From Liolophura sinensis (lineage: Eukaryota; Mollusca; Polyplacophora; Chitonida; Chitonidae): a stretch of DNA of 64,000 bases. The stretch spans positions 10,279,385 through 10,343,384 of the forward strand of contig NC_088295.1 in NCBI RefSeq assembly GCF_032854445.1. Reading direction: 5' to 3'. Every line of letters starts with the position of its first letter. Within the stretch, counting starts at the first letter, position 1. Positions 1-64,000 of the stretch are shown piece after piece. The notes below the pieces were generated by a model, which saw nothing but the letters and a program-made list of their open reading frames with translations, searched no databases and was not told the origin of the DNA. The position numbers were made by a program, and so were the translations under genes.

Positions 1-2407
1 GTTCACAGTCCTCTCGCGGAGAGTCGACAGAATGGACACTCCATTGGCAGCATAGTCTCCCAAAATTGATGCAGTTTTAGTTAAATTGGAGGCAATGGAA
101 AAAGCGAAAATGAAGAGGAGGGAAACAATGGGAAAAATTTTAGATAGCATCACGGAGGTACAGTGAATGTTCAGAACTGATCAGTTCTGTCTACAGCAAT
201 AATTACGAACATCACTTTCTACCCTAACCCTGGGCAAAAACCTCTTTAATGTTGTTGCAAAGTTCAGGCAAATTACAATTTTGGTATGTTTAGAAAATAA
301 GCAAGGATACTCGATAATAACTCACAGTTGCCTTGACTACCACATTTCATACCTTTAGGTCTTGACCCAAGAGGTCGAAGGTTTAAATCCAGCTCTAGTA
401 ACGTGGGCTGTAGTCTTGTCCAGATAGTTTGGAGAAGTATTTATGGTGCTGACTCAGGTAAATAAACGTTGAAAAGTTACTTAAAGCACCTTAAAGAAAG
501 ACATTGTCATATTTCTGATGAACAGTGCTTGATTCCTTTAACTGGTTGAAGGTGTCATTGAGTTGTATTTTGTGATTTGTGTGCAGTCTGATGGAAACAG
601 TGATGAGATGAAGAGAGATCAGATGGAGAGGCTAGTGAGAGAAGAGTTGGAACGGTGGGATTCAGAAACCTCAATTGGCCCTACCAGTGCCCGAGGCGGC
701 TCCCCCAGTGGCAGCAGGTAGTGGCCCAGGGGCAATACGTAACAGATCCGGGCGAGACTCAGGGCAGAATAACGTAAGTCAGTTAACATAAGTGAAAAAT
801 TCTTGAGTTTGATGTTAGACAACAATCAAATAAATACATAGTCAGTTAACATCTGAGAACTATTCTAAGCCAGATGGATGTGACAATGTTTGCCGAGATA
901 TCTCGTGGAGATCACATGTGTAGCTGATGAATAGATGATGCCTACCACAGTTCCTGCCCGTGCAAGATTTCTTTGTTGTATTTGACCTTTAGGTCTTGAC
1001 TTATTTACGCTAACTAACTTAAAATTTCTCCCGCAAAATTGCCTTTTTGGAGGCGAATAAATGTCGCAAAATACTATTTCTGGTTCTGAAACGTACATTT
1101 TCCAGTAAGGTATCATCTTACCATCCAAGCCAAACCTTAAAGCACCTTCATTTATCGATAGAACTCTTACAATCAGGAAAATGTTAGTCAAGGACTAAAT
1201 TTATGTTCATTTCCTTGAACTGCACTGAACAGTGATCGAATGATTTAAGTCTACAGTACATGTGTTAGTGTGTTACAAGAATATTTATTTGGTATCAATT
1301 GCTAACTTTTCAGCAAACTTCGGAGGTGTAGAGGTAATTGCATTTATATACACTTGATGTTGTGGTAGATGCATTTATTTTTGGTTTCATTTTTACCACA
1401 TCATTTTTGTTTTTTTATTGTTAACTCATTAATGCCATTTTTTTAAAATTGATTGTTGACAATGCAAATGCAAGGCAACCCTAACCAATTGCATTTTGAG
1501 TATGACGTCACAGCACTCCCAAAGCATCCTGTTATTTTCCCATTAACCATAATTAACATCACACAGAACATTAAATTTCAATTAAACCCACCCGCTGGGG
1601 CCATTTCAGCAATTTGCACCCCTAAAGCCTTGTTACTTGACCGTTTTAACATGACAATTCTGAGGTGAATACTGATGTCAATAACAGTAATAGCAAACAC
1701 ACTTCATTCCTTATAGGCTCACTTCCCTGATCACACCCACACAGTGCTCACCTTAACCCTGGATCTTTGCTAAGCGGTAATTCACAGCAAAACACTTTAA
1801 ACACTATATTGTAATGTTAGTTTTCTTGTTTAGTGCTTCAGTTGTGACCATTTGCCACAGCGATGAGGTGTTTAAGCATGATGTCATAGTTATTTTGTAT
1901 GGTGTATTGTGTAGCATGTGTAGGTGAGTACAATAACAGCTGTAGATTTCTGTGTGCTGTTGAGATTTACTGATTGGCATGTATTGAGAACAGAAATTGC
2001 TAATGAACAGTTTAGCCGGCAGGTTTTCATTTCCTGGTTCTGATCAGCTGGATGAATGTGAAGGAGTCCGAGTTGAACTTTGAAAGCAGTTCATCAACTT
2101 GCAGAACTACTAGTCTGCTTTTCTATCAGTTGAGATTAAATAAAAACTTATTGAAGTTAATTGTACATCAGTATTTTAAAATGGTGATTTGACATTAACA
2201 GGTTTGTGTCCATTGGCTGTGGGCCTCGTCCTACAGGTCGTGGTAGGTATTTTTGTTTGTTGGCCTTGCTTCCCAAATACTTGTGTCTATTTAGATGTAT
2301 ATGAAGTGTTTTTTATCCATATTAAATCAACAGTTGATGATTTTGTTGATTTCAGGATTTCTTCGAGCGAGTTGCCCACAGTAATGTGTGATGTGAACAT
2401 TCCGTAG
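1..2407 (+). CDS. PKD2: Polycystin-2 (PKD2), 3' end only: C-terminal coiled coil and tail
   Basis: This is the C-terminal cytoplasmic part of polycystin-2, a TRP-family cation channel of cilia and ER; the channel itself lies upstream of the window. Exon A, 1..157 (donor gtacag), gives the coiled coil: RRVDRMD, then SIGSIVS, then [20 protein letters not shown] and KILDSITE. Exon B starts at 587 after gtgcag and reads [19 protein letters not shown], a hallmark of the PKD2 oligomerisation coiled coil. A last exon starts at 2356. With donor 717 the protein ends ..[11 protein letters not shown] with stop 2405-2407. With the stronger donor gtaagt at 774, one further frame change would be needed, and the last exon would read [11 protein letters not shown]. 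In exon A the middle SIGSIVS segment sits in another frame: one base is missing near 46-48 and one is extra in the CCC near 59-61. Gene identity is sure; the exact end is not. Confidence 0.82.
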
Positions 2408-2559
2408 ACCATTGTTGGACTGGACCACTGGTTTTCCTGTCTCACGCCTAGTGATATACCTCTTAATGCCTCGTCACTCTCTGTACATGTGTTAGTGCCT
2501 CATCACCGTTAATCTCTCTGTGTTGGGAGTTCTTGGCCACAGTCTGCCATCCCATCCCT

Positions 2560-3275
2560 CCTCAAGGCCATAGTGTGATACAGCTGATCATCACGCCTCC
2601 CTGCACAGGGGCCTCGTGTGATAACAGCTGATTATTACACCACCATTCAGAATGGCCCTGATGTGATACCAGCTGATCATCATGCCTCCCCCTGGCTGGG
2701 CCTATGGCCCAGTTGTTCAAAACTGTTTTAAGACTTAGTACCAGATTTAACTTTAAGGCAAATCTTCAATTTAGTACATAGTCCGAAACTATTTGCATAA
2801 CAGTATATTCAGTATGAACTAAATATGCTGCTGTTATACACACACTTTAGACGACTGTTTTGGCTGCTGAATTTAGCTATGGTCTTAAATATAATAGATA
2901 ACTTAATAGCAGTATTAGCTAATACACTTTTGAACGGCTGGGCTCTTGTGTGATACAGCTGATCTTCTCACCATCAGAAGGGCCCTGATGTGATACCAGC
3001 TGATCATCACACCACCCCTCGGGAGGGCCCATGTGATTACGGCTGACCGTCACACCACTCCTCTGAATGGCCCTCATGTGATACCAGCTGATTATCACAC
3101 CTCCTCTCTGAAGGGTACTTGTGTGATACCAGCTGACGTCACACCACTCCTCTGAATGGCCCTCGTGTGATACCGGCTGATCATCACACCACCCCTCCAA
3201 AGGCCCTCGTGATACCAGCTGATTATCACACCTCCTCTCTGAAGGGTACTTGTGTGATACCAGCTGAATGACTCT
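2560..3275. repeat. Minisatellite, about 43-46 bp unit, interrupted by a MITE-like insert
   Basis: Imperfect tandem copies carry the core 'gtgtgataccagctgatcat' followed by a variable 'cacaccacccctc' part and 'gggccct'. Copies cover about 2560..2705 and 2940..3275. The gap between them is the inverted-repeat element listed separately. The array starts about 150 bp after the PKD2 stop, so part of it may lie in that gene's 3' untranslated region. The open frame on the minus strand through it is a by-product of the repeats. Confidence 0.8.
2706..2943. mobile_element. MITE-like inverted-repeat element inside the minisatellite
   Basis: The left end cccagttgttcaaaac (2708..2723) is matched by its imperfect inverse cttttgaacggctggg (2927..2942). 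The roughly 235 bp between them is AT-rich and has no open frame. The element separates two blocks of the same tandem repeat, as expected for an insertion into an existing array. The superfamily cannot be assigned and a clear target-site duplication was not seen. Confidence 0.6.
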
Positions 3276-5279
3276 GATCATGATCAGCAGACAAGGCTCT
3301 GTTATCAGTTCTAAGCGAAACCTGTGATAATTTCATTTAGATGATGTTCAAAATTTGTACACTCGAATTGATGACTTGTTTGTGTTTTGATTGTGTTTTT
3401 CAAAACACGTTCAGTATCAAGGTCAACATGATACATTTATGTTTGAATCATGATAGGAGATTTTCTCATAAAGATGTTGTGAAACATCAGCAAGAATGGA
3501 GAGAAAGATCTGGTTATACATTTATAACATAGTAACTTAAAAGACCGCCGTCCAAATTGTTAATAATTGAAATTAACTGCTGATTGAAATCAAAACTGCT
3601 GCACATGTATATGTAACATAGTTGGGCATTTTAGCCTACATGTATGTTAGAAGAAAATTGGCTTCTTCTAATTTCTCTATACAGTGTTTAGCTGAGACAT
3701 GAAGTTTCCCTTAGAATCAAGTAGCTGAAAAGAATGAATTGAGATTAAAGTTTTAAATCAAACACTACTAGTTTGTAATGAATTTATGCTGGCGGTGTTG
3801 AGTTGTCTCCCCTTGTGTTTTAAGTGCCATAATCATTATTTGCTCTTTTTAGATGTACAAATTTGTTAATGATTCAATCACAATCTCATTTTAAGAAGGG
3901 TATTACATTTTGTATTAATAAAGGGTATGTTATATTATTATTATTGTTTTGTAACATGATCTATGAATATCATTTACATAAATTATGTTCATTAGATAGG
4001 TAACCATTATTACATTTTGAGAAAAGAATACCTTTTTTTATAAGATGCATGAAGTTTCACTGTTTGATTGCTTTTGGTAAGTAGTATAAAATATTGCTGT
4101 AGATTTTTGACTCTTTATGGCTTAGTTAGTACTTAACTACAGTATGTCTTATTTTGTTTGTACATGTATATTTATCAGTTCCCTGTGTTAGGCTTGGTTG
4201 ACCTTGGTAGCAACATTGCAATGAACTAGTTGAAAATAAGGGATAGCTAATTATTAAATCATGTTGAATAATGTTAAATTGTCTTTGAACTCATTGATGT
4301 GTAAATCATGAAAATGGTCCAAGAAGCTTTGCAGTTAAAACAAGTTTGTATGATTACCTCTGCTTGCCCACAAAGAATAAACCTCTACAGAAGTAACTTT
4401 ATTTATGTTGCCCACTGCATAAGAAATATGTTTCTGTCCAAACAGGTCAATAAAATCGTAATGTGATATTTTACAACAATTACGATGAATCAGTTACTGG
4501 GGTATTCTGCTGAAATTGAATTAAATCAAGCCATGTTAGATGGCAATTTATATCTGTTATTTAAACAGTTACAAAAGCAATCTAAACTGTGGCTGTACAC
4601 AGAGGCACACTGTATTGTTGTTGTGTTAATTTTGCCTTGTACCAAGTTCAGCTAACAAACTTCAGCTTGATGCTGATGTGCTGCTTCACCTCGTGCCTAT
4701 CAGTTAGTAATTTCACCTCCCTCCACATCACCTGTGTCTATGCTAAGGTCAATTCCGTCCAGTTTTTATGTGTGAATAGTCTATATTGTACTTCAGATGT
4801 ATACACGTACTACCTTATGTGGAAGAAGTTTCATGTGTTGGACTTGTGAGGCGAGTGAAGTATACAAGTACTTCATAAAGAAATCAAGTCAAGATCAGGA
4901 AAAAAATAATGTTTTGGGATATCGTATTCAGCAGTCGATAGGCTGGGAAATCCATGTGATATCAAGATCATTAAAGTACATCTATGAAGTGGGATAATTG
5001 ATTGGGATATAATGAATCGGGTTAATGTTCTTTTTTGTAAAGATGTATTACTCTTGTTACTTATTCTGACCATAATTAATAAAAGTATCCACTGTCCTCT
5101 CAACGCATTTGATCTTAGTGTTTCTGGTTTTCTGAAGTCTATGATAAGGTATGGCGGAAAAACTGCCAGCACACATGTTGATTGTTCAATTCTGTGAACA
5201 TTAAAATAAATGGTATTATTATGCCAACCAACCTACTTAGACTGATCAGAGGGTCCACATGAGTGTTGTTGAATGCTTA
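3276..5279. other. Intergenic DNA without recognised features
   Basis: AT-rich sequence between the PKD2 3' end and the first SINE block. Several AATAAA-like signals occur (for example near 3915) and could serve PKD2 polyadenylation. Short open frames here show no protein similarity that I can recognise. Confidence 0.5.
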
Positions 5280-5415
5280 ATATCACCCAGGTCCCTCTCT
5301 AACAATGAGAGCGGAGGAATCTACAAATTTATCCTAGGGTGGGGTTGACCCCCGCACCCCTTGTGCTAGTGATTCGAACTCCAAGCATCGTAACCATTTA
5401 GGCCACATTCTCATG
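5280..5415 (-). mobile_element. SINE head fragment, tRNA-derived
   Basis: On the minus strand this reads tggcctaaatggttacgatg and then ggagttcgaatcac, which are good matches to the A and B boxes of a tRNA-type RNA polymerase III promoter. The part after the head (aaatttgtagattcc in minus orientation) matches the copy at 34885..35155. It is therefore a 5' portion of the same SINE family. Confidence 0.65.
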
Positions 5416-5479
5416 TCAGATGTGATTAGTTATTACCATTAGATCTTCAGTGGAACTTCATTCATAGGTTGACTGGTGC

Positions 5480-5722
5480 AATTCACCTACTTTCTCTGGT
5501 CATTACATGTACAAGATGTTTCTACATGTAGACAAATGTCCGTACTTGGTTCTTCTTAGTATAACTTGCAGAATGCTGGCTTCCTCTCCAGTCTTACTGG
5601 GAACAGTCTGCCAGCAACATGCAGATGGTATGTGGATTTGCCTAGGCTCTGCCAGGTTCTTCCCACAATAATGCTGGTCATTGTTGTATAAGTGAAAAAT
5701 TCAAATCAATAAATCAATCAAA
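5480..5722 (+). mobile_element. SINE copy, mollusc-type tail
   Basis: It contains 'gtcttactgggaacagtctg', 'cagatggtatgtgg', 'ttcttcccacaataatgctgg' and 'gtataagtgaaaaattc', and ends in 'aatcaataaatcaatc'. The same ordered blocks recur at 13463, 14318, 24830 and elsewhere in this window. Confidence 0.7.
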
Positions 5723-7648
5723 ACTCTACACAGGGCACTAATGCACCCAATCTTTGTGGCTAAACGACTCTGTAGGGAAGAGCTGCAGAGGTGAGGGGTT
5801 AGTGTAACCTAAAAATGGTATAGCATGGCCTTCCAATAAGGCAGTATTATAGTTTCCACTGGAACCTCCCTGCAACAAGGGACTGACACTAATATGACAT
5901 GACCACGATAACGATGAAAGCCATATTAATCCTCATACAAACAAAAACTCTACGTAGAGCTAGCATACCTGAAGGACTCTTTAGGAGATAAAACACTGCT
6001 GTAACACCTAAAATTTGCTGTCAAATTACAATACGGGATTATCAGCAGGGGGCAATTACACTCAGACAACTCAGGCAGGAACTGGCTGCTCTCCATGAAA
6101 AATCGTGTGTGGGTGGGGGGAGTGGGGCTAAAGTCTCCCCAGCCTTGCCAATTTTGATTTATAATTTTGATCAATATAAAAAAAATAAACAACAAATAAA
6201 GGCTTTACAATCTATTTATACCTCACATTAATGAGAGTAACATGAGAAATGAATTATGAGAGTGATTACTCTTCTGCCATCCTCATTACCACGGTGAACA
6301 AAAGAACAAAAAACACAGGCATATTTTACACAAAAAACACATGGCTTTTTTTTTACTGCTTTGCTCCCTCACAATGAATGTCTAAATTAATTACAGGTAT
6401 CTTGTAAATTTGGTGGATTTCACAAGCAAGTGATTTGTGACATCAAAATACAGTACCACTTTCATCAATGGTGGGTTCACAAGCAAGTGATTTGTGACAA
6501 AATTCTACACAGCTACCCTTAATTGACCTATAAAGTGGCCCCCTTGAGCACTTTTGAATGGAAGTGATGTACAATACAGCACATTTAATATCACACATTG
6601 TATCACATTACATTATAAACAATTCATACTTTCCACAAAAATATCATTAAATAATCTTTTTCTAGAAATCTAAAATGGTATAAAACCATAAACAATTGCT
6701 GTAAAAAAATTTCTGCAGGAATCAACAAAAAATGATAGCAGTGCATGTAGATACAGGTATAAGTGTAACGAAAATTATGCCAATGCCATCAAATCATTGG
6801 AATTAGCTGATATCTTTTTTTACCTCATATACCTTTTATTAATAAAGAGCTCATTATCTGTACAAGTAACATTGTAATTATATTGACAAACCCATGAAAT
6901 TTTTCATGATATCAGAATTATATCAATAAGGCTGTGTGAGGCATTAATATTTGGCATACCTATATCCTAAATTATAAAAGACACACCTAAATGTAAATGT
7001 CAAACCATGTGAAGACACAAAACACGTCTACTTTCACTACTAAAAGGTATTTATTTCAGAAAGCATTTAATATGTGTCACGTACAGTATTAAATTATCAT
7101 GAGCTGGCAGATTTCCACTTAGACAAGTCTCCTCATAAAATATTCAAATGCTGTTTGAAGCGATTAAATGCTCAACTAACACAAAAGTAACAAACTTCAC
7201 ATGCATATATCATACTAACAAAGAAAATTTAGTTGACAGACTAGAAGAAAACAAAAACAAAGACACCATGCCCTTAAATCCATATGGACAAACAATGTTT
7301 TTTGTTTCTTTTTTCTACCAGACTTTCCAAACTATCATTCAAAAAAACATATTTGACCAATAATATCTAAGTTGCAAGTAGGTCAACAAAATGTCCACAA
7401 ACTTATTAAAAATATTCTGTTTTTTCTGTGACATTATGATGTCATACCTGGTCTCTGCGGGAATGGAATGTAAAGTAGCATTGTAGCATTAGGACGGCTT
7501 GGTGGGACTCCAGATGTGGTGGATCCATCATTAGAGAGGTTATCTATATAGTTTATATGCAATACATTTTTACTTTCCAATTTTTCAGGTTTTCTAGTTA
7601 ACCCTGCCCATGAACAAAACCTATGTTATTAATTGTTACATTAAGAGT
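5723..7648. other. Intergenic or ceramidase 3' UTR, no coding feature
   Basis: AT-rich sequence downstream of the ceramidase stop codon, which is at 7649 on the minus strand. The adjacent part is probably the 3' untranslated region; minus-strand AATAAA signals appear as tttatt on the plus strand, for example near 6834 and 7048. One exon-like patch at 7448..7543 was considered and not called. A short repeated phrase 'cacaagcaagtgatttgtga' occurs twice, near 6420 and 6478. Confidence 0.45.
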
Positions 7649-10600
7649 TTATCCAATTAGATTAGTATTAGCAAGCAGCTTTTTTAACTCAGTGTTGACA
7701 TCGATGGCAGGTCCAACTTTGAACGTTGTTGTTGTACCTTTGTATGGTGTTATAGTACCTCCAATGCTCTTGTGGTGTCCATGGTGGGTTATCCTGTAGT
7801 TACCCGATGTCACTGTAGCTGTGATGTTCCACGTTATGGTCACCTCACTCTCCCCTAGGATGAAGCTTGTATGATGCCATTCAAACCTGTGACATGAATG
7901 CATTTACAAATATCTTGTATGTACACATTTTGTAAGCTGCCGCTACTGAGGTATCATGCAGCAGACACCAGACATGACACTCCATCCAATCACATTATAG
8001 GGCTACTGACACTGGGCCAACCAGTCCCATTTCCTTACCCTAACCTCTCAGTGTTGAGCGCCAAGTAAGTCAGCAACAGGCACCTTTATTAAAATCTTTG
8101 GCATGACCTGACCCTAGTTTGATTTCGGGTCTCCTGGCTTTGAGAGGGACCAAATATCTCGTAACAAATCCTACTCTAAACAGACCCTATGACACACATA
8201 ACTGAAATATATGTCTCATCAAATTAAATTATAGAAAAATGCTAGAACATTCTCAAAGTAATTAACATCAGATTCAATCTGCTATTCATATAACATTCTA
8301 ATATAATTTGGGATGAATTTCGAATAAGGACAATCTACGTTAATCTTTTCTGACACTGAAGATAGTTGTTAAAGCAAATGTTCACTCACAGTGTATCCCA
8401 GTCTGCATCAGTCAACATCACTTCCCATGAGGATGGGGTCTGCTTTTCAACTGTCAGAAAGCTGGTGAAGTTGGCTTGCTAAATGAAACAGAATGACACT
8501 CAATCATCACCCGGTAGCCAAGAGAAATCAATTAATGTAAATCTTGGATTCTACAAAAGGTGTTTTGAAATGCCCTTGTTACACTAAAAATGTCCGAAGT
8601 GTCAAGCTGAGATTCCTTTCTTTTCGATATTTTCAAACAAAAACATGCCTATATTGTAACAACTATCGCATAGCCCTTATGTGAACGGCAATACTGCATT
8701 GTCTAAATTGGAGACGTAACACTGAATTGTCTATATTTCACCTGTAACACTGAATTGTCTATATTAACTTGTCTATATTAACTTGTCTATATTTGAGATG
8801 CAAGACTGCATTGCCTTTTCCGTAACTGTAACACTACACTGTCTATATTTGAGATGTAACACTGAACTGTCTATACCAGAACAGAAACCCTGCATTGTCT
8901 ACACTGGAATTGTAACACTACATTGTCTATACTGGAACTGCAACACTAAATTGTCTATATTTGAGGTGTAATACTGAATTGTCTATACTGGAAAAGTAAC
9001 ACTGCATTGTCTACATTGGAACTGTAACATTACACTGTCCATATTTGAGATGTAACACTGCGACGCCTTTACTGAAACTGTAACACTACACTGTCTATAT
9101 TTGAGATGTAACACTGCATTGTCTATATAGGAACTGTAACACTACATTGTCTATATTGGAACTTTACCACTAAATTGTCTTTATTTGAGGTGTAACACTG
9201 AATTGTCTACATTGGAACATTAACACTACACTGTCAATATTTGAGATGTAACACTGCGCTGCCTTTACTGAAACTGTAACACTACACTGTCTATATTTGA
9301 GGTGTAACACTGCCTTGTCTATACAGGAAGTGTAACACTACACTGTCTATATTGGAACTTTAACACTAAATTGTCTACATTTGAGGTGTAAAAGGTGAAC
9401 TGTCTATGCTGGAAAAGTAACACTGCATTGTCTATATTGGAACTGTAACACTACACTGTCTATATTTGAGATGTAACACTGCACTGCCTTTCTTTAAACT
9501 GTAACACCGCACTGTCTATATTTGAGCTGCAACACTTAATTGTCTATAATGGAACAGTAACACTGAATTGTCTATATTGGAACAGTAACATTACATTGTC
9601 TATACTGGAACTGTAACACTACATTGTCTATATTTGAGGTGCATATCTTATATTTAACACTGCATTGGCATGATTCAGTATGTGAAGGTATGGGACTCAA
9701 ATAGCATCTTTTGCTCTTTCACAGGTTTTAAATTACAACTGACTTCATCATATAACTGTGTAAAACAAACTGTTTTGCTGTTCTGAGTCTGATAGTATTT
9801 TGTCTGCACTCACCTCAACACTGTTGCGAGGATTTCCACTCACAAATTTAACTGTGACAATGTCACCCTATGTGCAGACAAGAAAAACAGTAAAAGATTA
9901 TCATCAACCAAAAATACAATGCTTTCTTTTCAAATTTCTGACTTTATTCTATATTAAAATAAATGCACCACACCTCTGGACAATTAATAATGTGAACAAG
10001 ACATAAATGAGAAATAGTTTGGTCTGTGCATGGTAACATTTTTGTCCAAATATATTCCCGTTTTTAAGACTATACAATTACACTCATCTAATATGAGGTG
10101 AAACAAGATTACAATGGAAGAAAACCTTTTATAAAACTTTATTCAGTGCCTGTACATCTGAATGTGACTTAATTTAAAACTTCCCCTCATGACATACCAC
10201 ATTATAGCTGGAGTCTGGGGCCTGTACCACTGATCCAAACTGCTTCCCAGCTGGGGGCAAGTCAAAGATGACAGGGGGAAGGAAAGATAACTGCTTATTC
10301 AGCAGATTGGGAGGGTTGGGACCTGGTGCTACTTTGGTGCCCTATTAGAAAGAAACAGCAAGTTAGCATGCACAATCCTGAAATCCTGCAATCCTCTCTC
10401 TTTCTTGATTAATCCACACTACAACACGTTAATCTTAATAGCTGCGCATGCATATTTGAATGAAAATTCCTCCATACAAGTTTGGAAACAGTTCTCTCAT
10501 GAACATACGAGAAGAAACAATACCGTGATTAGCAAGTCACCAACTGGTGCCTACTGTTTCCTTCTCATCCAGTTTCTAATTAACATTATTCAATTTTAGC

Positions 10601-13600
10601 TTAATTAGCGCATTAGCTTGACATCAAACAGCCATGCACATGTATCATAGTTTACTAATAACCTTCCACTGACCATAATAGATTTTTACCTTGATCATTG
10701 CCTCTGCCAAGAGTTCAAAGTTTTGGATATAAGCTCTGAGGGTGTGCGGGCCATAGATGGTGGATGCTCCTTCATACCTCTGTATCTGTACAACAACAAC
10801 AAAAGTTCATATAACATCAGCTTCATCACCTACTAGTGAAATACAAAATCCTAGTGAATTTAAAAACAGCATGGAGCAATTCAACATTGACTTGTACATC
10901 ACCAAGAAGATTTGAGATATATGCTTGAAGTTTTACACGTCTCTTATCAATACTTTGTCTCTCCCGGGATCCTCTGTGCTAAGTCAGAAATGATAAATAT
11001 TGCTAATTTCACAGTTTTTTGCAATGACTGGACTCATAAATTAACTCTTGTAGCAAGAATACTTTGTTAGCTGTGTTGACAGAAATCTGCATAGAAATGT
11101 AACATGTTGTCATAAATTTCTCATTCCAACTTTTTTAAATCTTAAAAATCTCCTGATTTTAATGCATGAACAACTGGCAGAATGTCAATATTTAACTCAT
11201 TTTTCAATAACATTCTAAGTCTCTTTTATTTACTTTTTATGGTTGGAGGGTTGCTTATGACAAAAATGCATCGTCACCATAATTTGGTTTACCTGATATT
11301 CCTCGAAAGTAGTGATGTAATCTGCATAGTCATTGGAGAGGCCAGCAATTACAGGTGTGCTTGACACTCCGCCGGATGTTAACACCTGTGGAAGCGTACA
11401 TACATCAACAATTTCACATTAGGTAAACAATAGTACACACATCAACTATTTAACATTGGCTAAATAACAGTACACATTAACAGTATTATCTGATCATCAG
11501 AGGGGAAATGCGTGTTCACCCTAAAGTCTACAAGTCAACTACCTTCTATTTTTTGTGGAAGGCCTGTTGGCTGAGTAGTCTAGACGGTTGACAGGTATTG
11601 CTGGTGACTTGGAGGCTGCTGGTTTGAAACCTGCCGTGGCCTCAGCCAATTTCCAGCACTAGAATCTGTGCTATATTCAGAAAAGTTTAAACCCTAATAA
11701 TGATAACACTGCTACTTAATCCACTTTCAAAATGACATCAATACCTGCCTAACAGTACACATATCAACAATTTCACATTTGGTAAACAACAGTACACACA
11801 TCAATTATTCAAAATTTACTAAACAATAGTACACGCATCAACTATTTAAAATTTGCTAAACAAAAGTACACACATCAACAATTTTACATTCAGTAGTACA
11901 CACATCAACTATTTGCTACACATCAGTACACATAACAATTTCACATTCGTTAAACAATAGTACATACATCAACAATTCAACATTCAGCAAACAATAGAAC
12001 GCACATATCAACAATTCAACTTTAAACAACATAGAACAATTCAACTGTAAACAACATAGAACGCAAACTCACAAAAAGTTATTCCTTTAACATTTCTCCA
12101 TCTTATGAACAGCTTATAACAACATAAAGGGATTTTACTATGTTTTTCCATGTTACATATTTACCACTTTAAAAATAATTTGGTGACAATTTCATATTTC
12201 CTTACAAAAACTTACCTTGGAAACAGCGTTTCTTAACCTTCTTCCAGACATTGTGCTGTGACATAAAATTAAACAAAACAAATTAACAACTGCCTTCATT
12301 CTGCCCAAATTTAACATCCATATTATGTTGTCACTAATTAAAATAAACACCTTTCATACCATAAATAATCTCCTTACTTTCACGTTAGAATGTTTAATAA
12401 TCACTGAAAACAAAACATTTACCTGAATTCACCAGGCACTGCCACAAGGAACATGCTTCCTACTCTTAATAACTGTACATCTACGATATATGGCTGCCAC
12501 TGGTATGGGTTCTTGATCTGAAATAATAATGCAAGATTGACAATTCTTTTCAACTGAAAAATAAAAGCAATGAATTTCATCATTCAATTTCCTCCATCCA
12601 CAAAGAACAACATGGTCAAGACAATATCAAAATGATGCTGAGATCAATATTCAACTATTAAGTCAAGCACATGAAAACAAAACAAAGTTATCCCCCCTAC
12701 TACAGTGTTCTCTTCCTTGCCCTACCTCACCAGTATCCAGTAAGATGGGCTTGGGAGCGTGACAGCTTCTCTGAGCATCAGTCGGTGTGGCCAGAAAATC
12801 TCTGACCAAATCCCAGAACAGGTTTTCTGACTTCGACCCTAAAGGAATAAACATACAAGTACAAAGTGTAATTTACCTTAGTTACAAACTGCACGAATAT
12901 CAAGGGTAGAAACACTTTAATGTAAAACTTCATTAAATTTTCCTCTATCATACTAAAATACCATTTTATCTCGTAATAATATATTTAACACTAAAGTACA
13001 TAACAACGTTCAATTAAATAGTAAATACTGGTATCAAGATTTCACAAATACAAAAAAACTGACCTTGGACAAAATTGAACATGCCAGGCCCATCTGTGGT
13101 ACCAGCAGCAAAACTGTATCCCATGGCAGGTTTACAGGTTTTAACCTACAATTTCATATAAACGAAGCATTAATTACAAGTAAGTTACAAAATTTCATCA
13201 CAAGTGTGTGCGTGTGTTAGTTATGAAAAGGTGAAGAGTTACTGACCTTTGTGGTAGAGTTCAGCTGTATCTCCACGTTTGTCATGTCCACATACGTGTG
13301 CTTGAAATCTACAGGCCCGGTGATCAGTTTGCTAGCAGATTTATACAATTCCTAAAAAACATAACACAATAACAAACAAGTGTTAAAGAGACATGATGTG
13401 TCTAGTAAGTACCATGAGTTTTAGTAATTAATACACAATGTCAATATCTGTCAGCACAATATGGATAGTCGTGGGTTTCCCCTAAGCTCTGTCCGGTTTC
13501 CTCCCACCATAATGCTGGCCTCCGACGTATAAGTGAAATATACCTGGAAACACTGTAAAACACCAATCAAATAAAACAAATAATACACAATTTCAATAAA

Positions 13601-16600
13601 CTGAACCGACCATTACATTGTCCAATCGTATCATTCTCAGCCATTTCAACATGTTTTGTTTTGCTGCTTTTTGTTTTTGTGATCATCACCAGCTAATGAG
13701 ACGTACTGGCAAAGTACAATGTTTCCACTTATGTAATATTAGGGCTTTATTTTCGTCATGCTTTACCAGACTCTACATGGATTCCTGAAGAATCGCTGTG
13801 CGACAATCCACCAGAATCTAAACATAATACCATAAGGCAGTTGCTCTAGTGCATATATAAAAGAAGGGTGATTTTTAGGGATTCCAAGTTCATTGATCTG
13901 AAACAAAGTATAACAGATTAAAATAAAAATACATTAACTTGAATATGGATTCTTTTACTGGATTCCAAGTAGATTAGCTTAGGTTTATGGGAGTGAATAT
14001 TTTAGTATTAAAAGTTTATTAGTCATGACAAGTTTAAATTAGTCTAAATCAGTAACAACAATCACACACGAAAGGCAACACTGGTTTCAAAATGACGTAA
14101 CAAATCTGGCTTTCTGGACACTCACCATTGCTTTATTGTACTGATTTAACCCTATGATCCTTGTACTGTCTGTCATGTCTTTGCCAGGTCCAAATGCAAC
14201 ACACATCTCATTCTACAAATGGAAAAGTTATCAGAGTTCATAATTCATTGAGTTAAACATAACTTCAATGATGATCATACAGTCGAGTACATGAACAAAT
14301 GGTCTACTAATATTTAATATCGTGGGTTTCCCCTGAGCTCTCCCTGGTTTCCTCCCACCAAAATGTTGGCCACCCTTGCATAAGTGAAATATTCTTGAGT
14401 ACATTGTAAAACACCAATCAAATCAAATAAACAAATAAATAAATAGGAGGTTTAATATCACATGTCCCCTACTGAATCATCAGAATAATAGCTATGTCAA
14501 AGTCCACAATATCAGAACAATGGTGGTCATAAGTTTGTGAAGAAAGAACAAAATGACCTGAAACTACTTTCTTTCACCTATATAACTTCCTCTGGTTAAG
14601 CAATCTACGAAGTCTCAATTTAAATGACAACCCATTCTGAAAACTCTCCAAAAATGACAGTGCAAAAATGACCATGATTTGGTCAAAAATGAGTGAGACC
14701 ACCACAAACTTGAACTTATTCTGCATCAAGTCCTGTTGAAGACATGCAACAAGTTTCAATCAATATGATGTATTGTTTTGAAAGTGATTTCATGATGGCC
14801 TGGGGGATTGACAGGCTAAGTATACCAATAGTATTCTCTCCTCCCAAGCACTGTTACACGCACACTTACACAGAGTTAATTACCTTTCCATTGCAGGTGC
14901 TTGTTGGGTTGTCACAGGGTAGGCCAGTATCCAGACAGTGAGGGCCTTTAGTGTTTGGAGACACATCCCCTTCATTGCTCTGTGCAAATGCGGCCACAAA
15001 CTTTCCCTGTAATTATATAAAGGTGCTACCTCATTAGAACCAAAGGAAACTTCAGCTACTGCATTTGACCTAAAAATTCAACTATAGAATTTTTTTTTTT
15101 TTGGTTTTGGAGGAAAATAAAGATCCTCATCACAAACCTTTGGAAGTAAAACTTTTTCCCCAGTGGGATGTGATCCTAAATTGCAAGATGACTTAACAAC
15201 ATATTTTTAAGACCAACAGAACTCTTAGCAAAATTTAAGGTAAAACATGCTACATACCATAAATCTGACGTGTATAAGTGAATCAAATAGTTGTATCAAA
15301 TACTTTACAATCTTAAACAAAATTATTATAATGAAAGAATTTTGTATAGAAGACCACCTTCACACACTAGTGTCATATTAATTGAAAGAGACAACTAAAA
15401 TCTACATTGTGTTATCCCAGGAACAGTCAACACTGGGTAATTACTGAACAGTCTGGGTAAACATGAAACAAAACAGACAAGTGTACGCAGTGATATCACA
15501 ACTTACCTGTCCAGGTAAGGTCCCTTTGTTCATTTCCCTCTCGAATAGCTGTGAGGCATATCCCTTATTATCACCACTGATCAAGCGATTTGTGTTGTTC
15601 ATACTGGTGCAGTGAACTGCAAACCAACTGACAGAAGAAAACAACACATACACTGACAACCTTCAATACTTCTAACAGCTGTCTTTATGTGATTAGGTTT
15701 TGTTTTTAAACCAACCATTTCCCTTATCGGAGAAGAGTCCGGGTTATGTACATGTAGATTTGAGGCTTTATCCAAAAGCCAAGACATATTTGTATACATT
15801 TCATGCAGTTCTCTCTATCCTAAATGAACAAATGAACTCTCTTTAATGCCCACGTTAAACAAATCTAGACACTCACTGCTAAGCAAATCACACTCAGGCT
15901 TGCCAACGAGATGATTTCCTGCAATCTGTGGGATATTTCAGAGCTGTTGTTGGTGTACAACTGCACATTTATAACCCACTAACTGTTTAGTGACGCTTTT
16001 GCAGTCGCACACTGCAACTGTTATATGTAATAAAAGAATCTGAAATGCAGCCTAATTATGTTATGGCAAGAAGGAGGGGGAGGAGGCGTTGATTAGGGTT
16101 TGGGGGTTGGTAGGGTAGTGATGTCGCTGTCAACAACCTGCCCTGTCTGAGGAGAAATCTTCTTTGAAGTCTTGTTTAATCCTTACCTAATCATTCCGAT
16201 GCCATTCCCGTTACGGTCCACAAACTTCAGCACTGTCATGTTTTTATCCACATTGTGAACATATCTAAGTAAGACAACATAGCATTGTATATGTAATTAG
16301 CTGCTAAACATTCAACAAAAAGGAAATACATAATATTAAACTTTAAATAAACGTTATCACTACATGACTTTTATGTAATACTTACTGAAAGGTAGACGCC
16401 ACTTATATAAAAGTAGTCAAACATATCACATTATTTGGTGACATCTGGGATAGTATATTTTGCAGTAACATAAATAAACAGACAGGACATCAAGATTTGA
16501 ATTTTTTTACCCCAATGCTTATAAGCCTACAAGATTCAAAAGCCACAAGACATAAACTTATTCCTTACATGTATTAACTGCCTTACACAACAAAGGGCTC

Positions 16601-19600
16601 ATGGACTTGTACCGACGACGGCCAGCATTATGGTGGGAGGAAACTGGGCACAGCCCGGAGGAAACCCATGACCATCAGCAGGTTGCTGCCAGACCTTCCC
16701 ACTTATAGCTAAAGAGTATATATTAAATGACAAACACAATAAAGCAATTATTAATATGCGTATGTATTCTACAAAATCAACGCTAACCAGCAACAGAAAT
16801 AACAACAACTCACTTTGCCCTCTCTTCCCCAGGGTTATTAGCATAAGCTGTTGGGCTTCGATTGATGTTAGAGTCCAGAAGTTCCCCTTCATTCATGTAA
16901 ATATTGCCTGGCTGCACAGACTCGTGGGCATTCTTCACACTCTGTTTAATAGATCAGGTCTTTCTTCATATGCATACATAACTATAACACACTTTAAATG
17001 AAAATGCAAACACAATGCGCAATCTGATTGGTTTCCATTTTTTATTCTTTCATTGTTGGTTAATGCCATACTTAATCATTTTTTGCCGATATGGTTATGG
17101 ACAGATTGCCAAGACAAAACCACTGACCTTTGGCAAGTTATTATAATGTCAAACGTTTCCATATGTGAGCTGATGGTGAGTTTCTCAAAAAGGCCTGAAA
17201 ATACCTTACATAACCTCCTTATTACATTAGCAATCATCTGTTCTCCTGAAATTAGTTGATTTCTGTTTTTCAACTTTTAAACAAAAACAGTCTGAAATCA
17301 ATGAATTGAAGGAAAATTGAATCCCATCGCTTCATATCTTTGGTTAAAGTGATACTCTTCAAACTTCCTACAAGATGCATGAGAGAAAGACAATAAAGCA
17401 CTTACTCATATGTCAAACACTAAGGGCCTGAGAACAATGGAAGCTGGGGAATCTTGAACATTATGTGTCCAAGAATAGTAGTATTGTGTGACCTAGCAAG
17501 TAAAAGGTGATGAACACCTTTACCACTTTGAAACAACCTGCTTCCACATTGTGTTCCTGCTTGTTTCAGTTTTTTAGAATGCTGCAGCCAGCTTAAACAA
17601 GGGGTTTCTGAAATAAAAAGGTATGTTTTACCTGGACAACACCAGCCACAAAAGTGGAGTAGGATTCCTTCACGAAGCCCAGAGAGGTGATGTCAAAGAG
17701 GAGGTACTGGTGAAAGCCGCCAGGGCCAGAGTGGGTGTGGATGCCACTTATCACCACGTTTCTCTCTGTGTAGAGGTCTCCATACACGGCCTTTAGCCTA
17801 GAGATTACCTGGCCACATAGACAACAATAACACACTGCCTAATACTGTCACTCAGACCTGAGTAGCTACAGTAGATACCCAACATAAAGCTTGCCTTTTG
17901 TGCATTACACCAATAATTTCTGCAAAATTAAGGTAGGCCAACATCACTAACGTGGAAAGAAGATGAAACAACTGTTTTAGGCAAAATGCTCAATAAAATG
18001 TTTGATATAAAGCCCTTTTCAAGATGCTGACAGAGTGACCCAAAACATTTTTTTAAGAATGGCAAAGCAGAAGGAAAAATGATTGCCTTTTTGAAGTCAA
18101 AACTAGATTTTTCATCCAAATTAAACAGGGATTTATAGAAGTCGATTTAATGAACTGAAAATCAGGTAAAAAATGTCCAAGGGAGGTAACTTATTTATGA
18201 AATTCTACTCACAGTCAATACAATACTATATTAATAAATGAACACTTAAATAACTTCGGAAATGTTTTTAATTAATTCTCATGAATACTTTCATTGAATG
18301 CCAATTCCACCTGTAATGTATCCATTTGTGTGACATTGTTAGCATTTTATTTTTTCAAGCTCTACTTCTTACTTTTTAGCGTAAATTTGTTAAACGCAGT
18401 AATGTGTAGGGAATTCAATATGCCAACATTAAAGAACAGATGGAAATACTGCGATTTAGCTTTTCTTCACAAAATTGTCAATAGCTATTTTAACTGCACT
18501 TATTTAACAGGTGTTGTCTCATACCATGTTCCTGTATGAAGTTTTATGAATCCACTTTGTTTTACACCATGGCGAGCAGAATTAATATTCGGAAAAACAG
18601 TATTTGTGTTAGAGCGCAAAGATATTTCAATGTTCTCCAACAGGGTCTTAATATCAATACATTAACAGGTTAATAGGTTTAGGCATCAGTGCAAAGAGTT
18701 GTTGCTATTCTAGTGTTTTGAAGCATATATCAGTGTTTGACACTGTATTATATACATCACGGAAATCTAATCTTGGTTTATTTACATACTATATGTAAAC
18801 AATGCATATTTGTTCTGTATCAATTAAATATACTACTGTTATTGGTCCTGTTACATGGCCCATATATGGACCTGTTGGATTTGATGTGAAGAAAACAAAA
18901 CAAAACAAATTACCTTGCCCAACATCCAAACAGTTTTTATCCTAAAAAAGATTTTTTGATGTGAAAGTTGACAGAAATCTTTACACAAGTACTCACTAGA
19001 TAATAAAATTTGATTTTGTCTATAAAACCTCAATTCCTCAATTCAGATTACCTCAATTCAGATTTCAAATCAGCCAATAAAATTTATTTAAACTCAATTT
19101 AGCACCCCAACAAAACTCAATTTCTGAAGTTTGGTTTGTAAAATTTCAATTTCAGTGAATTCTAAGACAGTATAAAATTTCAGAAGGATTAAGGTAATCC
19201 CCACCTCTAATTTAATGAGCTGAGAGACCATTCCTGTGTCTACACTGATGAAAACCACCCTTGTCTTGTTATCACTGTCCCCAATGATGAATGCTCTGCT
19301 GTACTGACGGAAGTGGATTCCCCTCGCTGTTTGACCAGGATTAGCATAACCCATCTGAAAACATCAAAAATACTGTGTGAACTTGGGAAAACCCTAGGCT
19401 GTGTAAGCCTCTGTCTAAAGTCGATAAAAATGGTAGAGAATCTGAACATGTCACATATAGATCAGTTTGTATCTTACATTACTAACACACTTAATAGGTG
19501 TTTAGTATTCAAATAAAAAAAACATATATACATTATCCCTAAACTAGGTCCCAGTGTTTTATGCTAGGAGGAAATCTAGCAGAGCTCATGGGAATTCAGA

Positions 19601-20439
19601 GCCCCTATCCATGTAGCTGATAACTTAATTCCTGACCGAGGGCCAAGTCACAGCCAATAAAGTAGGAGCTGTATTTTTAGTCTATGGCTAGTCAAACTCT
19701 GCAAGCCAAATATTAATCTGTATCAGTAACATTAGTGGTAATAAATTTTAGATATTTCCTCTGAAAATATGCGTAGGCCTACTACGACTGTGAAACTTTC
19801 ATGCTGGGTGAGATATGGCAAAGAGACATGCTCTAGGTACTAAGTTAGTAACATGTTTACTGCTCATAAGCAACTTCTACAGCAAAATAAATGACACTCA
19901 ATGATAAAGTTCACCTAAAGGAGCTCTAATATATCCGTTTGGAGAAGCCGGATCAATCCCAGGTCAAGTCATATCAAGGATTTTAAAAATGGTACTTGTT
20001 GCTGCCTTGCTTGGCGCTCAGCACTGAGAGGTTAGAGCCAGTATCAGTATAATGCCTGGGTGAGGTGTCATGTCAGGTGTCTTTGGCATGATACTACAGT
20101 GAAAGCAGCACTTCCGCAGCATAGATTTGCCCTGCCACCAGAAAACACACGATATAAACACGCACCTAATGACTCCTCATCACCATGAAAACTTGTTAAC
20201 TATATGACGTAAGACATTAAGCATTCATTCATTCATTCTGATTGGAATTGTAGTCCGTCCATGTGCCTGAAACTGAAAGCTACAAATTCAGGTAAATGAA
20301 AGTGTACCATGTCAACTTCTGCGGCTGGACCCGTGATGTCAGCTATACCAGCACCAACAATATAGTTGATGGCACATCTTACGTAAGTAATCAAACAAAC
20401 AACAATCAGTCCACCAAACGTCACCCTTTTCCAAACCAT
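7649..20439 (-). CDS. ASAH2: Neutral ceramidase, complete 19-exon gene
   Basis: It hydrolyses ceramide to sphingosine and fatty acid at the cell surface or in secretory compartments. Exons in transcript order: 20439-20308, 19354-19205, 17808-17632, 16941-16814, 16264-16187, 15627-15507, 15006-14884, 14212-14126, 13351-13247, 13145-13064, 12838-12726, 12517-12423, 12255-12216, 11385-11293, 10785-10690, 10341-10198, 9867-9814, 8478-8390, 7886-7649. All have gt/ag borders and matching phases; the sum is 2145 nt, 714 aa plus stop. The protein starts with a hydrophobic signal or anchor (FGGLIVVCLITYV), then GAGIADITGPAAEVD. Zinc-ligand motifs of the family are present: GIHTHSGPGG, WFAVHCTSMNN, VPGEFS and DYITTFEEYQ. 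The nucleophile motif NEGDVSPN is intact. The C-terminal immunoglobulin-like domain ends GHHKSIGGTITPYKG..FKV. There is no mucin-like stalk after the signal, unlike the human protein. No frame breaks were seen. Confidence 0.96.
7930..8170 (-). mobile_element. SINE, second family ('cttggcgctcagcactgag' core)
   Basis: In minus orientation it reads a 'gttgctgac..cttggcgctcaacactgagag' core and later 'gtgtcatgtctggtgtctgc' and 'gcatgatacctcagt'. The same blocks in the same order occur in plus orientation at 19925..20200. It lies in the last intron of the ceramidase gene. Confidence 0.7.
8690..9655. repeat. Minisatellite, about 28-bp unit, in a ceramidase intron
   Basis: More than thirty imperfect copies of 'tgtaacactacactgtctat' followed by 'atttgaga' or 'attggaac'. 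Two alternating variants ('tatatttgagatg' and 'tatactggaactg') suggest a higher-order dimer of about 56 bp. The array lies in the intron between ceramidase exons 8390-8478 and 9814-9867. Confidence 0.88.
11395..12068. repeat. Minisatellite, about 37-40 bp unit, split by a SINE
   Basis: Imperfect copies of 'agtacacacatcaacaattt' followed by 'cacattnggtaaacaa'. Two blocks (about 11395..11480 and 11750..12068) flank a tRNA-like element. The array lies in the ceramidase intron between exons 11293-11385 and 12216-12255. Confidence 0.8.
11560..11745 (+). mobile_element. tRNA-derived SINE inserted in a minisatellite
   Basis: The sequence ggctgagtagtctagacggt resembles an A box and ctggtttgaaacctgc resembles a B box, followed by 'tatattcagaaaagtttaaa'. 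Repeat units of the surrounding array continue on both sides. Confidence 0.6.
13463..13590 (+). mobile_element. SINE 3' part, mollusc-type tail
   Basis: It shows cgtgggtttcccc, then 'ggtttcctcccaccataatg', 'tataagtgaaatatacctgg' and the end 'gtaaaacaccaatcaaataa'. It lies in a ceramidase intron. Confidence 0.75.
14318..14448 (+). mobile_element. SINE 3' part, mollusc-type tail
   Basis: It has the same blocks as the 13463 copy: cgtgggtttcccc, 'ggtttcctcccaccaaaatg', 'ataagtgaaatattcttgag' and 'gtaaaacaccaatcaaatca', with an (aaat)n end. It lies in a ceramidase intron. Confidence 0.75.
16600..16705 (-). mobile_element. SINE fragment, antisense copy
   Basis: The minus strand reads 'gtcatgggtttcctccgggc' then 'tttcctcccaccataatgct' and 'ggccgtcgtcgg', the central block of the same family as at 13463, in reverse orientation. 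Confidence 0.7.
19925..20200 (+). mobile_element. SINE, second family, sense copy
   Basis: It carries 'gttgctgccttgcttggcgc' and then tcagcactgagaggttagag, gccagtatcagtataatgcc, 'tgtcatgtcaggtgtctttg' and 'gcatgatactacagtgaaag'. It is homologous to the inverted copy at 7930..8170. It lies in the first ceramidase intron. Confidence 0.72.
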
Positions 20440-21265
20440 GATGAGACAACTGCGCAGACGTTAAAGTAGACCATGTGAACTGACAGATGGTCACGTGATA
20501 GCATCGAGTCGAGTCCATAAAAAGTCCAGGGATTGAGGATGTCCAAACATATCCATTGATGCAAATATCGTGGGCGATATGCCATACGATAATTTAAGTT
20601 AACATTATTTATTATTTTGCATACTTTCATTTATTAAATAATGGTTTCTTAACGTAATGTAAAAATTAAGTCTTCTACCGCTTGTTCCATATTCTCCCCT
20701 TCTTCAAGTAAATAGACAGTCCCAAAGGGTGAGGCAAATGTTTGACAGGCACTTCGTAACAATTGCAGCTCCAAATTATGAACATGGACTTTTTTTTCAA
20801 CATGCTGTCATCAGAGTTCTAAAATTCAAACATTTATCAACAGTGTTTAATACTATGTCTATTCGGTAATTATTGTACAACCTACTCGTTGTAACTCTCC
20901 TGTAATTTGTTGAACAGAGCAGGCAAAGTCCGTTTCGTTTTCGTGTCATATACGTACCAGATGTGAAAAGGAGCACCGAGCGTCTAGCCCCCGGTAACTT
21001 GATACACTGTGGAGACTTGGATAGGAGGTTGTCGTCCGCAGCAGCCCTCAGAGTTTGTCCGCAAAGTTTCGGCAGCAGTTGATGCTCGGCTGAGATTTGT
21101 CACGTAAGCCATCGTACGACGTGTACAACTTCCAGAAAGTTCAACTTCAAGAGAGCACTGTGCCGTCCAACGCAAGCCAATTTTAAGAAGAATGTGGATT
21201 TCTCTGTAGTTTGGAAACTCTTGCCCAATTCTTAGTTGCCTCCTTCATCGATTTTGACTGACAAA
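20440..21265. promoter_or_regulatory. Shared head-to-head promoter region of ceramidase and P4HA
   Basis: The two start codons (20439 on minus, 21266 on plus) are 826 bp apart and diverge. The stretch 20960..21180 is visibly richer in C, G and CpG than its surroundings and has no open frame of interest, as expected for a promoter or 5' untranslated exon. No TATA box could be placed with confidence. Confidence 0.55.
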
Positions 21266-24200
21266 ATGCAGCTTTCCAGTTTGAATGAAATACTTTTTGT
21301 ACTTGCCTGCGTGGCACATTTTGCGCATGCCGAACTTTTCACTGCAGTTGTGGAACTTCAAAAAGCTTTGTACGCAGAGAAAGAAGTTGCAGGAGAGCTG
21401 AGAAAATACATCCGATCAGAAGAAGAAAGACTTGAAAAATTACGAGCGTGAGTATGACTTTGGAAAGTAGATTTTAATTCAGAATCAGATGGCAATAATT
21501 AGTATGAATGTTGTTGTGGGTTAAAGGAACTTGCATAAAATAGCCAATATCATTGTGGAACGTTCAACGAAGCAAACTATAGGTCATGTAGGTGACAATA
21601 AAGAAGACATTCCAACAAATTATGCAAAGAAAAAGACTTGTGGCACACAGTAATACTCTTATGTTTGTGAATAGCTTGTGAATCATTCAATATAATATGG
21701 AATCGTTAGCTCAAGAGGCTGAAGAAGAATAGAATAAGTAATTATTTAGTAACAATGTATAAAACATTGAATGGTTGATTCCTTATTGAATATATTTAAA
21801 TTGGATACACATTCTCTTAAATACGGGTTCTTTTGTGTACTTGTATGTAGTGGTTTGATATCTTGCAGTAATTAAATTAATCCCGATAATTCAACTCCCA
21901 CAGGCTTGACAGCATCCTTATGTTAGGAGGCTTGTCTGGTACCTGGCCATGGTTGGTGTCATCTGCCCATAAACCTGGGTACTTTTAATGTGGAATAGGC
22001 ACTGGGACTTGGTCAAGTGGTCAAGTGCTTGTGGGCCACTGGTGATGATAAACAGTTGATGTCCCTTATGTGGTCATCTGCACAGTCTTACATTCATTGA
22101 AGACCACTTGTCTTCAGTTAGTATAGTGTGCTTATCTGTACGTCACTTGTGGAAAAGTTTGTCAGTAACTTCCCATAGGTCAGTGGTTTTCCCCAGGCAC
22201 TTTGGTTTCCTCCATTTGTGAAAGTGACTTTCATCACATAGTGAAAAATTCTTCAGGACGTCATTAAACAGCAATCAAATAAATAGATTAACTTGTGCAT
22301 GGATCTAAATACAAATCTTCGAAATAACAGCAAACATTCGAATTCTCTTTAATGAAGTTTAGGAGTCAGTGGGAAAGTTTCACATAAGAAGGGCTTTCCA
22401 GTTTTCCATTCATTCAAATTTCACCTCGTTTTGTTAAGCTACATTGTGCCTACTGTTAGACTGCTAAATTTTAGTACTAGAAAAATACATGGTAACGATG
22501 TGCCTGAAAAAGGAGAAAGAATGATGATTATGGAAATCCTGATAGAAGTTCTTTTTCAAGTATCCCCATCCTGGAGATTTCCCAGATAGTTATGGGTTTC
22601 CGAGGGTCTTAAAGAGGTTATACCAGAGATTATTGGTATCAGACCACAAATTGATTTTTTGAAATTCCATCACTTTGGTACTCATATTATTAAAACTTTC
22701 AAAAAGTATAACTGTTGGCTTGTTTGTTTTTTTGGTAAGTATTTTGGTATACAACAGTAACTTGTAAACACATACCACAAGACAAAGGAATTAAAGGTAA
22801 TATACAATGTACATGTACGAATGTATACTGAGCCCCAACATGTACTGCAGAGGAATTAACAATATGTACAGTACACCAAGCCCTGCCCAGCTATGTGAAC
22901 CTGAGCTTATTTAATTTTCTGTCTGACATGCACATGGAATTGTAGAGCAACCCACATTATACATTTGTACAAAACATTTTAATACTGTTTAATAATATGT
23001 TTAACACTGATGAATCTGTTATTGTCAGCAGTTAAAATTTGAAAAATTTGATTTGCTCATTTTTATAATGTTTTTTTTTTCTTTTTTGGCCCTTCACAAT
23101 CTGCACTGTAGCTTTTTTAAGTAGAGTGCATGTAGGCAATGTTTTAATAAGTTGCAGTGTGCTGATCCACAGTGTGCACAGGTTGAGGCTACCACATCTT
23201 GTGTGACATTTACCTGGTTTTAATTTATGCACTTATGAAAGAAATACTTGTCTGACAGCTAATGCCTAATGTCATATATTCTCCTTTGTGAGACAAAAAA
23301 AAATACTGGTATACTAAAAAAATAAATAAAAAGCCTGTTTAGTTATTATAAATATAAAAAATTATTTCTATTTTGAACCTGTTTTCAATATATGTAACCT
23401 GCACCTCTGGTTTTGATTTAGTAATTTATTGTTCTATTCCTCACCTAACTTTGACGTATAATAATTCAGTTTCTCTGCTTTTTCTTACAGAATAGCCAGC
23501 GATTATGAGCGGCATGCTAATTTAGCTTTAGGAAACACAGAGTACTATTTAGCAAATCCAGTCAATGCGTTTTTACTTGTGAAGAGGTTCACTCTGGACT
23601 GGGGAAAATTAGACAGCTTGCTCAGCACTCAAGCCAATACAGGTAAGTTATGAATCATGTTTTTGTTTTGCTCTTGTGGAATTTTTTTCTTATAAAGGAA
23701 GATCTTGAAACATTGAATCAAAAAAGTTTATTGAAGGAAGGACAGTGGAAGAAAGACATCTGAAACTTACTGACAGGCAATCACTTCACATTTCCTGTTT
23801 TAATTCTGCAAAAAAAACTTTAAATAGGAAGACAATACTTAAGACAAGATAGTTTTTTTTTTTGATGTTATAGTGGTGTATTAATCAGATGAATTTCACA
23901 CATCAAACTATGATCTTGTTGAAAACAAAGTATCTTTAAAAAAAATAAAATATTTTTGCTTCTTAAAAAGCTGAAGGCATTAAATTTCAAATTGTGTGTC
24001 AGTTGATATCTGTTCAAATCAAGCCTTTTCCCAGAATGGATATAGGGGTTCTTACTTCAGCCCTGCCCCTAAGCCACTTAACATGGGAGGTTTATGACAA
24101 ACAACATGTATGAGATTGTTGCAAACACAAGTCCGTACCTCTGTGATCAATTAATTTCACGTAATTAGGCCTGTAAAATGAAAGTCGTGCCTCAGTGACC

Positions 24201-27200
24201 CCAACAGACTGAATTACATAATTACATTCCTATTTCTTTAGGAACCATTTGACTAGGAAATAAAGATGAAAGGCATTTCACCAACTTGTGGCTAGTAGAT
24301 ATTTTACCTGTTCATGGGCTACTTTTGATAATAAGTATCCTATATGTACTATGATGTCTAACCTTGCCAAGTTTTTGCTTGAAAACCATGTTTTCTTCCT
24401 AAATTGTAATACACATGTAATCACCAACACACATGTAATCAGTAGCGAACATGTGTCACAACAGATTGAAATATTGAAACAACATTTAAGCCGGGCCTAT
24501 GCCAAGTTCAAATCTCAACTATCTGCCGGGTGGCACTGCGCTTATACCGTCCACGAATATTGTCTGAGGGAACAAGCCGTAATGATGGTCTGGTTGAACT
24601 GTTTCTTTATGTCATAGGACATTATTCAGGAGTGTTATCAGAGTAGGTTTCAGTCAGTTATGGGCTCAGGAGAGAACTCACATCAATAAACCTGCCTTTA
24701 GTTTTATAAGCATTCATAATGTTCGCTAAGATAAAGTCTGATAGTTATTGGTTACTGAAATCTTTGTGTGAACATTTTAATTTCTATGTAAGTTGTCTAA
24801 AACCAAGCTTTTAACGTTAGATTTCTTTCGGGTTATGCTAGCACAGTACAATACCCACCAATGCGATCGCTTTGAGTGCAAGTCCAGCTTATGCTGGCTT
24901 CCTTTCCAGCTGTATGTGGGAAAGTCTGCCAGCAGCCTGCAGATGGTCGTGGGTTTCCCGCGGGCTCTGCCCGCTTCCTCCCACCATAAGTGAAGTATTC
25001 TTGAGTACGACATAAAACACCAATCAGATAAATAACTTCTTTTGTACAGGGTTTTCATTTAGAATTAGGGGAGGAGGTCAAAGCTCCAAAAGTAGGCAGA
25101 TGAACTGAAAGCAGTTATGTCACAATTACCATTGATTTAAAATTAAATCTTCTAATTGCTTCATTTTCTTTTCTCTTTGATTATTTTAGTTATGTTTTCA
25201 ATCTTTAGTTCCTCTTGTAAGTGTCAAAATAAGATCAACTAACCAGTTAGGATGATGTATTCCTTGTGTTAATACCACTTTACCAGACAAGAACAGTATA
25301 GATTGGCACTGTCTGTGTTATAAACGAGCAGTAATTAGAGTAATTGGGAACAAGGAAATGTTTTACAGCACATGTGCTGTCACCTTATTCATGTAGGAAA
25401 CCCACAAAACTGTTTTGATGTACGGGATAAATCTGTCTGGTGGACAGCTCTTAATTAGGACTGCTCGACTGGCCGAACCTGTGATTATAGGATCCAATTT
25501 ACTGACTGTCCCTCAGCGGACGTCCTCAATAAATAATTAGTGATTAGAATGAGAAAGTAGAGAGATTCTATTCCACGCGTCTCCGGTATGACGGTGACAT
25601 ATGTTGCTTTGAAGCAGACGCTGGTCTGTTGTCGGCAGATTTACCTGTATTTAGAGCTCGCAAAGCTGGTGTCCTGGTGACAGCTCGTTTTTTGTAAACA
25701 AAGCTTGATAAATTCATCTTACCTAGAGTGAGAAGGTCTACACCATAGCAGAGACACTTGTGCTTCCTGTGTTACTAGGTGTCTGGTCATTAGAACAGCA
25801 GGGTTAGGAAGGAATAAGGTGTCCTTTAGACTACCTACTGTGAGCATGGGCATGGATGCTGTGCCAGATAAAGGGTTGCATAATGTAGGTTCCTGATTAA
25901 TGCCTGGAAGAGCTGTCATCGCTTTGAATCATGGCAACCTCTGTAACAAAGAGAATTTTTTTTTACATCATTTCACCATTGTGAAAGCCTGTCATGCCTG
26001 TAATTACTTTAGTTTGACGTAAATTGACACCATAATAAAAGGTCTGAATTGTACAATTTGTATGTATGTAGTGGTGAACATGTCCTGTAATCTCCTTTTG
26101 CTTGTACAGTTGAAAATTTGCATGCCAAATAGTCCTACTAGGAGCATGAAAATTTTTTTTGTGAACATACTGCATACCATATTGTAATTTCGTTTCTATC
26201 CAGATTAGGGCTTTCATACCTTCATTGATATGTTACGGACGTTAGGGATGTGAAAGAGGTTTTACAAAATCTTGGACAGTTTTGACAGGGTGTATTTCCC
26301 CATTCTGACTGTTCGATTGAGCCCTGGTCATGATGAGTGGGAAAGTCTGTTGGTGACTTGCTAAAGGTTGATGGGTTACCCTCGGCACCTCACTCCACCC
26401 ATAAAACCCACCATGATCACAGGTGAAAAATCCATGAGTATGGCAGTTAACCACAATGAAGCCAAGATGTTAACTGCCTACTTTTATCCCCAGAATTGCA
26501 TCACATTTAATCTGGATAAATCCATGTAAATATATCTTTCTTTTTTATGATAAACTTACATTAGGGATAATAATGGATTAATAGAATGCTGAAGAAACCT
26601 TACATCTACAATTTTAGTATGGTGGGCTCTTGTACTGTATTATGTGGTAAACCTTGCTTGAGTACGGCATAAAACACCAATCAAATAAATTAATAAATAA
26701 ACTGTGCCATGCAGTATTCATTGTTTCATTGATTTATTGGATCTATTGAAACATTAATTATGATGTCACTGAACATTCGTGACTTGTCAGTCCTTGATTA
26801 ATTTCTAGTCCTGAATATTTTATAATGAAAGATGCCTACACATGCATCTCCTAGTACCAGAATTGCTTATTAATTAAACATTGCATGGCAAGTTTAGTTG
26901 CAGATTGTTTTATGAAAACTCTCTCAATTGTTTAAGTCCATATTTATCGGCATATATACATGCAGTGAAAACAAATTTAGGTTGATGTTTACCATACTCT
27001 AACAAGCCAGTGTACAAGGACTTGAGTGAGTCAAATGTGTTGCAAATACAAGAGATCATAGCATAGCACAACTGTGCAGTATTGTGTAGTGTTTAGTACA
27101 GTCTAGTCAATGTTATGGACCAGTGTCTAATTGCCATTTGTGCATGCAGGAAAATGATTTCCCCATAAACAGATGGTTAAATGTTAAAACTTGCCTGATT

Positions 27201-30200
27201 TATGACTAAACAGGAAGTGGCCTACATAATATTACATGTACATCATTTGTAATGTTTTCAAGTGCTATATTGTACTACCAGTGATAACATGCTTTATGTT
27301 GTGTGGGAAACCAGATACTATTACTGTATTCCTTATGCCAATAAGTTATGAGAATCCTGGATTACCTCTGTAAGAAAGATGCCAATGATGTCATGTATAT
27401 TTTATTTACATGTATATGGCAGTCCCTCTCATACTTTCAGTTGGTGTTGTGTGAAGCATTGTGGCTATATTGAAGATACACATGATATAATAAATACAGT
27501 AAATGCCGAGGATGCATACACAAGTGGATTTTAAATGCCAAGATCAGGAGAGTTTAAGGAGTAGTTTTTATGGTTGATCTGGCTGTAGTGAGTACATGAA
27601 TTGTGTGTGTGTGTTGTGAATGTGATTATCAGAGACATCTGTACATAACTGTTCTACAGCTTTATCCTGTGGAGTGGGCACTATTAAAATGGTTGATTGT
27701 TTCTCCTCAGTCGGCGGAGGAAGTGGGCTTCCACAAATTTCCCAGCCAGCTTGGGAAACTCCCGCAAAATGTGCATCCCTCATGACCACATAAATATACC
27801 TTCCTGAGAAAGTAATAGCAAGTTACCATGCTGATGTTGAAGTTCAGTGATGTAAAAATATATAAATACTGGATATGTAGAAATATGCACCATGGCTCTG
27901 TAGGGATTTATTTAAAGTCTGATTAATAAGCTTTGTTCCATAAACAATTTATAACGACCACTTTTTACCTATGCATGGTAAATGTAGAAATATGCACCAT
28001 GGCTCTGTAGGGATTTATTTAAAGTCTGATTAATAAGCTTTGTTCCATAAACAATTTATAACGACCACTTTTTACCTATGCATGGTAAATGTACAATTCA
28101 TTTGAAGGATAATTGTATGATTTTCATATTATCAGTTTGATGAAAATAGCTTAACAAAACAAGTTAAAACCCTAAGAAATCAGTGTCATTTGTTGTTATA
28201 AATGTGGTGTTAACTTGGTAGCATGTTTTCCATTATTTACTTCTTACCCTTTATGGCCTAAATCTTAAAATGTTATTTACATGTATTGAGATGATCTCTC
28301 CTTGACATTATGCTACAATTCTGTAAAACTTTCTGTAACTTACATGTAGACTTGTACATAAAAAAAGACATACTTGAACGTAAGGTAAGCATTTTTAGTT
28401 TTGGAGTTGTGTAGATAAAAACTGGCAGGACTGGGTTGTACAAATGTAAATAAGTATAGCTTAAACAAGCTGAAGATCATTGCTCAAACCATATTATTAA
28501 ATCGGCAAATCATTTTTTGTAAAAGTACAAGCACAATTGTTTCACACCATTGGTAGCTGACCAATGTATTCAGGAATAAATGAAAACTTACATTCTACTA
28601 ATATCAGATACATTTATTTATGTCTTAATTTATTTGATTGGTGTTTTACGCCATACTCAAGAATATTTCACGTATATAACTCAGGTGTGAGTTTCTAATG
28701 CGATGCTAGTCTTTTGATTAATTATGCATAAACCACATTGAACAGTACCTGTGTATGCTACATTACATATAACATGGATAGGTCTTGTCTGGCCGGCGAA
28801 GTACCTGTGTATGCTACATTACATATAACATGGGTACGTCTTGTCTGGCCGGCGAAGTACCTGTGTATGCTACATTACATATAACATGGATAGTTCTTGT
28901 CTGGCCTGCGAAGTACCTGTGTATGCTACATTACATATAACATGGGTACGTCTTGTCTGGCCTGCGAAGTACCTGTGTATGCCACATTACATATAACATG
29001 GATAGGTCTTGTCTGGCCGGCGAAGTACCTGTGTATGCTACATTACATATGACATGGATAGTTCTTGTCTGGCCTGCGAAGTACCTGTGTATGCCACATT
29101 ACATATAACATGGATAGGTTTTGTCTGGCCTGCGAAGTACCTGTGTATGCTACATAACATATAACATGGATATGTCTTGTCTGGCCTGCGAAGTACCTGT
29201 GTATGCTACATTACATATAACATGGATAGGTTTTGTCTGGCCTGCGAAGTACCTGTGTATGCTACATAACATATAACATGGATATGTCTTGTCTGGCCTG
29301 CGAAGTACCTGTGTATGCTACATTACATATAACATGGATAGGTTTTGTCTGGCCTGCGGAGAAGCCTCTATTCATGTCATTTGTTTATTAGTCTCTGAAC
29401 CTTGTATTTTGGGAATTGTGCATTTTTTTTTCTGTCGCGATTGCTTTCACTATGATATGATCAGATGGTAAAGCTCATGCACTCGCTTATTAAGAGAGAA
29501 TGCATTTTTTTATACGTCTATGTAACACTGAAGTACAGTGGTTGAAAGAATTTTGAATGCACTTGGGGTTTTGAAAACTCATCGTTGAGAAGTCTTTTCC
29601 TAATTGCTGTTTATTTGTTTATTCCAGACCTCCTTACAAGAATAAATGAGTTGCGTGCTAATTTCCCAGATGTTGAAGATCTGAATGGGTGGCAGCTGCA
29701 CTGTGCGGCTGCAAGACACTTATCAGCTGAACACCAGGGAAATCGCCTCTGGCATTTTGGGGGGACACAGTGTCGTCAGAGCTTACAGGTATGTTTTCCC
29801 CATACTAAATCATTCCTCCCGATTTTCTTGTCATCAGTTTTCATGCAGTTTTGTGTTGCATTTTATTTCCATCTCGACTGATGAGCTTCCCAAAGTAGAG
29901 TATTGTGGTAATTCCAACAAAAGATACAATCATGCATCATGTCATATCTCTTATTTTACATGAACTCATTTGTTTAAATTTTTTTTTACAGAATTCATAA
30001 ATATTTTTATCTTCTTTTTCTGTTGAGTTTGCCCGTAAAGCATGTCATAGAATCTGATTTATTATTAATCGATAATCCTAAAACTGTATGTATTTTTAGT
30101 CTGCTCTTTCCTAATATATTTGCTGATATTTTTGTATTTTGATATGTTTGCCAGAGGATAGACTAGAGAATGTGATAGCATGATTAGAATGACATCTCCA

Positions 30201-33200
30201 GTTTTGTGCAGTTTTGGGGCTTTTTTTCATGATGCAGTTAATCTTTCCCACCTACCCTTGTGCTCCCTTTAGTTCTCATTCTGGCAGGACAGGCTCGTTA
30301 AGCAGGATGTCTTCCCCTTTTTATGACATCACTCACATAATGTTTGCATCCAGGAGACCTGTTTTATGGCTGTGTCTGAGAACTGATCGATAGCCCATGG
30401 AGATTTCATCAAAGTGACTCTGACTATATGTGATCCAGCCTAATAGCTTTGTGTTGACTCTAATTAAGACCAGATGTTCTTCAGAGACCATAGTTTTTTG
30501 TCTTCTTAGCTTTCATCTCAACCTAAACTATCCTCAAGGCAGTTCAATCCAGTCCTGCTCTTTTTGTTATTGAATGTGTCGGAATCATGCAAAAAGCCAA
30601 CAGTTCAAACTTTGACCAAGGATGTAATACTCTTGTTAGCTTTAAAAAGAACATATATGTACATGTGTACTTGTTTCCATTTGAAATTGTACTACAACAT
30701 CTCTTAGGCTATACACTTGAGGGATTCAGCACCATTTTGTTCACTTTAAACACTGTATATCATTGTATAAACCCTATATTGTCTGTATCTAACTTGAGGA
30801 GAGCAGCGACTGAGATTGTGAGTATGTTGTTGTCCATCAATCATAATGCACTTTTTTTTCCCTGATCTATCCTCTGAAAAAGGTCTATTAAATCCTGTGT
30901 GTCATGATTTGTAGTTGTTTTTACATCAGGAACAAAGGTAACAAGTGTTGAGCCTTGGTTATTCAAGTCCATGTACTTCTTACCCTTGGGCTGAAAGGAA
31001 GTCAGTTATTTTACGTGTCAGTGTACATCTATGTCTAGATGTCTAAGTATGGACACCCATTGTGCAAATCAGATGGAGTTTTTATGCTTCTGATTTGTAC
31101 TGCTAAGCTGTTAATATTTCCCAGAATTTAATATTCCTAAAACAAATCCACATAGAATCATCATGATTTACCTAGCAGATGTACTTCAGGGATTGTGAGA
31201 AATTCATTGGTCATTACTTGTTCCCATTGAACCAGTCCTAAGTGATGATTTTATGTTCACATGGTATTTTTTACTTTTGTACACTTCATTTATAATGCAT
31301 TGCATGATTACAGTGAACCAAATTTAGCTTTGGAGCTAAATGTACACTAAATATACATATAAATCTGTCTGTACTTGCTTATTTAGTTGTGTGTTGGAAA
31401 AATCTCACTTATGTACTGTATGACATTGAAATGTGCGCATGGATTTTGTTGACTGTCAGTTGTATTGCTAAAACATTTATAACCCTGAGTATATACTGTC
31501 CTTTGGCATGTGTGTTATCAGTGAGTGTTGTGTAGTCCAGCTGTTAGCTGGTTTTGTCAGAGTGTGGACAACTTTTCCTTACCCCTTCTGGACTAACTCA
31601 CTTTCTTCAAAGAGCTATGAGTTATTCATTGTTTCCTTTTGCCATTTCTGAATTGTACGTATATGTAACCCACTGAAAAGATTCTGGTATTGGATCTGTG
31701 ACTTCTGGCAGACTTCTGCTATCAAACCAGACAGTCTCTCTCTTCATGTGTGGGTGGGCCATGTACATGATAGACAACTCTGCCAGGAACACTCTTTTCA
31801 CCTTGTCTCTACCCCCTGTTAACCCCTGCATGTGGAATGTGTTGATTTCAGCTGGGGACTGCTTCCAGCTGGGCAAGTTGGCCTATGAGGACACCGACTA
31901 CTATCACACTGTCCTGTGGATGCAGGAGTCCTTACTAAGGCTGGATGCTGAGCTCAATAAAACAGCTGATAAGCCAGATATTCTAGACTACCTGTCTTTC
32001 TCCATGTATAAGGTAAAATGTACAGGTGTTATTAGGTCAGGTAGACTTTAGACCACTCTTGAAGCAGAGGTAAATTTACCTGTTTCTTCTGAAATCTACA
32101 TTCACTTTCTTAAAACTCTGCAAATAAGTCACAAAATTGTCAGGGGACTGGCAATATGTATTTTACTGGTGAATGTCTGAATTTGATTCATTAGTTTTTG
32201 AGCAAGAACAGGTATTTTAACCTCTATCTATAATATTATTAACTAACAGGTCATCCTGATAAGATTTATTGCATGTAAGTGATAACTGGTCTCAGAAATC
32301 TGTCACCATGCCAATGTTAGCGAAAAGTCCACTTTTTTGATCAGTCTTTAATACATACCAGATATGCCCAGGACAAACCGTTGCTGTTCACGGGCTAAAC
32401 AGTGAAAATACACATCTAATAAAAACAGAAAATGGACGTTTCCATATTGGCACATATGGCATCTTTTCGACCTTTTTTTTTTTTTTTTTTTTGTTTTTCT
32501 GTAGGCTTTAGGATGAGTGAAATCACACAGTGAAATTTGACACAAATGGTTAGATCACTTGGGAGTACTGTACTTCATTTACTGTTAACTATTAAAAGGA
32601 AAGACAACACAACACTACCTTGAACACTGTTTTGCCTTTATGCCATATGAGTATGGGTGGCACCCCTAACATGTCACCTCTCATGGCTTCTTAAGAATTC
32701 CAGATTAAAAGATGATTTATACATCACAATTCATCAATTGTGGCCATTTAGGTCTGTTTCCTCTTCTGAAATAACCAAAGTGAAATTATTTGTTGTCTTT
32801 CCTTTTAATGATATTTCTAATGTACATAATGACTATTACAGGGTAAGTTTTCAGTTGTAATTATATGATGAAGATAAGGATATTTGATAAGACAAAACAA
32901 TGCAATCTTACTTTTTGGATAAGTTTGAATCCGCTAAAAAATTATTAAAACGTTAAAAGTTTTCAGGGGTTAATCCAGACTGGCAAGTCATTCTGGAAAG
33001 AACTTCGATCTATTCTTAATTTTGAAAAAGTGTTCATGTTACTTGTTTTTCTTTTTTTTCTAGCAAAAACAGCAAATCTGAAAGTTGTAATAAGTTTTGT
33101 GATCAATAGCGTGTGAGATTAGGTCTTGTAAGATAATGGTTCCATTTATTTCCACATCTACAAATTGTGGGTGCCGGAAGTGGAAATATGGCAGTAACTC

Positions 33201-36200
33201 TGGCATTTCGCAGTAATTGATGGACATCTGCCCTGTTAATGGGTCTCTGTCTCATACATATGGTACTGACAGGTAAATGATACACACATTCATCATAGAG
33301 CCAATACAGCACATAACTGGCTAAATGATGGGTGTTTGAATGCTGAAAAGGAACTCCCACTGGAGTGTTCAAGTACATATAGCCAAGATATTGGTACAAA
33401 CAATTGAACTTAAATTGCTTATGGAGACATAGATATTTAGCATCAGTTTATCATTAAGTTTGCCTGTGTAATATATTAATATATGGTACATCATATCATA
33501 CATTCTGGTGAACACTTGTTCTTACTAACCTTGTTCTGCCTACTAATCATACCTCTAAGCTTGAAGACTTCTGACCTCACTTTCCAAGGATTTATGATTA
33601 ATAACTGTATATATTGCATGATGGCAAATTATAATACAAAATTCTTGTTGCATAAGCACATGTATAGATGAAGTTGAAAGTATTGCATCTTTTACTACTA
33701 CATGTGTATTGAACATTTCCTGTCTAATGATGATCACAAGTTGCATGATCCTGGCATGAGAACGATTAGGCACATGTGCATTTCACTAAGCCATGTGGCT
33801 TTATGTTTGTGTAACCCAAACTCTAACATGCTTGCAGCACGTTAATAAGGACCATAACTGCTTCCTTTGCCTTTGACCAGAAAGGTCTTATGGGTGAGTG
33901 ATCTCAATTGAAATGCTGGGCTTCCCTCAAATTTCCAGCTGAGGACTGTTTCCAGCTAGGCCGGTTTGCTTACAACCAAAAAGACTACTACCACACTGTG
34001 ATGTGGATGCAAGAGGCACTAGAGCGGGGGATCAATGAAGTGAACAAAACCATAGAGCGACCTGTTGTTCTGGACTACCTTGCCTATGCTATGTCCAGGG
34101 TAAGAGTTGGCTTCTGGGATATGCCCCTTAAACACAGTACTGTATAACATACTGATCTTGTGGGATACGCGGGTGATTGTACTCTGTCTATAGTTTGTCA
34201 TGCTGCTTGATGCCCTTAGCCCCAGGACTGGTGGCGGTTATAGTATTGTAATCAGGCTCATTTCTAAACGACTGCTGCTTTCTGTGTGGTGGAGTTCAGG
34301 TTCAGGATGACCTTGTTATAAGCCTACATGTTCTGTTTTCCTTATTCTTTTGGTAGTTTGGTACCAGGTGACAGCTTTACCAATACGCAAACACTCAAAG
34401 TAACCGTCTATACATGTGATAAGGATGTTAAAATGTCGGTAAAAATAAATCAGAAGTTGTTACCCATGTAGAAACTTTGTGATGTTACTTCTACTTGCCT
34501 CTTAAAGAATTTACATTATATCTGTGTGATTAATTTCTTATTGATTAATTTTATCTTTTCGTTTGTAGCAAGGAAACATGATGCACGCACTGAAGCTAAC
34601 AAACGAATTACTAGAGCTGGGTAGGTGCACATTTATGTAAAGATTTAGACCCCTAGTGTAAGGATTGAAAAATAAAGAGGCCAGGAATTTATCAATGACC
34701 GAGTGCCTCACATGATGTGCAGGTTTTTCAGATCCTGAGTGTATGTCTGGGAATTTGCTCTTGCCAAAACATGTGTTCTTGAAAAAGTGGATCAGACATG
34801 ATTAATTCTACATCTCATATGTACATGTACAGAGGAAGGTTAATCTGCCATGCTTAAGAATTTGTCTTCATTTTTTATTATCGTTACGCCACACAAAGTA
34901 TGGGTTTAAACCTGGCCTGGGACAGAATTTGTAGATTTCCCTGCTTTCATTGCTTGTGGGGCCTAGGTGACAAGTGGTGATTATTAGTGAAATATTATTA
35001 AGTGCGGTCTATATCACCGGTATGGTGAGCATACATTTGTACATCGCTTGTGAAAAGTTTATCAGTAAGTTACAAAAGGTCAGTGGTTTAGTGGGCACTC
35101 TGGTTGCCTCCACCCACTGACACCCATTGTTTAAGTGAAAAATTCTTAACTTGCAACTGCCTACACTCAAAAATGTATGTGCACTACATTAAATAGTCGT
35201 TGTCTTAGAGGTTTAAAGTCGGGTGTTTTGTCAGGCATTGGGCACAGGTCAGAGATTTTAATTCTCTAAACAATCTGATTTCCCCCATCCATATACTTGA
35301 CCACTATCAGAAATTCAACAAGTCCATAAAAATTTTAAAATCTTGGGCTGTCTTAATGGTATAACAAGTGGAAATTAAGGTAGCTGGACATTTTGATAAT
35401 TAAAGGATAATGGATGTACCGTTCAGACGTTTTGATAACTTATTAGTTATTTGGAGATTGTTTTACATGTATAACAAATGTTCACTGTGGACCGCTGATC
35501 TCTAATCTCTAATCAGAGAATGATGGAAAACAGGGATTGCGGATATTTACAAGTTGTATATTTGTGCAGTCCCTGTTCAAGTCCACTGTGTGAGATAGGA
35601 AATACAGGTACATAAATGTTGTCACTTGTATCTGTTGTCCTCTATTTGGCCTGATATGAATATTGCAGAGCCTGACCACGAGAGAGCTAGGAACAACAAG
35701 GCCTTTTACCAGTCAAGTCTACAGATAGAGTTGGGAGATAAGCCCCTGAGTGACGATATCGTTCCTGAGGTGAAGAACCCCAGGCAGATGGACCCCTACA
35801 GATCCACAGAGGAGTTCCTCACCTATGAGGCGCTCTGCCGGAACGAGGAGACGCAGGTGAGCAGTTGGCCCAGGGGACAGAAAGCTACGCCCAGACTAGA
35901 GAATACAAAGCTATGTTCTGGCTCAGGGGACACAAATCTGTGCCCTGCCCAGTGTGTGTCCAGGTGACACAGCACTACTTACAGGCCCAGGGAACACAGA
36001 ACTTCATTCTGGCCTAGAGAACACAAAGTGGCACATAGCTGCTCAGGGGACACAAAGATACGCCTCTGGCCAAGGACTACAAAGCAACACTCTGGCCTAT
36101 CAAAAATAAAGCCTATTGAAATTAATCCCAATTGGCATATCTTGCTGTTTATAAATTATTGAATGATGGGATAGCCACAGTAGCTTAGTGTTTAGCAAGA

Positions 36201-39200
36201 ATCTTATAATTTGACATTCATATAGTGAACATTTTGTTTTAATCACCACTTGGTAACATTGAACTAGTATTATGATTAAGCCTTTTTAAAAGCAATACAT
36301 ATATTGAGATTTAGATGGATCCCATTCGTCCAGGTTGAGAAAAGGTGCTTAGCTAGAATCAGCTATCATGACTGGGATTTGTACAGACTGTTGGTACTAA
36401 AAGTCCACTATTTTGCCAAGTGGAATGTACTTGAATGTACTTGCTCAGTGTTATGGAAGTGAAATATCTGCTACATGTGAACAAAAGTCCTCATTCTTTG
36501 AGCGCCATGCTGTGATACCCCGCGCTGACTCTTCTGTGTGCCAATGCTGGAAATTGTCTTGTCAGCCTCTCTGACAGGAAATTTTGCAAGATAATTAGTT
36601 TAGCCACATGTCACTTGCATGTCTAATCAGGAGCTACATTTAAATTCTAGCTGTCTGGCAAGGTAATGGAATTGCTTGCAGCTGAATGTCCATTTAGGTT
36701 ACCATAAATGCCTTATTCCTTTTTTGCCAACACCGTCATGTCATTGGATCCAAACAATACATAAAGGCTCATTCTTTTCCAACCATGGTAACTAACTAAG
36801 CTTAAGCTTATTGAATTGAAATAGATTTTGTGATAATTAGAATCTTAAAATAGGCTCAACTTGATAACTTTATAATTCATTACTGCCTCTAGCTGAGTCA
36901 CTTAATACCTATACATCAGTAATAATTTTCTTCTACTGGTCACTGTACATCACCCATCATTTCATGGAAGTTTTCAACAGCTACCAAAAATTAATCACAT
37001 TTTGTACTACTGCAAGACTAATTGTTAGTGAAAAATTCTGTTTACATATAAATGAATTGCTTATGTATCTTCTCCTTGAATCCATAAAATTTTACCATTT
37101 TCTATCATTTTACCAAATTTAGCTAGATGTTTACACAAATTGCAACATATTAGTCAGTAAATTCAACATATTACACAGAAAGTGTGACACTTTTGGCAGG
37201 ATGTACAATATATTACATGGAAAGTGTGACACATTAGACAGGATATACAACAAATTACACTAAAAGTGACATTAGTCACTATGTACAACATATTACACAA
37301 AAAGTGATGCATTAGACAGGACATGCAACATTTTACACAAAAGTATGACACATTAGACAAGATATACGACATATTACACGGAAAGTGTGACATATTAGCC
37401 AGGATATACAACATATTACACAAAAATGTGACACATTAGCGAGGATGTACAACATATTACATAGAAAGTGTGACATATTTGGCAGGATATACAACATATC
37501 ACACAAAAATACGACACATTAGCCAGGATATACAACATATCACACAAAAGTGTGACACATAAGACAGGATATACAACATATTACACAGAAAGTGTAACAC
37601 ATTTGGCAGGATTACAAATGTGCGCACAGTTTGGTATTATAAAGTATATGATGTGCCCTATTTTAACTTACAATAGTAATATAAAGGCTATAGAGAGAGT
37701 TGTCTGTAACAAAGACTGGCATGTTCATTTTAATAATGTTTTGGTGCTGGTAAAATGTCGCATTTCTGTAAGCTACAAGTGTATCCACTTATATCAAATT
37801 ATTGTGAAGTGTTTTGTACATTGTGTAGTGGTATTGTATGAGTCCATGTCGTGTTGAAAATCTGTATTGGGTGAGACGCCACAGGTGTCGAGTCCAATGC
37901 AGATTTCCAACACTCGGACAAGTAGAATACTACTCCAAAATGTACAAAGCACTCCACAATGACCTATTTATTATATAGATTAAACTGTCTACCAACTAAA
38001 ACCTCGCGCACAAATAACGAGCAAAGATACACGTATAGATTAAGCTGGCCTGGAGGAAGGTCTTTCGATCTCCCTGATATCAGCGAGCAATGCACTCACA
38101 CTCCGCCCCTCCCACTGCTTTTATCATATGAAGTTACCTCCCTTTGCTACGGTACAGTAGGAAAAAAAATACTGCTCTTGAAGATCCAGTATCGCTCCAA
38201 GTACAGTACGGTGACATGGTACGATGCAACGGATTTCATTGGATCACATTTATATTAATAAGAGTTATTCTCCTCATTGTTAATATGTAATATATAGAGT
38301 CCATTAGTACACAGTATGTGAATACCACTCCCCAACTTGACCCTCATATGTCTCTGTAGGTGTATGCTGACAGGCACAAGTTGAAGTGTCAGTACAAGCA
38401 CAACAACCACCCCCTGCTACTGCTGGCCCCTGTCAAGGAGGAGGAAGTATACTTGAACCCCTGGATTGTCATCTACCACGACCTGATGAATGATGTAGAA
38501 ATACAGACCATCAAGGCCTATGCCACCCCCAGGGTAAGCACCTCTGGCACAAAATTACAAGTGATAGAGATGTCTTGCTGAAGTGACATGACAGTAACGA
38601 TGGGTTACATTTAGGTTTCCAAAGTTATCAAAATATTGGAACAGTTATAGTTTGTGTCTAGGACTTTTGGTAAGATACTGTGAGATGGTAATAGATATAA
38701 TTAGCAAAACAGTTAGTTGAAGCACTTACATTACTTTCTGAAGTAACAGATAGCCCTAGTGGAATTTTCCAGGCATGGAAGTTAACAGCATAATGTTGGT
38801 CATTGAGTACATTTCTGGGTGATGGTAAGGTATAATTGTGTTGTATCCTTCTGTCTGTCAGTTGAATAGAGCAACAGTTCATAATGCTGTAACAGGCGAG
38901 CTAGAAACAGCTTTCTACAGAGTTAGTAAAAGGTATGTGCGTTACTGTAGGGCATGTAGCCTGTGTCTGCATAGTGGGCATGCCCAAGCTTCGTTGCGAC
39001 TCTCTCCTCCTCTGCTGTGTGATGTGCTGTGACCAGAGAGAAATCGCTGTTTTAACATAGCTGTCATTTCTTGCCCATGTCCGTGTAGCCTTAGATCATG
39101 CGTTGGTGTATGCACCAGTACCTGCTACATACATAAGTGGGGATCTGCATGATGATGGAGCATGTAGTTTTGTCAGCGCACTTCTGTATACTTACTGCAG

Positions 39201-42200
39201 TATTTACTAACTTATATGGATGTTGTGAACCCAAAATTTCTGGATATTGAGAATTTTTTGTATTTTTTTTTTTTTTTATGAATCCTAGATTTCTTTTTTA
39301 ATGAGAAATTATCCAAAATTTCAGCACAGTTGTACATGTAGAGTATAAGATGACAAAGGAACATTTTACAACCTAAGTTGGAACTATTTTGTTGAATGAC
39401 ATTTATGAGTAAAACTCATCTCAAAGATCAGTTCTTTCTGTTATAATTTACAATAAAGACACGTGTGTGTTATAAATAGAATTGCTCAAAGCATTGTTTT
39501 AGATGTAAATTAGGTGAGGCAAGACAAATTCAAGAAACTTTAAAATGTCCTCATTTACTGTACACATACATGTAGATGTGTTTGCTTTAGCTTGATTGAT
39601 GGTATTTGTAGATGTACAAGTTACATGTATATGTGCACCAGTGCCATTTGCTCACTATTTTTGTAAGAGGAAATCAGGTCAAGGGACATGTCAAAGCATT
39701 TATCAAATGGAAATCAAGAAGCTGCTCAGTCTATCTGCATGTATTGTACAAATGGCTGCATGTTACGTCTTGTTTTCTGCATGTTTCTCACCTCTACAGC
39801 TGTCCCGAGCCACCACTGGGACAGACGCCACTTTAAGCGAGCACAGAATCGCCCGCAGGTTTGCTGTCTTTGCCTGGCATTAGCACAAATGTGTCTACCA
39901 TACACCTCCTCTGACTTAATACAAGTAGTTTCATTCAGTCTGTAGCTGCTAACCACCCATGGCTCTCTGCTTTCTAAAATAATGGTGATCCATAAATCAA
40001 CCTCTTCAGTTTTTCAAAATCACTCTCGGTTGTTCTTTATATGAAACCAAAATTTTTTCCAGCATTTACCCTGGCATTTTGGAATGACAAAGCTGCAAAA
40101 TACAGGAGTGTGGCTTGGGACTGCAGAATTAACATTGAGATGACAATCTAGATTTAGTCTTTATTCTTTCATACTGCATTTTGTATCTGTTGTAGTATAT
40201 TGTGTTTATATATCCTAGTATCTGGAAGCAGTAAATGCATGGAGATATGTGATAAGATGTTACTGATATTACCGCAAGACAGCTACCCTACCTTTGTCCA
40301 GAGGGTTAAATTATCCTAAGTTCTGGCTTGATGCAGTCAAATTGTGTTTGTCAGCAAAGCTGAAATGGGCAGGACCCAGAAAAAGGGAATGCTCTCTTTA
40401 AGAGGCTAAATGGGGAAAGACTGTGATGTGAACTACTTTTATAAGGTTTTAGTGGCACAAAATGGTTAAATAAAGGAGGGAAAATATGACCAGCAAATCT
40501 GTTGGATGCAGAACAAATGTGATTATTCTAAATATATGCAGAAACCTCTGCTATTGGAGACAATTCGTATGGTCATGCTTGCCTCTCTGATTTATTAGGT
40601 ATTACCTATGCCAGTATGGGTGTGATTGCTGTCCCTACCCCTGAACATTAATACGTATAGGGTGTTTTGGAGTGCACTAAGTGATAAAAATAAAATATTA
40701 AATGTATCAACTAAACGAGAAATTGTGGAATAATTATGCTCAAACTATTTGTTGAATTTGCTTTTTAATTACTGCCTCCATGGTTTTCACATGGCTTAGA
40801 GCACCTGTCAGCTTTTTGTACAACTATCACTCATTACAAATACATGCAGGTGTATGTAATACATGCACTTGCAAGAACCACGAGCACAAATACTAGTACG
40901 TATGTGTCTGTGTGTAAAAGTTAACATCTTCAAAGCACTTGTGTGTGTTTCTGTAGATATAATATATTCTAACATTCCATGTCGCATCATGCTATTTAAC
41001 CAACTTGGCACTTCCATTGTGTCATCAAAAATAATATTCAGAAGTAGTTTTAATTTTTTATGTTGACAGTAACCTTTGTTAGCACATTTAAGTATGTAAA
41101 ATTGAATTTCAAAGAACTCTTTTTAAAGGGGAAGTTTATTACGGTAAAGGTGAAGACTAAATTGTGTCAGAATGTAATATACTTAATTACCATGAGTTTA
41201 TTTTGGTCAAGGTGAAGACTGCAATGTGTCTGAATGTAACATACTGATGTTAACTATTCTACAAGCAAAGCCACACGTTCCATGGGTTCATGTAATATGT
41301 TAAAAGTTTATTTGATGAGAAAGGAAAATAAAACTGTGATGCTAAATTTTGAAGTAACTAAATCTGGTTTTTTAAGCATCTTGCATGTTTTTTTTTTGCC
41401 TTCAGCGCTTGGCTAAAAGGATTTGAGCATCCAATATTTGAACGTATTAACAAACGGATAGAAGCAGTGTCTGGAATAAACCAGGAGACCTCAGAAGATT
41501 TACAGGTGGGTGTATAAATTTTCCGTAACTGTGGTGTTCTGTTAGCTCCCATCGTTTAAGCCATAGGCATTTTTTCTGTGAAATCCAGAAGTACTAAAAT
41601 GAATTTAAAATCTGTCTAAAATAACAGTAGTGCTGATATTGTCAAAAAACCAACATTTCATCATGTGGATGGGGGATAGTTTGTGCTTATCTGGCCTGTT
41701 AGTTCATCACAATTCAGTTTCCTGGAGCTATTTTTCAAAACGGTTCATCATATGGAATTGAAACTTAATACATACTTCACCATGATCACTTACAGAAAAA
41801 GTTTAACTTTTGTGTATTTATTACCTGCCAGTTTGAGGACTTCTTCCATAATACATTGTTAATTGTATTGAAATTAAACTTGGTACATCTATCCTCCATG
41901 ACAAGTTACATAAGTTCTTTAAGAGGCATATAGAAGTTAACGTCACAAAGTTTCTATATGGATAACAACTTCCGATTTATTTTCTGCTAACGTTCCGACG
42001 AACATTCTAACAGTTATCAAACATGTACATTGAAATGTCAGTAAAAATAAATCAGAAGTTGCTATCCATATAGAAACATGTCAAGTTGCATGTCATGTTC
42101 AGGTTTTGTTCTTTTAAATGTTGATCTTGAGCATAACTGTTATTCTGCTGGCCGGAGCCAGTAAAGGGAGCAGCACTTATCAATGCAACCTTACTGGATG

Positions 42201-45200
42201 TATTGTTCAAATTCAGCCCCCATTTTAACTGCCCAATCATTTCTGACCGTCTCTTTCCAGGTTGTTAACTATGGTATTGGAGGTCACTATGAGCCACACT
42301 ATGACTTTGCCAGAGTAAGTACTTATATAGTTATGTACAAAGTCTGAGCCATTGTATTGATAGATATAATGAAACAAGGGAACTCGTGGAAATGATTTGT
42401 AAGTACTGACCCATAAGGGACATGGCAGTTCTCTTTTTGTTGACTCTACATTTTTTATTTTCCATTTTAACAGTTTTAACAGTCTGAGTTTTTTGTTGTT
42501 TTTTTTTTTTTTTTTTTAATGCAGCCCCCCCCCCCCTCCCTTCCCCAGTAAAGAAAAACTCCCAGAAAAAGAAATTGTGTGGGAGTTTTGTAATTTTGTT
42601 GTTAAGCAGACGAAAAAAAACGCCAGAATTCCCAGAAAAAGATCTTGGGACCAGTGATAATAAGGCAGTCGTATCACGTTTTGCTTCACTGTGGATGCTG
42701 TCACTGGGTTATTATCTCACAGCTTGGGATAACTAAGCCAGTCATTTGGCCGCAGGTATCGTGATTTAAACAAGACCATGAACCAAGTTGTGCTGCAATA
42801 GGCTGAATGTCTCAGGGCCCAAGGTCTTTTCTGGGAATTTTCTCTCTTCCTTTGGGCCTGCTTAAAAAAAAAAAAAAAAAAAACATAGCAAAAAAAAAAG
42901 AAATTTGCCATGTCCTTTATAGGGCTCCGTATGTAAGAGTAAATGAATGTTTTTGTTGTTATTTCATCTTAAATTACCGGTGTGATGTTTGTCAATTGAA
43001 CTTGTGCAGAATACTCTTCTGTGAAAGAGTAAAGCTTTAAGTCTTGCTTTGTGCTATCAACCAATCAGTTTCAAGTGATTGTGTTTTTTCTATAGATGTC
43101 ACTCATAAAATGAAATACCATTGGTTTACATCCTCGGATAACCTACTGGGTGCAGTGGGCATTCTAAATATTATATACAGGTGTTTTCACTTTTTGGAGC
43201 GAACAGTGTATGCCTCTTTGGGGCCACTTTAACAAATCTTTGTAGATTAAATTGCTTGTAAATCTCTACGTAAATGACGTACAGCTGACATACACAGTTT
43301 GTGAAAGTGACATCATATTAAAGAATGTGTGCCTCAGCTGTCTTTGAAAACCTCTTTGAACTATAGCATGTTGTTATTATTCTGTGAGACATTGGTAAAT
43401 CAGGATATTATGTCCCATGACACTCCAGCAGACCTTGGTCTGTTAGAATAACCTGTGACTGCAATCTTCCGGTGTCCTTATGACAGGACTTAGGTCTCCT
43501 ATTGATTTTGTGTCTGAAGACACTCCAGATTAACTGTGTCTCGTTGTTTTCCTGTGGCTCATACATGTATGTCGTTACCTGAAGTACAGATAATGGTGCT
43601 AATTGTCATTTCCTCCAGACAGCTTCCGGTTTCCAGTGAAGCAAACTTGATCATTTCGTTCCACCAGATAGCGGGTCTTCCCTGGGTTTTTGCAATGAAC
43701 TAATTGCTGATCGGGTTCTTCCTGATTAGGTTGTGGTTTTATGTCAGGCAGTGTATCAGGCACCTGCCAAGGTGTGGTTGTTTTCTCCTTCCCATTGGGC
43801 TTTTCTCAGTTTCAATCCCTTGTGAATCTGACCAAGCGCATATAAGTGACATTTACTTGAGTTCAACTCCAGTAAACACCAAACACCAATCAAGCCTGAA
43901 TTTTATTAAATGACCCCATGATCTCAATAGGCAGGATGTATAACTTCTGAAAAGTATTTAGCTTATGCTTTTATATCTGATACTTTTGTTGTGTCCAATG
44001 ATCTCTGTGCACTTAGAGGCTTCACTGTTGTAGATTAAGATGCATGTACAGTCCTCGAAAAGCAGAGGCAGTTTTATTTAAAATCCAGCTTACAGTCTCA
44101 ACCACATTTGTTCTCTAATAATATTTTCTTGAACTTTTAGGTCAGGACAAACCTGATTTCAAAATTATATTTTAGCTTGGATCAGTCTCATACTTGAGAC
44201 TACTTGAGAATATGTCTTGATTTTGTGTCATATGTGGGAAAGTTCATGAGTTTCATGTACTTGTGCCCAGGTTTCCTCAGGACAGTTTGGTTTCCTATTA
44301 CCATGAAGCTTATAGCCATTGTACCAGTATTGGTATGTCTTATTGTGTATGGTATTAAAACTAAATCAAGAACCTATCTTTCAGAGGGAATCAGAGACTC
44401 GGTTTTGACGTATTAAACTTTGAATTTTTGATATTTGGTAATAAATATATGTATACATGTATATTTACAGGCAGATCTTCCTATTATTAATAGTTACCTG
44501 TAAATATGTATATTAATGGCACTCAAGATTTTCAATAATTAGAACTGAAAATTTGAATTGAATGTACATTTATGGCCTAAGATTTCACCCCCAGAATTAG
44601 TTGCACAATTTGCTTTCATGTGTTTTGCTGTTTTGATGTTTGTTTGGAAGATAGAATTACAGCAACAAAAGCAATATATTATGAAATTTCTTTATCATCA
44701 ACAGTGGACATTTTGGGGTGAAATTTTAGGTCATTTATCGTAATTATAGCGTAAAACAGGTACTACAATTGGGTTAAATTCCCAATGTAGGTATCTGAAG
44801 GCTGACTAGAAGATGGTATGATACTGCGGCCTGTTTGCCAACTGTGTAAACCCTGAGTACATGTATGTTCATATTGAAAGCATGGGTATAGTCTTGCTCA
44901 GCTGGTAGAGGTTGGCATGTAAGGCTGTACAATGGAATGGCATTATCCTAATGGTCAGTGGTAAGTGTGAAACAGAGATAACCTGCCATCTACATGGTGC
45001 ATTGCAGAGAAAGGAAAAGACTCCGTATGAAATACTTGCTGGGAACCGGATTGCAACCGTGTTGTTCTATGTAAGTCACACTGCGTACTTGTCACATGGT
45101 CAACGAGAGAAGCCTGCGGTGGATGTAAGAATGGGGTGCTGGGTAGACAGGCTTTAGGCAGGACTAATACACTAGCACATACAGAGGACTGCTGCACCTA

Positions 45201-47499
45201 TTTCTGCCATACCTGTGAATGATACAGAGGATTGCACTTGATAATTCTATGTAATGGTGCATCCAGGATGTGTGCATGAATAACCAGTACATTTGGACTT
45301 GATGATGTGTATGAACATGTAGGTTTGGAGCCATGTTTCACCTTCGACTGGATAGGTCATTAACATCTTCAGGGATGCCTTTCAGAATTCTTACTTTCAA
45401 ATGATATCCTGATGAAACTAGCGTCTAGTTTCGTCAGATGAAAAAAAGCTGTCAGCGAAAAATGGAACATGGTCACTGCCCTGTCTGGTGATTGCATCTT
45501 TTATAGGGTCTATTTGACATGAAGTGAAATTTGTAGGAACAAGCATCCAGAAACTTTATTAAATGACCTGTATCAGTAATTTGGATGGCGCATTTAGTGA
45601 ATCAAGGCTCTGTATGGACTGGGTGTGCTGGTCCTGCTTGTAGTCTGTTACCATAGGAGTTAGATGCATTAGATGTGCAACCACCGAACTGTGATGATTA
45701 ATTTCTCTTTTGTTTGTAACCTAGCTTGTATTAACTGTCCTATCATTGTCACAGAGAGACGAAAAACATGCTTTTCCCGAAGAGCAAGCAAACAGGATTG
45801 CCACACTGCTGTTCTATGTAAGTTTAGATGTTGTAGGAGTCCTCGCTGTATGACAATTCTGCGGTCTTAAACCCACCAAGCTCTCTGCAGGTTCTTCCCC
45901 ACCTGATCGCCTGCACTCACCCACCTTGTCTGTGTTTGCCACTGACTGAGAAAGGTTGTGCTTAGAACTAGCCTGGCTCTAGCCACTACTTACACCACTG
46001 CAAACAAACCCCCCATTAGCAACTACACCTAGACGCTCACACAATTACAGTCTCGACAAAACTTACCTTTTCCACAGGGGTCTGGGGAATTTATTTAACC
46101 AGTAAAGAGCGCAGACCAAGTGGTGATTGAATTCCTTTCTCAGGGGTAGGGAACGGTAGCAGAGGTGCATTATGTGGCATTCAAGCAGTTGACAATTTGC
46201 CAGAATTGTTGAGGGGAGTATAATCATGTGGTGATAAATACAGCATTGTGGACAAGAAATCAATTTCACCCAGGATAGGTGCACCATTGCTGTCAAATGA
46301 TGTGGAATAATAAAAAACAAGTTTACTTTGGCTGATTCGTATGTACTGAAGGGTGGTGGCTTTGTCAGGGCACTCCAGTTTTCTCCAAACATGAACTTGA
46401 CTTGTAAATAAAAGTCATAATCATTTAGGGAATTCGTCTCGTTTAAGCAGTGGATCAGAAAGTTTTATGGAATACTTGTGAGACAGTATTTGTATGACAA
46501 TTTTATCCAGAATCATGAAAGCTGCCATTAAAATTCAAGTACATGCACGTGTGTGTGTTTCCCCATTTTAAGGTAAAACAAAAATGATTAAAAATTGCAA
46601 GATAATGTAATTTTGACACATACACTGTATTAAATATAGCTGAATTAGGCGTACAGTATTTGTGAAACAGTCGGTGGTGTGTGATTTGGCATTAGTGTAG
46701 GGGTATGGTGAGGGGTAAAGGTTTGGTAGCTGCATGTATGGGGGGGGGGGGGGGAGGTGGAGGTGCACTCAGTGCTGTGGCTTTGTCATGTACATATCGG
46801 CTCTGGGCTTGGTCAAAAATAAGCTGCATTAACATTGCACTGTTCTGAATATGTGAGGTGTGGTTAACAGTAGATTTGCATGAGCTGTAATTGCCGTTTT
46901 TATATGTAATGTGTTCAGATGTTGTTGAAAAGTTCCATGTTATTAATTTATGCATTCTTACGTTTTGGGTTATAATGTACATGTACGTGGGAATATAAAA
47001 TTCCTCTTTTAATCTGCTGCTAGTTCTAAAAAATAGTCACCTGCATTAAATAAACATCTTAAGTTTTTAAACTTTTCTCGAGTAAATTTCAGTTTTACCA
47101 CTATATTTTATCTGCATGTTGATGCAATTTTAGAAGAAGAAATGGTTGTGATATTAGCTCACCAGAGTGACTTGTTTCTTGTACAGATGAGTGATGTGGT
47201 TGCTGGGGGTGCCACTGTCTTCCCCTACATTGGCGTCAAATTATTTCCTGAGAAAGTAAGTAATCCAGGCCATCCTTTCCTTTATATTTTAAAATAACTA
47301 TGTAATTTTTGGTGGGCCTGAAGAAGCAGAGGAACTGGGACTTGGTTTACATACGGAGCTATGATACAATCTAGTAAATTTGCATTTGACGCAGATTTGT
47401 GACCGCTTTATTAAAGAGGCCATCAAATTTTGTGAATAAAGTTTCCTCTCTTCAGTTTTGTAAATAGTTTGTTTAGATTGAAGGAAATCTAACATTAGG

Positions 47500-47548
<49 letters not shown>

Positions 47549-47801
47549 TTAGGAATGGCAAGTGTTGAAAATGTGTTCTAGGCAGACATGTTACAGGTTC
47601 ATGCATTGTATAATTGTTTGTGTTACGTAACAGGGTGCAGCGGCGTTCTGGTTTAACCTGTACAGAAATGGAGAAGGAATATATGATACACGACACGCAG
47701 CCTGCCCTGTACTCTCTGGCTCCAAATGGGTCTGCAACAAATGGATGCATGAACGAGGTCAGGAGTTCCGCCGGCCCTGCAGCCTGCGACCTGATGAGTA
47801 A
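21266..47801 (+). CDS. P4HA: Prolyl 4-hydroxylase alpha subunit with three duplicated exons
   Basis: This is the catalytic subunit of collagen prolyl 4-hydroxylase, an ER enzyme using Fe(II), 2-oxoglutarate, O2 and ascorbate. Exons: 1, 21266-21447; 2, 23491-23642; 3, 29628-29788; 4a, 31852-32012; 4b, 33939-34099; 5, 34569-34620; 6, 35669-35856; 7, 38360-38533; 8a, 38862-38932; 8b, 39800-39858; 9, 41406-41505; 10, 42261-42314; 11a, 45008-45070; 11b, 45755-45817; 12, 47187-47255; 13, 47634-47801. One copy of each pair gives about 531 aa, close to human P4HA1 (534). Signal peptide NEILFVLACVAHFAHA; N-terminal dimerisation helices in exons 1-3; TPR-like peptide-binding domain from the end of exon 3 into exon 5; dioxygenase domain from exon 7. 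Iron ligands are H and D of EPHYD (exon 10) and H of DTRHAACPV (exon 13); the 2-oxoglutarate lysine is in GSKWV, ten residues after that His. Exon 3 has frame breaks. Whether the vertebrate equivalent is P4HA1, 2 or 3 cannot be told. Confidence 0.96.
21900..22286 (+). mobile_element. SINE copy, near full length
   Basis: It shares with 34885..35155 the blocks 'gtgtgcttatctgtacgtca', cttgtggaaaagtttgtcag, 'ggtcagtggttttcc' and 'agtgaaaaattcttcaggac', and ends 'aaacagcaatcaaataaata'. It lies in P4HA intron 1. Confidence 0.65.
24830..25036 (+). mobile_element. SINE copy, mollusc-type, with tRNA-like head
   Basis: A tRNA-like head (gctagcacagtacaataccc, then gtgcaagtccagc) is followed by 'gtgggaaagtctgccagcag', 'gtcgtgggtttcccgcgggc', 'cttcctcccaccataagtga' and the tail 'cataaaacaccaatcagata'. 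It lies in P4HA intron 2. Confidence 0.75.
26285..26705 (+). mobile_element. Diverged SINE fragments
   Basis: One old copy spans about 26290..26455 ('gtgggaaagtctgttggtga', then 'caggtgaaaaatccatgagt'). A separate tail-only fragment lies at about 26650..26700 ('cttgagtacggcataaaaca' then 'ccaatcaaataaattaata'). Both are in P4HA intron 2. Confidence 0.6.
27875..28088. repeat. Perfect tandem duplication, 107-bp period
   Basis: The block starting 'atgtagaaatatgcaccatg' at 27875 repeats without visible change at 27982, and both end 'cctatgcatggtaa'. The lack of differences makes it a recent duplication, or an assembly stutter. It lies in P4HA intron 2. Confidence 0.9.
28630..28690 (-). mobile_element. 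SINE tail fragment, antisense
   Basis: The minus strand reads 'cttgagtatggcgtaaaaca' then 'ccaatcaaataaattaagac', the family tail in reverse orientation, in P4HA intron 2. Confidence 0.65.
28743..29362. repeat. Minisatellite, 56-bp unit, about 11 copies
   Basis: The unit starts 'gtacctgtgtatgctacatt', continues 'acatataacatggatagg' and ends 'cttgtctggcctgcgaa'. Copies are nearly identical. Variant positions (tacattac/tacataac, gataggt/gatatgt/gggtacg, ggccggcg/ggcctgcg) recur in a pattern; for example the 112-bp dimer at 29128..29239 is repeated at 29240..29351. The array lies in P4HA intron 2, just before exon 3. Confidence 0.92.
29628..29788 (+). CDS. P4HA: P4HA exon 3, reading frame broken at three places
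   Basis: The exon begins in phase as DLLTRINELRANFPDVEDLN. To continue the P4HA family sequence, the frame must change after codon 29684-29686 (next to GGG), again after 29703 (between the two Leu of ALLRLQDTY), and again in the six-G run 29759-29764. It then ends SSELTA in the phase that both exon 4 copies require. Family length is restored only by the equivalent of one missing base at each of the first two sites, and one extra or two missing in the G run. Flanking splice sites are good. Confidence 0.8.
31852..32012 (+). CDS. P4HA: P4HA exon 4a, peptide-substrate-binding domain, first copy
   Basis: 161 nt, entering in phase 1 and leaving in phase 0. It encodes AGDCFQLGKLAYEDTDYYHT, continues VLWMQESLLRLD and ends LDYLSFSMYK. 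It corresponds to the helices that bind proline-rich procollagen peptide in the alpha subunit. The copy at 33939 has identical length and phases. Acceptor tttcag, donor gtaaaa. Confidence 0.93.
33939..34099 (+). CDS. P4HA: P4HA exon 4b, peptide-substrate-binding domain, second copy
   Basis: 161 nt with the same phases as exon 4a. It encodes AEDCFQLGRFAYNQKDYYHT, continues VMWMQEALERG and ends LDYLAYAMSR. Compared with 4a, the C-terminal aromatic pattern is swapped (LAYAMS against LSFSMY). Splicing both copies together would shift the frame, so the two must be alternatives. Acceptor ttccag, donor gtaaga. Confidence 0.93.
34885..35155 (+). mobile_element. SINE copy, near full length
   Basis: A tRNA-like B box (tgggtttaaacctggcc) is followed by 'gacagaatttgtagatttcc', cgcttgtgaaaagtttatca, 'ggtcagtggtttagtgggca' and 'aagtgaaaaattcttaac'. 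It shares blocks with 5280..5415 and 21900..22286. It lies in P4HA intron 5. Confidence 0.65.
35860..36105. repeat. Degenerate minisatellite directly after exon 6
   Basis: Diverged copies of about 30 bp carry 'ggcycaggggacacaaag' followed by a variable part. The series starts within about 10 bp of the exon 6 donor site (gtgagc at 35857). It keeps a reading frame open past the splice site for another 109 nt, but this has no P4HA similarity. Confidence 0.65.
37145..37615. repeat. Minisatellite, about 35-42 bp unit, in P4HA intron 6
   Basis: About a dozen copies of 'caggatatacaacatattac' followed by 'acaaaaagtgtgacacatta'. Units differ in length by a few bases. The cysteine- and methionine-rich minus-strand frame across it is a by-product. 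Confidence 0.88.
38862..38932 (+). CDS. P4HA: P4HA exon 8a, alternative exon, first copy
   Basis: 71 nt, phase 0 in and phase 2 out, encoding LNRATVHNAVTGELETAFYR then VSK. It aligns with the exon that is duplicated in vertebrate P4HA1 and P4HA2 (mutually exclusive exons often called 9a and 9b). Acceptor gtcag, donor gtatgt. It joins exon 9 as SKS-AWL. Confidence 0.92.
39800..39858 (+). CDS. P4HA: P4HA exon 8b, alternative exon, shorter second copy
   Basis: 59 nt, with the same entry and exit phase as 8a, encoding LSRATTGTDATLSEHRIAR. It lacks four codons after RAT relative to 8a and is more diverged, but it still joins exon 9 cleanly as ARS-AWL. The acceptor is good (cctctacag); the donor gtttgc is weak. 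Because 71 and 59 both leave a remainder of two, joining both copies would break the frame. Confidence 0.78.
41950..42077. mobile_element. Hairpin MITE, about 128 bp
   Basis: The left arm 41950..41983 (gtttctatatggataacaac..) is the inverse of the right arm 42044..42077 (..gttgctatccatatagaaac) over 34 positions with two differences. Part of the arm and its left flank (cacaaagtttc, ttctttaagaggca) is found again in reverse at 34437..34515, a related, partly deleted copy. It lies in P4HA intron 9. Confidence 0.75.
42600..42875. mobile_element. Inverted-repeat element with long diverged arms
   Basis: The left side has 'ttaagcagacgaaaa' and 'gaattcccagaaaaagatct' then tggg. The right side carries the inverse of the same blocks, 'ggtcttttctgggaattttc' and 'gggcctgcttaaaa'. 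The middle is unique. Homopolymer runs flank it (T and C near 42497..42540, A near 42864). It lies in P4HA intron 10. Confidence 0.5.
43720..43905 (+). mobile_element. Diverged SINE copy
   Basis: It contains cacctgccaaggtgtggttg, 'ttctccttcccattgggc', 'gcatataagtgacatttact', 'tgagttcaactcc' and the end 'aacaccaatcaagcct', in the order of the family blocks. It lies in P4HA intron 10. Confidence 0.6.
45008..45070 (+). CDS. P4HA: P4HA exon 11a, alternative exon, first copy
   Basis: 63 nt in phase 0, encoding RKEKTPYEILAGN then RIATVLFY. It follows the HxD iron site of exon 10 and precedes MSDVVAGGATVFP of exon 12. The family equivalent is the KDEPDAF..NRIAT..FY segment. Acceptor attgcag, donor gtaagt. 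Confidence 0.9.
45755..45817 (+). CDS. P4HA: P4HA exon 11b, alternative exon, second copy
   Basis: 63 nt in phase 0, encoding RDEKHAFPEEQAN then RIATLLFY. The RDEK.AF start is closer to the vertebrate sequence than that of 11a. It has the same length and phase as 11a. Here joint inclusion would keep the frame, so exclusivity must be controlled by other means. Acceptor gtcacag, donor gtaagt. Confidence 0.92.
47503..47546. repeat. (TA)n microsatellite
   Basis: About 21 uninterrupted TA units in the last P4HA intron, between exons 12 and 13. Confidence 0.95.
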
Positions 47802-50800
47802 TCATTGTTTAGATGTACATCGCGCCCCATTATAGGTGTTCCCATCATTGTGATTTTCATTCCATTGATCTTCAAATCGCGTGCTTCACCATGGCATTGG
47901 GTGTTGAAAGCTACAGACAGTATGCAAATATCCTGACAGGAAGTTACTTGTATATATTTATATCATGATGTACGTATGAATGCATAGATGGTTCTGGTGT
48001 GATTGATGTACTCTGATAATGGCAACTTGTATTCACACACCAACGGTACGTCTTTCTTATTCTTCCTACCTTTTCTTCTTTGTGTCATTGACTGAATGCA
48101 TGATCTACTGTAGCGCCTATTTAAGAAATTCCTTCTCATTGCCACCAGTGATAAAAGGCATGATTACAGCTGTTTGTTTGACATCACTTAACATTATAGA
48201 CACCATTATTTGTCAGGCAATAGAAAATGTGTTCACAAGCTTAAGTACTATCAGTAGAATTGTGTGTTAAATAGATACTTTTACAGACATTGATAAGTGT
48301 CATTGTCAAATTTATTATCTCTGGATTCTAGGTACCCAACTTGAAAAAGCCTTTTTTCTTGTAAAAGTATTTGTTGTAGTAAAAAATTCAGCCCCTATTT
48401 CCATTTCTGCTCTAGAGAAATCCTACATCAACCTTTTTACAAATTAAAACTATTTTTTTTTTGTCATTGCCCATGAAGATTGTGTCCATTTCTGTTTTCA
48501 CTGGTTACTGGTAACTGACATTCTGCATAGTAATTGTTGTATTATTATGTATACTGGGAAGACTATGAATTGGTTTAAGCACAGCTTTTTTCATGCATGC
48601 TTTTACATGTGATATATGTGTGCAAGAAGATATTAGGATGTTGACAGCCATTTTATATATTGATTGAAATTTTGATTGTATTTAACATGAACTGGTCTCT
48701 GTTGCAAAACCATGTGGGTTAATATGGGTGTAAATCTAAAATTATGTCTTTGTATAGCAAACTGCAACCATAGTTAAATATACTCTGTGTATACAAATTT
48801 CTTCAATTTGTCAGGAGCTTTTTTTCTGGTATTTAAAGGTCAGTGTTTCCATGGGCACGTGATTGTATTTGCGGCCGTCCTTGTAATGGCTTGGTGCATT
48901 GACAGTAGCATTTTACCTTGGTGATTCTTCGTCCTTGTCAATACAACCAAGCAATAAATCCTGGTCTGATGATTTAAAAATGTGCCATTGCATTGAAGTG
49001 TGCATTAAAAATTGTACAGAGTACAGGTTTAATACACTTACATGTATTTCCCATTCCTGGAAGTACCAGAGAAGTAATCGCAATGGCAAACGCATGTTCA
49101 TGGAAACACAGAAATACACAGGTCTGTCTGACCCACCATGTCAATTTTACATAGTTATATATGCTTGCTGACAACGAACAAGATTACCCTTTAAACCGTA
49201 TATTATGATAATGTTTAGATAATTTTTTTCATATGTTCTTTTCATAGTCTTCTTAGTTTGAAAATTGGTGAATGTTCGGAAACACCAGTGATGTAACTTC
49301 CAGGTTGTATCTAATATAGATGTGTGTTCGTTTCATGTGAAATTTTAAGTCAACTTTTGTTGACAGCATTCATAGCCTGATGTTAAGACAATGAACTTCA
49401 TTCTTCCACTTGATTATTTCTTTTTTGGGAATGAGCCGTCTTGTCCCACTGTATTTCCATATTGTGCCAATTTGCAAATACAGATGCAATATATTTATAG
49501 ATATGCAAAACCTATATTCATTGTTTGTGCATTTGTTAGGTTATGTACAAATTAAAATATAGATAATGGATCATAACATTTGAATTATTTTGGGATGTGT
49601 TATTCATGTATGCCAAAAGTTAATCATGATGAAATGCTTTTACCCTCCTGTCACATTAACAGGAAATCTTATTAGAATATCATTTACATGTGGTATATGC
49701 TATATTTAGTTGTTATTGTGCAATTTCTCTCAGAGTTGTTATTCCTGCTTCAGATCACCACCTTAACTTCTTTGTGTCTGAAATTGTGGCAAAAATAACT
49801 GTTTGCTTGTGTTTGTCTTCATCTGTTGTGGATTTGTATATACTACTGTGGTACAAACATGCCCATGCTGCATGAAAATAAGTGAAGGTTTGCAAGGAAG
49901 ATGTGTTAGTACTTAGTGGGACATATTTTGCAAATAGATGTAAAAAGTTCTTAAGTATTTTTTCACATTTCGTGACTTGCATAAGGAGGGTTGTTTACAA
50001 AGTATCTTATAGCTAAGTATTATTGAAAGACCACAAAAAGCAGGGCTAAATTTTAGGTGTATTACATGGAGGTATCTAATGGAGAAGTAGAAAGGACAAC
50101 TGTGAAAAAGATTGTTGTGGTACATATACTATATGTTCCAGGTTTACTGAGTGTTAGACAGTAATTTTAGTCTACCTGTCCAGTCTAGGGGCTTGTCGGC
50201 AGACCATCATGTGTATTCAGTGTATGTAGGTTATGTATTAAGGTTCTTCTGTGCAGATGCAGTATTCATGAATTGTCAACATCTCATGGCAGAAACCAGA
50301 ACTTTTATCATTTTAGGTTTAGCTGGTGTAATTATGAACGAATATTTGATGTACATGTAATAAAAGTTTTAACGCATGACATACTGTTTCGGCTTTTGGT
50401 GATTGTGTCATCCGTTACTCTGCATGGTGATAATAGACATTTACAGCAAAGTTAAGAAATAAATGACTACAATGTAAATATTTGCTGCAAACTGTTATCA
50501 GTATAAACAGCATACTCCTTACAGCACATGCGCGGCGCTCTACGCTCGCTTTACATCACCGCCACCACGAGACCAGCTTGAGTTTGAGAGCCTGTTAGAT
50601 GTTCGTACATGTAGTCTTGTTCAGGCTTAGCCTCAGCACTTGTCTCTCCTTGTGCAGAACTATTTGATTAACATGGGTTGGTTGTATTTTCTGACATCAC
50701 TTCCTGCCACATCACCATAATTCCAACCCAGTGACCTCGGCATTGTTAAAGATTTTTGCACAAATGTTTGCTATTGGTGGCAGTGATGGTAAGTGTAAGG

Positions 50801-51127
50801 TTGAGAGTGACGCATGCCCCGTGGGAAGTATGTATAACAAGCTCTACATAAAGTGATCTGCAGTTACGTTTGGTTGATCCAGTGAGCCAAGTCAGTAGAG
50901 TCCTTTAGTTAGAAGTTACAAGTACTAACTTGTAATTTCAAATCAGAATTAGTTTAGCTATTCTAGTTTGAAGTTACAAGCTACAAGAACTAAAGGTCTA
51001 TAAAAGGTCTCAGACAAATGACAAAAACAGTAAAACCTTCATCCTGATTCGGTTTCCTCCAATTAATGGCACTTTTAAGTCTTTTTTTTATGTTGTAAAA
51101 ATTGAAAGCATACTATAGCAGCTAGTT
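47802..51127. other. P4HA 3' UTR and intergenic DNA
   Basis: AT-rich sequence after the P4HA stop codon. AATAAA signals near 48953 and 50457 could end the transcript. The short open frames have no recognisable similarity and no exon of a known family was seen on either strand. Confidence 0.5.
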
Positions 51128-51881
51128 CATCTTTATTTGTCTTATGGTAGCCTCCCTATGGTGTTTCCTCAGCATTGTACAGTGGCTAGTTCATCTTTAT
51201 TTGTCTTGTGGTAGCCTCCCTATGCTGTTTCCTCAGCAATGTACATCAATTTATCTTTGCTTCTCTTGTGGTAGCCTCCCTGTGGTGTTTCCTCAGCATT
51301 ATACACCAGCTAGTTCATCTTTATTTGTCTTGTGGTAGCCTCCCTATGGTGTTTCCTCAGCATTGTATAGCAGCTAGTTTATCTTTATTTGTCTTGTGCT
51401 AGCCTCCCTATGGTGTTTCCTTAGCATTATACACCAGCTAGTTCATCTTTATTTGTCTTATGGTAGCCTCCGTATGGTGTTTCCTCAGCATTATACAGCA
51501 GCTAGTTCATCTTTATTTGTCTTGTGGTAGCCTCCTTATGGTGTTTGCTCAGCATTGCATAGCACCTAGTTCATCTTTATTTGTCTTATGTTAGCCTCCC
51601 TATGGTGTTTTCTCAGCATTATACAGCAGTTCATCTTTATTTGTTTTGTGGTAGCCCCCCTATGGTGTTTCCTCAGCATTATACAGCTGCTAGTTCATCT
51701 TTATTTGTCTTATGGTAGCCTCCCTATGGTGTTTCCTCAGCATTATACAGCAGCTAGTTCATCTTTATATGTGTTGTGGTAGCCTCCCTATGGTGTTTCC
51801 TCAGCATTGTACAGCAGTTCATCTTTATTTGTTTTGTGGTAGCCCCCCTATGGTGTTTCCTCAGCATTATACAGCTGCTAG

Positions 51882-52887
51882 TTCATCTTTATTTTTCTTG
51901 TGGTAGCCTCCCTATGGAGTTTCTTCAGCATTATACAGCGGCTAGTTCATCTTTATATGTCTTGTGGTAGCCTCCCTATGGTGTTTCCTCAGCATTATAC
52001 AGCGGCTAGTTCATCTTTATATGTCTTGTGGTAGCCTCCTTATGGTGTTTCCTTAGCATTATACACCAGCTAGTTCATCTTTATTTTCTTATGGTAGCCT
52101 CCCTATGGTGTTTCCTCAGTATCTTATAGCAGCTAGTTCATCTTTATATGTCTTGTGGTAGCCTCCCTATGGTGTTTCCTCAGCATCTTATAGCAGCTAG
52201 TTCATCTTTATTTGTCTTGTGGTAGCCTCCCTATGGTGTTTCCTCAGCATTATACAGCGGCTAGTTCATCTTTATATGTCTTGTGGTAGCCTCCCTATGG
52301 TGTTTCCTTAGCATTATACAGCAGTTCATCTTTATTTGTCTTATGGTAGCCTCCCTATGGTGTTTCCTCAGCATTGTACAACACTTCATCTTTATTTTTC
52401 TTGTGGTAGCCTCCCTATGGAGTTTCTTCAGCATTATACAGCGGCTAGTTCATCTTTATATGTCTTGTGGTAGCCTCCCTATGGTGTTTCCTCAGCATTA
52501 TACAGCGGCTAGTTCATCTTTATATGTCTTGTGGTAGCCTCCTTATGGTGTTTCCTTAGCATTATACACCAGCTAGTTCATCTTTATTTTCTTATGGTAG
52601 CCTCCCTATGGTGTTTCCTCAGTATCTTATAGCAGCTAGTTCATCTTTATATGTCTTGTGGTAGCCTCCCTATGGTGTTTCCTCAGCATCTTATAGCAGC
52701 TAGTTCATCTTTATTTGTCTTGTGGTAGCCTCCCTATGGTGTTTCCTCAGCATTATACAGCGGCTAGTTCATCTTTATATGTCTTGTGGTAGCCTCCCTA
52801 TGGTGTTTCCTTAGCATTATACAGCAGTTCATCTTTATTTGTCTTATGGTAGCCTCCCTATGGTGTTTCCTCAGCATTGTACAACAC
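51882..52887. repeat. 503-bp higher-order tandem duplication in the minisatellite
   Basis: Copy one, 51882..52384, and copy two, 52385..52887, have the same order of unit variants, including the rare 'tggagtttcttcagc', the short 'tttattttcttatgg' and 'cagtatcttatagc' forms. Each copy holds eight units. No differences were seen in the parts compared. Confidence 0.85.
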
Positions 52888-55216
52888 TTCATCTTTATTT
52901 GTTTTGTGGTAGCCCCCCTATGGTGTTTCCTCAGCAGTATACAGCGGCTAGTTCATCTTTATTTGTCTTATGGTAGCCTCCCTATGGTGTTTCCTCAGCA
53001 TTGTACAGTGGCTATTTCATCTTTATATGTCTTGTGGTAACCTCCCTCTGCTGTTTCCTCAGCATTATACAGCGGCTAGCTCATCTTTATTTGTCTTATG
53101 GTAGCCTCCCTATGGTGTTTCCTCAGCATTGTAGAGCAGTTCATCTTTATTTGTTTTGTGGTAGCCCCCCTATGGTGTTTCCTCAGCATTGTACAGCAAT
53201 TCATCTTTATTTGTCTTATGTTAGCCTCCCTATGGTGTTTCCTCAGCATTGTATAGCAGCTAGTTTATCTTTATTTGTCTTGTGGTAGCCTCCGTATGGC
53301 GTTTCCTTAGCATTATACACCAGCTAGTTCATCTTTATTTTCTTATGGTAGCCTCCCTATGGTGTTTCCTCAGCATTATACAGCAGCTAGTTCATCTTTA
53401 TATGTCTTGTGGTAGCCTCCCTATGGTGTTTCCTCAGCATTATACAGCAGCTAGTTCATCTTTATATGTCTTGTGGTAACCTCCCTTTGGTGTTTCCTCA
53501 GCATTATACAGCAGTTAGTTCATCTTTATATGTCTTGTGGTAGCCTCCCTATGGTGTTTCCTTAGCATTATACACCAGCTAGTTCATCTTTATATGTCTT
53601 GTGGTAGCCTCCCTATGGTGTTTCCTCAGCATTATACAGCAGCTAGTTCATCTTTATATGTCTTGTGGTAGCCTCCCTATGGTGTTTCCTCAGCATTATA
53701 CAGCAGCTAGTTCATCTTTATATGTCTTGTGGTAACCTCCCTATGGTGTTTCCTCAGCATTATACAGCAGCTAGTTCATCTTTATATGTCTTGTGGTAGC
53801 CTCCCTATGGTGTTTCTTCAGCATTGTACAGCAGTTAGTTCATCTTTATTTGTCTTGTGGTAGCCTCCCTATGCTGTTTCCTCAACAATATACAGCAGCT
53901 AGTTCATCTTTATTTGTCTTATGGTAGCCTCCCTATGCTGTTTCCTCAGCATTGTACAGCAATTCATCTTTATTTGTCTTGTGGTAGCCTTCCTATGGTG
54001 TTTCCTCAGCAGTATACAGCGGCTAGTTCATCTTTATTTGTCTTGTGGTAACCTCCCTATGGTGTTTCCTCAGCATTATACAGCAGCTAGTTCATCTTTA
54101 TATGTCTTGTGGTACCCTCCCTATGGTGTTTCCTCAGCATTGTACAGCAGTTTATCTTTATTTGTCTTATGGTAGCCTCCCTAAGGTGTTTCCTCAACAA
54201 TATACAGCGGCTAGTTTCTCTTTTTTTTCTTATTGTAGCCTCCCTATGGGGTTTCCTCAACATTGTACAGCAGTTCATCTTTATTTGTCTTATGGTAGCC
54301 TCCCTAAGGTGTTTCCTCAACAATATACAGCGGCTAGTTTCTCTTTTTTTTCTTATTGTAGCCTCCCTATGGTGTTTCCTCAACATTGTACAGCAGTTCA
54401 TCTTTATTTGTCTTATGGTAGCCTCCCTAAGGTGTTTCCTCAACAATATACAGCGGCTAGTTTCTCTTTTTTTTTTTTCTTATTGTAGCCTCACTATGGT
54501 GTTTCCTCAGCATCTTATAGCAGTTAGTTCATCTTTATTTGTCTTGTGGTAGCCTCCCTATGGTGTTTCCTCAGCATTGTACAGCAATTCGTGTTTCCTC
54601 AACAATATACAGCGGCTAGTTCCTCTTTTTTTTTCTTATGGTAGCCTCCCTATGGTGTTTCCTCAGCATTGTACAGCAGCTAGTTCATCTTTATTTGTCT
54701 TGTGGTAGCCTCCCTATGGTGTTTCCTCAGCATTGTATAGCAGCTAGTTCATCTTTATTTGTCTTATGGCAGCCTCCCTATGGTGTTTCCTCAGCATTGT
54801 ACAGCAATTCATCTTTATTTTTCTTATGGTAGCCTCCGTATGGTGTTTCCTCAGCATTGTACAGCGGCTAGTTCATCTTTATTTGTCTTATGGTAGCCTC
54901 CCTATGGTGTTTCTTCAGCATTGTACAGCAATTCATCTTTATTTGTCTTATGGTAGCCTCCCTATGGTGTTTCCTGAACAATATACAGCGGCTAGTTCCT
55001 CTTTATTTTTCTAATGGGAGCCTCCCTATGGTGTTTCCTCAGCATTGTACAGCGGCTATTTCATCTTTATTTGTCTTATGGTAGCCTCCCTATGGTGTTT
55101 CTTCAGCATTGTACAGCAATTCATCTTTATTTGTCTTGTGGTAGCCTCCCTATGGTGTTTCCTCAACAATATACAGCGGCTAGTTCCTCTTTATTTGTCT
55201 TGTGGTAGCCTCCCTG

Positions 55217-57876
55217 TGGTGTTTCCTCAGCATTGTACAGCGGCTATTTCATCTTTTTATGTCTTGTGGTAGCCTCCCTATGGTGTTTCCTCAGCATTGT
55301 ACAGCGGCTATTTCATCTTTTTATGTCTTGTGGTAGCCTCCCTATGGTGTTTCCTCAGCATTGTATAGCAGCTAGTTCATCTTTATTTGTCTTGTGGTAG
55401 CCTCCCTATGGTGTTTCCTCAGCATTGTACAGCGGCTATTTCATCTTTTTATGTCTTGTGGTAGCCTCCCTATGGTGTTTCCTCAGCATTGTATAGCAGC
55501 TAGTTCATCTTTATTTGTCTTGTGGTAGCCTCCCTATGGTGTTTCCTCAGCATTGTACAGCGGCTATTTCATCTTTTTATGTCTTGTGGTAGGCTCCCTA
55601 TGGTGTTTCCTCAGCATTGTATAGCAGCTAGTTCATCTTTATTTGTCTTGTGGTAGCCTCCCTATGGTGTTTCCTCAGCATTGTACAGCAATTTCTCTTT
55701 TTTTTCTTATGGTAGCCTCCCTATGGTGTTTCCTCAACATTGTACAGCGGCTAGTTCATCTTTATATGTCTTGTGGTAGCCTCCCTATGGTGTTTCCTCA
55801 GCATCTTATAGCAGCTAGTTCATCTTTATATGTCTTGTGGTAGCCCCCCTATGGTGTTTCCTCAGCATTGTACAGCGGCTATTTCATCTTTTCATGTCTT
55901 GTGGTAGCCTCCCTATGGTGTTTCCTCAGCATTGTATAGCAGCTAGTTCATCTTTATTTGTCTTGTGGTAGCCTCCCTATGGTGTTTCCTCAGCATTGTA
56001 CAGCAGTTCATCTTTTTTTTTCTTATGGTAGCCTCCCTATGGTGTTTCCTCAACATTGTACAGTGGCTAGGTCATCTTTATATGTCTTGTGGTAGCCTCC
56101 CTATGGTGTTTCCTCAGCATCTTATAGCAGCTAGTTCATCTTTATTTGTCTTGTGGTAGCCTCCCTATGGTGTTTCCTCAGCATTGTACAGCAATTCATT
56201 TTTATTTGTCTTATGGTGGCCTCCCTATGGAGTTTCCTCAACAATATACAGCGGCTAGTTCCTCCTTATTCTTCTTGTGGTAGCCTGCCTATGATGTTTC
56301 CTCAGCATTGTACAGCAATTCATCTTTATTTGTCTTGTGGTAGCCTCCCTATGCTGTTTACTCAGCATTGTATAGCAGCTAGTTCACCTTTTTTTTTGTC
56401 TTATGGTAGCCTCCCTCTGGTGTTTTCTCAGCATTATACAGCGGCTAGTTTCTCTTTATTTTTCTTATGGTAGCCTCCCTATGGTGTTTCCTCAGTATTG
56501 TACAGCGGCTAGTTCATCTTTATATGTCTTATGGTAGCCTCCCTATGGTGTTTCCTCAGCATTGTACAGCGGCTATTTCATCTTTTTATGTCTTGTGGTA
56601 GCCTCCCTATGGTGTTTCCTCAGCATTGTACAGCGGCTATTTCATCTTTTTATGTCTTGTGGTAGCCTCCCTATGGTGTTTCCTCAGCATTGTATAGCAG
56701 CTAGTTCATCTTTATTTGTCTTGTGGTAGCCTCCCTATGGTGTTTCCTCAGCATTGTACAGCGGCTATTTCATCTTTTTATGTCTTGTGGTAGCCTCCCT
56801 ATGGTGTTTCCTCAGCATTGTATAGCAGCTAGTTCATCTTTATTTGTCTTGTGGTAGCCTCCCTATGGTGTTTCCTCAGCATTGTACAGCGGCTATTTCA
56901 TCTTTTTATGTCTTGTGGTAGGCTCCCTATGGTGTTTCCTCAGCATTGTATAGCAGCTAGTTCATCTTTATTTGTCTTGTGGTAGCCTCCCTATGGTGTT
57001 TCCTCAGCATTGTACAGCAATTTCTCTTTTTTTTCTTATGGTAGCCTCCCTATGGTGTTTCCTCAACATTGTACAGCGGCTAGTTCATCTTTATATGTCT
57101 TGTGGTAGCCTCCCTATGGTGTTTCCTCAGCATCTTATAGCAGCTAGTTCATCTTTATATGTCTTGTGGTAGCCCCCCTATGGTGTTTCCTCAGCATTGT
57201 ACAGCGGCTATTTCATCTTTTCATGTCTTGTGGTAGCCTCCCTATGGTGTTTCCTCAGCATTGTATAGCAGCTAGTTCATCTTTATTTGTCTTGTGGTAG
57301 CCTCCCTATGGTGTTTCCTCAGCATTGTACAGCAGTTCATCTTTTTTTTTCTTATGGTAGCCTCCCTATGGTGTTTCCTCAACATTGTACAGTGGCTAGG
57401 TCATCTTTATATGTCTTGTGGTAGCCTCCCTATGGTGTTTCCTCAGCATCTTATAGCAGCTAGTTCATCTTTATTTGTCTTGTGGTAGCCTCCCTATGGT
57501 GTTTCCTCAGCATTGTACAGCAATTCATTTTTATTTGTCTTATGGTGGCCTCCCTATGGAGTTTCCTCAACAATATACAGCGGCTAGTTCCTCCTTATTC
57601 TTCTTGTGGTAGCCTGCCTATGATGTTTCCTCAGCATTGTACAGCAATTCATCTTTATTTGTCTTGTGGTAGCCTCCCTATGCTGTTTACTCAGCATTGT
57701 ATAGCAGCTAGTTCACCTTTTTTTTTGTCTTATGGTAGCCTCCCTCTGGTGTTTTCTCAGCATTATACAGCGGCTAGTTTCTCTTTATTTTTCTTATGGT
57801 AGCCTCCCTATGGTGTTTCCTCAGTATTGTACAGCGGCTAGTTCATCTTTATATGTCTTATGGTAGCCTCCCTATG
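55217..57876. repeat. 1329-bp higher-order tandem duplication in the minisatellite
   Basis: The block from 55217 repeats at 56546 with offset 1329. Rare markers keep the offset exactly: 'gtggtaggctccctatgg' (near 55588 and 56917), 'catcttttcatgtcttg' and 'ctgtttactcagcattg'. The first differences outside the pair are at 55216/56545 on the left and 56548/57877 on the right. Confidence 0.88.
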
Positions 57877-58585
57877 TTGTTTCCTCAGCATCTTATAGCA
57901 GCTAGTTCATCTTTATTTGTCTTGTGGTAGCCTCCCTATGGTGTTTCCTCAGCATTGTACAGCAGTTAGTTCATCTTTATTTGTCTTATGGTAGCCTCCC
58001 TATGGTGTTTCCTCAACAATATACAGCGGCTAGTTCCTCTTTATTTTCTTATGGTAGCCTCCCTATGGTGTTTCCTCAGTATCTTATAGCAGCTAGTTCA
58101 TCTTTATATGTCTTGTGGTAGCCTCCCTATGGCGTTTCCTCAGCATCTTATAGCAGCTAGTTCATCTTTATTTGTCTTGTGGTAGCCTCCCTATGGTGTT
58201 TCCTCAGCATTGTACAGCAATTCATCTTTATTTGTCTTATGGTGGCCTCCCTATGGTGTTTCCTCAACAATATACAGCGGCTAGTTCCTCCTTATTCTTC
58301 TTGTGGTAGCCTCCCTATGGTGTTTCCTCAGCATTGTACAGCAGTTAGTTCATCTTTATTTGTCTTGTGGTAGCCTCCTTATGGTGTTTCCTCAGCATTG
58401 TATAGAAGCTAGTTCATCTTGATTTGTCTTGTGGTAGCCTCCCTATGGTGTTTCCTCAGCATTGTATAGCAGTTAGTTCATCTTTATTTGTCTTGTGATA
58501 GCCTCCCTATGGTGTTTCCTCAGCATTGTAGAACAGTTAGTTCATTTTTATTTATCTTGTGGTAGCCTCCCTATGGCGTTTCCTC

Positions 58586-61500
58586 ACATGACACCAAAGG
58601 CTCCAAAAACATGACGTCCTCCCCAGATAGAGCTGAGAACACACCAAAGGCTCTACTTCAATTATACCCTGGGAACAACACATTCCTCTCCTGTGAGAGC
58701 GATGCACAGTCAAGGCATTTCAATGTTAATTGAACAACTGATTTCACCTAAATGTCTGGCGTGTAAAAATGTGCTTTTACAAGCATGTAAATGGCTTAAA
58801 ATGAACATTTTGATGCCAAGACTTAAGCTTTTTTTTAAATAGTAAATGAATCAAACTGCACAGTAAAGAACGTTTCAGTGGCTCTATATAGTGGATGAAT
58901 AAAGTAAAATGTGGGTCTAGAAAAATGCTAAAACTCTATTGAAATTGCAGTAATTATACCAGATTTTCTGGGTTTAATCACCACCTGTGTGTTCCTGATT
59001 TCGTCAATTTCACTACATTTTTGTGATGGATACCATCTTGTTTTCTCCACCTGCTGCGAAGAGCAGTGCAACTATTTTACCTCGTCCATGTAAATGGACT
59101 CCTGTGATATTTAAAAATGCTCACCTTAATCATAATCACTGACTGTTGGAATTTGAAAATACGTAGTATCGGTGGCACACTAAATGAATAAAGTAAACCA
59201 AAAAAGAAAAGTTCACATAGAAGAGGCGTTATCATCTGCCTGTGCTCAGCACGTTATATGTACAATATATGTGTAGAGATTGAGTACATCTACATGACCG
59301 CTCCTTTGGCACCGACACTTCGAGGGATATATGGGTAAAGGGACTGAACTCTGTCAAGCATTTTAAAATCAATGCTGTAGTAGGGCGCTGAGCTGACCTT
59401 GACCGAGATGTGAATCACAGCAGACATCAAAGCGGATCTCACCTGCCGTACTCAGGTGTGTCGTCTCAACTGATCACAGGTAGGCTGAACATGCCGTCTA
59501 TCGGGTTGAAGCTTTTTTCTTGATATCGCAAAAGTTAATTCAGGTAGGTATTTTGATTGCTTGGAATTTCCCTAACTTTGTGCCAATGAATGTGTTGTCG
59601 TTGATTTGTTTTTGACCAGCTGTAAAGTGTAGGCCTAAAGCTGATGAAGTGTGTAGTGTACACCGGTGTGGTGAGGCCACGGAATCGGTTCCCTGTCACG
59701 CCACTCTGATTTCTGTCGCTGTATAATATCCTGTCATTTATTCAACAGAAGTGTTCACCGTGTCTTGCTGTCAGTATTATTCATGGTATGTTGGCCCAGG
59801 TTTATAATTATATAAGCTTACACCGTGGAAGGCTTCAGTTGTGGCTATAGTAGTAAAACACCCCTGAGGGTGAGCTGTACACTGTATAAACTTGTAAGCA
59901 GGTGTCTTGATGATCTGATGTACTTCTGTCATAGACATATTGAAAATTAAGTTTTCTGTGGGCTGTGGTGGCGCCATCAATCGCCGTCCTCGATCAGCTT
60001 GTCTGATACAAAGGAGTGTATGGTAACACTTGATTCCTTGTTTCCCTTCAGACTGTTTTGGAAAAATGTTGCAGGCAGAAGAATAATTTTCATTTTACAT
60101 TATCGTTATTTTATGATTTCACTTTATGTGAGAGTTTTTGACAAGATTGAATTGAAATAATGAATGATGACGTACAGGATTGATGTACAGACTGCCAGAC
60201 GACGAGACACAAATGATGAATTATCATGTCTGATGTTAGAAACTGGATTTTGAGCATTCTGGTGTTGATATGCATCTTTTACAGCCGTGCGACAGTGTGG
60301 TGGAAAGATTTAAGAAGCAGCATTTAATTCATGGAAGAATTAAGCAGCATGGAAGCATTTAACATGCAGAGGTGAAGCATGTTTAGGTTTGAGGAGATAG
60401 GCATATCTGATATACTCCATGTGGTCATACATATGTACCTAATATATTGTAGGCCCATCCCAGCTGACAGTCGACTAAATATAATTACATACTAAATGCT
60501 TTAAAAAGAAATTAAATAAAATGATACCGTAACTCATGGGCACTTAAAAATCTGACTGTCATAATTTTACAAGTAAACTAACAGTACATTTTGAACCATC
60601 CTTAAATTTTTGTTTAGTTATTAAACTGATGGACCACACTTAGAGAGCAGTCTAAACTTTGCAGCATACCTCATCCTGTTAGGAAGTGAAGGGGATGTGT
60701 GTAGAATGTTTTTTCATTAACATTAAGAAAACACAGAAATTAACACTGAGAAAATTTTTTTGAAAAATGCTATGCAAGTCCCAATAAATAGAGGATAATG
60801 CACGCTGACAGTTGAATAACATAAGAACTAGTGTTGTTCAAGTTGGAGGTGTAAATGATAATGGTTTGTTACTTTGCTCTATGTGTACTCCATTAGTAAT
60901 CCGCTTTCAACTGAACAGGTATATTAAGGAACATACCTGTAGCAGCACATCGGCACCAGAGATATATTAACATATATATTATAAGCAAAATAAGTGGTGT
61001 GTCAAAAAAATTAGATTTTTAAGGAAATCAACAAGTCCGTCTTTGATATTCATTAATATAGTTTTCATTTTAAAAAGTATTTTTTACCAGCCAAGCATAT
61101 ATTTGCAGGCTCTCAAGAAAGAGACCACAGAACAAGAAACTTGACATTTTCTGGATTTTTAAAGTTTGGTTTACATGGCCTTTGCTTGATTTTGACTGTT
61201 TGTACTGAGTACGTGTACATGCAGCTGTATATAGTGGTTTTGTCTGTGAAATATCCTGTTAACATATTAACCACATTTTCATTGCGGCCTAAAATTAGTA
61301 ATCATTTCGCTAAAGCTACATGTATGTGAGCCAAATCATTTTCTACCATATTAGGTTTGAATCTCAATACACATGTATGTATATTTGTATATACTTCTTC
61401 CTTCCTCTCTACTACCAGTTTTGACTGATCCTTAATGCTATACTAGCTTACCCAGAGTCTACCCAGGTATCCCCAGGGGTGAGATATGACCTGAGGAATT

Positions 61501-64000
61501 TAGTGAATTGCCTGAAAAATGTTAACCCAGTGCAAGAGGTTTTCAGTCTAGACATGCTTGACTGACTTCAAATGGTGTCTGAAGTTCATGTCAAATAGTA
61601 GACACACTGTGAAGATCTAGCCCAGTGAGGTTTTATAATGACTGGCATTATGGCTTCACAGCAGTCTAGCATTTCATGTGCGGGTACATTAAAGCCAGGT
61701 TCAGAAATAGCTATATGTAGAAATGAGTATGAACCAGAGTTGGCTTGGATCACTATGATCCACAAGTCTACACTCACCTGTGGCACTAGGTAATGCTGCA
61801 CCAGTATCAGCAGTTGTAGGTGATTACAGGTGAATCATTATTTCACCTGGGTGTGAAGGAATGGGGAGACTTTACACCTGAGTGAGATAATATCAAATGA
61901 ATTACCCGGCTTACTGAATGATAAGGAAGTATATCCCACGGGCATTACATACTTATCTTTTTCTTCCAGGTTTTGTTCTATAGATGTTGTGGGATAATCT
62001 TAAAATAGGTGATGTGTACAAGTGTGTCTGTTTGCCCATTTTTTCCGTTCATTGATGTTTTGTAACATCTGTGTGTTCGTTCCTCCGACTATTCTGATCT
62101 GTAGGCTGTTATCAAATCAGCATAGTACATGTAGCTACTTGTAATAAACAGCTTACAAATAGTAATAGGTCATTGTAATAGTATACTGTATTTTTTCTCC
62201 TAATTCCCAAAATTTGTCTGTAGGTTTGTCTGCTATTCCATGTCCCTATGTTCTATTCCAAGCTATCATCAAATTAAAATGAAAAGTACACTACCATAGT
62301 TTTGAAACTGCTGCCTCTCAAATCATTCTGTGAAAAGGCTTGGGGCTCAGTTTTCTTTCTTTTATTGCATAATTACATGACTGCTTTTATAACAACTTGG
62401 TAAAAATAAGCGTTCCAAATTATTAATTTACAGAATTTCCCATTAGCAACATCATTCATTATTTTGGAGTACATCTACTTTGATATACATGTAATTTAGT
62501 CATTTAATTTAAAAATGTTTATTTATATTGTGACCTGATTAGTGATATGACATACAGGTACACTGCAAGTACCTATGTCTGGTACATGTACATGTAAATG
62601 TGTCCATAACCTTTCTCACCTGCACACTCACACCTGTGGTACGTTGCTTTATTCAGGATTTACTGATCCGCTATGTACATTGTGTGGCATACCTGTAGTA
62701 CTGTATAGGTGTGTTGAGTCAACAGCATTTCACACCTGTACCCTAATGTTATGCACCCCACCTCTCCCCACCTACCTCTAGAGGCTCACGTGCATACATA
62801 CCATAGCTCATTTCCTTTCTGTGTCACAAGCATAAACAGCACTCGGCTAAAGATGTTATACAAATATCCTGTATAATTGACAGAGTGTGGTCAAAGGTAC
62901 ATATGTATAGAATTCCACTTTGGACTGCTGCTAAATCCTGACACAATTACACATGCATGTTCACCGGAAACAGAAATGGATAACAAACTAATACTGAGTA
63001 TAAGCTGACCATGTTCTGTCAATAGTGTTTACTCAGACACAATCTTACCACAGTGTATTTATGCCTGTTTTTCTGAAAGCTTGGTGTCAGTATTTTGGAC
63101 TTTTCACTCAGCTCTTTTTAAAGCCATCCAGAAGGTTTCACTTGTTAGGCCATGTGTTCAAACCTAGCTTTTGCCACATCATTCAGATTTTAATTGGAGG
63201 GTGATCAGGTAATGGGCAATGTGCTATGTTCTCAAGGTTCTGTCTCGTTTTCTCCAACCTTAATTCTGTATGTATTTGTATTTTTGACATTACTTTGCGT
63301 AAGATGTTCAGCACCAGCAAGATTAAGCAAATATAGCCTAAATGGCCTCTAACTTTCACATATTTTCTGATTCTGCAAATTCAGCTGATTTTAGAAAGGT
63401 GCTTTGAAGTTTGCTTTGAACATGGGATGATATTCTACTGGAAAACTTTCAGCAATAGAAATAAGATTTGTGACATTTTTTTGCATTTTTGGAGGTGAAA
63501 GGTCATTTAGGGTATACCTTTTTGAGCTGCACAGGTGCCTATATGTGCAATCCCTGTATGTGTGAGCAATGAATATTTATGTTTTTGCCCCCCTTTCTGT
63601 TGTAAGATTTTATTTTTCAATTAGGCAATGAATTGGCACAATGAAATTTTAATATAAATGACAACATTATTTTTGTTTTTTATATTCATAATACGGAATA
63701 CATGAAAAGTGAAAGAAGCACTCATTTAAATCATGGGATTCCTAATACATGTACCATCTGAGTGTGTCATACCAGTAGGATTTATATGTGAAACTGATTT
63801 GTGCAGTAACCTAATGATATCTACATAATGAAAGATTTACATGGGCACTTTCTGCCGCTGTAGGACTTACATCATGGGATATATTAGCATTCTACATGAG
63901 CTGTATATGTAGTGAAACTATTTGATGTCTCAAAATGTATGTTCATGTACTTCATGTTTTCTCTAATAATGTATATTTCTAAAACCAATACTTTGTCATA
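58586..64000. other. Intergenic DNA, no recognised gene
   Basis: AT-rich unique sequence after the minisatellite. No exon of a known family was recognised on either strand. A CpG-containing patch at about 59290..59480 ends in a good donor (tgatcacag|gtaggc near 59478) and could be a 5' untranslated exon of a gene lying further right; this is only a suggestion. A diverged SINE-like fragment may lie near 63150..63320 (gtgttcaaacctagc, ttttctccaacctt). Confidence 0.4.

Follow-up and report, generated by a model that had tools for sequence, protein, structure and literature searches.

Can a single collagen prolyl 4-hydroxylase alpha subunit (P4HA) gene be spliced into as many as eight enzyme forms? 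An earlier note proposed this for a locus of the chiton Liolophura sinensis, on the basis of three pairs of duplicated exons. We analysed the 64,000 nucleotides around this locus (64 kb, hereafter the window) by domain search, family comparison and inspection of splice borders and reading frames.

A P4HA gene with three doubled exon positions

Judged by its domain content, the locus is a P4HA gene. Pfam P4Ha_N (PF08336), TPR_P4H (PF23558) and 2OG-FeII_Oxy_3 (PF13640) were found in that order, all above cut-off, and correspond to an N-terminal dimerisation, a TPR-type peptide-substrate-binding and a 2OG-Fe(II) catalytic domain, which bears out the identity given in the earlier note. Two of the eight isoforms were used as queries in this search, with exon 3 read piecewise. 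The human P4HA2 catalytic domain matched the gene at E 5e-86, and its iron-ligand and 2OG motifs align to EPHYDF in exon 10 and to TRHAA and GSKW in exon 13; we take H-x-D...H to be the iron ligands and the Lys to bind 2OG. The gene occupies positions 21266-47801 of the forward strand and has 13 exon positions, three of which (4, 8 and 11) are doubled (Table 1). An Rfam search of the window gave nothing at gathering scores. A haemocyanin search pointed to a mollusc as the source of the genome.

Table 1. Exons and candidate regulatory motifs of the P4HA gene, in window coordinates.
Feature	Position	Strand	Basis
Exon 1, ATG, hydrophobic N-terminus like a signal peptide	21266..21447	+	gene model, splice borders, P4Ha_N
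Exon 2	23491..23642	+	gene model, splice borders
Exon 3, frame broken at three G-runs (one base each) as assembled	29628..29788	+	frame check; assembly search
Exon 4a, first copy, peptide-substrate-binding; Phe196/Tyr199 (human P4HA1 numbering)	31852..32012	+	
Exon 4b, second copy, peptide-substrate-binding; Tyr196/Ser199 (human P4HA1 numbering)	33939..34099	+	
Exon 5	34569..34620	+	gene model, splice borders
Exon 6	35669..35856	+	gene model, splice borders
Exon 7	38360..38533	+	gene model, splice borders
Exon 8a, hairpin loop, long form, 71 nt	38862..38932	+	borders, family comparison
Candidate Rbfox-type sites: TGCATG three times before exon 8b (-64, -43, -22)	39736..39783	+	
Exon 8b, putative short hairpin-loop exon, 59 nt	39800..39858	+	family comparison, paralogue exon length
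Exon 9	41406..41505	+	gene model, splice borders
Exon 10, carries the iron motif H-x-D within EPHYDF (codons from 42291)	42261..42314	+	
Exon 11a, first of the two betaII-betaIII loop exons, 63 nt	45008..45070	+	
Exon 11b, second of the two betaII-betaIII loop exons, 63 nt	45755..45817	+	
Exon 12	47187..47255	+	gene model, splice borders
Exon 13, distal His, Lys, stop codon	47634..47801	+	gene model, splice borders, motifs

The positions, borders, phase and open frames of these exons can be read directly from the DNA. All six paired exons have AG/GT borders and share their length class modulo 3 with their partner. Each of the eight ways of combining exons 4-13 gives an uninterrupted frame down to the stop codon (8/8). 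Three pairs with compatible splice sites, and up to eight forms as far as frame is concerned, thus hold up as proposed. The further claim that the pairs are homologous copies stands for 4a/4b and 11a/11b, which were recovered by tblastn, and is not shown by direct similarity for 8a/8b, which gave no match. The hallmarks of a mutually exclusive pair are homologous neighbours that agree in phase and have borders that fit each other; these were found directly at positions 4 and 11 and at position 8 only via the hairpins of the family. No convincing extra copy of any exon was detected in the window by tblastn, a search that a very diverged copy could escape, since it also missed 8a versus 8b; a candidate scan of positions 8 and 11 likewise gave no additional copy.

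We consider it likely that this single P4HA gene carries three independent mutually exclusive exon pairs and encodes up to eight alpha subunits. Each transcript would take one exon per pair, a choice that may be under tissue control. On the predicted protein, the three pairs leave the catalytic residues unaffected; what they alter is a portion of the peptide groove along with the two substrate-binding loops of the active site. The eight subunits would then have the dimerisation domain and the catalytic residues in common and differ in three substrate-touching elements. Pair 4 would vary one portion of the proline-binding groove, pair 8 the active-site hairpin loop and pair 11 the betaII-betaIII loop, possibly with changed substrate preference.

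As assembled, exon 3 contains three single-base frame breaks in G-runs (net -1), because of which the assembled gene has no continuous frame between exons 1 and 13. The earlier sequence-only reading overlooked these breaks. They would suit a locus that is a pseudogene as a whole, with pairs no longer of consequence, and so would the assembly search, which matched exon 3 alone and revealed no second copy of it. However, the conserved blocks of exon 3 are still recognisable, distributed across three reading frames, exons 4-13 are open with both members of every pair included, and long-read assemblies frequently err in homopolymer length. The breaks are probably assembly errors, and we regard a pseudogene as very improbable.

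The pair in the peptide-substrate-binding domain

The match between exons 4a and 4b (161 nt each) is the best non-self one in the window (tblastn, E 7.5e-20). Over 53 codons they differ at 17, 13 and 28 first, second and third positions, with a dN of 0.31 and a dS that is saturated and not computable. A genome-wide search with PF23558 (E<=1) gave both 4a and 4b, a single exon on C4 and one weak, partial match on C6. This match to 4a and 4b and the pocket residues located in the two exons support the placement of pair 4 within the substrate-binding domain. In human P4HA1 numbering, the P8-pocket residues Tyr158, Asp192 and Tyr193 are retained in both copies, while residues 196/199 are F/Y in 4a and Y/S in 4b (pockets as given in excerpts of PMC12433258). 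Two P5 proline-pocket residues are altered by the pair, one of them common to P8. The choice between 4a and 4b would tune how proline-rich repeats are seated at the P5 pocket, with the P8 pocket mostly kept.

Among the matches listed in the open-licence literature we found no alternative exon in this domain, and P4HA is mentioned nowhere in the main text of PMC4465641, PMC5740500 or PMC9741552. Pair 4 is the sole pair for which no vertebrate precedent was found among these matches. The role of the peptide-binding domain in the hydroxylation mechanism is still described as open (PMC12433258, in the part available). One gene appears to supply matched natural variants of this domain and of each substrate loop on a common background, against which the contribution of each element to collagen preference could be tested.

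The two loop pairs

Loop positions were set with Ser77 of the algal P4H as anchor and with the ranges in excerpts of PMC9676403 (hairpin loop Ser77-Thr94, betaII-betaIII loop His148-Gly159); five more residues named there land on the expected letters. Exon 8 aligns to algal residues that include the hairpin loop, exon 11 to residues starting with the betaII-betaIII loop. Pair 11 directly follows the H-x-D of exon 10, in agreement with the earlier placement beside the iron site. Together, pairs 8 and 11 would adjust the tunnel by which the proline is enclosed at the iron.

The match between exons 11a and 11b is again the best non-self one in the window (tblastn, E 0.004). Their dN is 0.48 and their dS 1.24, and differences by codon position (10/7/9) lack a third-position excess. 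In the alignment both occupy one structural slot, the betaII-betaIII loop and the following strand.

Exon 8b is 12 nt, or 4 residues, shorter than 8a. The hairpin exon copies of human P4HA1 are equal in length, a property that the chiton pair (71 versus 59 nt) does not share. Since no tblastn match between 8a and 8b was obtained at E<=20, direct similarity provides no proof for this pair. We scanned both strands for open AG..GT candidates with the hairpin loops of human P4HA2, algal P4H and Bacillus P4H as references; among 1485 candidates 8a ranked first (score 57) and 8b second (29), the next reaching 15.

One member of at least one pair, likeliest 8b, could be a relic exon that is rarely or never spliced, leaving fewer than eight forms. 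The missing match to 8a would agree with this, as would the weak donor of 8b (CAG|GTTTGC) and its lower scores against the human P4HA2 (276.6 versus 293.6 bits with 8a) and the algal enzyme (79.0 versus 85.0); two further P4H chains also place 8b slightly below 8a. By contrast, 8b is stop-free, keeps its phase and the hairpin ends L-x-R-A and R-I, has a pyrimidine-rich acceptor (0.80) and scores higher than 8a against the Bacillus enzyme (89.9 versus 80.7 bits), with a gap-free hairpin. A C7 paralogue, moreover, carries a hairpin exon of the same 59 nt. On these grounds 8b appears to be a true exon for a short hairpin loop, and we think a relic unlikely.

Exclusivity and splicing control

Inclusion of both 4a and 4b, skipping of exon 4, inclusion of both 8a and 8b and skipping of exon 8 all shift the frame and lead to an early stop, so that reading frame backs exclusivity for pairs 4 and 8. 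The frame cannot enforce exclusivity at pair 11, because both, one or neither of the 63-nt copies can be used without a shift. Steric crowding as the enforcer was ruled out by inter-copy introns of 1926 (pair 4), 867 (pair 8) and 684 nt (pair 11). Distant branch points were ruled out as well, the AG exclusion zones at 15 acceptors being ordinary (18-69 nt).

The copies might be alternative and not strictly exclusive. In that case 11a and 11b could act as separate cassette exons, and taking both copies or neither at positions 4 and 8 may serve as an off-switch. The four in-frame outcomes at pair 11 and the length of the inter-copy introns point in this direction. Against it, 11a and 11b share one structural slot, so that a protein with both or with neither would be expected to lose its fold, and the P4HA2 variants at that loop change its sequence and length (excerpts of PMC9676403). 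We judge such use to be quite unlikely and retain mutual exclusivity as the probable mode.

Inverted repeats do not establish competing RNA stems as the enforcer of exclusivity. Around pairs 4, 8 and 11 we counted 2, 3 and 0 of at least 14 nt. A second script with its own counting rule gave 3, 1 and 0 (shuffle means 0.75, 0.75 and 0.47), i.e. some excess at pair 4 and about equality at pairs 8 and 11. The intron between 4a and 4b contains a perfect 19-nt inverted repeat (an exact stem of at least 18 occurred in 1/60 shuffles), and a 14-nt, 93% inverted pair that brackets 4a has bases in common with it. TGCATG, which we take to be an Rbfox-type motif, occurs six times in the -80..-6 region of the 15 acceptors (P=0.0012 versus random intronic anchors, post hoc and uncorrected); 2/6 motifs precede the constitutive exons 9 and 12. 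As a secondary and weaker proposal, an Rbfox-type factor would repress 8b via its upstream motifs, favouring 8a.

Comparison with known systems

In human P4HA2 the partner of exon 12b is named 12a, and Nokelainen 2001 is reportedly the study associated with the two. According to excerpts of PMC9676403, splice variants of C-P4H-II, among them one that expresses exon 12b, alter the betaII-betaIII loop, where pair 11 lies; loop length differs between the human variants, whereas 11a and 11b are equal. Pair 11 therefore has a vertebrate precedent and was ruled out as a novelty, and the earlier statement, which gave vertebrate P4HA1 and P4HA2 alike just an exon-8-type pair, is not borne out. Human P4HA1 exons 9/10 (9a/9b), reported to be mutually exclusive (PMC11868403, in part), belong to the same family, and the splice variants of this enzyme (C-P4H-I) alter the hairpin loop, at the position of pair 8 (PMC9676403, in part). 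In contrast to P4HA1, the chiton gene has a second copy that is four residues shorter and two additional pairs.

Variation of the hairpin loop is thus reported for human P4HA1 and of the betaII-betaIII loop for P4HA2 (PMC9676403, in part), whereas candidate pairs for both lie in a single gene here, a combination without precedent among the matches listed in the open-licence literature. The suggestion that the arrangement might be undescribed survives for this combination and for pair 4, for which we found no precedent, and fails for pair 11. A doubtful though conceivable scenario is that the ancestral bilaterian P4HA was one gene spliced to vary the peptide groove and both loops, a design kept here, and that vertebrates later split the hairpin (P4HA1) and betaII-betaIII (P4HA2) switches between duplicated genes and lost the one in the substrate domain. 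Whether gene duplication replaced alternative exons could be tested by setting molluscan genes beside those of vertebrates.

Several independent exon clusters multiply the isoforms of one gene likewise in Drosophila Dscam (PMC1397879) and C. elegans unc-32 (PMC3585155), as far as the excerpts of these papers extend. Unlike there, the chiton clusters are pairs, the product would be a collagen-modifying enzyme and each pair maps to a predicted substrate-contacting element.

Three exon pairs in one P4HA gene

Gene modelling and splice borders placed a P4HA gene with 13 exon positions on the plus strand, and Pfam found the N-terminal, peptide-substrate-binding and 2OG-Fe(II) domains all present in the two isoforms examined out of eight combinations. 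Its catalytic part has human P4HA2 as nearest solved relative, its N-terminal and peptide-binding parts human P4HA1. As the earlier note had claimed, three positions of this single gene are doubled: all six paired exons carry AG and GT borders, and exons 4-13 are open in all eight pair combinations. The three-pair structure is genuine, and alternative use of the paired exons is likely. Wrong products are filtered by frame at positions 4 and 8 only, where both copies or neither lead to a frame shift and an early stop; at position 11 neither event shifts the frame.

Features of the P4HA gene, its surroundings and related loci (C1, C4, C7, C8 and C9 are contigs of the same assembly)
Feature	Position	Remark
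P4HA gene	window 21266-47801	plus strand
107-bp unit, intron 2	window 27875-28093	two tandem copies, 100% matching
56-bp unit	window 28744-29358	11-copy tandem array; exon 3 ~270 bp beyond
Exon 3	window 29628-29788
Exon 4a	window 31852-32012	161 nt
Inverted repeat, 4a-4b intron	window 32591-32609 with 32791-32809	19 nt, perfect
Exon 4b	window 33939-34099	161 nt
Exon 8a	window 38862-38932	71 nt
Exon 8b	window 39800-39858	59 nt
Exon 11a	window 45008-45070	63 nt
Exon 11b	window 45755-45817	63 nt
64-bp unit	window 51117-58586	~118 copies, 7.5-kb tandem array; ~3.3 kb downstream of P4HA stop codon
Further P4HA-like genes	C1 6.60-6.65 Mb; C4 9.70-9.77 Mb; C7 27.71-27.74 Mb; C9 0.28 Mb	some apparently grouped
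Tandem duplication in a P4HA paralogue	C1 ~6615633-6615952 and ~6616069-6616388	97% over ~320 bp; 436 bp apart
Haemocyanin beta-sandwich domains	C8 37880506-37891931	row of eight; every one in an open frame (429-529 codons)

Three frame breaks in exon 3 had been overlooked in the earlier note. There, conserved family blocks are distributed over three frames, since G runs differ by a single base at three points, with a net loss of one; the rest of the gene is open. A second copy of exon 3 was not found in the assembly to which the window belongs (609 Mb, 632 contigs). Good conservation of the blocks and the open frames of exons 4-13 make an assembly error the likeliest explanation; a very recent or allelic break is possible. 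The row of eight haemocyanin domains on C8 suggests a molluscan genome, as haemocyanin of this type with eight units is characteristic of molluscs.

Exon 8b as a probable hairpin exon

Exons 4a and 4b share 31 of 54 residues (BLAST E=7.5e-20) and 11a and 11b share 11 of 21 (BLAST E=0.004); 8a and 8b gave no mutual BLAST match at E≤20. For position 8, AG..GT candidates on both window strands (50-80 nt, length 2 modulo 3, open frame) were scored against three outside hairpin loops. Among 1485 candidates 8a ranked first (57) and 8b second (29), the third scoring 15. A similar scan of 1071 candidates for position 11 placed 11b (41) and 11a (35) on top, with the next unrelated candidate at 16. Against the Bacillus enzyme, replacing 8a by 8b raised the score (80.7 to 89.9 bits) with the loss of one gap; it lowered the scores against human P4HA2 (293.6 to 276.6 bits) and algal P4H (85.0 to 79.0 bits) and, slightly, those against two other P4H chains.

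The paralogues were scanned more loosely (45-110 nt, three phases, window hairpins among the references) within the fetched stretches. Single hairpin exons were found in gene B on C1 (65 nt) and gene C on C4 (71 nt), and two near-identical 65-nt copies in gene A on C1; none was found in the stretches of gene D on C4 and of C9. In a C7 gene the hairpin exon is as long as 8b (59 nt), and therefore such a length exists elsewhere in this genome. The fetched C7 stretch stops ~180 bp upstream of this exon, and a further copy is possible beyond it. For each of genes A, B and C, and for C7 and C9, the fetched stretch contained one exon-11-type exon; none was found in that of gene D. The tandem duplication on C1 takes in the paralogue's hairpin exon, whose two copies differ at one base. 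It is recent and may represent a newborn exon pair at the pair-8 position or else an assembly artefact.

A probable switch in the peptide-substrate-binding domain

For pair 4 we found no precedent in the literature searched. The P5 pocket of this domain is described as Tyr196, Tyr199, Asn227, Tyr230 and Phe231, and the P8 pocket as Tyr158, Tyr193, Tyr196 and an Asp192-Arg223 bridge, residue 196 being common to both (PMC12433258). In gap-free alignment, Tyr158, Asp192 and Tyr193 are present in both copies; positions 196/199 are Phe/Tyr in 4a versus Tyr/Ser in 4b. The exon switch therefore alters the P5 side and spares the three other exon-encoded P8 residues. The remainder of the groove, including Arg223, Asn227 and neighbours, is encoded by constitutive exon 6. 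The switch may thereby change the choice of proline repeats bound, a preference in which the human I and II domains are reported to differ (PMC12433258).

The human P4HA1 exon shares 29 of 54 residues with 4a and 27 with 4b, matching 4a alone at 8 sites and 4b alone at 6. The 4a-4b distance is thus about that of either copy to the human exon, as would be expected if the duplication is old, dating perhaps from about the protostome-deuterostome split; a later duplication followed by faster change would fit as well. A genome-wide search at E≤1, of a kind that overlooks diverged paralogues, matched the peptide-binding family to 4a, 4b and one C4 exon, and to a C6 site where the match was weak and partial (all four scored candidates). 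For tandem exon duplications, considerable evidence that vertebrates and invertebrates have converged is described (PMC9741552).

Control of splicing

The copies are separated by introns of 1926 nt (pair 4), 867 nt (pair 8) and 684 nt (pair 11), which therefore rule out mutual exclusion by crowding. Inverted repeats at pairs 8 and 11 were close to chance. Between 4a and 4b, the intron contains a perfect stem of 19 nt (exact stems of at least 18 nt in 1 of 60 region shuffles), which has bases in common with a 14-nt pair bracketing 4a.

Six copies of TGCATG, the Rbfox-type motif, lie at -80 to -6 of the 15 acceptors. Three of them fall within 64 nt upstream of 8b and one precedes 4a (-25), but constitutive exons 9 (-24) and 12 (-74) also have one each. 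Compared with random intronic anchors, the total of six has P=0.0012, and the occurrence of three at any one anchor has P=0.0097; both values are generous, as the motif was picked after being seen. The shorter GCATG is found at +20 and +46 downstream of 8a. In FGFR2, UGCAUG upstream of the second of two exclusive exons is reported to repress that exon by way of Fox2 and to favour the first (PMC2880598). Acting likewise, the arrangement upstream of 8b would favour 8a.

Comparison with the human enzymes

When algal P4H is aligned with Ser77 as anchor, its residues opposite exons 8 and 11 include the ranges given in PMC9676403 for two active-site substrate-binding loops, the hairpin (Ser77-Thr94) and the betaII-betaIII loop (His148-Gly159); Thr94, Tyr134, Tyr140, His148 and Gly159 land on the correct letters. 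Splice variants of C-P4H-I are reported to affect the hairpin loop and those of C-P4H-II to alter the betaII-betaIII loop (PMC9676403). The earlier view of pair 11 as an addition to the vertebrate repertoire was therefore wrong. Since exons 8 and 11 align to these two loops, the gene unites positions that, according to that source, vary in separate human genes, P4HA1 and P4HA2. A single gene would thus carry counterparts of the two catalytic-loop switches of the human enzymes, with a shorter second exon at the hairpin position, and would add a further switch in its substrate-binding domain.
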